In this document: positions 1 through 42,881 of the stretch, piece after piece | How the letters are laid out: each line of letters starts with the position of its first letter | Position numbering within the stretch: position 1 is the first letter of the stretch | From: a virus | Length of the DNA stretch: 42,881 nt | Virus record (IMG/VR): IMGVR_UViG_3300044825_001507 | Location: 1 to 42,881 of that record | Reading direction: 5' to 3' (one strand) | Notes under the pieces: model-generated | The model's database searches: none | Seen by the model: only the letters and a program-made list of their open reading frames with translations | What the model was told of the DNA's origin: nothing | Position numbers and translations under genes: made by a program

Positions 1-48
1 GCCGCAAGGCTGGGCTGCCGCAAGGCTGGGCTGCCGCAAGGCTGGGCT
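1..48. repeat. Three tandem copies of a 16-bp repeat
   Basis: The unit GCCGCAAGGCTGGGCT occurs three times in perfect head-to-tail array (1-16, 17-32, 33-48) and starts exactly at the window edge, so the array may extend further left. It runs directly into a GCGAAGC-type repeat and then a promoter. No coding frame is evident. Function is unknown; a slippage-prone intergenic repeat or iteron-like binding array are both possible. Confidence 0.9.
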
Positions 49-49
49 T

Positions 50-127
50 GCGAAGCGAAGTTGTGAAGCCTTTTCTAGTATGATATAATGATTCATCTTT
101 TCAAAACATTGCGAAGCATTGCGAAGC
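50..127. repeat. Cluster of GCGAAGC mini-hairpin repeats, left edge
   Basis: The heptamer GCGAAGC occurs at 50-56, 111-117 and 121-127. Further copies on either strand were found by eye at about 5730, 8507, 8621, 9181, 14676, 15779, 16549, 20454, 39648, 42154, 42220, 42321, 42836 and 42846. Many sit in coding sequence and are translated. As single-stranded DNA this heptamer folds into a very stable mini-hairpin (G-C stem, GAA loop; established biophysics). The stretch 44-69 also resembles the reverse complement of 42151-42181, differing mainly by a 5-base insertion. Confidence 0.8.
61..96 (+). promoter_or_regulatory. Sigma70-type extended -10 promoter
   Basis: A -35 box TTGTGA (61-66) is followed by a 17-nt spacer and a perfect TATAAT -10 box (84-89) preceded by TG at 81-82, giving the extended -10 form TGnTATAAT. 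Transcription would start near 96 and read into the plus-strand block 136-2824. The -35 box lies within the dispersed repeat sequence. Because the ATG at 88 lies inside the -10 box, it cannot be the translation start of transcripts made from this promoter. Confidence 0.7.
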
Positions 128-135
128 AAAGCATT

Positions 136-471
136 ATGGCAGACAAATTATACCGTGAGTTCAGTGAAGTTTTAGAGGAAGTTTCCCTGGAAATGGAAAA
201 GGCACTATTTGAAGTTTCTTCCGCCAATTCTTACCACATAGAAGAAGCCGTACGGCGGTACAAAGACGGATTGAAAGCCGCAGCTCTAAGGACAGGATAC
301 GGCCTGGCTGACTTCTATTTTGCGTGGAGGGTAGCAAGGACAGCGATGTACGAAAGTAGGCAATCGCATGGTTTTATGCTAGACAGGGGACGGGCAGACG
401 CCATAACTTACTTTTATGACATCCCGTCATGGAACATGGTTAAGGCAATGATGGATATTTTTACAGAGTAA
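136..471 (+). CDS. Small protein of unknown function
   Basis: This 111-residue protein begins MADKLYREFSEV and is not recognised. It is charged and probably mostly helical, with a glutamate-rich N-terminal third and an aromatic-rich middle (YGLADFYFAWRVART). There is no signal peptide or membrane segment. The frame is open back to an ATG at 88, but that codon overlaps the -10 box of the upstream promoter and would translate the GCGAAGC repeats, so 136 is preferred. The 136 start lacks a clear Shine-Dalgarno sequence. It is the first gene of a plus-strand cluster with a DNA methyltransferase and DUF1566 genes, separated from the next gene by 13 nt. Confidence 0.6.
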   Translation: MADKLYREFSEVLEEVSLEMEKALFEVSSANSYHIEEAVRRYKDGLKAAALRTGYGLADFYFAWRVARTAMYESRQSHGFMLDRGRADAITYFYDIPSWNMVKAMMDIFTE

Positions 472-484
472 AAAGCGATAGCCT

Positions 485-1219
485 ATGAAAAATAGCATAC
501 TTTTAGGGGATTGTTTAGAACTTTTACCTAAAGTTCAAACAAGTTCGGTGGATATGATTTTATGTGACTTACCCTACGGTACTACACGGTGTAAGTGGGA
601 TTCAGTCATACCTTTAGAGGAACTTTGGAACGAGTACACTAGGGTTATAAAACCTAACGGAGCTATTGTGCTATTTGCAAACCAGCCATTTACAAGTAAA
701 CTTGTAATGAGCAATCTTGAAATGTTCAAGTATGACTGGGTATGGGAAAAATCACGCCCAACAGGGGTATTAAATGCAAAAAAGCAACCATTAAGGATTA
801 AAGAAGACATAATTGTCTTTGGAAAAGGCGTTTTATGCTATAATCCTCAGGGATTGGTACTGCTTAATAAATATGTTGGGACAGGAGGAACGGCTGCTAA
901 TCAAAAAGGTAATGCGACTGGTAAAATAGCGCAAACCGAATCAGGTAAATACCTTCAGGAATATGGGAATTACCCTAGAAACATCCTTAAGTTCCCTTCG
1001 GTAGGTAAAACAGTACACCCTACTCAAAAGCCAGTTGAACTATTCCAGTACTTAATAGAGACTTACACTAACCCTGGTGATCTTGTTTTAGATAATTGTA
1101 GTGGAAGTGGAACGACTGCTATAGCTTGCCAGTTAACCAAGCGTGACTTTATATGTATGGAAAAAGATGTAGAGTACCATTCAGTTAGCCTTAATAGGCT
1201 TAAAGAAAACCAAAATTGA
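485..1219 (+). CDS. Phage DNA methyltransferase (beta class, probably N6-adenine or N4-cytosine)
   Basis: This SAM-dependent DNA methyltransferase likely protects phage DNA from host restriction or marks it. Catalytic motif IV appears as DLPYG (residues 28-32), a DPPY variant. HPTQKPVEL (177-185) is the conserved segment before the SAM site, and the SAM-binding motif I is NCSGSGTTA near 203-211. The motif order IV then X/I is that of the beta class. The central part (about 90-170) would be the target-recognition region. At 244 residues the length is normal for an orphan phage enzyme. No restriction nuclease is adjacent. Target sequence cannot be read from the protein. Confidence 0.9.
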   Translation: MKNSILLGDCLELLPKVQTSSVDMILCDLPYGTTRCKWDSVIPLEELWNEYTRVIKPNGAIVLFANQPFTSKLVMSNLEMFKYDWVWEKSRPTGVLNAKKQPLRIKEDIIVFGKGVLCYNPQGLVLLNKYVGTGGTAANQKGNATGKIAQTESGKYLQEYGNYPRNILKFPSVGKTVHPTQKPVELFQYLIETYTNPGDLVLDNCSGSGTTAIACQLTKRDFICMEKDVEYHSVSLNRLKENQN

Positions 1220-1235
1220 TTGAGGTGCAAAGCGC

Positions 1236-1604
1236 ATGAGATACGAAGCAGTGACAGAAACGGAAGTATTAGACCAAGAGACAGGTTTAATCTGGATGAA
1301 AGACCCTAAGATTGACCTAAATTTTGAACAAGCCAAACAATATGCAGAAAGAATTTCTATTATAACTGGAAAATCTTGGAGAATCCCTACAATAGGGGAA
1401 TTAGTTAGCTTAGTAGACTATACCTTATGCACTCCTAACACACCGGCATCAACATTCCCTAATATGTTACAAAATATCTATTGGTCGTTTTCAAACTATT
1501 GGGGTGAGGCTGGTAGAGTCTGGGTTGTAAATTTCTACGATGGTGAGATAATGGGTTATCCCCTTGGTGATAATGTTGCATTAGTTCTCCTAGTTCGGCC
1601 ATAA
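1236..1604 (+). CDS. DUF1566 (Lcl C-terminal domain) protein, paralogue 1
   Basis: A 122-residue protein made of a single DUF1566/Lcl_C domain, a C-type-lectin-like fold used in ligand binding. Hallmarks are ETGLIWMKDP near the N-terminus, SWRIPTIGELVSLVD in the middle, then YWSFSNYWG and a C-terminal VLLVRP that corresponds to the usual VRLVR ending. The start is supported by a GAGGTG ribosome site 7 nt upstream (tgaggtgcaaagcgcatg). Two paralogues follow at 1626 and 2459, so the cluster arose by duplication. Its 3' part keeps a normal adenine content, unlike paralogue 3. It may be a virion or secreted recognition protein; no signal peptide is present. Confidence 0.85.
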   Translation: MRYEAVTETEVLDQETGLIWMKDPKIDLNFEQAKQYAERISIITGKSWRIPTIGELVSLVDYTLCTPNTPASTFPNMLQNIYWSFSNYWGEAGRVWVVNFYDGEIMGYPLGDNVALVLLVRP

Positions 1605-1625
1605 ACTATGAATGAGGTGCAAAGC

Positions 1626-2006
1626 ATGAGATACGTTGAAGTTTCTGAAATACACGACACGCAAACGGGGCTAATTTGGCAAAAAGTATGTCAAGGCTCA
1701 TTCACTATAGAAGAAGCCATAGCCTATGTTGAGTCTTTTAACGCAAGCACCGGTAAGGCTTGGAGACTTCCAACCATTGATGAACTGCATACGCTGGTTG
1801 ACAGAAGCCAATTTGACCCGGCAACTAAAGTCCCAGAAAGCCCTAGTGGTTTTTTCTGGTCATCTACAAAGTATCTTGGGAGAATGGAAAGGGTATTCAC
1901 CAATGAAAACAGCCATAGTTATTGGTATATTAACTTCACTAATGGGGAGGTAAGTTTCAACTTAGGTGATGCGGAGTACTACGTAAGGTTAGTCCGTGAT
2001 AAGTAA
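1626..2006 (+). CDS. DUF1566 (Lcl C-terminal domain) protein, paralogue 2
   Basis: A 126-residue single-domain DUF1566 protein beginning MRYVEVSEIHDTQTGLIWQK, with AWRLPTIDELHTLVDRS, FWSSTKYLG and the terminal YVRLVRDK. The start at 1626 is chosen over the ATG at 1608 because a GAGGTG ribosome site (1614-1619) sits between them and because both paralogues begin MRY. The region between WSS and VRLVR is longer than in the others (about 37 residues) and is rich in Asn, Tyr and Thr. It retains adenine-containing AAT and AAC codons, so it shows no sign of adenine-directed mutagenesis. Confidence 0.85.
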   Translation: MRYVEVSEIHDTQTGLIWQKVCQGSFTIEEAIAYVESFNASTGKAWRLPTIDELHTLVDRSQFDPATKVPESPSGFFWSSTKYLGRMERVFTNENSHSYWYINFTNGEVSFNLGDAEYYVRLVRDK

Positions 2007-2043
2007 TATGTAATGCGGTTAAACAGAAACAGAAGGCAGAAGC

Positions 2044-2442
2044 ATGAGTGAGTTAAAACAAATTGGTAAAATTTTAGAACAAGTATATGGTGGTAAACCC
2101 TTTGCTTGCTATCCAGGGGCAAAAATCTACTTGGAAAATCACTATAAACGGGATGGAAAACTCTTTTATGGCCTAGCCATTATTCTGCAAACAGATGGAG
2201 TGGTTAATATCTACTCAATGGAGGACATTATCAAGGCATTTGACCTAGAAGTTATCCTTCGGAACATGGAATTAACCGTGGATGACCCAAATAGGTTTAT
2301 ACAAAAGTGGCGAGATGTATACAAAGTAGAGAAAGTTATAAAGCTATACCAGCGGAATAACCCGAATTCACCTACTTTACCATTGCTTGAAGCCGATCTG
2401 CTGGAAGCTTTAGATAAAATATGGTCTGAATTGACTAATTGA
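2044..2442 (+). CDS. Unknown protein inside the DUF1566 cluster
   Basis: This 132-residue acidic protein begins MSELKQIGKILEQVYGG and is not recognised. A central hydrophobic stretch (FYGLAIILQTDGVVNIYSM) looks like beta strands, and the C-terminal half looks helical (FIQKWRDVYKVEKVIKLYQ). It has no signal peptide or clear membrane segment. It lies between DUF1566 paralogues 2 and 3, is co-directional with them and is separated by 16 nt from the third. It does not resemble the basic four-helix Avd accessory protein of diversity-generating retroelements. A chaperone or partner of the lectin proteins is only a guess from position. Confidence 0.65.
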   Translation: MSELKQIGKILEQVYGGKPFACYPGAKIYLENHYKRDGKLFYGLAIILQTDGVVNIYSMEDIIKAFDLEVILRNMELTVDDPNRFIQKWRDVYKVEKVIKLYQRNNPNSPTLPLLEADLLEALDKIWSELTN

Positions 2443-2458
2443 AATACCGGAGAAAAAT

Positions 2459-2824
2459 ATGCGTTACGTAGAACAATCCAAGACAGAGATTTTCGACCAC
2501 GAAACCAGCCTGATCTGGCAACGGGCGATTGCGGAAAACATTACATTTGATGATGCTCACGCTTACGCGAAGCTTGTTTCAGACGGGACGGGGCAGTCTT
2601 GGCGAGTGCCTACCATAGACGAATTATCCAGTCTGCTAGATAGAACCCGAAGTTTTCCTGCGTCTTGTTTTCCAGATATGCCGCCTTTGCCATTTTGGTC
2701 GTCGTCGCCGTACGTCGGCTATCCCCTTTTCGCCTGGTATGTCAGTTTCAGCGATGGCCTTGTCGACAGCGGTGCCCGTGGCAGCGACGGCGCAGTTCGG
2801 TTAGTCCGTGATGCAATACCCTAA
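2459..2824 (+). CDS. DUF1566 protein, paralogue 3; probable DGR-diversified variable protein
   Basis: A 121-residue DUF1566/Lcl_C protein with TSLIWQRA, SWRVPTIDELSSLLD, FWSSSPYVG and the C-terminal AVRLVRD. A CGGAG ribosome site precedes the ATG. The last third (codons 85-111) uses C or T in the third position in 26 of 27 codons and has few adenines, whereas the upstream part of the same gene is ordinary. This is the pattern left when AAC/AAT codons of a template repeat are changed at A positions during mutagenic retrohoming. DUF1566 proteins are known DGR targets. The gene also looks more GC-rich than its paralogues. The reverse transcriptase and template repeat are not in the window, so activity is inferred. 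Confidence 0.85.
   Translation: MRYVEQSKTEIFDHETSLIWQRAIAENITFDDAHAYAKLVSDGTGQSWRVPTIDELSSLLDRTRSFPASCFPDMPPLPFWSSSPYVGYPLFAWYVSFSDGLVDSGARGSDGAVRLVRDAIP
2699..2811 (+). other. Candidate DGR variable repeat (VR) with 3' IMH-like end
   Basis: This segment encodes residues 81-117 of the third DUF1566 protein. Hand count gives 11 adenines in 2701-2800 against 20 in 2601-2700. Eighteen codons between 88 and 111 could each derive from AAY (tat, ccc, ctt, ttc, tat, agt, agc, gat, ctt, gac, agc, ggt, gcc, cgt, ggc, agc, gac, ggc). The segment ends in the conserved GTTCGGTTAGTCCGTGA (2795-2811), which could serve as the initiation-of-mutagenic-homology site. The template copy was not found in this window. 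Confidence 0.6.
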
Positions 2825-2845
2825 AACCCCACATACCCCGCAATA

Positions 2846-2883
2846 GGTATTCAAGCCCCGCGTGAGATACCCACGGGAATACC
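2846..2883. repeat. Inverted repeat just downstream of the DUF1566-3 stop
   Basis: GGTATTC (2846-2852) and GAATACC (2877-2883) form a perfect 7-bp inverted repeat. Inside it CCC...GTG can pair with CAC...GGG around the loop agatacc. It starts 22 nt after the stop codon of the putative variable protein. Some DGRs carry a hairpin or cruciform just 3' of the variable repeat that stimulates retrohoming, but spacing and loop here do not match the classical Bordetella phage example. It may also be an mRNA 3' structure. Confidence 0.4.
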
Positions 2884-2897
2884 TTTCTGACAAAGTT

Positions 2898-2949
2898 AAG
2901 GCCAGCCAATAATACCGAGTAAGTATTACTGCTGGCCTTATTTTTATAT
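2898..2949. terminator. Strong, probably bidirectional, intrinsic terminator
   Basis: AAGGCCAGC (2898-2906) pairs perfectly with GCTGGCCTT (2931-2939), and the stem continues inward through AATAATAC/GTATTACT with one mismatch and a bulged C around a CGAGTAA loop. On the plus strand it is followed by the T-rich TTATTTTTAT. On the minus strand the stem is followed by a shorter T-containing tract. It lies between convergent operons, the DUF1566 cluster (plus) and the leftmost end of the minus-strand late operon, and so fits termination of both. Confidence 0.8.
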
Positions 2950-2964
2950 CCCTAGTATTGCCTT

Positions 2965-3192
2965 CTATTGACTTTCTTTTACAAGCATCTTTATTATAGC
3001 TGACATATTCGGTGATTGCGTAGCTATATCTTCTAAGCTATTATCAATCACTTCATAGATGTCTTTTTGGCTCTTTTTTGGCAATATCATGAAACTCTTA
3101 CCACGCAAAACGCTTCCAAGAAGGTCGGAAGTCCTCGTAAGGGTGTCAAAATAGTTCTCTAAACTGCTTCTTTGTGCTTTTGTTAGTGGCAT
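2965..3192 (-). CDS. Small unknown protein, last gene of the minus-strand operon
   Basis: A 75-residue, probably helical protein beginning MPLTKAQRSSLENYFDTLTR. It has no recognisable motif, no Cys and no membrane segment. It follows the sulfotransferase gene by 19 nt in the same direction and ends just before the convergent terminator hairpin. No good ribosome site is visible upstream of the ATG. Function is unknown. Confidence 0.5.
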   Translation of the reverse strand: MPLTKAQRSSLENYFDTLTRTSDLLGSVLRGKSFMILPKKSQKDIYEVIDNSLEDIATQSPNMSAIIKMLVKESQ

Positions 3193-3211
3193 ATAAATTC
3201 TTTAGGACTTT

Positions 3212-3871
3212 TCAAAAAGTATACTTAAAGGTATCTAAGTCTCTTTCGTATAGTTTAACTACAAGTTTTTTTGTAGCATCGGTGTAATAGTCTCTATAAA
3301 ATCCATGATAAGACCTATTATCACTATACGTTATATTAAAAATACCTAATATCTCATTAAGTTTTTGGGTATCATCTGAATATCTCTCGAATCTACCTAT
3401 AAAATCTGGAAAGAAAAGACTTCCATCTTCTTTTTCAAGAAAGCTGACCTGATTTTTAACATGAGAATTATCCATATAGGCTAAAAGAGAACAGAATTTC
3501 TCAAATGATACCTCCGTAAGATTAACCCCTAGTTTCTTAACTTCTTCCAAAATAAAGATATGTTTATACGCGAATACGCTAACCAATCTGTCAAACGGGT
3601 TTCTTATAAAAGTAAAACTAAAATAAGAATCTATTTTATCTTTTGGGAGAATTTTGCAAATATCCCTATAATTTATATGATTTAGAAGCGTGTCTTTTGA
3701 TTCTAGCTGAGAGGATAGACTTTCTGGGATATGCTTTTTTCTTATTCCAGTAAGCCCATTATATTCCTCTTGGCTGTCTGGCCAAGAAATTTCAAACCGC
3801 CTAGTGAGACTTGTGCCTCCTGTTTTTGGTATATGTATAAATATACATTTATATTTATCAGAATATGGCAT
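3212..3871 (-). CDS. PAPS-dependent sulfotransferase (sulfotransferase family 2 type)
   Basis: This 219-residue enzyme should transfer sulfate from PAPS to a hydroxyl, most likely on a carbohydrate. The 5'-phosphosulfate loop is IHIPKTGGTSL (residues 12-22) and the 3'-phosphate motif is FIRNPFDRLVSVF (88-100, with Arg90 and Ser98). This is the compact soluble type found in bacteria and some aquatic phages; no transmembrane anchor is seen. A glycosyltransferase lies two genes upstream in the same operon, so the pair may build or modify a sulfated glycan on the virion or host surface. That link is inference. The start lacks a clear ribosome site. Confidence 0.88.
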   Translation of the reverse strand: MPYSDKYKCIFIHIPKTGGTSLTRRFEISWPDSQEEYNGLTGIRKKHIPESLSSQLESKDTLLNHINYRDICKILPKDKIDSYFSFTFIRNPFDRLVSVFAYKHIFILEEVKKLGVNLTEVSFEKFCSLLAYMDNSHVKNQVSFLEKEDGSLFFPDFIGRFERYSDDTQKLNEILGIFNITYSDNRSYHGFYRDYYTDATKKLVVKLYERDLDTFKYTF

Positions 3872-3879
3872 TTTAACTA

Positions 3880-3984
3880 TTAAAAATAGACTTGTCTGTT
3901 ATGCCATAAAGCAACATAGTTATTCGTCCATTCGACTCCCAATGTGTCAAATGCTCATACTGAGGCATCTTTCTTCAGAGCCAT
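3880..3984 (-). pseudogene. Small ORF interrupted by an in-frame TGA
   Basis: On the minus strand a good ribosome site (AAGGT, 6 nt spacer) precedes an ATG at 3984. Translation gives MALKKDASV, then TGA (3957-3955), then AFDTLGVEWTNNYVALWHNR and a short tail to TAA at 3880. The downstream half looks like ordinary protein. It could be a small gene with a nonsense mutation, a 9-codon leader, or chance. The gap between the neighbouring genes (3872-4052) holds nothing else I can support. Confidence 0.3.
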
Positions 3985-4052
3985 AATTTTACCTTGTGGA
4001 AAAGCAAAGGCGTGTTGTACGGTAGTCGATTCTTGTTGGTGCATTATCATGG

Positions 4053-4619
4053 TTATAAAGTGACTTTTGTATATTCTGGAAAAGTAGCAAAGAGTTCCTC
4101 CGGTATAGGTTCTACTGGCCTATTAGCCTTTACTGGATATGCCTTGTATATCAATCCATGTAATATCATACCATTAAAGGTATCATGTAATCCATTCGGA
4201 TTAACCCTAAGTTCCAGGAACTCTACTCCCTTCTCCATACTTTCTAAGGAAAAGTCATAAGCCCCGTTATCTATAAGACATCTTACAGTTTCAAAATTCC
4301 CTAAAATAAGAATATCATCATCGGCTATCAATGTATTCCTAAAGGGGCTTGAACTTAGACGCATTCTGCTATCTGTCTTATAAACCCCAGTGTCATCAAG
4401 CGTAACTACGAGAAGGTTACTATCCATATCCAGTGTAGCTATCGCGCTAAAGACGATTGGGGTATAGATAGAAGAAGCTATAGCATCTAAATTACTATAG
4501 GTATTATCTTGTAAATTACCTAACGTAGTTGCTATCTCTTGCCTAGCCATAATGCTATGTCCAGTCATTTGTTCTTCTACCTTACGAAGCCTATAACCCC
4601 CTCTAGATATAAAAGCCAT
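4053..4619 (-). CDS. Unknown protein between glycosyltransferase and sulfotransferase
   Basis: A 188-residue protein beginning MAFISRGGYRLRKVEEQMTG, not recognised. The N-terminal 45 residues look helical, followed by a beta-rich middle (VFSAIATLDMDSNLLVVTLD) and a mixed C-terminal part. There is no signal peptide. It starts one base after the glycosyltransferase stop, implying translational coupling. Position in a late operon next to carbohydrate enzymes suggests a structural or tail-associated protein, but nothing in the sequence proves this. Confidence 0.65.
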   Translation of the reverse strand: MAFISRGGYRLRKVEEQMTGHSIMARQEIATTLGNLQDNTYSNLDAIASSIYTPIVFSAIATLDMDSNLLVVTLDDTGVYKTDSRMRLSSSPFRNTLIADDDILILGNFETVRCLIDNGAYDFSLESMEKGVEFLELRVNPNGLHDTFNGMILHGLIYKAYPVKANRPVEPIPEELFATFPEYTKVTL

Positions 4620-4620
4620 A

Positions 4621-5919
4621 TTAGAATCCGATCACTTTTGTGAAGATCTCATCCCACTTGTCAAGGTGGGCTTCTGCGAAGTTTTCTTCAATGTGTTCGC
4701 GTCCTGCATTACCGGCCTCTTTTAGCATGTTGTCTTGTGCATTGTATAAATCCCACATTGCGGCTAAGTAGTCCCTAGAAGACACAAAGTCATGGTAGAG
4801 AGCAATGGCGTCTTGGCTAGCCACAATACACTGCGCTGCCACTTGTACAGCCTGGCCGTTGGGGCCATCTTTACCCAAAATTTGCTCAGGTATTCCGCCG
4901 GTAAGCGGGGCAATAACGGGGGTATGGCAAGCAAGGCTTTCTAATACAGGCAGGCCGAACCCTTCTGCGAAACTTGTATTGCAGGTAACATCAGCGATGT
5001 TGTAGAGAAGGATAAGGGCATCTTCTGACATTTCCTTATCAAGTATTTTTACGTCATGTTCAGTCAAACTAAGAAGTGCCATAACATCGTAAAGGCTACT
5101 TACGCCGTTTGTTACTGAAGTTTTCATCAGCAAAACCGGCCTACGCACCGCTATAGTTTGACCGCTTTCTTCTGCTTCTTTTATCTCATCTTCAATTTGC
5201 TTTTTGAATTGAGCAAATATACTCAACATGAGTTCTGGCTGCTTCCTTGCCATGTTTTTTCCATTCCAAAAGAAAATAAAGGTGTTTTCGTCACCGAAAA
5301 GACTTTTTTTAGCCTCTTCTTTGTTTTCGTCTGAAATTTGCCCGAATTTAGTAAGGTCAACCGTATGGGGAATGTAGGATATTTTATCCACGTATCCAAG
5401 TGTTTCCATACATTTATACGTCAGTTTACTAATGCAAGCAATGTGGGATACGCGGTCGTACAAGGGTTTGTTATTAACCGGTGCCGGATAGTTATCCCAT
5501 ACGTGATAGTAAACTAAGGGTATCTTAGCAATAACCGGGTAATCTTTTGCTATAGTATCAATGGCCGCTGGCAGCCAGGTGTAAAACCTTGGGTCAGTCA
5601 TGAACCAGATTGCATCTACTAAATAGGTATCTAGTATATTGCGAAGTTTATCTACGTCACCATAAGACTTGTAAGGCAATAGCGTTACGTTATCGCTAAA
5701 GGCGATAGGTTCTTCTGGAATAGCCTCTTGCGAAGCTATCGCACCGAGGCAGATGAATTTATAGCGTCCTGTTGCTTCAAGTTTTTGTACCATGCGTAGA
5801 GTTTGACGGGCTACGCCGGTAGGTGCGGTTAGAAAATCTGACAAGACTAGGATGTTTTTTGGTCTTGTAATTGCTTTTGCTTTTGCTTGCTTCTTGAAAA
5901 TTTTATCAATGATACTCAT
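4621..5919 (-). CDS. Family 4 (GT-B fold) glycosyltransferase
   Basis: A 432-residue retaining glycosyltransferase that would move a sugar from a nucleotide-sugar donor. The N-terminal domain starts NILVLSDFLTAPTGVARQT near residue 22, with the glycine-containing acceptor loop. The donor domain has FFWNGKNMARKQPELML near residue 216 and the E-x7-E signature in SFAEGFGLPVLESLA (Glu319 and Glu327). The ATG at 5919 (MSIIDKIFKK) is preferred over 5946 because TTAGGA lies 7 nt upstream. It is separated by 62 nt from the fibre-like gene and runs one base into the next gene. Likely targets are virion proteins or host surface glycan. Confidence 0.88.
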   Translation of the reverse strand: MSIIDKIFKKQAKAKAITRPKNILVLSDFLTAPTGVARQTLRMVQKLEATGRYKFICLGAIASQEAIPEEPIAFSDNVTLLPYKSYGDVDKLRNILDTYLVDAIWFMTDPRFYTWLPAAIDTIAKDYPVIAKIPLVYYHVWDNYPAPVNNKPLYDRVSHIACISKLTYKCMETLGYVDKISYIPHTVDLTKFGQISDENKEEAKKSLFGDENTFIFFWNGKNMARKQPELMLSIFAQFKKQIEDEIKEAEESGQTIAVRRPVLLMKTSVTNGVSSLYDVMALLSLTEHDVKILDKEMSEDALILLYNIADVTCNTSFAEGFGLPVLESLACHTPVIAPLTGGIPEQILGKDGPNGQAVQVAAQCIVASQDAIALYHDFVSSRDYLAAMWDLYNAQDNMLKEAGNAGREHIEENFAEAHLDKWDEIFTKVIGF

Positions 5920-5981
5920 AGGTTGTCCTAAGATGGTGGAAGACATCCTTGTCTATATTCTATCCTTTTATTTCTGCGATT

Positions 5982-7064
5982 TTACTGAATCAAGGCTCCC
6001 CACGGAGTTGAAGCAGTGTTAATGGTTGGAAACTGACTGTTGTTAGTTGCATCAAAGAACGGGTAATTCAAAGTGGTATCAAAGGCTTTACTATACAAGA
6101 ATTGCATAACAAATACGCTGGAAGCGAATGAAGCGGCTTCAACACTTGAACCAAAAGTTAGAGTTACAACAGTTGAATTGAGAATAGGGTTTCCTTGGAG
6201 CGGCGTACAAGATAAATCGTCTATAACAACGTCAAATGTCTGGCCGTCTATGATAGTGCGGACAGTTTGAAAATTTAGAACGTCGGTCTTCTCAATGAAA
6301 TAAGTCCCTGAATAAGTAACCAAGAGTTTTGTTGGGTCACTCGGGGAAACAGAAACTGATGTAGAGTTCCAAGTCGCCAGATTCAGTGCCGATTTTGCCA
6401 GGGAATTTAAGCGAGCTTGGATATTAGTACCCATTATCGCTTGTTGGGACTGTACATTGCTTGCATAAGCAACCAGCGCATTCTTAATTACTGTATCAGC
6501 ATCCGCACGCGCAGTAGCTTCAGCCGTAATAGCATTAGAGCTATTAGTAGCTAGAGTAGTAATAGCACCATTCAGCGTGCTATCAGCCGCTTGGAAAGCC
6601 GTTACGATTTCAGTCAGAGAGTCAAGGGCAGTTGCATCAATGTTCGACAGAACATTGTTAATGCGGGTGTTGAGGTAACTAAAGGCGTTTGCTGAGTCTT
6701 CTTTACCTTTTCTAATAGAGGCATTAAGATTAGAGAAAGCCGTTGAAAGCCCACCAACAGTAGTATTATACCCAGCATTTAGCGACCAGGAATTGCTTGA
6801 AGTGTTATAAGAGTACCCTTCACCAAAATTCCAAGATATAGCGGTAAAACTACCAGCCTGTCTGGAGCTAACTTCACTATCCAACGCACTCTTAACTTCA
6901 TTAAGTGCGCCAAACAAGTTAGTCTTTACAGTGGTAACCAGATTAGCCAACACACCGTCAGCATTAGCACGCGCCGTTGCTTCAGTGCTAATGGCGGTAT
7001 TCAAGTCAGATACAATAGTATCCAAGCCAATGATGGTAGTGGTACTACGTTTAATAATAGCCAT
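5982..7064 (-). CDS. Fibre-like structural protein with coiled-coil repeats
   Basis: A 360-residue protein beginning MAIIKRSTTTIIGLDTIVSD. Its N-terminal two-thirds carry repeated segments of the type TAISTEATARANADGVL and AITAEATARADADTVI (near residues 25 and 180), a pattern common in trimeric coiled coils of phage fibres. The C-terminal 130 residues look like a beta-rich globular tip. The ATG at 7064 is chosen over the GTG at 7073 because TAGGTG (7070-7075) is the ribosome site. It is probably a virion fibre or adhesin, a possible substrate of the downstream glycosyltransferase and sulfotransferase. Confidence 0.75.
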   Translation of the reverse strand: MAIIKRSTTTIIGLDTIVSDLNTAISTEATARANADGVLANLVTTVKTNLFGALNEVKSALDSEVSSRQAGSFTAISWNFGEGYSYNTSSNSWSLNAGYNTTVGGLSTAFSNLNASIRKGKEDSANAFSYLNTRINNVLSNIDATALDSLTEIVTAFQAADSTLNGAITTLATNSSNAITAEATARADADTVIKNALVAYASNVQSQQAIMGTNIQARLNSLAKSALNLATWNSTSVSVSPSDPTKLLVTYSGTYFIEKTDVLNFQTVRTIIDGQTFDVVIDDLSCTPLQGNPILNSTVVTLTFGSSVEAASFASSVFVMQFLYSKAFDTTLNYPFFDATNNSQFPTINTASTPWGALIQ

Positions 7065-7103
7065 AATTTTCACCTAAGAAAAAATTGAAAAAGAATGTCG
7101 GCG

Positions 7104-7325
7104 TTAAGCCTGAGTAGCTTTATTGCGTTTTTTAACCAATAAGCGAACAAACCGTCTAACTTGTCTAAAAATAATACGATACTCACTGTCGTATTCAGCT
7201 TTTAGCGTAGTGAATTTTTCCTTTTCTAAAGCAAATTCTACGGCATCTTTTGTCTCTACCCCTTTCTCCCCCTTAAACATTAACCATGCGGCAAAGTAAA
7301 AGTCTCTTATTTTATACTGCCTCAT
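7104..7325 (-). CDS. Small basic protein, unknown (faint DUF5659-like look)
   Basis: A 73-residue protein beginning MRQYKIRDFYFAAWLMFKG and ending in a basic segment (RRFVRLLVKKRNKATQA). The opening resembles small phage proteins of the DUF5659 type, which begin with a DFYLAAFL-like motif, but this is a weak visual match. It sits in the run of small structural-like genes between the endolysin and the fibre gene. No clear ribosome site is seen. Confidence 0.5.
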   Translation of the reverse strand: MRQYKIRDFYFAAWLMFKGEKGVETKDAVEFALEKEKFTTLKAEYDSEYRIIFRQVRRFVRLLVKKRNKATQA

Positions 7326-7346
7326 AGATTTAGCAACGGAGCTATG

Positions 7347-7751
7347 TTAAACAGGTGAATAAAGTTCAAGTATTTGCGCTGTACCTTGTTGGATGCTCCA
7401 GTGACCATAGATAGGGCCAGTATACATAACTGTGTCCCATACGAAAGCGTCATCTGGATAAAGAAGATGGCTGAATTTTGTGGTTGTTGCAGCTTCTCCA
7501 AAAGCTATTCTTAAAATAGCATCTGTAGAATTATTATAAATGCTAAAAGCAAGTCTAGTTCTATTTATAGGCAACAATTCTACGCTAGTTAAACTAGCGG
7601 GGATTGATAGCGTTCTTGCAAGTTCAGTATACCTATGTGGTATACCGGGCGGCCCTTGCTTAATAGCCTCAATAGTTTGAAGGGATTTTTGCCCTATTAC
7701 TTCTACGGTTCTTATTACAGGTGATTGTACTACATAAATGGTGTCAGCCAT
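7347..7751 (-). CDS. Probable minor virion protein
   Basis: A 134-residue protein beginning MADTIYVVQSPVIRTVEVIG. After an extended N-terminus it has a short collagen-like GPPG and then a compact beta-rich domain ending FGEAATTTKF, WSIQQGTAQILELYSPV. That pattern is common in small phage tail or capsid accessory proteins. An AAGGTG ribosome site lies inside the end of the upstream gene, whose stop is one base away, so the two are likely co-translated. Exact location in the virion is unknown. Confidence 0.6.
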   Translation of the reverse strand: MADTIYVVQSPVIRTVEVIGQKSLQTIEAIKQGPPGIPHRYTELARTLSIPASLTSVELLPINRTRLAFSIYNNSTDAILRIAFGEAATTTKFSHLLYPDDAFVWDTVMYTGPIYGHWSIQQGTAQILELYSPV

Positions 7752-7752
7752 G

Positions 7753-8112
7753 TTACCGCACCTTCATGATTATCTTACCTGTTATAAGTGTATTTACGAA
7801 CCCATCAGTTTCCGTTGCTATAAAATAGAAGTAATCGCCAGATAAAAAGGTTGCGCTTTGCGTTGCGCTAATTATAACCTTTATGTTCGCTTCTGTCCCT
7901 GTAATGTCAATGCTGCCATCCGTTGAGCTAAAACTAGCTATTGGTACGGCGTCTAACTGGTCACGTCTAATTTCCATTGACACAGTTGTGTTTAATAAAT
8001 CAATCATCACCCCATCGGCATCTTTATAGGCAAACTGCATCAATACAGTATCGCCTATGTACTCAATGAAGTTTATTCTTGTCGTTTCACTTTGTATTGT
8101 TAAATTAGCCAT
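7753..8112 (-). CDS. Probable beta-sandwich minor structural protein (BppU-like look)
   Basis: A 119-residue protein beginning MANLTIQSETTRINFIEYIG. The pattern of alternating hydrophobic residues, DTVLMQFAYKDADG then MEIRRDQLD then FLSGDYFYFIATETDG, resembles the N-terminal beta domain of phage baseplate-upper or tail-fibre adaptor proteins. An AGGTGG ribosome site precedes the ATG. It is closely coupled to the next gene. Assignment is by pattern and neighbourhood only. Confidence 0.6.
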   Translation of the reverse strand: MANLTIQSETTRINFIEYIGDTVLMQFAYKDADGVMIDLLNTTVSMEIRRDQLDAVPIASFSSTDGSIDITGTEANIKVIISATQSATFLSGDYFYFIATETDGFVNTLITGKIIMKVR

Positions 8113-8130
8113 AACGCCACCTAATTTGCG

Positions 8131-8364
8131 TTACGCAGAATACATTTCTCTATCTTTCATATCTGCCTTAGCCATTTTCTTCCCTAGTTCAAATGCTTCC
8201 ATAACATAGCTAGTAAGCAGACTTTCAAATTCCACCATAGTGGCGTCTATTGCCGCTTCTTGCAATGCTACGCTAGGGTATACTATAGTTGCCGGAATTT
8301 TGATGACGTTAAATAAATTCTTAACTTCATCCGCTGATGGTTTAATTATGTGCTTAATTTCCAT
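8131..8364 (-). CDS. Small unknown helical protein
   Basis: A 77-residue protein beginning MEIKHIIKPSADEVKNLFN. It is acidic and mostly helical by composition and has no membrane segment. The start overlaps the end of the preceding gene by 11 nt and has an AAAGGG ribosome site. It ends 18 nt before the next gene. It is in the minor-structural gene run after the endolysin; function unknown. Confidence 0.55.
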   Translation of the reverse strand: MEIKHIIKPSADEVKNLFNVIKIPATIVYPSVALQEAAIDATMVEFESLLTSYVMEAFELGKKMAKADMKDREMYSA

Positions 8365-8767
8365 AAATACCCTTTAAGTAAAGTATGAATGAGTGGATAG
8401 CTAATTTACCATCCTCTGTCTCTAAGAACTTAGGAAGTTCACTCTCTACTGATGCAATATGCTTCGTTAGAAACACTTGGTCATTTTCATCTAATGCGTT
8501 ACCGATGCTTCGCATTAAATGACTTACCGCAGAAACAGGCTCTTGCGGGGTAGTGGCGGCTTTCTGCTGCATAGCAACTTTAGCCGCCTCTACTTCTTCC
8601 ATTAAAACTTCCTTTACAATGCTTCGCAAATAGTCTCGGCTGCTAACGCTGTTAGCGTTAGCGTCACTTACAGGTGGTGTGGCTTGCGCGGCTTGCGTAG
8701 CCGGTTGTGTCCGTAAAGACGCTTGAAGTTGGGCTAATTGCGCTTGTAAAGAGGCAATATCATACAT
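8354..8767 (-). CDS. Unknown protein with N-terminal coiled coil
   Basis: A 137-residue protein beginning MYDIASLQAQLAQLQASL, a short leucine-heptad segment. It is followed by an Ala/Pro/Thr-rich linker and a helical C-terminal domain (YLRSIVKEVLMEEVEAAKVA, then FLTKHIASVESELPKFLET). An AAAGG ribosome site precedes the ATG. Two GCGAAGC/GCTTCGC heptamers (8507, 8621) are part of the coding sequence. Probably a structural accessory protein; the family is not recognised. Confidence 0.6.
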   Translation of the reverse strand: MYDIASLQAQLAQLQASLRTQPATQAAQATPPVSDANANSVSSRDYLRSIVKEVLMEEVEAAKVAMQQKAATTPQEPVSAVSHLMRSIGNALDENDQVFLTKHIASVESELPKFLETEDGKLAIHSFILYLKGIYGN

Positions 8768-8824
8768 GAATTATGGCCTTTCAAGGATTTTAAGGCCATA
8801 TTTTACCTCTTTTTCATCCTTTTT

Positions 8825-9688
8825 TCAATACACTTTGGTGTTAGCCGCAGTTTGCTGCCCTGCCCCACCTGACATAGTGCCTAAGTTAACTACACTTTGC
8901 GTATTCTTCTGTATTTCCCCTACGAGTTGCTGCAAAAGGGTACTTTGCAAAATAGCCTGCTGTTGCTGCTGCATCTGCATTTGGTTCTGGTTAATGTTAT
9001 TAGTAACATTTACTCCACCTGCATCAACTGCGCTGCGAGTACGAAGGTCAGCAATTTGATTATTAAGTTCCGTTACAAGATTCGCCATAATCATAGCGCG
9101 AGTTTTATCTCCGTCAGAGGTAATTTCTCGCGTTACATTATTGAATCCTTGCAACATATTGGTGTTGAGAGCATTCATCTGCGAAGCCAGGGCAGATTCA
9201 GTTTCGTGAATCTCATTGATGATATTGCCACTTGTGGTAGCGATAGCCGTCTTAATCTCCCCTTGCCCCATCAAGTTAGCAATTTGTGCTTGCAACTGTT
9301 GGATGAGAATCGTCTGATTGCCTTGAGTAATGCTAGCGTTAATGGCATTTTCAGCCGCGCTAATAGAAGATATTATTTCTTGCGACGAATCCTGGATGTC
9401 TTTCAGAAGCAACATGCTATTGTTGTTAGCCTGGTTGGCATTAGCCAAAGCTGCTGAAACGGCGGCGTCAATGGCAAGCTGTTGGGCATTTGGGTCAATG
9501 GCTACACCATTATTTGGCCCCCACAAATTGCCTCCGTTTCGCATCAGCGAGCCAAGTATAAGCCCACCGATAAGGTTATTTGAGTCATTGCCACCGAATA
9601 AATTACCCATATTTGCACCTTTAAGTAATGTATCTAACATTGAAAATTCACTACCAGCGGTAGCGGTACTTGCAGCGTCAACGGCCAT
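8825..9688 (-). CDS. Structural protein with glycine-rich N-terminus and long coiled coil
   Basis: A 287-residue protein. The N-terminal 65 residues are rich in Gly, Asn and hydrophobic residues (NLFGGNDSNNLIGGLILGSL). Residues 70-215 form a long Ala/Gln/Asn-rich coiled coil (LLLKDIQDSSQEIISSISAA and similar). The C-terminus carries a Gln/Met-rich tract (QMQMQQQQQ) and a Gly/Ala tail. A GGTG ribosome site precedes the start. It lies directly after the endolysin gene in the late operon. A virion or ejection-associated role is plausible but not shown. Confidence 0.65.
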   Translation of the reverse strand: MAVDAASTATAGSEFSMLDTLLKGANMGNLFGGNDSNNLIGGLILGSLMRNGGNLWGPNNGVAIDPNAQQLAIDAAVSAALANANQANNNSMLLLKDIQDSSQEIISSISAAENAINASITQGNQTILIQQLQAQIANLMGQGEIKTAIATTSGNIINEIHETESALASQMNALNTNMLQGFNNVTREITSDGDKTRAMIMANLVTELNNQIADLRTRSAVDAGGVNVTNNINQNQMQMQQQQQAILQSTLLQQLVGEIQKNTQSVVNLGTMSGGAGQQTAANTKVY

Positions 9689-9699
9689 AAATCACCAAT

Positions 9700-10140
9700 T
9701 TAGCTATGTTTAAGGATGAACTCTTTACTGAGTTCAAAGTGCATACCATCTGGAGTTTTCCATTTACCTCCCCACTCAAAACCCTCGCTAGTGAAGCAAT
9801 CTACGAATGCTTGCGATAGTTTTGGCGGCTTACCAAAACCATTCCATGCTGCATTGACATCTATCGCAAGCCCCCATGCGTGCATACTATAAGTGCTTCC
9901 ACCTTTTTTAAGGCGAAGGTTATAGCAGCCATCCCACGTTCGTAGTTCATTTACAATGTCAGCGTCCATTAAGTTTCTAAATGCTTCCTCTAATGCAAGA
10001 GGAAGCAAAGTAGAACAATAAATACGCTTTGGGATTGCGCCTATCTCCAACGGAGTAGGCACATCCCACATTTTCATGTACTTCTCAGAACTAGGATGCC
10101 CGAAAATTTTAAGGCATTCTGTAGAAGTAATGAGAGCCAT
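9700..10140 (-). CDS. M15-family peptidase endolysin (D-Ala-D-Ala/L-Ala-D-Glu type)
   Basis: A 146-residue zinc peptidase that would cleave peptide cross-links of peptidoglycan during lysis. Zinc ligands fit SMHAWGLAIDVN (His87 and Asp94) and DGMHFEL (His134), with the catalytic acid in GFEWGGKW (Glu122). The size matches compact phage M15 endolysins. The ATG at 10140 is chosen because it follows the stop of the upstream tail gene by one base; an in-frame extension to 10212 would run back into that gene. No signal peptide is present, so a holin should be needed; holin candidates lie at 21515 and 40142. Its place amid structural genes is unusual. Confidence 0.88.
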   Translation of the reverse strand: MALITSTECLKIFGHPSSEKYMKMWDVPTPLEIGAIPKRIYCSTLLPLALEEAFRNLMDADIVNELRTWDGCYNLRLKKGGSTYSMHAWGLAIDVNAAWNGFGKPPKLSQAFVDCFTSEGFEWGGKWKTPDGMHFELSKEFILKHS

Positions 10141-10141
10141 A

Positions 10142-12499
10142 TTAGCCCGCCAGCGTAATTGAAGATATGCCAATCTTTCTAAATGAAAGGTCTTGTCCGG
10201 CATAGTTACCAACAGTGCTATTAGTTACTTTAACAAGTTGCAATTTGTTAAACTTAACAAGCACGTAGCCACTTCCGCTAGTCCACTTAATGTAAAGCGC
10301 ATGGTCTTCCTCCAAGTGATTGTCAGGGTTATAAGATGCGTTCGCCTGTTCTTCAGTGATGGTAAGGCTTACATCAGTTGGGACGGAACCACGTGACCAA
10401 CCATCACCACAACCAGTCTGAATCCTAACGTATTCTTTGCTACTGAAGTTGGGTGCTGAAAGTTTATCAAAACAGACGTTCTTTCGGTTCTCAACCATAG
10501 CAAGGGCACTTGCTTTTGTTATAGAGCCTATGCTAATACTAACCACACCAGAGCTACTTGTTGAAACCACGGAACCATCAACAGGCAATCCCGTAGTCCC
10601 TCTATTTGGCAAAACAGGTGAAAACACAACGGTATTGGTAGCTTTATCTGTGGTTGTAGTGTAACCAGCTAAAGCACCTGTGAAATAATTTGAATCCATA
10701 AACTCAGAAGTTATGGTTGACGCTGACGTGGTTTTAGCAAACTCGAGAGGCACACTTGTTGTTCCATTTAGGCCAGTTCCAGAAAAATACACTTGTCCAG
10801 CTTCTCCATCTACATTAGAAATCGTGTAAGAACCTAAGATGGATTTTATAGTAGACCCGGCGGGGTAGTCGGCGGCCTCCCGAAGGGTTACTGTAAAATA
10901 TGTGTACTTAGCGTTTACGCTCGCTAGATTATCCGTTGTTTCACCTTTCTCAGACCCGAGAGCGACTAATATATTCGCTATATTTGCAGCATACCTAATT
11001 GGAGAACCAGTTTTTACAGTTAAAACGTAGTTTCCTACCGTAACAGATTGCCCTTCTCTAATAGTTGCTGGAAGTGTAATTTTATACTTTTTACCAAGCC
11101 CAAACAGCTTATTTAATGAAGAAGCTCCTATACCATTAGGCAATCCCTCAATGCCATTTGTAAAGTATCTGGTAAGGTCACTTGCGGTGATTGGGCTTGC
11201 GTTTGCTGCATTAAGTTTTAATCCCCCTAATGAAATGTTCCCTCCGGCAGGCAAACTAGACAAAAACTGAATTTTTGTAGCAAAACTTTCCAAGTCCATC
11301 TGACAAGTGGTAAGTGAATCGGCAGAAATGTTTGCAGCAATGTTAGACTTCTGCAACGCTCTAGTAGCCGTATCGGGCGTTATGCGCTGTTTATCCGTTA
11401 CTCGCTTAAAGTTACCCATAAAGGCCCATTTCAACTTAGCCTTAGTACCGATAACTGCGTCAAAATCAACAGTTCCTCTAACGTCAGTATAAGTAAATGC
11501 CTTTTCTTGCGTGTTAAAAGTACTTGAAGCCGACGAACGCCGAATTTCAATAGTTAAATAAGAATCTACTGAATCTTGGGTAGTGTAAGTTACTCTGCCA
11601 TCAACACTTGTATCTGATTTAAGACCTGTGGCATTAAAGAAGGCACCCATAGGTATGTAGTCGCCAACTAGCTTCTGGCTTGCATAACCCGTATCTACTG
11701 CGGGAACGAAGGTTTCAAAATCAATCTTGCCATAGCGGTCGGTAATGACAGTTCTTTCGTCAATCTCATTTTCGTCACCGCTATACAGGAAGGCTTCACT
11801 TGTAGTTTCAAGTGAATACGTCAAGTTTAGCACTGCTACGGCATTTTTAGGGCCGAAGTCAAAAGAGTAATCCAAGTGTTTATTTTCTGTTGCCCTATCC
11901 GTATCGTCAAGGTTTTCCAAGAGTAAAACTCTATTTGACAATACAGATTCAATTCTCCCGATATTAACATTTGGTGCGCCACTACGCCTAATATACATAC
12001 CAACCGTAGCCTGACCCAACCCATCCCCTTCAGCATCTTGATACTTGAAACGGCAGGCAGCCCCACCAACAACATATTTAGTTGATGCGGTTGAGAGTGT
12101 TAGCGATATAGGCGTGCCACCGGTAGCGGCAGTAGCAGCACTAATTGTCGGAAACGTAGAAGAGCCTGGAATAAATATCAATACCTGAGTCCCGCCAATA
12201 TCTTCAATAACAGGCAAGTCCCCTGAGCCACCAACATTAAGGTCTGTAACTGTTATAGTATCATCCAACAAACGTGCTTTAAGATTAGCTGCGCTTACAT
12301 CACCACTCGCAGTAAATGTAACTGTGCCAATAGTAAGCACATTACCGTTAGCAAGCGCGGGAACAGTGAATACTTTTGAGCTACCGAACCTAACAGTACC
12401 CGTAGTTTCTGCAACACTTTTTACAGCACTATTAAATTCTGCATTTTGTTTACAGGCAAATATCTGCACTGCTTTTTCATGAAACCGTACAACACTCAT
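10142..12499 (-). CDS. Very large major tail (tube) protein candidate with inserted beta domains
   Basis: A 785-residue protein starting MSVVRFHEKAVQIFACKQ with a GAGG ribosome site. By gene order (after capsid, connector and tail-terminator-like genes) it occupies the place of lambda gpV, which is about 246 residues, so it is about three times larger. Extra domains are visible: residues about 38-136 (VLTIGTVTFTASGDVSAANL), about 470-560 (VTVGNYVLTVKTGS) and about 560-660. The first resembles the insertion in the decoration protein at 15107. The rest is Thr/Ser-rich and beta-rich, as expected for a tube protein. The identity is positional; a tail sheath is unlikely because no other contractile-tail genes are present. 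Confidence 0.65.
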   Translation of the reverse strand: MSVVRFHEKAVQIFACKQNAEFNSAVKSVAETTGTVRFGSSKVFTVPALANGNVLTIGTVTFTASGDVSAANLKARLLDDTITVTDLNVGGSGDLPVIEDIGGTQVLIFIPGSSTFPTISAATAATGGTPISLTLSTASTKYVVGGAACRFKYQDAEGDGLGQATVGMYIRRSGAPNVNIGRIESVLSNRVLLLENLDDTDRATENKHLDYSFDFGPKNAVAVLNLTYSLETTSEAFLYSGDENEIDERTVITDRYGKIDFETFVPAVDTGYASQKLVGDYIPMGAFFNATGLKSDTSVDGRVTYTTQDSVDSYLTIEIRRSSASSTFNTQEKAFTYTDVRGTVDFDAVIGTKAKLKWAFMGNFKRVTDKQRITPDTATRALQKSNIAANISADSLTTCQMDLESFATKIQFLSSLPAGGNISLGGLKLNAANASPITASDLTRYFTNGIEGLPNGIGASSLNKLFGLGKKYKITLPATIREGQSVTVGNYVLTVKTGSPIRYAANIANILVALGSEKGETTDNLASVNAKYTYFTVTLREAADYPAGSTIKSILGSYTISNVDGEAGQVYFSGTGLNGTTSVPLEFAKTTSASTITSEFMDSNYFTGALAGYTTTTDKATNTVVFSPVLPNRGTTGLPVDGSVVSTSSSGVVSISIGSITKASALAMVENRKNVCFDKLSAPNFSSKEYVRIQTGCGDGWSRGSVPTDVSLTITEEQANASYNPDNHLEEDHALYIKWTSGSGYVLVKFNKLQLVKVTNSTVGNYAGQDLSFRKIGISSITLAG

Positions 12500-12516
12500 A
12501 GCATAAACCTCATTAA

Positions 12517-12927
12517 CTAAGAAATTCTAGGCATAACAAGCCCGACCACTTCATTCCACCATACTTTTGTATTAGTTTCACCTTTTATCATAGCTTCAAC
12601 AAAAGTGATACTGGAATAATCTGCGTCATCGGGAAACGGCGAGTAACCTGTATAGGCTGCTCTAATCCTCGTTCTAACTTCTGCCCAGTTGCTACGCAAG
12701 CAGACATAGTTAACTTCCGTTAGGAGTATTTCAGGATTCTCATACTCCACATAACCGTTACTGAATAAAGTATTCTTATCAAAAAGCTGAATACCTAAAT
12801 GGCCTACATATAACCTTGGTAGTGTTTCATTGGTTGAAAGTAAATCAACCTGCCTACCAGGGCTATACGTTACAGTGTAACCAGTTTCAGTCTGCAACCT
12901 ATTGATAAGAGTGCTTTCATTATACAT
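12517..12927 (-). CDS. Tail terminator (lambda gpU-like position) candidate
   Basis: A 136-residue protein beginning MYNESTLINRLQTETGYTVT. The helical start, beta-rich core and length fit tail-completion or tail-terminator proteins, and it directly precedes the tail-tube gene, as U precedes V in lambda. It overlaps the upstream gene by 8 nt. Sequence alone does not prove the family. Confidence 0.55.
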   Translation of the reverse strand: MYNESTLINRLQTETGYTVTYSPGRQVDLLSTNETLPRLYVGHLGIQLFDKNTLFSNGYVEYENPEILLTEVNYVCLRSNWAEVRTRIRAAYTGYSPFPDDADYSSITFVEAMIKGETNTKVWWNEVVGLVMPRIS

Positions 12928-13228
12928 CTTCTACGCTACTCGCATCGCAGAAAAGCTCAGTCCAACCATTTAAGCTATCTATAAAGCTGTTCACAGTTAA
13001 ATTATAGGTCATTCCCACTTTACTATATGTAAGTGTGGTGCCTGCCCCTATATCATAATCATATACTGTTTGCGTAGCAACTTGTATACTTATTGACTGC
13101 GAGGCAAGTTCATACGCCCCGCCTGCTAGGGTGACCAATTCCGTCCCAAGTATACCACGAAAGCGTCCAGCGTCACACTCGAAAAGGTCGCCAAACACTT
13201 CCAATACTAATGCTATGTCTTCTATCAT
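12920..13228 (-). CDS. Head-tail joining protein candidate (lambda FII-like)
   Basis: A 102-residue protein beginning MIEDIALVLEVFGDLFECDA. The pattern of a short helix, FRGILGTELVTLAGG, then beta strands ending in a domain of about 90 residues resembles small beta-barrel head-tail joining proteins. A TTAGGT ribosome site is present. It lies between the gpZ-like gene and the tail-terminator candidate. The order (Z-like before FII-like) would be swapped relative to lambda, so the assignment is tentative. Confidence 0.5.
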   Translation of the reverse strand: MIEDIALVLEVFGDLFECDAGRFRGILGTELVTLAGGAYELASQSISIQVATQTVYDYDIGAGTTLTYSKVGMTYNLTVNSFIDSLNGWTELFCDASSVEDV

Positions 13229-13245
13229 AATTAACCTAATTAAAG

Positions 13246-13878
13246 CTATTTATATGAAATAAGCCTATCTAGCATCAGTTTCTCTATCCTTCCTTTAAGT
13301 GAAGCATCTTCCCTCATAGTAGTAGCTACCATTTGCGATATAGACGGCCCACGAAGCGGATGTATCTCAAATGCGCTGCGGCTATTCCTTTCCCACATAG
13401 TAATACCCCATTTAGGAAAGTTCTTATTTTTAACCTTTTTACCGTCTATTTTGCCTTCTCGCGGTATGAAGCCACCAAAGCCCAATTTACCATACGATAT
13501 TTTTTCACCTCCTTTGCGCCGTATCTGCACTCGATGGACAAGCCCTGGCTTAGTCTTTTCCGCGATTGGCTCGATATTTCCAATGTCTTCTGACGTAAGA
13601 AAGCGGCTAAGAGGAATGGATTTATACCCATACGTTATGCCATTCTTATAAATATACCTACCGGTTCTACCGGTATTAGAGGGAAGTCTCCCTCTAATAA
13701 CGGATGCGGTAGTCATATTGGCGGGCAGGCGATACCGGCGATTGACAGCGGAATGAATTATTGCATCTATATCCTTAAGTAAGGTAACTGTGCGTTTTTC
13801 ATTCTTTTTCGTCATAGTTTGAAGGTCAACTAAGCCGATAAAATTATCAAGAACCTTGGTATCGCCTGTGTTTTTCAT
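13246..13878 (-). CDS. Minor tail protein Z-like (lambda gpZ family)
   Basis: A 210-residue basic protein. Features resembling the prophage minor tail protein Z family are the N-terminal helix with AIIHSAVNRRYRLPANMTT, the mid-protein IPLSRFLTSEDIG (near residue 85), a KLGFGGFIPREGK segment, and the C-terminal IHPLRGPSISQMVATTM. In lambda Z works at the head-proximal end of the tail. It follows the major capsid gene by 12 nt, which fits the lambda order loosely. I see no catalytic motif. Confidence 0.7.
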   Translation of the reverse strand: MKNTGDTKVLDNFIGLVDLQTMTKKNEKRTVTLLKDIDAIIHSAVNRRYRLPANMTTASVIRGRLPSNTGRTGRYIYKNGITYGYKSIPLSRFLTSEDIGNIEPIAEKTKPGLVHRVQIRRKGGEKISYGKLGFGGFIPREGKIDGKKVKNKNFPKWGITMWERNSRSAFEIHPLRGPSISQMVATTMREDASLKGRIEKLMLDRLISYK

Positions 13879-13890
13879 GACCGTGTTAGT

Positions 13891-15114
13891 TTATGCAACT
13901 TTCCACGTAACGAGGCTGTTTATAGCAGAATTTGCCATAACAAAGTTAGTATGCCATTCCCACTGCTGCACACCAGTTTTTTCATCCATCCAGCTATTTA
14001 TCCAACGCGGCATAGCGGAATAGTTAGCTTTACGGTGCATAATTCTACCGTAGGCTTTAACATAACCTGAGTTAGGAATAACACTAACCCAACCATTACC
14101 AATGTAGCGAGTGCGCTCACCAGTATTACGGTTATGATAAATAGCTTTATAGGTATAAATTGGCAGGTTAATGCCACCACCAAGGCTAATACTACGCTGG
14201 AAATGCAAGTCATCGACGCTTTGCATACGCGGCAGAATATCCCGTTCAATTTGCAGCATAGCAAGCGTGGTCGTTACAGCCGCTTCCTTATAGTTCTTTT
14301 CAATATCATAATTGAAAACTTCATAAGCATCTTGGCTCATGTGAACCATATCTGCACGCGACCACTCATTACAAGTCAATATCATTTGCAACAAGTCTTT
14401 ATAGGGCGTAGCGGTGCCCGCATCGACGTTTGCTTTCGTCCAGGCTTTCTCACCGGCGGTATAAGCAGCACCGGCAGAAGCAATAACAGGCAGAATAACC
14501 CGTGAAGCATCCCAAGGGGCGGTGACAGGTGAAGTAGTCAAGTTTACACTAGAGACAAGAGTATCTTTATCCGTCTTAATGTCACTGTATTTATTGCATA
14601 CAGACCGTTCAAAGTCATATACATAAAGCGGGTAATACTCGCTTTTTGCACCATAACCGCCATAAAGCAGAATTTGCGAAGCAACCAGTTCAAACAAGTT
14701 TTCAAAACGCTGTTCAACTGCGGCAAATTTAGCATTCAACCGCATAGCCATATTAGCGGCAATGTTAGGTTGGCCGAACTGCTGCCCCATTTCGCGCATA
14801 TTGAGCGTTTCAAAATCATCATCACCGTCAGTTACACTTTCCTTAGCGTAGCTGAAGCTATGCTCTTTATGCCCATAGGTCGGCAATGAAACAGGGTTAA
14901 CGTCAGCATTCGGCAATGCAAACGTACCCATGACATTGCGAACTGATAGCTGCTGGTCGAAGTTAACAGTTCTATCATTGATAAGAGCAGCATTCGTTGG
15001 GTAGAATGACTGCAACCAATTAGGCCGCTTCGGCTGTCCATCATTCAGGGCACGAATTACCCCGGACAGAATCTTTTGTGCTGAATACGGATCAGCAAAT
15101 TGCATATTAGACAT
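13891..15114 (-). CDS. Major capsid protein (lambda gpE type, HK97 fold)
   Basis: A 407-residue protein that should build the icosahedral shell. It matches the phage capsid E pattern: an N-terminal arm with LQSFYPTNAALINDRTVNFD, a central region with MAMRLNAKFAAVEQRFENLF (spine-helix-like), and the C-terminal beta domain GNGWVSVIPNSGYVKAYGRI. A GGGGAAG ribosome site precedes the ATG, and the first 8 nt overlap the decoration gene. Position after S49 protease and decoration genes is exactly that of lambda E. It is longer than lambda E (341 residues), with extra sequence around 170-235. Confidence 0.85.
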   Translation of the reverse strand: MSNMQFADPYSAQKILSGVIRALNDGQPKRPNWLQSFYPTNAALINDRTVNFDQQLSVRNVMGTFALPNADVNPVSLPTYGHKEHSFSYAKESVTDGDDDFETLNMREMGQQFGQPNIAANMAMRLNAKFAAVEQRFENLFELVASQILLYGGYGAKSEYYPLYVYDFERSVCNKYSDIKTDKDTLVSSVNLTTSPVTAPWDASRVILPVIASAGAAYTAGEKAWTKANVDAGTATPYKDLLQMILTCNEWSRADMVHMSQDAYEVFNYDIEKNYKEAAVTTTLAMLQIERDILPRMQSVDDLHFQRSISLGGGINLPIYTYKAIYHNRNTGERTRYIGNGWVSVIPNSGYVKAYGRIMHRKANYSAMPRWINSWMDEKTGVQQWEWHTNFVMANSAINSLVTWKVA

Positions 15115-15907
15115 AATCTTCCCCTGCTTTCAAGATACCAAGTTCTTCAAATTCAGTGTTCTCTACAAACTTACGTTTTGCAGCATCAGTAAATGCACCG
15201 ACATTGTAATCAGTACAAGCTACAGTAGTGCCGTCAGCAAGTTCAATAGTATCGGTTGCATCCGCTTCCCACACAAGGGCACTTGCATAAAAGCTAGCTT
15301 CCTTATACACGGTAGTTTCAACGTCACCCGCACTAGCATCAACGTCCATCAACAGAACACCGGCAATCTTCTTTTGCGGATTAGGGTATGCCACAACGGT
15401 AACGCTAGTGACCGTTGAATTACCTGCATCAGCAAGGTCAGTTACATTGGTATTAGGTGACGTTGAAACGAACAGAACGCTATTAGCAGTGCTGCTCTTA
15501 TAGGTATGAAACCCTACTAGTGCGCCTGCGGTAAAACTTCCCCCGGCCACAGCGTTAGCCGTATTAGCTTCTGCCGCCGTCATGCCGTCAGTAAGGCCGC
15601 TAAATGCCTTAACTACATCGGTGGCACTTACGATGCCAGTAGTGGTGAAGGTAAGACCGGCGATGATAACAGTCTTTGCTGCACCTACGCCTGCGGTAAA
15701 GGTAAGCAGGGCTTTTTCAGCCATACCGGTATGAGCTACACCCAAGCCTGCTGCGTCAGTTTCAACAAAGCTATGTTTGCGAAGCACTTGACCGGCTTTA
15801 ATAGTAAGCGGTTTAGTGCTATGCGCTTCTGCCCTAAAGAAAGTACGCAAAGATGCGATAGTCGGGCGGTTCGGGTATGACCGCCACCCACCATTCCAAT
15901 TAGTCAT
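15107..15907 (-). CDS. Head decoration protein (lambda gpD-like) with inserted beta domain
   Basis: A 266-residue protein. The N-terminus (THE segment RAEAHSTKPLTIKAGQVLRK) and C-terminal part (VLLMDVDASAGDVETTVYKE, then FTDAAKRKFVENTEFEELGI) fit the gpD decoration family, which is usually near 110-140 residues. Between them, about residues 62-180, is an extra Thr/Ala-rich beta domain (VIIAGLTFTTTGIVSATDVV) resembling a domain in the tail-tube candidate at 10142. A perfect GAGGTG ribosome site is present. It would sit at capsid three-fold axes and display the insert outward; this location is inferred from the family. Confidence 0.75.
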   Translation of the reverse strand: MTNWNGGWRSYPNRPTIASLRTFFRAEAHSTKPLTIKAGQVLRKHSFVETDAAGLGVAHTGMAEKALLTFTAGVGAAKTVIIAGLTFTTTGIVSATDVVKAFSGLTDGMTAAEANTANAVAGGSFTAGALVGFHTYKSSTANSVLFVSTSPNTNVTDLADAGNSTVTSVTVVAYPNPQKKIAGVLLMDVDASAGDVETTVYKEASFYASALVWEADATDTIELADGTTVACTDYNVGAFTDAAKRKFVENTEFEELGILKAGEDYV

Positions 15908-15915
15908 AAGTCACC

Positions 15916-16287
15916 TCACTTAATTGATGCCAAAAATTCATTACCTTTAATCCATTCAGCGAATGGGCTAGAAGCACTTTCTGCTACTTGCGGGGTAGCC
16001 GTAGCAGCGACAGGAGTTGGATTCGCCATTTGTATAGCTTCCTTAACCGCTTCAAACATAGCTACACTTTGCTCAATGCTTGAAGATAAGTTAATTTGCT
16101 TAATGGCAACGTCTGACGACAGGCCAAACGTCTTAGCCGCATCCAAAATGGCCAGGCAGCGTGCGCGTTCATCGGCCACTGCTTTACTAATAGCTACAGA
16201 TGAAGCAGCTTTCACCGCTTCAAGTTCCGCACGAAGACGCAAGGTCTCGTCAACTTGTGCAGATGAATTATCAAAAGAAGAACTCAT
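15916..16287 (-). CDS. Nested scaffold protein (lambda Nu3 analogue)
   Basis: Within the protease gene an in-frame ATG at 16287 starts MSSSFDNSSAQVDETLRLRA and has a GGTG ribosome-like sequence 8 nt upstream (cggtgtaaaaatatg). The 123-residue product is Ala/Glu/Ser-rich and mostly helical (VSKAVADERARCLAIL-like segments), typical of scaffolds, and shares the protease C-terminus. Lambda makes Nu3 from the C gene in the same way. Expression from the internal start is inferred from the site, not demonstrated. Confidence 0.65.
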   Translation of the reverse strand: MSSSFDNSSAQVDETLRLRAELEAVKAASSVAISKAVADERARCLAILDAAKTFGLSSDVAIKQINLSSSIEQSVAMFEAVKEAIQMANPTPVAATATPQVAESASSPFAEWIKGNEFLASIK

Positions 16288-17106
16288 ATTTTTACACCGT
16301 CTATTTAACATTTCTAATGTTATATCTACACTTTCAATCAAGCCATCGGCTAGACCAAGTGAGATAGCCTCGTCTCCCAGGACAGTCTTGCCATTTAAGG
16401 TAGCAATAGTGTCTTTAGACAATTTAGGACGCCCAGTTACAATAGTATCTATCATAACTTTAGCTAAGTTGTCAACTTTTTTCTGAATAGAGGCTAATGC
16501 CGCATCAGAAATAGGTTCGTGCGGATTGCCCAATGCTTTTTCACTATGGCTTCGCAGTATTGTCCAGGTTGTCCCCGTTTTTTCATCCCCGCTGACGCTA
16601 TTAGGGATGCTTGCAATTACGCCGATTGACCCAAGTTCCGCCCCGGCAGTACATAGAATTTCTTGCGTGTTACTAGCCAACAGGTAGCCTGCGGAACAAC
16701 AAGGGCCATCTATAATTGCGATAGTCTTTGCGCCATAAAGTGCCGGTAGTGAGTTGATGAATTTAGCCAGTCCCATAGCCCCATCAGCTTCACCACCATA
16801 AGTTGAAAAGTTAAATGCAATACTGCTATAGCCATCGGCAATAGCTGTTTTTATATCTCTAGCGATAGTTGTATAGCTTCTAGTACCACTATCACCGGCA
16901 GCATTACCGCTAGTAAGGGTTCCCTTTACATTTATAACTTTAATTTTACCTGCCTCGCTCGTTGCTTCATGCGTTACTTTAGCAATTCCAGAAGGGATTT
17001 CCCCTAATGTCAACGGTAAAATTAAATTATCATGAATATCCTTAAATTTTGTTTCATCTAGCAACAAAGGTGCAGCTAGCCTATTTAGTATTCTTTCATA
17101 CATCAT
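15916..17106 (-). CDS. Prohead protease (S49 / lambda gpC type) fused to scaffold
   Basis: A 396-residue protein with a ClpP/SppA-fold protease followed by a scaffold-like tail. The nucleophile is Ser138 in GPCCSAGYLLAS; the general base is probably Lys190 in SHSEKALGNPHEP, where S49 phage proteases have YKADGNP-like sequence. Residues 45-110 show the expected INVKGTLTSG and NFSTYGGEADGA strand-turn elements. The C-terminal 123 residues are helical and can be made separately. The ATG at 17106 overlaps the portal stop; the open frame further upstream runs through the portal's 9-bp tandem repeat and is not used. Confidence 0.88.
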   Translation of the reverse strand: MMYERILNRLAAPLLLDETKFKDIHDNLILPLTLGEIPSGIAKVTHEATSEAGKIKVINVKGTLTSGNAAGDSGTRSYTTIARDIKTAIADGYSSIAFNFSTYGGEADGAMGLAKFINSLPALYGAKTIAIIDGPCCSAGYLLASNTQEILCTAGAELGSIGVIASIPNSVSGDEKTGTTWTILRSHSEKALGNPHEPISDAALASIQKKVDNLAKVMIDTIVTGRPKLSKDTIATLNGKTVLGDEAISLGLADGLIESVDITLEMLNRRCKNMSSSFDNSSAQVDETLRLRAELEAVKAASSVAISKAVADERARCLAILDAAKTFGLSSDVAIKQINLSSSIEQSVAMFEAVKEAIQMANPTPVAATATPQVAESASSPFAEWIKGNEFLASIK

Positions 17107-18601
17107 TTTCACCACTTGTAGCACTTGTAGCACTTGTAGCACTTGTAGCCCCTTTTATAGGGGGTGTTGTTACTCCTGAGCCATTACTTCCCTGTTTGCT
17201 TGCGCCATTGCCCTCTGGCTTACCTGTGCCATTTGGGAATAATAAATTATCTAATCCTAGTTCCTTTAACCGCTCCCTATCAGCAGCAATCGCTTCAAAC
17301 GTAGTATGCCTTTCCTGCAATTTACTATCTAGTGTAGCTAGCCCATTTTGTATCTCAAGCACATCGGCTTGAGCGTCCTTCAAGTCATCGACGCCGTAAA
17401 AGCGCGGAAGCTGATACGATGGGGTGGCATTCTTCACATTTGGGTAGTATAGCTGCGCTAGTTCCTTAAAATATGCAGTTAACGGGGCTAGCCCAAGCGG
17501 TATGGTTAGAAAGTGATGAGTATACTCTATTCTTGAGCGTAATTCAATCAAAAGTGCCCGAAGTGTACTAAAGTCAATACCATTTGTGTCACCCGTTAGC
17601 TGATGATAAGGCACGTGACATGCGTTAGATATTCTACGAAGCTCAAGTTCAGCTAATTTAACAAAGTTAGGCCCAATGTCTGCTCCCTGATGGAAAGTTA
17701 TATTCTCCCCTTTATTGAGATATTGCACATTCGACCCGGTTGCCTTAAACACAACCTTTTCTTTACTATTTGCTGCTTTATCAATAATAGGTACACCTAC
17801 TGGCATCATATTGGTAGGGTTGCTATTAGTGATAATCCAACTTATTGCTTGCGATGCTTTTTGCCTCGCCACAGTAGCATCCATGAGTTCATCTAACTCA
17901 TATAAAGGGATTAGAATGCTACTAAGGACTGGCACGCCCAACCATTGCCCTGGCAACTCTCTATTAAATAAATGTAAAACCTCATTCGATGGTATAGCGG
18001 TTACGTTTTGCGTATTATTTATAATTGGAAACTCTTGGTAGGCTTGTAACCTAAAGTAATACGTGTCCGGCACATTGTCGGTAAAGCCAATACCATGCCT
18101 AACAGTCTTCCTTCCATCGCCAAAATAGAATAAATCGTGCAATTCACTCTGTATAGGCTCTAGTGCAAGAGGGACAATGCTATTTTTACGCCCCTTGCGG
18201 ATTAACTTTCTAGTGAAAGCATTTCCAGTAGAAAAAAGGCTTGAGTGCCAAAGGCTTTGTAAATTACAAAGCGTTCCATAGCCGTCTAAAGAAGGGTTAT
18301 CCGCAAAGGCATCCCATAAATCTTGCATACGATTATGGCGTCTATTTTTATTATCATGCCAAAGCACTTTCAATGACCCAACATTGGTCACATACTTATC
18401 TCTAGCAATTTTAGCATAACCATTATTGCGAATTGCGTGTAAGCTACGTTGCTGAAGCAGCAACAATTCTCTACTTATAATTTGGTCAGGCGAACCAAAG
18501 AAGACATTATTCATATCCTCTTTATATTTAGTAGATGCACCGTCGAAAGCCGTCGCCCCACGATGCAGAATGGTGTAAACGTCATCAATTACATTAGACA
18601 T
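17096..18601 (-). CDS. Portal protein (lambda gpB family)
   Basis: A 501-residue protein forming the dodecameric DNA channel at one capsid vertex. It carries lambda-portal hallmarks: N-terminal RSLHAIRNNGYAKIARDKYV (near residue 50), the mid-region ELPGQWLGVPVLSSILIPLY, and the stem-region sequence PYHQLTGDTNGIDFSTLRAL near 345. The C-terminal 50 residues are Gly/Ser/Thr-rich and end in tandem Ala-Thr-Ser repeats. It overlaps the gpW-like gene by 13 nt upstream and the protease by 11 nt downstream. Length is close to lambda B (533). Confidence 0.9.
   Translation of the reverse strand: MSNVIDDVYTILHRGATAFDGASTKYKEDMNNVFFGSPDQIISRELLLLQQRSLHAIRNNGYAKIARDKYVTNVGSLKVLWHDNKNRRHNRMQDLWDAFADNPSLDGYGTLCNLQSLWHSSLFSTGNAFTRKLIRKGRKNSIVPLALEPIQSELHDLFYFGDGRKTVRHGIGFTDNVPDTYYFRLQAYQEFPIINNTQNVTAIPSNEVLHLFNRELPGQWLGVPVLSSILIPLYELDELMDATVARQKASQAISWIITNSNPTNMMPVGVPIIDKAANSKEKVVFKATGSNVQYLNKGENITFHQGADIGPNFVKLAELELRRISNACHVPYHQLTGDTNGIDFSTLRALLIELRSRIEYTHHFLTIPLGLAPLTAYFKELAQLYYPNVKNATPSYQLPRFYGVDDLKDAQADVLEIQNGLATLDSKLQERHTTFEAIAADRERLKELGLDNLLFPNGTGKPEGNGASKQGSNGSGVTTPPIKGATSATSATSATSGENDV
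17113..17148. repeat. Four tandem 9-bp repeats at the portal 3' end
   Basis: The unit CACTTGTAG occurs four times in a row. Read on the minus strand it encodes a repeating Ala-Thr-Ser tripeptide that makes the C-terminal tail of the portal (SATSATSATSATSG). The unit is a whole number of codons, so copy-number slippage would lengthen or shorten the tail without a frameshift. It lies just upstream of the protease start. Confidence 0.85.
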
Positions 18602-18864
18602 GCTCTGGCCTTCTTAACAACAAGGGGTACGGTTGCGTAGGTTCTAAAAGACGGGGTAGCATTAGCTGCATCTATAGTTTGCAACATTTGCATCAATTCC
18701 GTTCTATATTCCTTTAATGCGTCTAGCGTAACTTCTCCGTAGCGAAACTGACGAAAAAAGTTTCCGCTACCTACACGAAGTTCTAAAACGCGCTTACCCG
18801 ATAGTAGCTGCGCTATAGCGGTATTAACAGTGTCTAATGCTACTTTAATTTCTGCGGCAGTCAT
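18589..18864 (-). CDS. gpW-like head-tail connector protein
   Basis: A 91-residue protein beginning MTAAEIKVALDTVNTAIAQL. The two-helix pattern around LLSGKRVLELRVG and FRYGEVTLDALKEYRTELMQ matches the lambda gpW family, which joins the portal and helps attach the tail. It lies between terminase large subunit and portal, the canonical place. The ATG at 18864 has a TTGGAG ribosome site; the upstream TTG at 18879 is in frame but is part of that site. It is longer than lambda W (68) by a basic C-terminal extension. Confidence 0.82.
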   Translation of the reverse strand: MTAAEIKVALDTVNTAIAQLLSGKRVLELRVGSGNFFRQFRYGEVTLDALKEYRTELMQMLQTIDAANATPSFRTYATVPLVVKKARACLM

Positions 18865-18869
18865 AACAG

Positions 18870-20846
18870 TTAACTCCAATAGTATCGCTCAAGTTCTGCA
18901 TAACGCTCAGGGGTATATTGTCGTATCCCATGAGCAATAGCAGCATGAAGTGCAAGTTTTTCACAGTCTATTGCTTCTTTACGCTTACCTGGAATCAATT
19001 TATAATTCTCTTTAGTATTCCCATTATGGTCAATCGTAAAGATTTTACGGCAAGATACTATTTGTTCTTCATAGCCACCGTAACTTTGGTCATTCCAATA
19101 CATAATGTCGGAACGGTAATTTTCAGGAGATTTTGATGCCTGCACTGCGAGCATCATTCTTCTAAGTATCTCCCCATGCGCTTTATGTGTCCCAACGTGG
19201 TACACGGTAACACCGAGGCGTTCTGCCAATGTTCTTCTATATTGCGCCGTTGTAGCGATCTCAAACATAGAAGGTTCTCTATAAATTTCATCTTCACTAA
19301 AACGTAAATCCTTTACGCCGCGACAGCAAAGTAAAACCCCTGGGTAATCTTCGTGCATTCTATAGACAAAACGATAGACAAGTTCGGTATTAAATGCACT
19401 ATCTATAGACGCCATTGTAACTGGCATTTCCTTACCACTTGCATGGGGCAGCGACACTGTCACTACCCTGCGGGCTAGTTCATCCCATATTTTATCATCA
19501 CCATTTAGGGTATTTCCATAAATTTCTTCCCACTTCACTAAATATGATGTTCCATCACGCCCCCAAGCGCGTATAACATAGGCAAACCTATTATCCTGCA
19601 CGTCAATACCAGCAAAAGCTATCACGGCTTCCATTGGAACTACCCCCTCTTGATAGTTTCTGCGGTATTTTCTCATTTCCTCAGGCTCCATAGCATTAAA
19701 GCCGGACGAATAAGGTTCTCCCATTTTATTATTAACAAAAGACTTCATAAGAAGTTCTTTACCTATAGCTAACTCACGTTCAGCAAGTATACGTGCCTTA
19801 GCCATTTCTACAAATGAGCTACCGGAAAAAGGGCACAGCATTTCGCTAAAGTCAAACCCGAAGGTATCTATGACACCTCCATTTTTAGGATGCCATCCCT
19901 TGGAGAAGTTGCCGGTGTGGTCGGTAAAACCATACTTTTTGCCGGCAATTATATTAGCGTTTTTCTGTTCAAAAGTCCACTCAGCCGCGCAATGAGGGCA
20001 AATGAATTTAGCACTATCTGGGTCATTTACCCCATATATTTCATCTATCTTTTTATTAGGGTAAACGTCATAGACAAGGTTATTAAATGAACTGCCATCC
20101 ATAGGCACAAGTGCCGCGCAATTATGGCATTCTGCCTTAAATATCATCCAATTTGACGCTTTAATGGCACTTTCAACCCGGCTAAAGTCCTTAAAAGTTG
20201 GCGTTCCGCCAAAGATAAACTTACGCTTTATAAGAGGGACAAGTTTTTGCCGTTCTTTAAGATTGGCGAAAGTGTCGCCCTGGCCCGACACGTCATCGGG
20301 GGCATCATCAGGCTCTTCTACTTCAATATACTCTAAATTTGAGCTTTTCTGATTAGTAATACTACCGAGTGTTGAGAGGCGCAAATGCCCTCCTGGAAAG
20401 TCATAGTCATAAAATGACTTTTTATTTTCTGCAATACCTTGGTTGACAAGGGTGCGAAGCACAGGTACATTCTCAATGAATACTCTCCACTTTTCCTTAG
20501 CAAAGATTTTAGCGGCAGTAAGGGTTGGAAACCCTAATAACATTGTGGTTGGGTCAACATGAATGCGCTTTCCCCTATAATTATTGATGGTTTCTGTCCA
20601 CCCTATACGTGCGCTCTTTTTAGCTACAATCGTAGATATTCTAGGATTATCCAAGCAATCGTAGACGTATTCCATATAAGGGGTTAAGTTAGCATCGAAC
20701 TTACCTTCGCCAAAAGATGTTTCTTTCTTTGAAATAAGGCGATACTTTTTAGCCCAATCAATGGTAGACATTGCTGGAACTCTTTGGAATATCTTAAATA
20801 AAGACCCAAGCAAGGCTCTTTCTGGTGCGTTATAAATGGTTCTCAT
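18870..20846 (-). CDS. terL: Terminase large subunit (lambda gpA type)
   Basis: A 658-residue packaging ATPase and nuclease, close in size to lambda gpA (641). The ATPase P-loop variant is AKKSARIGWTET (about residues 75-86), with a Walker B EYIEVEEPDD (172-181). Two CxxC pairs (Cys239/242 and Cys282/285) may form a zinc ribbon. The nuclease domain begins FAGIDVQDNRFAYV with Asp414 as a likely metal ligand. It cuts and pumps phage DNA into the prohead with the small subunit encoded immediately upstream (3-nt gap). The lambda type suggests cos ends, but no cos site was identified. Confidence 0.93.
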   Translation of the reverse strand: MRTIYNAPERALLGSLFKIFQRVPAMSTIDWAKKYRLISKKETSFGEGKFDANLTPYMEYVYDCLDNPRISTIVAKKSARIGWTETINNYRGKRIHVDPTTMLLGFPTLTAAKIFAKEKWRVFIENVPVLRTLVNQGIAENKKSFYDYDFPGGHLRLSTLGSITNQKSSNLEYIEVEEPDDAPDDVSGQGDTFANLKERQKLVPLIKRKFIFGGTPTFKDFSRVESAIKASNWMIFKAECHNCAALVPMDGSSFNNLVYDVYPNKKIDEIYGVNDPDSAKFICPHCAAEWTFEQKNANIIAGKKYGFTDHTGNFSKGWHPKNGGVIDTFGFDFSEMLCPFSGSSFVEMAKARILAERELAIGKELLMKSFVNNKMGEPYSSGFNAMEPEEMRKYRRNYQEGVVPMEAVIAFAGIDVQDNRFAYVIRAWGRDGTSYLVKWEEIYGNTLNGDDKIWDELARRVVTVSLPHASGKEMPVTMASIDSAFNTELVYRFVYRMHEDYPGVLLCCRGVKDLRFSEDEIYREPSMFEIATTAQYRRTLAERLGVTVYHVGTHKAHGEILRRMMLAVQASKSPENYRSDIMYWNDQSYGGYEEQIVSCRKIFTIDHNGNTKENYKLIPGKRKEAIDCEKLALHAAIAHGIRQYTPERYAELERYYWS

Positions 20847-20849
20847 AAT

Positions 20850-21455
20850 TTATAGCGTTTCTACTTCTTCTGCAATAAATGACAATTTTGCTATATCGCT
20901 GTCAAGGTCAAGCTCTAACATTTCCGTAAGAAATTTATCCGAGTCCTCTTCGGCCTGTGTTATAATGACAGAGCCAAATTCTGCCAAAGAGTTTAACACG
21001 TTGTCTACTTTAGTTCGTGTTTCAGGGAAGTCTAATGAAATTGAGACTATTCCATTTTTTATAATATGAATAAAGGGTTCATAGAAACGCCGAAGTTCTG
21101 GCTCATATAAGAGTTTTTTGCGCTTTTCAGCAATGGTTAACCACGTTTTAACCTCCGCTGCTTTATCGGCCCGCAACTTTTGCGTTAGCTGACGCTCAAC
21201 AAGGGTGGCTCCCTCGGCATTAGCTGCTGCATTTGCATAATGGGCACGGCCACCAGAAGTGAAGTAGTTTCTATAGTTCTGTATTGCCTCCATGTAAGTT
21301 TGGTCACTTAATGTTTTACCACCAAACTTACCTGACTTAGCATCATTGTATAGTGCGCCGCGAGAGAGACCGAGAATGTAAGCTAGTGTATTTACGTTAA
21401 CCTTAGAGTTTAAGTTAATGTTATCTACTAGCGTAGAGTTAGTATCATTGCTCAT
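20850..21455 (-). CDS. terS: Terminase small subunit (Nu1-like)
   Basis: A 201-residue DNA-recognition subunit. The N-terminus has a winged-helix pattern, VNVNTLAYILGLSRGALYND (residues 19-38), followed by a helical linker and oligomerisation region with TQKLRADKAAEVKTWLTIAE near 90-110, characteristic of Nu1-like proteins. It is the first gene of the minus-strand head operon, directly upstream of the large subunit. The cognate cos/pac site would be expected nearby but is not evident. The ribosome site (GACGAG) is weak. Confidence 0.88.
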   Translation of the reverse strand: MSNDTNSTLVDNINLNSKVNVNTLAYILGLSRGALYNDAKSGKFGGKTLSDQTYMEAIQNYRNYFTSGGRAHYANAAANAEGATLVERQLTQKLRADKAAEVKTWLTIAEKRKKLLYEPELRRFYEPFIHIIKNGIVSISLDFPETRTKVDNVLNSLAEFGSVIITQAEEDSDKFLTEMLELDLDSDIAKLSFIAEEVETL

Positions 21456-21468
21456 GCTTGTACTCGTC

Positions 21469-21504
21469 TTGAAATTTGTCCACTTTTTTTGTAAAATTAT
21501 CTTG
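21469..21504 (+). promoter_or_regulatory. Promoter of the rightward tail operon, in the divergent gap
   Basis: TTGAAA (21469-21474), a 17-nt spacer and TAAAAT (21492-21497) form a near-consensus sigma70 promoter reading right. Its start near 21504 leaves a leader of only about 10 nt before the ATG at 21515, with AGGTG (21506-21510) as ribosome site. The opposite operon starts at 21455, so the whole divergent control region is 59 bp. A leftward promoter is not as clear; TTTACA on the minus strand is a possible -35 without a good -10. Confidence 0.6.
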
Positions 21505-21514
21505 TAGGTGAACC

Positions 21515-21796
21515 ATGTTAGACATTACACCCTGGCAAAACTTCGGCCTAGCCGGAATGGTCATTGGAGCCTTGTTCTTAACAATTTGGATGGTCGGTAA
21601 GAGTATTATACTACACTTATTGAATATGCAAAGAGAGGAACGGGCAGAATGGCGCGAATGTTTTGAAAAATCTATGGCAGACCATACTGAGGTCATTAGG
21701 GAACTTACACAAGTTGTCCATCAGATAAAGTACACTATGCCAGAAGATATAGAAGTGCCGAAAAGCTGTCCTGCATTACCAAATAAACATAGATAG
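21515..21796 (+). CDS. Holin-like small membrane protein with one TM segment
   Basis: A 93-residue protein. Residues 7-36 form a hydrophobic transmembrane segment (FGLAGMVIGALFLTIWMVGK), followed by a highly charged helical region (MQREERAEWRECFEKSMADH) and a C-terminal tail. One N-terminal TM plus a charged coil is the layout of BhlA-type holins and of some tail-associated membrane proteins. It is the first gene of the tail operon and is not next to the endolysin, so a holin role is plausible but not certain. Confidence 0.65.
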   Translation: MLDITPWQNFGLAGMVIGALFLTIWMVGKSIILHLLNMQREERAEWRECFEKSMADHTEVIRELTQVVHQIKYTMPEDIEVPKSCPALPNKHR

Positions 21797-21804
21797 GTAG
21801 AAAG

Positions 21805-22236
21805 ATGTCAAAGAAGTTGTACGTTAAATTGCAAACACCCGTCATTGAACTTAAGGTGACTGCGAAAGATGCTGCGAATACGCAAGATAGCATAAGCGTA
21901 GGGTTTCATCGCTATGACATTCCAACGATGGAAGAAAAAATTGTCTCTTGGCAAAACCTGACTGATTTTGATGCAGTTGTTAAGGCTGAGATTGCCTACA
22001 TTTGTAACGCAAAAGTCGAAATTGAAGACACAAAGACGGGTAAAGTTGAAGAACTCATCGTTGACACTAGAACGGCAGAGGCTTTGCCAGGTGTTTGGGA
22101 AACCCCCAAGGAATGCTTGGAAGTTATGATTGATAAATACTTCGCAAGTTTGCCGTGGAAAGCAGCAATTTTCACCACATTTAACATCGCAATCACTAAC
22201 GCATCTTCTTACAAAGAAGATAGTCTGGGAAACTGA
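21805..22236 (+). CDS. Tail assembly chaperone, short form (lambda gpG-like)
   Basis: A 143-residue protein beginning MSKKLYVKLQTPVIELKVTA, with an AGGTAG ribosome site. Small, acidic tail chaperones at this spot (just before the tape measure) bind the tape measure protein and are absent from the virion. It ends ...SLGN then TGA directly after the heptamer GGGAAAC, in the correct frame for -1 frameshifting. A minority of ribosomes would continue into the following frame to make the longer chaperone. Confidence 0.85.
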   Translation: MSKKLYVKLQTPVIELKVTAKDAANTQDSISVGFHRYDIPTMEEKIVSWQNLTDFDAVVKAEIAYICNAKVEIEDTKTGKVEELIVDTRTAEALPGVWETPKECLEVMIDKYFASLPWKAAIFTTFNIAITNASSYKEDSLGN

Positions 22237-22592
22237 GACAAGCGGGGGAGGCTTTAGGTAGAGCCTCCTCTCCCCCGCGAAAGGAACTATTGAATAATAA
22301 AAGCGATGAAGAAGCATTAGAGGCTCTACTAGATATTGATAGCGACAATACTATCGTAACTACTACCGTAGGGGACGAAACGATAGTTATCGACCTATGG
22401 GAATGCAATTCACAAGTCTTTGAACTTTACAAGATTCTGTACCCCTTTACCAAAAGTGACTATACTATAGACACCACAATGTTGCTTGCGCTAATAAAAG
22501 ACTTCGATATTCCATTAAGGGAAACTTTAGTTAGCGTTCAATACATACATGATGGTTTTGTAAGCATTATTAGAGGCTCTTATGGCGACTGA
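21805..22592 (+). CDS. Tail assembly chaperone, frameshifted long form (lambda gpGT-like)
   Basis: A -1 shift at 22233 joins the 143-residue upstream protein to 119 residues read from 22233 to 22592, giving about 262 residues (lambda gpGT is 279). The junction reads SLGN then LRQAGEALGRASSPRKELL. The downstream part has no ATG of its own; the only initiator-like codon is a TTG at 22290, without a ribosome site. It includes VIDLWECNSQVFELYKILYP, matching the gpT-like position. The tape measure gene overlaps its end by 11 nt. The long form is expected to recruit the tail-tube subunit to the tape measure. Confidence 0.88.
22227..22278 (+). promoter_or_regulatory. Programmed -1 ribosomal frameshift site (slippery heptamer plus hairpin)
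   Basis: The heptamer G_GGA_AAC (22227-22233) is in the zero frame of the upstream gene, exactly of the X_XXY_YYZ form, and is followed at once by the TGA stop. After 8 nt a GC-rich stem begins: GCGGGGG (22242-22248) pairs with CCCCCGC (22272-22278) and AGGCT (22249-22253) with AGCCT (22262-22266), with a 5-nt bulge and an 8-nt loop. The -1 frame is open from here to 22592. Confidence 0.92.
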
Positions 22593-25500
22593 AACAACAA
22601 GCACTTATAAACTTTCAGTTATTGCTGAGACAGGCACTTCTGCGGAAGAACTCGGCGAACTGCTTGTACTTCTCAAAGACCTTAAAGTAAATGTAAAAGA
22701 CTTCTATAGTACATTATCGAAGGGTGATGGTGGTAAATCTTTCTTCTCCCACGACCTTAAATTAGAAGCAAATAACCTACGGTCGCTAGCAAGGGCTATA
22801 GGAGAAGTTAAGTATGCCTTGCACTCGCAGGATATGGGAATAGCTAAAATGCTACTTTCAAAGGAGCAGATACTTAATATGGCCGAGTATCGAGACCTTG
22901 AGAGTAAATTACGCACAGGGGAAGAGCAAACGACGCAACATATTACGGCCCAACTAGCGGAGCGTGGTAAAGCCACTGTAAGTGAGTTTAAGAAAACAAG
23001 CAATGCCCTACTTAACCAGGAAGAATTGCTTGAATCTGAAAGCGCAAGGGTTATATTAAATGGAGAAACGACCCGTATAGGGATTATACGCAGTTATGCC
23101 AACCAGCGTAAAGCTATTATGCGTTCGTTGGCACTCGACCTTAAAGAGTTAGAAGAAATAATTTATAAATCGGAAGACCCGGAAAAGCTAGTATCATTTG
23201 CGAATGCTATGAGAGCTAGCCTTGTGGCCGATTCAATGGAGAAATTGCGTTTAGCACAGGCGCAAGCGCAAGCAACACTAGCAGAACAAGATAAATTTAA
23301 GCAAGCACTGCAAAGTACGAGTAATTTATTTAAGGAATACATAAATGACTATAGGAGTCAAATAGACGTTGAAATAGCTATTGCCAAACATGGGGAAGAC
23401 ACTATACGGGGGATAGAGCTAAAACGCGCTCATGACATTCTTACGATTCGTAAAAATACTGATATTGCGATAAAAACACTCATTGCTAACGCGCAAAAAG
23501 AAGGCCCAACAGCCGACACAACCGCGTTAACTAATGAGATGAATCGCGTTACGTTAAGTGCAGAGAAGGCTGAAAAGGCTATACAAAGTGAAACCCAAGC
23601 TAGACTTGAGGCAATTAAAACTGAAAAGGAAATTTATGATAAGAAAAAAGAATGGATTACGCAATATCTGCGTTATAATGAAAAAGCAGTAGAGCTATCG
23701 CTGGCACACGAACAGGCGGTTATGCTAGGGGGCAATGATAGCCTTAAGGCATTGCAGACGAAATATCAGCAAGACCTACTAGCTATTACTAGAGAGTATG
23801 AGGCTAAACGCGATGAGGTAAATCAGCAATACTTAGAGAATAAGATTGCTAGGGAAAGTACGGTACAAAGGAAGCTAAATGCCCTTATGGAGGAACGAAG
23901 CGCAAGAGCTATCGAGGCTTATGCGCCTATTAAACGCTATAAGGATGAGGAAGCAGCAATAGCAGCGTTGCTTCGTAAGCAAAAAGAGGCTAATAAAGAA
24001 GCCGTGGCCTCTATACAAATGGCTAATAAAATTGAGCTATCTGTATACCGCACAGGGTTAGAGTCTAAAGAGACTAAATTGCTCATGTTTGCTGAACGTG
24101 AGAAAGAGATTTATAAAAGTCTAGCTGCCGCCTTAGCTTCTATTGATGATAAGATTAAAAATAAAACTATAACAACATTAGAAGAAGCTACGCAAGCAAG
24201 AAATGCCATTATAGGTAACTATAAGGCGCAACTAACGAATTTACAGCGTGCAATCGCCTCGGTTGAACCTAACCCGGAAAAGGTAAATGCTTATAATATG
24301 AACCTTGCCCAGAGCATAGCGCATTACACTAAGGTGTACGCTATTATGGGCAGCATTTATACTATATCTAATAAGATACAAGAGGTTTTACGAGAAATAC
24401 CTAAAGAAGGTATTGAGCTTGAATCTACCTTTGCTAGCTTAGAAGCTACTATGGGTAGTGCAACTGAATCCGCCATGCAATTCCTTAAAATAGATAAGGA
24501 AGCAAAAAGGACAGGTATTGCAGTAAATACACTGCGTGAGAACTTTAGGAACTTCGCGGCATCCTCGACTATGGCCGGTGAGAGCGTCGAGACAACGTGG
24601 GAAATCTTTAAGAATATAAACACTGTAATGACTACATTACATGCTAGTGGGGATAAAACCGCGCATGTATTTCTAGCCATTGCACAGATGTTTAACAAAG
24701 GTAAAATTCAAAGTGAAGAGCTAGTTAAACAGCTTTCAAACTACCTACCTGGTGCATTCTCTAGTTTTGCTGCTGCAACCGGTAGAACTACTATGCAGCT
24801 TGCGGAGGAAATGAAGAAGGGAAATGTATATGCCCATAAAGAGCTTGATGCGTTTTCACGCTTTATGGCCGAACGCTTTGGAGGTAGCGCATTTGAAGCA
24901 GCGCGAGAAGGGCTTAATGCTGCTATAGGGGATTACCAAACCGCAGTAACTAAACTTGAAGATAATGTTTATAGAACATTTGAACAAACTCTAAAGACGC
25001 TACTTAGGGGTGTCACTTCGTATGTAGACGCCCTCACGGAGGCTTCTGCCGATACCTATAAATTCAGTGAAAGCATTGGGGCAGTTCGTGGTGCCCTAGA
25101 AGGGCTACTTGGTATTGCGGCAGTTCAGACGCTTATTTCACTTTTGCCAAAAGTACTTAATCCTGCGGGATTGGCTATAACAACTTTTGGTGCTAGCCTT
25201 GGCTACTTAAACGTACAATTAGATAAGGGAGCTGTTGTAACTGATGTATTATTGCATAAGTTAAGTGAATTGCAGAAAATACCGGAGGAAGAAGCTGCAT
25301 TAAAGCGCATTGATTTACTTAAAAGGCAAAAAGATGTAACTGAAGCATTCACGCAAGCACAAAAAAGCCTTCAAGACTACACTAAATCGGCTGAACCTAT
25401 GCTGTCTAATGAAAATGCAGCAGCTAAAGGTAGAGTTGATGAGTTTATAAAGAAATTAAATGAGCAAAAAGGGCAAATAGTTGTACTTGGGGAAACTATA

Positions 25501-27750
25501 ACAAGGGAAAGTTTGGCTATACCGGAGAACGCTGACCCGAGGGTTGTATACCATACTTACTTTGAGAAGATAAAAAGCGTCGTAGAGGCAGAGCTAACTA
25601 GGGTTAATAAAGCTGTCGCAGATTATAAGCCTACTGCTCCGGGGGAGAATACTGCGCTATTTGAAGCATTCAAGATGAGTGAGAAGGATGTATCATCATT
25701 TGAAAAAGGTCTTCGTAAACAGTTTGAAAAGTATCAACAAGTTCATCGGGAGCAGTTAAAAGAATTTATAGCTGCCAGGGAAGCTGACATTGAGGCTCTA
25801 AAGACTAAAGCATCGCCCGCCATTGGTGAAATATCACCACAAGAAGCCTTGCAGAAGACGCTTGAATTGCAACAGCAAATAGCAGAAGCTAGTAGAAAGT
25901 CTAAAGAAGAGGAAATAGAGTATGCAAAGCAGTTGCATCAGACTTTCATTGAAGTTGGCTCTACTATTAAAAAGGATATAACATTACTTAGTGATGAGTT
26001 ACCTAATGCCATTAAATTAGCAGAAAGCAGCTTAAAGACGGCTGATTATAGAACATTAACTAAGGCACAGCGAGGCAATTTAGTTAATGCCGATAGCACT
26101 GCTATTGGGCCGATGCAGACTACACGCGCTGCTTACCTTGAAGGTATGGGCGTAAACGACAATAATAGAAAAGCACTAGAGGAACGCTTCAATAATGCTT
26201 ACAAAATAATTCATGAAATTGCTACGCAAGCAAAGAATGAATTAAACCAGGTTCAAGTAGACGCATTGCAGGAAACGGAAAAAGCTGGACAGGCTTACCT
26301 AAACCAGCAGATAGAGAATTTTGGCAGAATTAAACTAGCACTGCTTGCTTATAAAGAGGGGCCATCTTCCGTCAGGGCATGGTTGACTTCTATAAATAAG
26401 ACAGCAGCAGAAGTCACAGAAGATGAGATAAATGCTAGGTTAAAGACACTAGGTGGGGCCGCTGAAGCCTACGTTAACAAAGTGCTATCTTCTGCCGTTA
26501 AATCATCCACGATGACTAAAGAGCAGAAAGAGGAACTTGTTTTAAGTTCTGAACTTCTTAAATTAGACAGTGAACGGGCAGAAATTCAGAGTAAGACGGC
26601 AAAGGACATCGCATTAGCCCAACGAACGTATGCTGCGCTAACGCAAGAGTTTGAAAAACAAGCCAAAAGTACTGCGGCTACGGTCGGGGCAGCTATTGAC
26701 GCGCTGTTGGGTAAGCCAACAAAGACCTATAATGACTACTTAGCGAAGGCTGTTGACTTAGATAGGGCTATAGCATTCTATGAAACGCAAAAAACTAGCG
26801 AAGCCACCAAACAAGTTGAATTGCTTAAACAACAAAAGACCCTTTATGAGGCATTAGCGAGTGCTAAAGATAAAGAACTTGCTACTCAAAAAGCATTAGA
26901 AAATAGCCGGTCACTTGCAGGGCATCGCGGCAGCATTGTGCAGGCGCAAATGGGGGCGGGGCTTATTGGAGAATGGGAGGGGGCTTCTCGGCAAACTGAA
27001 ATTAACAAGCAGCTAATGGCAGACACGCAAGCGGCATTAGATGCTTGGAAGAAGCAAAAAGAGACCCTAACTGGCGCGGGTCAACCAGTCCCAGAGTCAT
27101 TAACTAAAAATATCGAAGAAGCACAATGGCAATTACAGGAACTTGGTATAACGGGCGATGTTGTTGCGAACAAAATAAGAACTACACTACAAGGGGCTTT
27201 TGCTAATTCATTTAAGGACTTTATATCAGGGGCTAAAAGTGCCAGCGAGGCTATGCAAAGTTTTGCTATGACTATACTAGATAGTGCTATGCAGATTATG
27301 GCTAATAAAATAGCCATGATGTTCCTCTCTAAAGTGGCTGGCATACCAGGACTTAGCTTTTTGGGCGGCGCAGAAGCAGCTGTGCCTAGCGCAAAAGGTA
27401 ATGTTATAAGCGATGGGAAGGTAAAGCCATTTGCTAAAGGTGGTATAGTGACTTCGCCCACCTTATTCCCACTCCGTAATGCAACTGGTTTAATGGGAGA
27501 AGCAGGGCCAGAGGCAATAATACCTTTACAGCGGGGTAAAGACGGTAAATTAGGTGTTGCAAGTGGGCAAGGTACATCGTATAATACAGTCAATAATATC
27601 TCAGTTACTATAGAAAAGTATACAGGTAAAGATGACCCAGAAACTACGGCTGCAAAAATCGCTGAAGCAATATCGAGAAAAATTGCTAAAGAAGAAATTG
27701 CATCAGCAAGCCGTAAAGGTGGTCGACTAGCCCCTGTAGGAGCATTCTAA
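22582..27750 (+). CDS. Tape measure protein with embedded lytic transglycosylase-like domain
   Basis: At 1722 residues this protein sets tail length; by the usual relation of about 0.15 nm per residue the tail would be roughly 250 nm. Residues 1-570 are charged coiled coil. About 590-800 is the conserved tape-measure domain (IELESTFASLEATMGSATES, VKQLSNYLPGAFSSFAAATG). Residues about 1140-1310 resemble an SLT domain: Glu1148 in KLAESSL, AIGPMQTT (1174-1181), LALLAYKEGPSSV (1252-1264) and a later EAYVNKVL. The C-terminus has hydrophobic stretches and the GEAGPEAIIPL motif common in tape measures. The start has an AGAGG ribosome site. Confidence 0.93.
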   Translation: MATETTSTYKLSVIAETGTSAEELGELLVLLKDLKVNVKDFYSTLSKGDGGKSFFSHDLKLEANNLRSLARAIGEVKYALHSQDMGIAKMLLSKEQILNMAEYRDLESKLRTGEEQTTQHITAQLAERGKATVSEFKKTSNALLNQEELLESESARVILNGETTRIGIIRSYANQRKAIMRSLALDLKELEEIIYKSEDPEKLVSFANAMRASLVADSMEKLRLAQAQAQATLAEQDKFKQALQSTSNLFKEYINDYRSQIDVEIAIAKHGEDTIRGIELKRAHDILTIRKNTDIAIKTLIANAQKEGPTADTTALTNEMNRVTLSAEKAEKAIQSETQARLEAIKTEKEIYDKKKEWITQYLRYNEKAVELSLAHEQAVMLGGNDSLKALQTKYQQDLLAITREYEAKRDEVNQQYLENKIARESTVQRKLNALMEERSARAIEAYAPIKRYKDEEAAIAALLRKQKEANKEAVASIQMANKIELSVYRTGLESKETKLLMFAEREKEIYKSLAAALASIDDKIKNKTITTLEEATQARNAIIGNYKAQLTNLQRAIASVEPNPEKVNAYNMNLAQSIAHYTKVYAIMGSIYTISNKIQEVLREIPKEGIELESTFASLEATMGSATESAMQFLKIDKEAKRTGIAVNTLRENFRNFAASSTMAGESVETTWEIFKNINTVMTTLHASGDKTAHVFLAIAQMFNKGKIQSEELVKQLSNYLPGAFSSFAAATGRTTMQLAEEMKKGNVYAHKELDAFSRFMAERFGGSAFEAAREGLNAAIGDYQTAVTKLEDNVYRTFEQTLKTLLRGVTSYVDALTEASADTYKFSESIGAVRGALEGLLGIAAVQTLISLLPKVLNPAGLAITTFGASLGYLNVQLDKGAVVTDVLLHKLSELQKIPEEEAALKRIDLLKRQKDVTEAFTQAQKSLQDYTKSAEPMLSNENAAAKGRVDEFIKKLNEQKGQIVVLGETITRESLAIPENADPRVVYHTYFEKIKSVVEAELTRVNKAVADYKPTAPGENTALFEAFKMSEKDVSSFEKGLRKQFEKYQQVHREQLKEFIAAREADIEALKTKASPAIGEISPQEALQKTLELQQQIAEASRKSKEEEIEYAKQLHQTFIEVGSTIKKDITLLSDELPNAIKLAESSLKTADYRTLTKAQRGNLVNADSTAIGPMQTTRAAYLEGMGVNDNNRKALEERFNNAYKIIHEIATQAKNELNQVQVDALQETEKAGQAYLNQQIENFGRIKLALLAYKEGPSSVRAWLTSINKTAAEVTEDEINARLKTLGGAAEAYVNKVLSSAVKSSTMTKEQKEELVLSSELLKLDSERAEIQSKTAKDIALAQRTYAALTQEFEKQAKSTAATVGAAIDALLGKPTKTYNDYLAKAVDLDRAIAFYETQKTSEATKQVELLKQQKTLYEALASAKDKELATQKALENSRSLAGHRGSIVQAQMGAGLIGEWEGASRQTEINKQLMADTQAALDAWKKQKETLTGAGQPVPESLTKNIEEAQWQLQELGITGDVVANKIRTTLQGAFANSFKDFISGAKSASEAMQSFAMTILDSAMQIMANKIAMMFLSKVAGIPGLSFLGGAEAAVPSAKGNVISDGKVKPFAKGGIVTSPTLFPLRNATGLMGEAGPEAIIPLQRGKDGKLGVASGQGTSYNTVNNISVTIEKYTGKDDPETTAAKIAEAISRKIAKEEIASASRKGGRLAPVGAF

Positions 27751-28128
27751 ATGGCGAACTTCATACTGTTACCACTTCCTGAAAAAATACTTGTTGATGC
27801 AGCAAAAACAACGACCTTTAGAACGCTTCGGGCTTCTTTTGGTGACGGCTATAGTCAACGTGCCCCTGATGGTATAAATGCCAGAAGCGATAAATGGGAT
27901 ATAAAGTGGGGTGCGCTAACGCTTGAGGAATTACAAATTGTTGAAGCTGCACTAGACTCTGTTGGCGGTCATGGGATTTTACTCTGGACACCTATCGGGG
28001 AGACCGTCCAAAAGAAGTTCGTTAACACAAAAGCAACGTACTCGCGCACAAGGGTTAATAGTACTGCGTACACTGTAAGTGTATCCCTCGATGAAGTATT
28101 TGACATACAACCGACGCCGACGGCATAG
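27751..28128 (+). CDS. Minor tail protein M (lambda gpM family)
   Basis: A 125-residue tail-tip protein. The sequences RASFGDGYSQRAPDGINAR (near 30-48), DKWDIKWGALTLEELQIVEA and GILLWTPIGE match the phage minor tail protein M family. It begins directly after the tape measure stop and precedes the L-like gene by 11 nt, the exact lambda order. It is expected to cap the baseplate-like tip ring. Confidence 0.88.
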   Translation: MANFILLPLPEKILVDAAKTTTFRTLRASFGDGYSQRAPDGINARSDKWDIKWGALTLEELQIVEAALDSVGGHGILLWTPIGETVQKKFVNTKATYSRTRVNSTAYTVSVSLDEVFDIQPTPTA

Positions 28129-28139
28129 CAAAGGTATTT

Positions 28140-28637
28140 ATGGATTCCGTTAAAACTGCCTTCATCGAATTATTTGAACTCCATATCCCTGCGGCAATTC
28201 CACTTACCCCTGGCATATCCCGTGACTTCTACTTCTGTAATTCAGGAAATGTTACGTTCACTCGCGGCGGCGCAACGCAACAATATGTTGCTTTCCCAAT
28301 AGCCATATCCGGCATTGCCCAAACATCTAGCGGTGCGCCACCACGGCCTAAACTTAGCCTTTCCACAGTTGACCCCCTAGTTAGTCAATTAGCCTTTCTT
28401 TACTCCGACATCGTAGGGACAAAAGTAGTTTACATACGGACATTTGAAGAATACCTAAGTAGTGGTATTGGCTCATATCCATTAAACATGGAAATACTTG
28501 CTAAAACAAGCCATAATAAGAATGGTCTTGAGTTTGAACTCCGGTTTCCAACTGACAGAGAAACAGATTATCTTCCAAAGAAACAGATGCTTAGGAATGA
28601 ATACCCTGGTATGGGTACAAATAAGAGGGCGATGTAA
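28140..28637 (+). CDS. Minor tail protein L (lambda gpL family), shortened
   Basis: A 165-residue protein with the gpL pattern: an N-terminal LFELHIPAAIP, FYFCNSGNVTFTRGG, then VAFPIAISGIAQTSSGAPPR and a C-terminal FELRFPTDRETDYLPKKQML. Lambda L has 232 residues and ends in a cysteine-rich [4Fe-4S] domain; this protein stops at NEYPGMGTNKRAM and has only one Cys, so that domain is absent. An AAAGGT ribosome site precedes the ATG. It still fits between M and K. Confidence 0.85.
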   Translation: MDSVKTAFIELFELHIPAAIPLTPGISRDFYFCNSGNVTFTRGGATQQYVAFPIAISGIAQTSSGAPPRPKLSLSTVDPLVSQLAFLYSDIVGTKVVYIRTFEEYLSSGIGSYPLNMEILAKTSHNKNGLEFELRFPTDRETDYLPKKQMLRNEYPGMGTNKRAM

Positions 28638-28639
28638 CA

Positions 28640-29398
28640 ATGATTGCAAGCAACAGTTTCAAGAACTTGTCGGCTGAAACGTGGGAGCAAATAGCTGAAT
28701 TGGCCTTAACCCGCTTTCCAAAAGAACTATGCGGGGTACTGCACGGTGGTGAGTTTATAGAACTTGAGAATATCGCAGAAGAGCCTGAAACATCCTTTAG
28801 GTTTGACCCTGCACAGTATGTTCACTATGAATCTTGTGATGCAATAATACACAGTCATACTAAGAAGCATAAGCGGGCTTATAGGCTCGACCTACGTACC
28901 CCATCGCGTGCGGACAGAATTGGCCAGATTGAAAGTAACAAGCCTTGGGGAATAATTGCAACGGATGGAAACAGCGTTATGGAACCTATTTGGCTTCCAA
29001 GGACGCCGAACAATAGCTATTTGGGTCGCCCATTCATCTGGTTCATAAACGATTGCTACACACTTGTGCAAGACTATTACTTGCATGAGTTCGGCATCCG
29101 TCTTATAGACCATGCACTTGAGTTTGACTATATGCAAGGGCATCGTTTGCAAGATAAGGTATTTGAAAAATACATTAGTGCAGCGGGCTTTGTCGAACGT
29201 GATGTTGTAGGGGAACTTCGCAAAGGGGAACTACTTTTGCTGAATCATGCCGGTGTTGAGCAATCCCACTTAGGTATTTATACAGGGGAGACTGTGCTGC
29301 ATCAGGACATACTGTCTACCATAGTTTCCATTGACAGAGTGTATCATAAGATAAGTAGAGTGCTGACGCATCCTGCCGTTAAATTGGAGGCTGTATGA
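28640..29398 (+). CDS. Tail tip peptidase K (JAB/MPN plus NlpC/P60 domains, lambda gpK-like)
   Basis: A 252-residue two-domain protein. The N-terminal JAB domain keeps the metal motif IIHSHTKKH (His71, His73) and TPSRAD (Ser89, Asp92). The C-terminal NlpC/P60 domain has Cys139 in NDCYTLVQDYY and His210 in QSHLGIY, with His221 nearby as further candidate. Such proteins act in tail-tip assembly and local peptidoglycan cleavage at DNA entry. It overlaps the next gene by 4 nt (ATGA). Domain order and size match lambda K. Confidence 0.92.
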   Translation: MIASNSFKNLSAETWEQIAELALTRFPKELCGVLHGGEFIELENIAEEPETSFRFDPAQYVHYESCDAIIHSHTKKHKRAYRLDLRTPSRADRIGQIESNKPWGIIATDGNSVMEPIWLPRTPNNSYLGRPFIWFINDCYTLVQDYYLHEFGIRLIDHALEFDYMQGHRLQDKVFEKYISAAGFVERDVVGELRKGELLLLNHAGVEQSHLGIYTGETVLHQDILSTIVSIDRVYHKISRVLTHPAVKLEAV

Positions 29399-30015
29399 TA
29401 GTTATGCCTATGGGGAAATACGATGTTTTTCCGAAAAAGGAAATACCTGCAACCACGTTACGGCAGCTTCTTGCTGGACTTCGCAGGGAATATGGGCAGC
29501 ATTTCATACAATCGGTTCGTGGGCACGCAATACTGTTTAGCGGTGACACAAGCGTACCGCCATTTGCGCTTGTCGAGCATGGCTTTGACATGGATATAAG
29601 TGCTTATGGGTATCTTGGGATAGTACCAGAAGTAGCGGGAAATGAGCCAATATCATTCACTGCTATTGCGGCAAATATAGTAGCTTATTCCGGGGTTGTT
29701 TCCGCCTTCGGTTTATCCGCAAGTACAGCCCTTTTTCTTGTTGATGCAGTTGTGCTTGTCTTACAAGTTGGGCTTGCAATCGGCCTTGGTATGCTTGCCC
29801 AAGCAATATCGCCCACGCCTACAACAAAAGATGCTAAACAAGCACAAAAGCGTGAGTCTAGTCTATGGAATGGTAACCAAGCAACAAATATAGAAGGTAG
29901 TGTATTGCCAATGGTATTTGGTAGCCCCTTTTGTGGCGGCGGGGTTATGATAGCTAATAGTCTTACGACAGAAGACATCTCACTTGTGACGCCAATTACT
30001 CCTATACAGCCATGA
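29395..30015 (+). CDS. Tail assembly protein I (lambda gpI family)
   Basis: A 206-residue protein with a ubiquitin-like N-terminal part (PATTLRQLLAGLRREYGQHF), an FIQSVRGHAILFSG strand, and a hydrophobic Ala/Gly-rich middle (LVLQVGLAIGLGMLAQAISP) of the type seen in lambda I. The C-terminus includes NIEGSVLPMVFGSPFCGGG, typical for this family. The GGAGG ribosome site is within the K gene. ATGA overlaps link it to both K and J. Confidence 0.9.
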   Translation: MIVMPMGKYDVFPKKEIPATTLRQLLAGLRREYGQHFIQSVRGHAILFSGDTSVPPFALVEHGFDMDISAYGYLGIVPEVAGNEPISFTAIAANIVAYSGVVSAFGLSASTALFLVDAVVLVLQVGLAIGLGMLAQAISPTPTTKDAKQAQKRESSLWNGNQATNIEGSVLPMVFGSPFCGGGVMIANSLTTEDISLVTPITPIQP

Positions 30016-32873
30016 CAAGCCAATTCACGCACAAAAGCAACACCGGAACCGGCCTAACTATTTATGGCGAGGGTAAAGGGGGTAAAGGCGGTGGAAGTGC
30101 CCCCATTGAAGAAGATGATACTCTTGCAAGTAAGCAAGTGTTGCGGGTTCTATATGCCGTTAGTAATGGGCCAATCCACTCAGTGCAGGAAGTTTACATA
30201 AATAGAGTTAAACTAGCACAAGATGCCGATGGGAAATATAATATACCTGGAGTAATAACGGACTATCGTGACGGGGATATTGCACAGGCGGTTATAAGGG
30301 GGTTTTCAGCAGTAGAAGCAGCCTCCGGCATAGCGACACCACTAAAAGTTAGAAAGTCCGGCAACCAGTATCAAATAATACCTGTTCCTGCTTCCCGCGA
30401 TAGACTTCGCATAACTATGGTGTTAGACAGCCTGCGGTTTGTCGATGAAGACGGTAACATCAGAAAGTATGAAGTCAGTTTTTCTTTTGCAACAGGGCTT
30501 AACGGTACATATAGCTCATTTGATATAGGTTCTAAGCAAACTGTTACTAAATCAGGTAAATCCTCGGGTGCATACGCATTCGATGTAATCGTGGAGAAGC
30601 CAGCAGCAGCAGAACTTATCACTACCTCTTGGTACGTCCTGGTTGAGCGTGTCACAGAAGATGATGACGACGCCATCACAAAGCGCACAAAGTATTCGTC
30701 TGCAACGATTGCTGCCCTAACGGAAATAACAGACGTTAAACTAACATATCCCACTACTGCCCTTATAGGGATGACCTTTCTAAAGGCTAAACGATTAGGC
30801 GGGGCATTCCCTGACCTTATTTATAAAGTACGTGGGATACTTGTGCCCGTGCCGAGTGCAACATACTATACCCCCGAAACAGGGACATACTCTGGTATAT
30901 GGAATCTGACAAGTTGGGCAAACATAGGTTACCCAAGTGCTAATCCTGCTTGGCAAATACTATACTTGTTACGCGATACTACCTTTGGGCTAGGTATTAG
31001 TGATAGCGATATAGACATCGGGGCATTCTATGCTTTTGCAAAGTATTGCGACGAAGCCATACCTATGTATGAGTTTACCCGCAACGAGGCTACTGGCCAA
31101 TGGACGTATGAGCAAACTAGTACGCGCCGACGCTATGAACTCCACAACCAGTTTAATGAAAGGGAACCAGCTATACAAATGCTGGCCTATTTCTACAGTG
31201 CCGGTATAGCACGTCCAACCATCAGCAAAGAGGGTTTACATTCTGTTGTTTGGGACAGGCCACGGCTTCCGTCAATACTCGTAACGAATAACAATGTTGT
31301 TGACGGGGTGTTTACATACGGGTCAAACTCACTCGACGAACGGTATACTACTGTAACTGCAATATACAACGACATTAACGAAGTTGGGAAAACTACGACT
31401 GTAACGGTTCCGCTAACGTCTTCACAAGATGATTGGGAAGCAGAGGAGAGGATGCTGGCAGCAAGGTATGGTTACAAATCCCTAGACTTACCCCTTATAG
31501 GGTGTTATAATCGTGACCAGGCAATAGTTAAAGCACGTTGGGCACTTTACAGGAACTCTATCCTGACGGAAACACTGGCATTTGCCGTGCTATTCGACGG
31601 ATTGTCGTTTGAAATAGGAGACATAATTCAAGTAATGGATGAGTTCCGCGACACAAGTGCTATGCACGGAAGGATAGAAATGGCGATACCAAACAGTAGG
31701 AAACTTCTGCTAGACCGCCAGCTTACCTTTGTTGGTGGGACTCCATATACAATCCATTACTATTCTGCCACTGGACTAAAGAGTAAGCAAATAGTGCCAG
31801 ATAGCGCAGATACAGTTACAACTAACATAGTTACGCTCACTGTAGCAGCTACCCCAACTCCAGAATCTCCATTCATAATAACATCATCTGTAACCGCCGG
31901 TACGCTTTGGGAAATAGTAGGACTCTCTGTCAGTGAAGACACGCAACAAATAGCTGTTAGTTGTGTTGCTTATAGCGATGCCCTCTATGAGTATATGGCT
32001 CGAAAAGTTAAGATTGAGAAAAACCCAGTATATGCTACAGTTTCCCCTGCAATCTATACAGTTCCCCCCGTTGAAAATGCAAGTATAAGCTCTAGTGCAA
32101 TATCGGCACTTCAGCCTAATATGCTTGTAAAATGGGAGTGGTTTTACGACGATACCGTTAGACAAAAATACCGTAATATGCAAGCAGCCTATGCGGCTTC
32201 TCCAACAACGGCACAAATACCCTACATACCTAATCCGTACACCCCTGAATTTGAGGTATGGTATCAACACTCTCCAACAGGAGAAGCATATACAAAGATT
32301 GAAACTAACCTTATGGAAGTGGAAATTCCAAAAGTAACTGATGGACTCTATACTTTTAAGATTTTTGCTGTTAATGCTAAAGGTGTCCCGTCTGTTCCAG
32401 TAACAATCGCAGATTATTCACCGACAATAAAGGACTTAGACACGGTAACGTATACAACAGGAATTCTTGATGCCTCAGAGACAGAAACAGGTAGTTTTAC
32501 TATTTTCAAAAAGTACGACCTAGAATACATTGAAGTATCTGCCCCTTGTAAAATAAAACTTTACAGAGGCCCTATTGGAACGCTTCCGGTAACTATAGAC
32601 GAGTTAACACTAGAAACTCAACAACTTGACCAAGTGATTATGCGTGCGGAATACACAGATAAAAACTATGTACCATTCTTTACTGCTGAAATAACTGAAA
32701 CTGACGGATTAGACATTGACCCTCCTATTAGAGGAAAACACACAAAGATTGTTGGAGACAGTTATGATTTGGCTCAAGTAAAACTGAGTTCAACAGCCGG
32801 AATAAAAGTGATTAACTTAAGTGGTACGAGGCAAGCAATTACAGTGCGCTTTTGGGTGAGGAAATTAGCATGA
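30012..32873 (+). CDS. Central tail tip / host specificity protein J (lambda gpJ-like)
   Basis: A 953-residue protein that forms the central tail tip and contacts host receptors. The start (GKGGKGGGSAPIEEDDTLAS, LRVLYAVSNGPIHSV) is the hallmark of gpJ proteins, with FPDLIYKVRGILVPVPSA near 275 and NPAWQILYLLRDTTFGLG near 315 also typical. The C-terminal 250 residues include a fibronectin-III-like segment (EVWYQHSPTGEAYTKIET) and a variable end. It is shorter than lambda J (1132). It overlaps both neighbours by ATGA. Confidence 0.92.
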   Translation: MTSQFTHKSNTGTGLTIYGEGKGGKGGGSAPIEEDDTLASKQVLRVLYAVSNGPIHSVQEVYINRVKLAQDADGKYNIPGVITDYRDGDIAQAVIRGFSAVEAASGIATPLKVRKSGNQYQIIPVPASRDRLRITMVLDSLRFVDEDGNIRKYEVSFSFATGLNGTYSSFDIGSKQTVTKSGKSSGAYAFDVIVEKPAAAELITTSWYVLVERVTEDDDDAITKRTKYSSATIAALTEITDVKLTYPTTALIGMTFLKAKRLGGAFPDLIYKVRGILVPVPSATYYTPETGTYSGIWNLTSWANIGYPSANPAWQILYLLRDTTFGLGISDSDIDIGAFYAFAKYCDEAIPMYEFTRNEATGQWTYEQTSTRRRYELHNQFNEREPAIQMLAYFYSAGIARPTISKEGLHSVVWDRPRLPSILVTNNNVVDGVFTYGSNSLDERYTTVTAIYNDINEVGKTTTVTVPLTSSQDDWEAEERMLAARYGYKSLDLPLIGCYNRDQAIVKARWALYRNSILTETLAFAVLFDGLSFEIGDIIQVMDEFRDTSAMHGRIEMAIPNSRKLLLDRQLTFVGGTPYTIHYYSATGLKSKQIVPDSADTVTTNIVTLTVAATPTPESPFIITSSVTAGTLWEIVGLSVSEDTQQIAVSCVAYSDALYEYMARKVKIEKNPVYATVSPAIYTVPPVENASISSSAISALQPNMLVKWEWFYDDTVRQKYRNMQAAYAASPTTAQIPYIPNPYTPEFEVWYQHSPTGEAYTKIETNLMEVEIPKVTDGLYTFKIFAVNAKGVPSVPVTIADYSPTIKDLDTVTYTTGILDASETETGSFTIFKKYDLEYIEVSAPCKIKLYRGPIGTLPVTIDELTLETQQLDQVIMRAEYTDKNYVPFFTAEITETDGLDIDPPIRGKHTKIVGDSYDLAQVKLSSTAGIKVINLSGTRQAITVRFWVRKLA

Positions 32874-33823
32874 GTAAGATTCTCGTTCCTGCTAGAGGCG
32901 GTGCTGCTGATGTGGCACAAATAGAAAAAATAGATTTTACTACAGATAAGGCGTTAACGCCTAAGTTGTTTTTGGAAGTTCCTTTAGTTGGGGTAGAGGT
33001 AGTAAACTCGCAAAAAGCAGTAGGTCTTCATAACTACAAACCAGAAGCAACATACGACAGAGTAACAATAGATTCTCCAAAAAGATACGAAATTATCGCT
33101 ATCGACACAACGCACCACATCAGGCTCACATTCTACCGATGCCCAACTAGACCTACTGTAGAGTTTCAGGATATTGAGGCAAACGAGTTTGTTAGAGACG
33201 ACTTCTATAGGTTTTTGTATCTACAATATCAGGATGGTACTGATCCCACTATATCCCCATTTATGGCAAAAGACATATATGACAATAGGTGGGAATTATG
33301 GGCTTTATCTCGGTCGGAATTTTCTATGAAGCCTAAACCCGGCGCATATTCCGCTTACATTAACTTTATTAACTTTAATTTAATGCCTGTAACCAGTATA
33401 GTTATTCGCCCAAGAAACGTTGTTCCTGATTTATCTGGCGGAAAACAAATTTACCACTTGGAAACCCCTATTACGGTACATAACTTAACATGGCCGGGAG
33501 ACCCGGAAGATTGGAAGGAGTATCTGGCACCACCCCCTACGTGGAATGACGGCTTGGTTGCTATTAGCGATGACTTTTACTTTAAGATAGCAATGACACC
33601 ACACACCGCTACAGACCCAGACCGGGAAAAGTTTAGATTAGAAAAGGGGGTACCAATAGGAAAAACTAGAATGCTAGTTAAAAGAGTTGACGAATACTCA
33701 AGGTGGGATGCGATGAACTACAGAGAATATACTATAAATAACATAGAAAGTAAATACAACGAATTCGTTAGAGAAAATGCGGAGCGTGTTTCTTTGACTT
33801 TCTACATAAGGAGACTCCCATGA
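32870..33823 (+). CDS. Unknown tail protein between J and the tail fibre
   Basis: A 317-residue protein beginning MSKILVPARGGAADVAQIEK. The ATG at 32870 overlaps the J stop (ATGA), which is preferred to the in-frame ATG at 32852. It is rich in aromatic and charged residues with beta character (FYRFLYLQYQDGTDP, WELWALSRSEFSMKPKPGAY) and has no membrane or signal sequence. It is coupled by ATGA to the fibre gene as well. A fibre adaptor or tip protein is the natural inference; I do not recognise the family. Confidence 0.75.
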   Translation: MSKILVPARGGAADVAQIEKIDFTTDKALTPKLFLEVPLVGVEVVNSQKAVGLHNYKPEATYDRVTIDSPKRYEIIAIDTTHHIRLTFYRCPTRPTVEFQDIEANEFVRDDFYRFLYLQYQDGTDPTISPFMAKDIYDNRWELWALSRSEFSMKPKPGAYSAYINFINFNLMPVTSIVIRPRNVVPDLSGGKQIYHLETPITVHNLTWPGDPEDWKEYLAPPPTWNDGLVAISDDFYFKIAMTPHTATDPDREKFRLEKGVPIGKTRMLVKRVDEYSRWDAMNYREYTINNIESKYNEFVRENAERVSLTFYIRRLP

Positions 33824-36800
33824 GTGTTAGAGTCACTACCCCAACTGACAGAGACTTAAATTATATCTACGAGGATATAACGTCTGTAAAAAACTCCCTT
33901 AAGTCTGCTTCTACTGTCCCTACTGGAGTAGGGGCAAACGAAGTTCCATTAAATGCTTATCTTGGGGCACTTGCTTACGCTGACAACATTGTTATCACGA
34001 AAGATGACGTAGGCTTAGGCAGCGCAGATAACACAAGTGATGCAGACAAGCCTATTAGTACGGCCATGCAGGCCGCACTTGACTTAAAAGTAGCACTGCG
34101 TGAAGGCTATGCTTTATCAAAGAATGATTTTAGCGACGCATTAAAGGTTAAACTTGAAGGGATAACCCCAACGGACTATGTGCAAACATGGACACTTGGG
34201 GCACTTGCCTACCGCGACAGTATAAATTATGCTGAAATTGAGGGAACCCCAGTTATACCTGTGCAGGTTAAGGCTAATTGGCAAACAACTGCCACGGATG
34301 ACTTGTCGTATATTCAAAACAAGCCAAACCTGGCCACTGTTGCTACTAGCGGAGCCTATGCGGACTTGCAAGGTAAGCCTAACCTGGCGGCCTATGCCGA
34401 AGAATGGAAACTTGGGGCATTTGCCTATAGAGATGGCATTGACTACGCCGAAATAAGTAATACCCCCGCACCGCAAGTGAATGCTGATTGGAATAGCGTT
34501 GCAACGGATTCGCCTGCGAGAATACTTAACAAGCCTAGTCTAGCGACTATTGCAACAAGTGGGCTTTATGGTGATTTGCAAGGCACGCCCGACCTCAGTG
34601 TTTATGCTAGGCGATGGGAAATGGGGGCACTTGCTTACCGGGACAACATTGACTATAGTGAGATTAGTAACACCCCTACTATTCCGGCTGCCCCTGTACA
34701 GAGTAATTGGAATACCACGGCATCAAGTGACCTATCATATATTGTAAATAAGCCAACACTAGGGACAGCGGCTTCTTTGAACACGGGCACTGCTAGTGGC
34801 AATGTACCAGTGCTTGATGCTTCTGGTAAGTTAAACACAAGCGTACTGCCATCACTGTCAATAACAGATATTTATGCCGTTACAGCCTTAACGGATATTG
34901 CTACTGGAAGCATTCAAAAAGGGGATGTTGCAATAGTAACGTCTGTAAGAAAGTCCTACATTTGGGACGGTACAGCCTGGCAAGAATTGCTCACGCCAAC
35001 AGATGCAGTAACAAGTGTCGCAGGGAAAACGGGGGTTGTTACACTTACGAAAAGTGACGTAGGTCTGAATCTTGTTGATAATACAAGTGACGTTGGCAAG
35101 CCCTTAAGCACTGCTATGATTGCGGCTTTGTCTGCAAAACAAGATATTTGGGCTTTAGGGGCTTTAGCCTTTCGAGACGGTGTTGACTACACGGAATTGT
35201 CAAGTCTTCCTACGAAACTTAGCGAATTCACTAATGATAGCAATTTTCTCACTTCGACGACGTTAAGTATAACAACAGACAAACTCCCGACAATTCCTGT
35301 TAGTAAATTAGCTACGCTAACGACAGATGTCATACCTTCACTACCGGCTAGTAGGATAACTGGACTTGGAACTGCCTCTGCTAAAGATATACCTGCTATT
35401 GGGAATGCCTCTACAACTCAAGTTGTTTTTGGTAACGACACTCGGCTTTCAGATAGCCGCCCTGCAAGTGACGTAGCTGCTTGGGCTAAAGCATCCGTAA
35501 GACCTACGTATACCGCAAGTGATGTAGGATTAGGCAGTGTTAACAACACAAGTGATGCGGATAAACCAATTAGCGCGGCTACAGCGAGTGCGTTGCAAAT
35601 TAAACAAGATACTTGGATGTTAGGTGCTTTTGCCTATAGAGATAGTATAGACTATACGGAAGTAACAAATACCCCGGCTACACCTGTACAAAGTAATTGG
35701 GCACAGGTTGCCACAGACCAACTTGACTACATTAAGAATAAACCGGTAAACTTAAGTCAATTTACTAATAATAGTGGGTTTCTTACGGCAAATACACTTA
35801 CAACAGACGTGCTGCCGAGCATCCCGCCAAGTAAACTTCTGACACTAACAACAGACAAACTTCCAAGCATACCTTCCAGCAAATTAGAAATACTTACGAC
35901 TGACAAACTTCCAAGTATACCTTCTAGTAAACTACAAGCGTTAACTACAGATTTATTACCAACAATTCCTGCTAGTAAATTAGCAAGCCTTACTACTGAC
36001 AAACTTCCGAGCATTCCACCGAGTAAGCTACAGACTTTAACGACGGATTTATTGCCGACAATTCCTGTAAGTAAACTTGCGACACTTACGTCAGATGTTA
36101 TACCAAGTTTGCCTACAAGTAAAATAACAGGGTTAGGTACTGCTGCAACGAAAAACATTCCTGCAAGCGGAGACGCAGGGACAACTGAAGTAGTCTTAGG
36201 TAGTGATAGTAGGCTTACGAAACCAGTGGATGTTAGTTGGGCATTCGGAGCAATGGCCTACCGGGATACTATAGAGTATAGTGAGTTATCAGGCCAACCT
36301 ACATTAGGCACTGCTGCAAGCAAAAACACCGGAACAGGGAATGACAATGTTCCCCTGTTGGACAGTCTTGGGAAACTTTCAAGTAATGTTATACCTTTTG
36401 GCACTACCAATAGTTCTGTTGCTTATGGAGATCATACGCATACTGCGTATGCGGCGGTTGGCCATACCCATTCTGCGTATGCGGCGTCTGACCATACCCA
36501 TTCTGGGTATTTGTCTGCGGTTCCAACGGCAGCCGATACTGTTACAGGCGGAGTAAGGACAGGGTATACTGAATCAGGAACTAATTATGCGGTTAAACTA
36601 GACTCTAATTCTAAGGCGTATGTAAATGTTCCTTTGGCAAGCCATACTCATACAGAGTATTCTAGTACGTCCCATTCGCATAGCAGTTTTAGTAACGACT
36701 TACTTATAAATAGCCTGACTTGTGGTAGAGGTAACGGCGATAGTACATCTAATGTTGCTTTTGGATATGACTGTTTCAAACTTAATTCAGGAACGCATAA

Positions 36801-38547
36801 TATAGCTATAGGGAATGAAGCCCTGAAAAGTAACACAACAGGCTTACGAAATACCGCAGTTGGAAGTCAAACTTTTGGCTCCCTAACAACCACTAGCGAC
36901 AATACCGGTATCGGTTACGGGGCACTTAACCGTGCGACAGGGACGGAAAATACTTGCGTAGGGTCTTATGCCGGGTATCTTACAACTTCTGGTAACTATA
37001 ATACCGTTATTGGAAGTAAGGCTTTTTCCACAAACACTGCTGGTTACGGCAATACCATTTTAGGCGCGTCTGCGGGAAATGCGTTAACAAGTAATTTTAA
37101 CGTAATACTAGGTTATAAAGCGGCAGAACTTTTAGGTGCATCAGATAATAATACTATAGTAGGGTATAATACCGCGCAGAACCTAGTTAGTGGGGTACAA
37201 AACACTGTAATTGGAAGTAGGATAAATACAGGTGATGTGTCAAACCACGTATTTATTGGTGATGGTGGGGGGAATATAAGGGCAAAACATGACGGCACTG
37301 ATTGGATAATGAATGGTCGCGTGTATGCCACAGGATTTTCTTTCAATTCGTCTAATATGCTGTTAGGAAGTGGTGCAGGGAACTCAATAACGGCAAATGC
37401 AACAAGAAATGTTGCTATAGGGCAAGACGCGCTTCGAGCTAATGTACAAGGGACTGGTAATGTCGCCATTGGGAGCAATGCTCTATACGCCTCTGGTGGT
37501 AGTAGTAACATATCCATAGGTGAGAACTCTCTCAACAAGTATACCGGGTCTACGTCTATAGCAATAGGGGCTTATGCCCTACAGGAAAACATTTGTGATA
37601 TAGGGAATATAGCCATTGGCTATGAAAGCCTAAAAATGGCAAAAGTTAGAAATGCAATAACTGGCTTAATCTCTGTTACAACAGGTAGTACCATAGTAAC
37701 AGGGCATTCTACTTTATTCCTGTCTGAGTTGTCTGTCAATGCCTTTATTGTTACAAGTTCTGGGTATTTTTTAGGGCAAATAGGCTCAATTCAGTCAAAC
37801 ACCCAACTTACGCTGAAATCTGTATCAAGTTATACCTTGTCTTTTGTAGGGCTAAATAACCCTAATGTTGTATTTGCCTACAATCTTGCTATAGGGAATT
37901 ACTCTGGAAACAGAATCAGCACAGGTACAAATAACTTTATTATAGGCAGCAACTCTGGGAAAAGTTTAACTACAGAAAACAATAATTTAATTATTGGCTC
38001 GAATACTTCAACTGATAATAGTGGGAACTTTGGTATAGTCAATGTTGGCGGCAGCACAGGTGGAGGTAATACCGTAATAGGCAGCGACCTATTAAATAAC
38101 ATTAAAATCTCTACAAACAACAATGTTTTTATTGGGTCTAATGGAACAATCAGAGCTAGGTACTACGGCGATACAAGTAAATGGGAGTTTATAGGGCCAA
38201 TACAAAAATTAAGACACGCTCATAACAGTGCAGTTCTTATAACTTCTGGTGCAATAGAATTAGACTGCTCTGTTTATCAGTCTTTTTGGGTTCATCGCAC
38301 AGCAAACATTACTAGCATAAATATAATCAATGCCCAAGGCCCAGAGTTCGTAATTAGAATCTATTTCCAATCCGACTCCGCAGGAACCCTTAGGACAGTG
38401 TCTTGGCCATCATCATTCAGGTGGATGAATGCTACAGCAGATACGCTTACGCAAACGGCAAACAGAGTTGATATAATGGAATTATCTACATTAAATAATG
38501 GAAGTACTTGGTATGTATTACGCAACAGACAAAATGTTTCTTTGTAA
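33820..38547 (+). CDS. Long tail fibre with four kinds of repeats
   Basis: A 1575-residue fibre. Residues 45-330 hold repeated modules of the type LGALAYRDSIDYAEI plus ADLQGKPNLA. DVGLGSVNNTSDADKPIS-type repeats, widespread in phage fibres, occur at about 63, 410 and 570. Residues 661-772 are seven exact-length 16-residue repeats (TTDKLPSIPSSKLxxL). About 870-955 carries HTH/HSH motifs (GDHTHTAY, ASDHTHSGY). From about 970 to 1440 are YadA-head-like repeats (NTAVGS, NTGIGYGAL) interrupted near 1285-1350 by a small beta domain. A globular C-terminus of about 115 residues (FWVHRTANITSIN, ending NRQNVSL) may bind the receptor. ATGA overlap with the previous gene. Confidence 0.9.
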   Translation: MSVRVTTPTDRDLNYIYEDITSVKNSLKSASTVPTGVGANEVPLNAYLGALAYADNIVITKDDVGLGSADNTSDADKPISTAMQAALDLKVALREGYALSKNDFSDALKVKLEGITPTDYVQTWTLGALAYRDSINYAEIEGTPVIPVQVKANWQTTATDDLSYIQNKPNLATVATSGAYADLQGKPNLAAYAEEWKLGAFAYRDGIDYAEISNTPAPQVNADWNSVATDSPARILNKPSLATIATSGLYGDLQGTPDLSVYARRWEMGALAYRDNIDYSEISNTPTIPAAPVQSNWNTTASSDLSYIVNKPTLGTAASLNTGTASGNVPVLDASGKLNTSVLPSLSITDIYAVTALTDIATGSIQKGDVAIVTSVRKSYIWDGTAWQELLTPTDAVTSVAGKTGVVTLTKSDVGLNLVDNTSDVGKPLSTAMIAALSAKQDIWALGALAFRDGVDYTELSSLPTKLSEFTNDSNFLTSTTLSITTDKLPTIPVSKLATLTTDVIPSLPASRITGLGTASAKDIPAIGNASTTQVVFGNDTRLSDSRPASDVAAWAKASVRPTYTASDVGLGSVNNTSDADKPISAATASALQIKQDTWMLGAFAYRDSIDYTEVTNTPATPVQSNWAQVATDQLDYIKNKPVNLSQFTNNSGFLTANTLTTDVLPSIPPSKLLTLTTDKLPSIPSSKLEILTTDKLPSIPSSKLQALTTDLLPTIPASKLASLTTDKLPSIPPSKLQTLTTDLLPTIPVSKLATLTSDVIPSLPTSKITGLGTAATKNIPASGDAGTTEVVLGSDSRLTKPVDVSWAFGAMAYRDTIEYSELSGQPTLGTAASKNTGTGNDNVPLLDSLGKLSSNVIPFGTTNSSVAYGDHTHTAYAAVGHTHSAYAASDHTHSGYLSAVPTAADTVTGGVRTGYTESGTNYAVKLDSNSKAYVNVPLASHTHTEYSSTSHSHSSFSNDLLINSLTCGRGNGDSTSNVAFGYDCFKLNSGTHNIAIGNEALKSNTTGLRNTAVGSQTFGSLTTTSDNTGIGYGALNRATGTENTCVGSYAGYLTTSGNYNTVIGSKAFSTNTAGYGNTILGASAGNALTSNFNVILGYKAAELLGASDNNTIVGYNTAQNLVSGVQNTVIGSRINTGDVSNHVFIGDGGGNIRAKHDGTDWIMNGRVYATGFSFNSSNMLLGSGAGNSITANATRNVAIGQDALRANVQGTGNVAIGSNALYASGGSSNISIGENSLNKYTGSTSIAIGAYALQENICDIGNIAIGYESLKMAKVRNAITGLISVTTGSTIVTGHSTLFLSELSVNAFIVTSSGYFLGQIGSIQSNTQLTLKSVSSYTLSFVGLNNPNVVFAYNLAIGNYSGNRISTGTNNFIIGSNSGKSLTTENNNLIIGSNTSTDNSGNFGIVNVGGSTGGGNTVIGSDLLNNIKISTNNNVFIGSNGTIRARYYGDTSKWEFIGPIQKLRHAHNSAVLITSGAIELDCSVYQSFWVHRTANITSINIINAQGPEFVIRIYFQSDSAGTLRTVSWPSSFRWMNATADTLTQTANRVDIMELSTLNNGSTWYVLRNRQNVSL
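35800..36135 (+). repeat. Seven 48-bp tandem repeats within the tail fibre gene
   Basis: Seven units of 48 bp, each coding 16 residues of the pattern TTDxLPxIPxSKLxxL, run without gaps from 35800 to 36135. A two-unit version of the same motif occurs near 35273-35367. DNA identity between units is lower than protein similarity, so the array is old and under protein-level selection. The repeat probably forms a regular beta or PPII-like rod. Confidence 0.88.
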
Positions 38548-38559
38548 AATAGGTGAAAT

Positions 38560-38880
38560 ATGTTTAAGCAGGCAGAATTAGTTGAACTTAGAAGAAGTAG
38601 AAGCCTAGAAGGGGCTATTACTGGAGTCGCCTTTACTGTAAGAATTGAAGATACCCATAATGGAAGTATCTTATATGAAATAAAGTTGGATGACTCTGAG
38701 TTGGCCAATGTCTTAGCTATAGAGAATAAGCAGCAGCAAGGGGAATACGTTAAGGCTTTACTTGCTCCTAAGATTAAGATGATTTACGCTAATTGGGAAC
38801 TGACGTTTCCGAAAGAGCGTATAAATGGGGCAGACGTTGCTGAGATGTTCGGAGTGACTCCCGTTATCACAGCGGAGTAG
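38560..38880 (+). CDS. Small unknown protein after the tail fibre (possible fibre chaperone)
   Basis: A 106-residue protein beginning MFKQAELVELRRSRSLEGAI with a perfect AGGTG ribosome site. Charged, mixed alpha/beta, with YANWELTFPKERINGADVAE near the end. No motif recognised. Small genes right after a fibre are often fibre assembly proteins, which is the only hint for its role. The following 59 bp (38881-38939) show nothing but the next ribosome site GAGGT. Confidence 0.65.
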   Translation: MFKQAELVELRRSRSLEGAITGVAFTVRIEDTHNGSILYEIKLDDSELANVLAIENKQQQGEYVKALLAPKIKMIYANWELTFPKERINGADVAEMFGVTPVITAE

Positions 38881-38939
38881 TCCTAGGGTGTCGCAGAGGG
38901 TTTTGGTACTAATATGTTAACTGAATTGTGAGGTAAGAT

Positions 38940-40124
38940 ATGGCTATAACATCCCCAATTATAAACTTAGTTGCTCATCCTAAAATGGTGCTACCTAAGC
39001 TGTTTACGTTTACGAGAAACTCTCAAGGTGCATACATAACCCAACAAGAATCGCTAAAAATTGCGGCGATTGACACTCCACGACTTGGCTTTGAAGGTAA
39101 AACTGACGAATTTACTGGCTTAATGCTAGAAAATAGCACAATAAACAGGCTAAAAAGCAATAACGTCAGCACAAGAGACTTTACTACAGCAAGTTGGACA
39201 CGCTCTGGCGTTACTGTTTCGCAGACTGCTTATGGGTTAAAAGACGAAAGTGAGTCTGGTTCACGTTTAGCTTCTTTAGTTACTACAAGTGGGTCAGCCG
39301 GGTCTGTAAAAGCAACCTTAACGGGATTAACTCCTGGAAGTACCTACACTATATCAGTGTATGCTAAACGAATATCAGGTACAGGAGCTTTCAAATTTAT
39401 AGGGAACAATGTTGAATTAACTTCATCGTTTAACCCTACTAGCGATTTAGCTGGAACTACATTTTATCGCTATTACACAAAGTTTTCTGCTTCAGCGTCA
39501 ACTTGCATAGTAGGTATTAGTATTCCCGCTAATAACTCTTTTGTATTTGACTATATTCAAGTCGAACTAGGGAATTTAACTAGCATTGTTCCTGGAAGTT
39601 TGGCCAATCGAGCTACTGAAGCCTTAGTACTACTAGAGAATAATGCGGCTTCGCTTGTTAAACCTTTTGAGGGAACTTTCTACTTAAATTTGCGGTTTAA
39701 TGAAAACTCAGATAAAATTGCCAATCAATCCTATAGCATAATGAACGTCGGCAACAGTTACGGGCCTATAGCTGGGACTAACTTAACGTCAACAACGCTA
39801 TCTTTAGGTGCAAACACATCAAGTAGTCCAGCCAATAATAAATTTACAATTACTGCATCACCGGGCACAGACTTTACACAAGATACTATAACAACACGAG
39901 AATACCACAAAATAGCCCTTACCTATAAATCAACCGGAAACTTAAAACTTTGTGTTGACGGAAAAACCCCAATAGCCGATTCTTCGGTGTTTAATGCAGG
40001 TATATCGCCTGAAAACTACGGCGGGACTTTACTTAGAATAAATCCTTTTGATGGTGGATTACTCCATTTCGCCTATTTCGGAACGGCTTTTGGCGATGCA
40101 GACCTAGTTTCCCTCACATCCTAA
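38940..40124 (+). CDS. Tail-associated lectin-like protein (concanavalin/LamG-type)
   Basis: A 394-residue beta-rich protein. The N-terminus (LFTFTRNSQGAYITQQ, then DTPRLGFEGKTDEFTGLMLE) has the pattern of phage proteins that start FTRxSxATYxD...PRFDHDP...GLLIE. Residues 75-210 look like a carbohydrate-binding beta sandwich (TGLTPGSTYTISVYAKRISG), and 245-394 like a LamG/concanavalin-type domain (GTFYLNLRFNEN, YHKIALTYKSTGNLKLCVDG). It is likely a virion adhesin that binds surface glycans. A GAGGT ribosome site precedes the ATG. Confidence 0.78.
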   Translation: MAITSPIINLVAHPKMVLPKLFTFTRNSQGAYITQQESLKIAAIDTPRLGFEGKTDEFTGLMLENSTINRLKSNNVSTRDFTTASWTRSGVTVSQTAYGLKDESESGSRLASLVTTSGSAGSVKATLTGLTPGSTYTISVYAKRISGTGAFKFIGNNVELTSSFNPTSDLAGTTFYRYYTKFSASASTCIVGISIPANNSFVFDYIQVELGNLTSIVPGSLANRATEALVLLENNAASLVKPFEGTFYLNLRFNENSDKIANQSYSIMNVGNSYGPIAGTNLTSTTLSLGANTSSSPANNKFTITASPGTDFTQDTITTREYHKIALTYKSTGNLKLCVDGKTPIADSSVFNAGISPENYGGTLLRINPFDGGLLHFAYFGTAFGDADLVSLTS

Positions 40125-40141
40125 CCACGACAAACACTCCC

Positions 40142-40345
40142 ATGAAACTCAACCTCCCCGCTGCAAAAGCCTACATACTTGCCAGGCTTCGTGAAGCATC
40201 AACATACAGAGGGCTTGTCCTCATCCTAACCGCCCTTGGGGTTAAACTAAGCCCCGACGAGGGTGAGGCTATAACCATTGTTGGGCTTGCTCTAAGTGGT
40301 CTGCTCGGCGTCACCCTGACGGACAACCCTAACCGCAATGCGTAA
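40142..40345 (+). CDS. Small membrane protein, possible second holin
   Basis: A 67-residue protein. Two hydrophobic stretches (YRGLVLILTALGVKLSPDEG near 22-41 and ITIVGLALSGLLGVTL near 44-59) and the sequence pattern STYRGLVLILTALGV resemble small phage membrane proteins often annotated as holins. It overlaps the nuclease gene by 8 nt. No ribosome site is clear. Holin function is inferred from size and hydrophobicity only. Confidence 0.65.
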   Translation: MKLNLPAAKAYILARLREASTYRGLVLILTALGVKLSPDEGEAITIVGLALSGLLGVTLTDNPNRNA

Positions 40346-40754
40346 AAATTACCCAATAACGGCCCTTCTAGCCTTCCTATGCTCCGCCTCTGCCGCCACC
40401 ACGCAAGGCACCCTTTCTAGTGTACTTGAGGTAATTGACGGTGATACAGTTACAGTAGCCGCACCCTATTTACCTGACCCGCTTCCAAAGGTACTTTTAC
40501 TACGCATAGCGGGGGTTGACACACCTGAGCTACGTTCTAGCGACCCAAATGAGCGTGAGGCCGCTAGAAAAGCCAAGGATTTTGTATCAGAAACAATCAA
40601 AAATGGCGGATATACTGTCAAGATAATCTCATGGGATAAGTATGCCCGCCTACTTGGTGACATCACGCTGCGCGATGGTAAACTATTATCTAATACCCTT
40701 ATTGAAAAGGGTTTAGGTGTTCCGTATAACGGGGGTAGAAAAACCGGCTTCTAA
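40338..40754 (+). CDS. Exported thermonuclease (staphylococcal nuclease-like)
   Basis: A 138-residue SNase-fold nuclease. The catalytic set is complete by spacing: Asp34 or Asp36 in VIDGDTVTV, Arg56, Asp61, Thr62 and Glu64 in RIAGVDTPEL (same spacing as Arg35/Asp40/Thr41/Glu43 of staphylococcal nuclease), and Arg104 in DKYARLLGD. The N-terminus MRKNYPITALLAFLCSASAA is a Sec signal peptide with an Ala-x-Ala-type site near residue 20. The enzyme would act in the periplasm or outside the cell on DNA or RNA. It is the last gene of the tail operon and its 3' end overlaps the opposing thyX by 42 nt. Confidence 0.9.
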   Translation: MRKNYPITALLAFLCSASAATTQGTLSSVLEVIDGDTVTVAAPYLPDPLPKVLLLRIAGVDTPELRSSDPNEREAARKAKDFVSETIKNGGYTVKIISWDKYARLLGDITLRDGKLLSNTLIEKGLGVPYNGGRKTGF

Positions 40755-41576
40755 TTCCCTCCTATAGGATACCCACCCTTTATAGTTACCTACCATAAAG
40801 GGTGAATCCGCAATACCTGCCAACGGTGAGCCATCAAAGAGCATGGCAGCGCGAGTGCAAACAGCCAGTTCTGCCTTCGTAAGCGGCCTAGCGCAATGCT
40901 CAAAGGGACTCATGTGGCCGTCAGCCAATAGGCGGTCATGCAAGACGGCATCTGCTTCACGGGTATTTTCCTTCCCATCATGAGATAAATAGGATACGCG
41001 AGCGCATCTAGCGACGCTAGTTACTTTATCGTAGCCATAGGGCATGTGCCAGCCACCTTGCGATAGCAATGTTGGGCGCGAAGCCCCCAGGCTAGCGCGT
41101 ATGCTTCGTGCGAGTTCTTGCATTTCAGGCTGTGCTGCCTCATTGTTACGCAAAGCAAGGAAGTTGTCCCATTCAGTTGCCGTCACAAGTGTTGTTATGA
41201 AGTTAAATGGCTCTAAGTAGCGGTTTTTATGCTGCTTATGGACACCAAGGGCATCTAGCCCCCTGACGGTCAAAGCTGTCGCACACCATAAGCCCCGCAC
41301 AATAGCTGACGCTAAAAGGCTCTCAAGGCCACTCATGGCGACACTTGATGACATCCCTTTGCAATTTTTATAAAATACCTCAGGGAGGGCAATGCCAGCT
41401 TTATTTAGCTTTTCTAGCTCCCTAGCTGTAGGGACTGCCCTACTTGAACTAGAATTGCGTGAAAATAGCCTATGCGTTAGCAATTCTCCATGTATTATAC
41501 GTGGGTATACAAGTTCTAGCGTGGTTATTCTGCTATTATTAGCAATACTATCGGCAATTACTTTACAAGAAATCAT
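40713..41576 (-). CDS. thyX: Flavin-dependent thymidylate synthase ThyX
   Basis: A 287-residue enzyme making dTMP from dUMP with FAD, NADPH and methylene-tetrahydrofolate. The ThyX signature RHRxxSxNxxSxR is present as THRLFSRNSSSSRAVP (residues 34-49, first Arg replaced by Thr). Other family parts include RVSYLSHDGKENTREADAV and LLADGHMSPFEHCARPL. The length matches the longer phage-type ThyX. It supports phage DNA synthesis and stands alone here, convergent with the nuclease gene and divergent from the gene at 41614 (37-bp gap). The start has only a weak ribosome site. Confidence 0.9.
   Translation of the reverse strand: MISCKVIADSIANNSRITTLELVYPRIIHGELLTHRLFSRNSSSSRAVPTARELEKLNKAGIALPEVFYKNCKGMSSSVAMSGLESLLASAIVRGLWCATALTVRGLDALGVHKQHKNRYLEPFNFITTLVTATEWDNFLALRNNEAAQPEMQELARSIRASLGASRPTLLSQGGWHMPYGYDKVTSVARCARVSYLSHDGKENTREADAVLHDRLLADGHMSPFEHCARPLTKAELAVCTRAAMLFDGSPLAGIADSPFMVGNYKGWVSYRRELEAGFSTPVIRNT
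40774..40804. repeat. Perfect 10-bp inverted repeat near the convergent gene ends
   Basis: CACCCTTTAT (40774-40783) and ATAAAGGGTG (40795-40804) form a perfect 10-bp stem with an 11-nt loop. It lies 20 nt after the nuclease stop, inside the 3' end of thyX. Neither side is followed by a T-run, so it is not a classical intrinsic terminator. It could still stop or stabilise the rightward late transcript. Confidence 0.7.
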
Positions 41577-41613
41577 AAAAAGCTAGCGCAATGGTGATAA
41601 AAAGGGTAAACCT

Positions 41614-42150
41614 ATGGCAATGACGACACTTGGCTCAACGGAGCTTATATCTTGCTATGCAGATAATAAGACCAAAAGGCGAACTGTGCAAGCACTCGCG
41701 GCACTGCAATATCCGCAAGCGGTCGGCCTTGGGGTGGGGTATAGGAAGATAACCTATAAATGGAATAGGTTACTTCGGGTATATGACACCCTAACGGGCG
41801 AGTTTAGACCAGAAAAAGTAAATAGTATAGATGAAGTAGCGGTGGATGAGTTCCTTTACATTACCCTAACTACCCTTGGTAGGGTTTGCTTACCGGCTTC
41901 CACGAGATTACTTACGCCCAATGGGGGCTTTGCCTCCCTGCAAGGGTTATCTTGCGATGACGCAATAGTTATCTCAAATTACTATAAGCATAAGGTTAGT
42001 AAAGGTAATGCCAGCCCCCTAAAAGAGGTAACTGTATTTGAGAAAGCCAAAACCAGCCTTACGTTTGCGCGTAAGGTATACCAGGTGGAAATGGAAAATA
42101 ACGAGGGTGCGGTTGGCCTTACTTTAGCCAATGGGCTTATTATAGCCTAG
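41614..42150 (+). CDS. Unknown protein with a Hint/intein-like C-terminal half
   Basis: A 178-residue protein with an AAGGGT ribosome site. The first 91 residues are not recognised. From Cys92 the sequence CLPASTRLLTPNGGFASLQG followed by LSCDDAIV matches intein/Hint block A (C...T....G....I..L..GD.V). The end VYQVEMEN...LANGLIIA resembles the C-terminal Hint block (VYDIEVEDNHNF..ANGIVVHN) but lacks the final His-Asn. At 87 residues the domain is shorter than active mini-inteins and the central TxxH motif is not seen. It may be a degenerate intein, a Hint-derived fold or a coincidence. Confidence 0.5.
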   Translation: MAMTTLGSTELISCYADNKTKRRTVQALAALQYPQAVGLGVGYRKITYKWNRLLRVYDTLTGEFRPEKVNSIDEVAVDEFLYITLTTLGRVCLPASTRLLTPNGGFASLQGLSCDDAIVISNYYKHKVSKGNASPLKEVTVFEKAKTSLTFARKVYQVEMENNEGAVGLTLANGLIIA

Positions 42151-42370
42151 GTTGCTTCGCAGCTTCACAACTTCGCAAGCCCGCCCTACGGGCCTCCTGC
42201 CAACCATGCAAACTCCCCCGCTTCGCGCACTAACTGCCCACGGTAAAAATAGCCACTAAATTAGCCTAGAAAATACCTGCCTGCTGTAAAAATTTTCTGC
42301 AAAACACTAGGCAGAATGCGGCTTCGCAGGCTTCTCCCTTATTATAAGAAGCTAGGCAAGCCTCGCGCCT
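42151..42370. other. Noncoding, repeat-rich stretch between genes
   Basis: No gene is supported in these 220 bases. It holds three GCTTCGC heptamers (42154, 42220, 42321), a GCCCG/CGGGC 5-bp hairpin (42179-42193), and CTGCCT/AGGCAG arms (42277-42282, 42309-42314) that might end the minus-strand methyltransferase transcript. The segment 42151-42181, reverse-complemented, resembles 44-69 at the left edge. The plus strand is C-rich at its right end. No convincing promoter was found. Confidence 0.6.
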
Positions 42371-42881
42371 TCACCCCCGCCTCACGGCATCCCCCCACTG
42401 CTCCGCCATAGCCTCCGCCACCCCAGGAAAGGTGGCACTGCGTGCTGCTGCCCGTTCCGCCACCGGCCTTGTCGATATGTCATAGTACCACTTCGACATG
42501 CGTTTCCCACTTGAGAGCGTCACAACCTCCCCCTTATTGACAACCTTAGTCGGCACTAGTAATGGTAAATTGTATAGCCAAAGACAGGTAGCCTTTGTAG
42601 TAGGGTATCCAAACATCCAAGGATGTATTATTTGATCAGGTTTCCTATACTCTGACGACATAACCCCTATAGGGTTTTCAATAGCCTTATATGAGGCTTT
42701 CGCCTCTACAAAGGCCATAAAGAAGTCAATAGCAGCAGCCTGCCTACCATCGGCCCGCTTTGCCGCGAAGTGTCTCGCCCCACTTGCGGCCAAATGCGTG
42801 CAGGGTGGGAAGGCAATTATCATATCCCACGCAGTGCTTCGCATCGCTTCGCAAGCATCCCCCTCAATGTGCCACTCTTTG
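42371..42881 (-). CDS. Cytosine-methyltransferase-like protein, 5' end beyond the window
   Basis: The reading frame is open to the window edge, giving at least 169 residues (KEWHIEGDACEAM then RSTAWDMIIAFPPCTHLAAS). PPC after a WDxIIA strand is the catalytic-loop motif of C5-cytosine methyltransferases, and AIENPIGVMSSEYR fits the ENP motif. HPWMFGYPTTKATCLWL is typical of a phage family often annotated as DNA methyltransferase. The ATG at 42844 is internal, because family members have about 40 more residues upstream with the SAM-binding loop. Two GCGAAGC heptamers are translated as ACEAMRS. Activity is not certain, as the C-terminal recognition domain is small. Confidence 0.75.
   Translation of the reverse strand, partial: KEWHIEGDACEAMRSTAWDMIIAFPPCTHLAASGARHFAAKRADGRQAAAIDFFMAFVEAKASYKAIENPIGVMSSEYRKPDQIIHPWMFGYPTTKATCLWLYNLPLLVPTKVVNKGEVVTLSSGKRMSKWYYDISTRPVAERAAARSATFPGVAEAMAEQWGDAVRRG

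Follow-up and report, generated by a model that had tools for sequence, protein, structure and literature searches.

A DGR-type variable repeat in a lectin-like gene of a phage that probably infects methanotrophs, and its possible rewriting in trans by a host retroelement

The sequence analysed here, referred to as the window, is the whole of IMG/VR record IMGVR_UViG_3300044825_001507, which is linear, 42,881 bases long and probably derived from a phage of a methanotroph. It encodes three Lcl_C genes (PF07603, formerly DUF1566), the third of which, at 2459–2824, had been predicted to be the target of a diversity-generating retroelement (DGR). Much of the window is colinear (130–38,909) with a second, 65.5 kb phage record, IMGVR_UViG_3300035670_000191, denoted G005. 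The features of the region are:

1236–1604, plus strand: DUF1566 paralogue 1 (PF07603), apparently not a DGR target; 90% amino acid identity to the G005 copy over its whole length
1623–2006, plus strand: DUF1566 paralogue 2 (PF07603), apparently not a DGR target; 89% amino acid identity to the G005 copy
2459–2824, plus strand: DUF1566/Lcl_C gene, DGR target; 121 aa, C-type-lectin-like fold, Pfam PF07603 E = 6e-23
2693–2808, plus strand: DGR variable repeat (VR), TTTTGGTCGTCG...GTTCGGTTAGTCCG, matching the templates of loci L040 and L042 with mismatches concentrated at template A
2846–2883, plus strand: inverted repeat GGTATTC...GAATACC, 3′ of the VR, a candidate target-recognition hairpin (from sequence and DNA fold)
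2897–2940, plus strand: strong hairpin followed by a T-run, terminator-like and conserved in G005 (DNA fold z = −4.2 for 2809–2950)

Phage DGR hairpins lie 4–34 bp downstream of the VR and have a GC-rich stem of 7–10 bp with a GRNA loop (PMC3240598). Neither the inverted repeat at 2846–2883, whose stem is imperfect and only partly kept in G005, nor the hairpin at 2897–2940 has this canonical form. Sulfotransferase, glycosyltransferase and tail-fibre genes adjoin the third Lcl_C gene. The phage sulfotransferase (PF03567) and glycosyltransferase genes, at 3212–3871 and 4621–5946 (minus strand), possibly modify glycans of the host or the virion. The left end of the record (1–130) contains short tandem units, GCCGCAAGGCTGGGCT and GCGAAGC, which may have broken the assembly.

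The original prediction drew on codon and base composition, and its counts proved exact. Codons 85–111 of the third gene end in C or T in 26 of 27 cases (40 of 84 in codons 1–84), and positions 2701–2800 hold 11 A residues, against 20 in 2601–2700. The value of 26/27 is the single highest among 13,092 stretches of 27 codons in the record's ORFs of at least 100 codons. The repeat shared with other loci does not start after WSSSPYVG but earlier, at TTTTGG (2693), and it ends near 2808. Its last ~23 bases have partly drifted, with GCA, TTA and GTC in the window where relatives have GCG, TTG and GTT. This synonymous drift at the 3′ end suggests that the last rewriting was not recent or stopped short.

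Searches with the protein and with the repeat located the same VR in other phages and in a bacterial genome. A protein search of IMG/VR matched L001, in a different, GC-rich phage (59% identity), and L002. A DNA pattern written from the conserved VR spelling (TGGTCGTCGTCGCCG..CGTCGGC) had three matches in IMG/VR, namely L003, L005 and L004, the last on the contig of L001. Among genomes it matched a single contig, L006, from a MAG named uncultured Methylococcaceae, where it lies beside a secA-like ORF. The exact pattern with the window's own VR 3′ end matched no genome, because that end has drifted. Methylococcales genomes were also searched with an implied template, written from the variable copies with A at the variable sites. 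This returned further variable copies in the MAG (L008–L011), and true DGR cassettes in other genomes. One bacterial ORF of MAG G003 (L010, 358–2031) contains three tandem Lcl_C domains, of which two or more have a complete VR. L061 and L063 belong to the same phage species (~96% DNA identity) and stop before the VR; they come from metagenomes 3300035670 and 3300047457, also the source of L001, L003 and L005. A 456-aa protein of L005 (1792–3162, minus strand) and G005 has a C-terminus (GGYWGHGPGAGAWAFYLGHVGSYSNDTVGGRSGLYL) like that of a formylglycine-generating-enzyme DGR target, although an AAY origin of the codons is less evident there and the protein has no Pfam match.

The VRs of the window and of L006, a bacterial chromosomal gene, are identical at 61 of 62 non-A columns. 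By codon alignment, the parts of the two genes that precede the VR have 41% of bases and 7 of 22 synonymous codons in common. Of the 21 differences found between the window and L006/L008 in 93 columns, 20 fall at template-A columns; all 116 columns give 27 differences, the extra ones lying in the last 23 columns and arising partly from the 3′ drift in the window. As judged from these alignments, the likeness of the two VRs reflects a common template and not common descent.

Three loci on Methylococcales chromosomes, L040 (in genome G240), L041 (G258) and L042 (G244), were found to be DGR cassettes. In each, a DUF1566 gene whose 3′ end is variable is accompanied by a small Avd-like gene (similar in sequence but apparently interrupted in L041), by a non-coding A-rich template copy, and by a reverse transcriptase (RT) that was detected by the RVT_1 profile. 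The L040 template matched the template predicted from the VRs alone at 93% over 94 bases, which confirms that prediction independently. ORFs reading as REP-associated-type transposases lie between template and RT at L040 3008–3538 and L041 9089–9622 (minus strand).

The distribution of mismatches was analysed over columns 1–93, with template-A status taken from the templates actually present at L040 and L042 rather than from the prediction. The window VR differed from the L040 template at 22 of 31 A columns and 7 of 62 others (p = 1e-8), and from the L042 template at 22 of 31 and 12 of 62, respectively (p = 2e-6). Across six VRs from four phage contigs and the Methylococcaceae MAG (the window, L001, L003, L005, L008, which equals L006, and L009), 28 of 31 template-A columns were variable against 8 of 62 others (p = 2e-13), so that relatives did not differ at equal rates at adenine-derived and other positions. 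These comparisons use single VRs and bear on past, not present, rewriting. Independent template repeats, and variation that in phages and bacteria alike falls almost wholly on template-A columns, uphold the prediction that this gene is a DGR target, and its 3′ end is almost certainly a DGR variable repeat. Template spelling was absent from the 3′ regions of paralogues 1 and 2 by codon alignment. Given this, and the high identity of both to their G005 orthologues, paralogue 3 is the only apparent target.

The template behind the window VR is well supported as being of the Methylococcales type. In synonymous spelling, the L040–L042 templates differ from the window VR at ~10–20% of non-A columns, so none of them is cognate, and wider class and phylum samples contained no template closer than the Methylococcales ones. 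Neither the cognate template nor its RT turned up in any genome searched, MAG G003 with its several VRs among them. The only RT of G003 (L007) was considered and is probably not that of this DGR, as it has no template nearby and lies beside Cas2-like and ThiF-like ORFs (read from sequence). At L007 3–2733, this RT ORF adjoins the Cas2-like ORF, with the ThiF-like and an E2-like ORF just upstream, and the locus may be an uncommon kind of conflict system, either RT/CRISPR or ubiquitin-like.

Comparison with G005 showed how the repeat has changed within the phage lineage. In the first 72 VR columns, up to a two-codon length difference at which the comparison ends, the window and G005 differ at 10 of 19 A columns and 1 of 53 non-A columns (p = 2e-6). 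Upstream of the VR, ~34% of the bases of this gene differ between the two, against 1/53 at the non-A columns (p = 1e-7). This indicates that the repeat was rewritten since the two phages diverged, or was acquired separately. As the A sites change and the silent third positions stay as the template spells them, the VR would have to have been copied repeatedly from templates that are nearly the same, or else acquired independently and recently in the two phages. The two-codon length difference implies more than one template.

The host is likely Methylococcaceae-like. Gene similarity, and not CRISPR spacers or a prophage, is the basis of this assignment. The nearest cellular relative found of the target protein is in the Methylococcaceae MAG G003 (62% over 109 residues), and when window positions 1–20,000 were compared with 311 Methylococcales genomes the best match was the gene of this same relative in G003. 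That comparison gave gene homologues only, with no CRISPR-spacer-type match recognised. Isolated phages offer only distant relatives of the terminase, and their records no homologue of the 2459–2824 protein; PHROGs gave no family for the DUF1566 proteins encoded here. An AlphaFold model of the 121-aa protein forms a compact C-type-lectin-like domain (mean pLDDT 87). Its best structural match in the PDB is the C-terminal domain of Legionella Lcl (8q4e), with a probability of 1.00 but E = 0.05 and TM 0.53, and a PDB sequence search gave nothing. The modelled fold points to a ligand-binding protein, and the neighbouring sulfotransferase, glycosyltransferase and tail-fibre genes fit a surface-related role.

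No RT was found in the window or in G005, nor in G001 and G004, which are unrelated phage contigs with the same VR. Those records also contained no match to the Avd-like genes of L040 and L042, and in the window and related phage records only the VR was present, with no second, template-like copy. A protein query with the L042 RT gave no match; it was run without a positive control, but RVT_1 did detect the RTs of L040–L042. The original prediction placed a complete DGR belonging to the phage itself outside the window. Both records are incomplete and linear, and G005 extends ~25.6 kb further to the left, so RT, Avd and template might lie in a missing part; many IMG/VR phage contigs do hold related RTs with a template just upstream. 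However, the left 25 kb of G005 contains ORFs whose sequences suggest a DNA polymerase, helicases, a ligase and ThyX (searches covered some of these), G005 also carries structural and tail genes, and homologues of genes near the window's right end recur at its 6.9 and 15.7 kb positions, so that most of the genome is probably represented between the two records. Neither yielded RT or template. No IMG/VR contig has a template with the window's VR start, an A-rich template pattern matched none, the predicted template is matched over part of its length only by those of the 80 best phage loci with an RT, and the templates that come closest are those of Methylococcales chromosomes. A DGR of the phage's own therefore appears unlikely.

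Passive inheritance deserves rather more weight, though we still consider it improbable. The gene would have been acquired by recombination from a DGR-bearing methanotroph or phage and would have drifted since, with no current diversification, as its similarity to the Methylococcaceae MAG gene, the synonymous drift at the VR 3′ end and the lack of an RT found in the phage would allow. Drift would, however, also strike silent third positions, and the near-identity of the window and G005 at non-A columns, beside their divergence at A columns and upstream, requires renewed copying or two separate recent acquisitions. Lectin-like proteins generally have variable ligand-binding loops, and ordinary positive selection on such a loop, combined with codon bias, could in principle act with no retroelement. 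We regard this as extremely improbable: it is already contradicted by the A-column test, a bacterial chromosome and phages unrelated to one another have identical silent sites at non-A columns, and template repeats of the matching class adjoin RTs.

We consider it probable, though well short of certain, that this phage has no RT of its own and that a DGR of the methanotroph host, or another co-resident element, rewrites its VR in trans. The VR, the last ~116 bases of the gene, belongs to a DGR of the DUF1566–Avd–template–RT type of Methylococcales chromosomes. The RT would misread A while copying an adenine-rich template RNA, and the cDNA would replace the VR, randomising surface positions of the lectin-like protein and resetting scaffold codons to the exact spelling of the template. 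The machinery would be supplied to the phage, itself without an RT, by the DGR of its host, which is probably Methylococcaceae-like, or by another element in the cell, and the protein would bind a ligand on the host cell or the virion. A BPP-1 phage that lacks avd, TR and brt can be diversified if no more than these three are provided in trans, and this holds for replicating phage too (PMC3240598), which makes the action of a host DGR on an incoming phage mechanistically plausible.

We also lean, if only slightly, towards a broader reading in which methanotroph phages carry 'orphan' VRs but no retroelement. A single template of the host's chromosomal DGR would then act on lectin-like genes in the host itself and, in trans, in several phages unrelated to one another at the same time. 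DGR searches commonly begin from the RT, and targets on RT-less phages are thus easily missed. If rewriting in trans is correct, a bacterial mutator would be common to the host and its viruses, and a single template would spread across genomes by retrohoming. In a limited search of the open-access literature, no account was found of a phage gene that the DGR of a host diversifies in nature.

The target shares its family and predicted fold with the Legionella Lcl C-terminal domain; Lcl, however, is a bacterial adhesin and, to our knowledge, not a DGR target, whereas the protein described here is from a phage. The DUF1566 cassettes L040–L042 are of the same domain family, and the L040 template resembles the predicted one, but they are bacterial and have longer target proteins. 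As in the DGR of Bordetella phage BPP-1 (mtd, avd, TR, brt), an A-restricted VR occupies the 3′ end of a phage gene with a C-type-lectin fold. BPP-1, in contrast, has RT, Avd and TR beside its target, none of which was found in this phage, and its target is Mtd rather than a 121-aa Lcl_C protein. The arrangement also resembles remote DGR targets, such as those of Trichodesmium (PMC8867640), which lie far from the RT and are rewritten from a shared template. Those targets are in the same genome as their RT, whereas here the target is in a virus and the proposed RT in its host.
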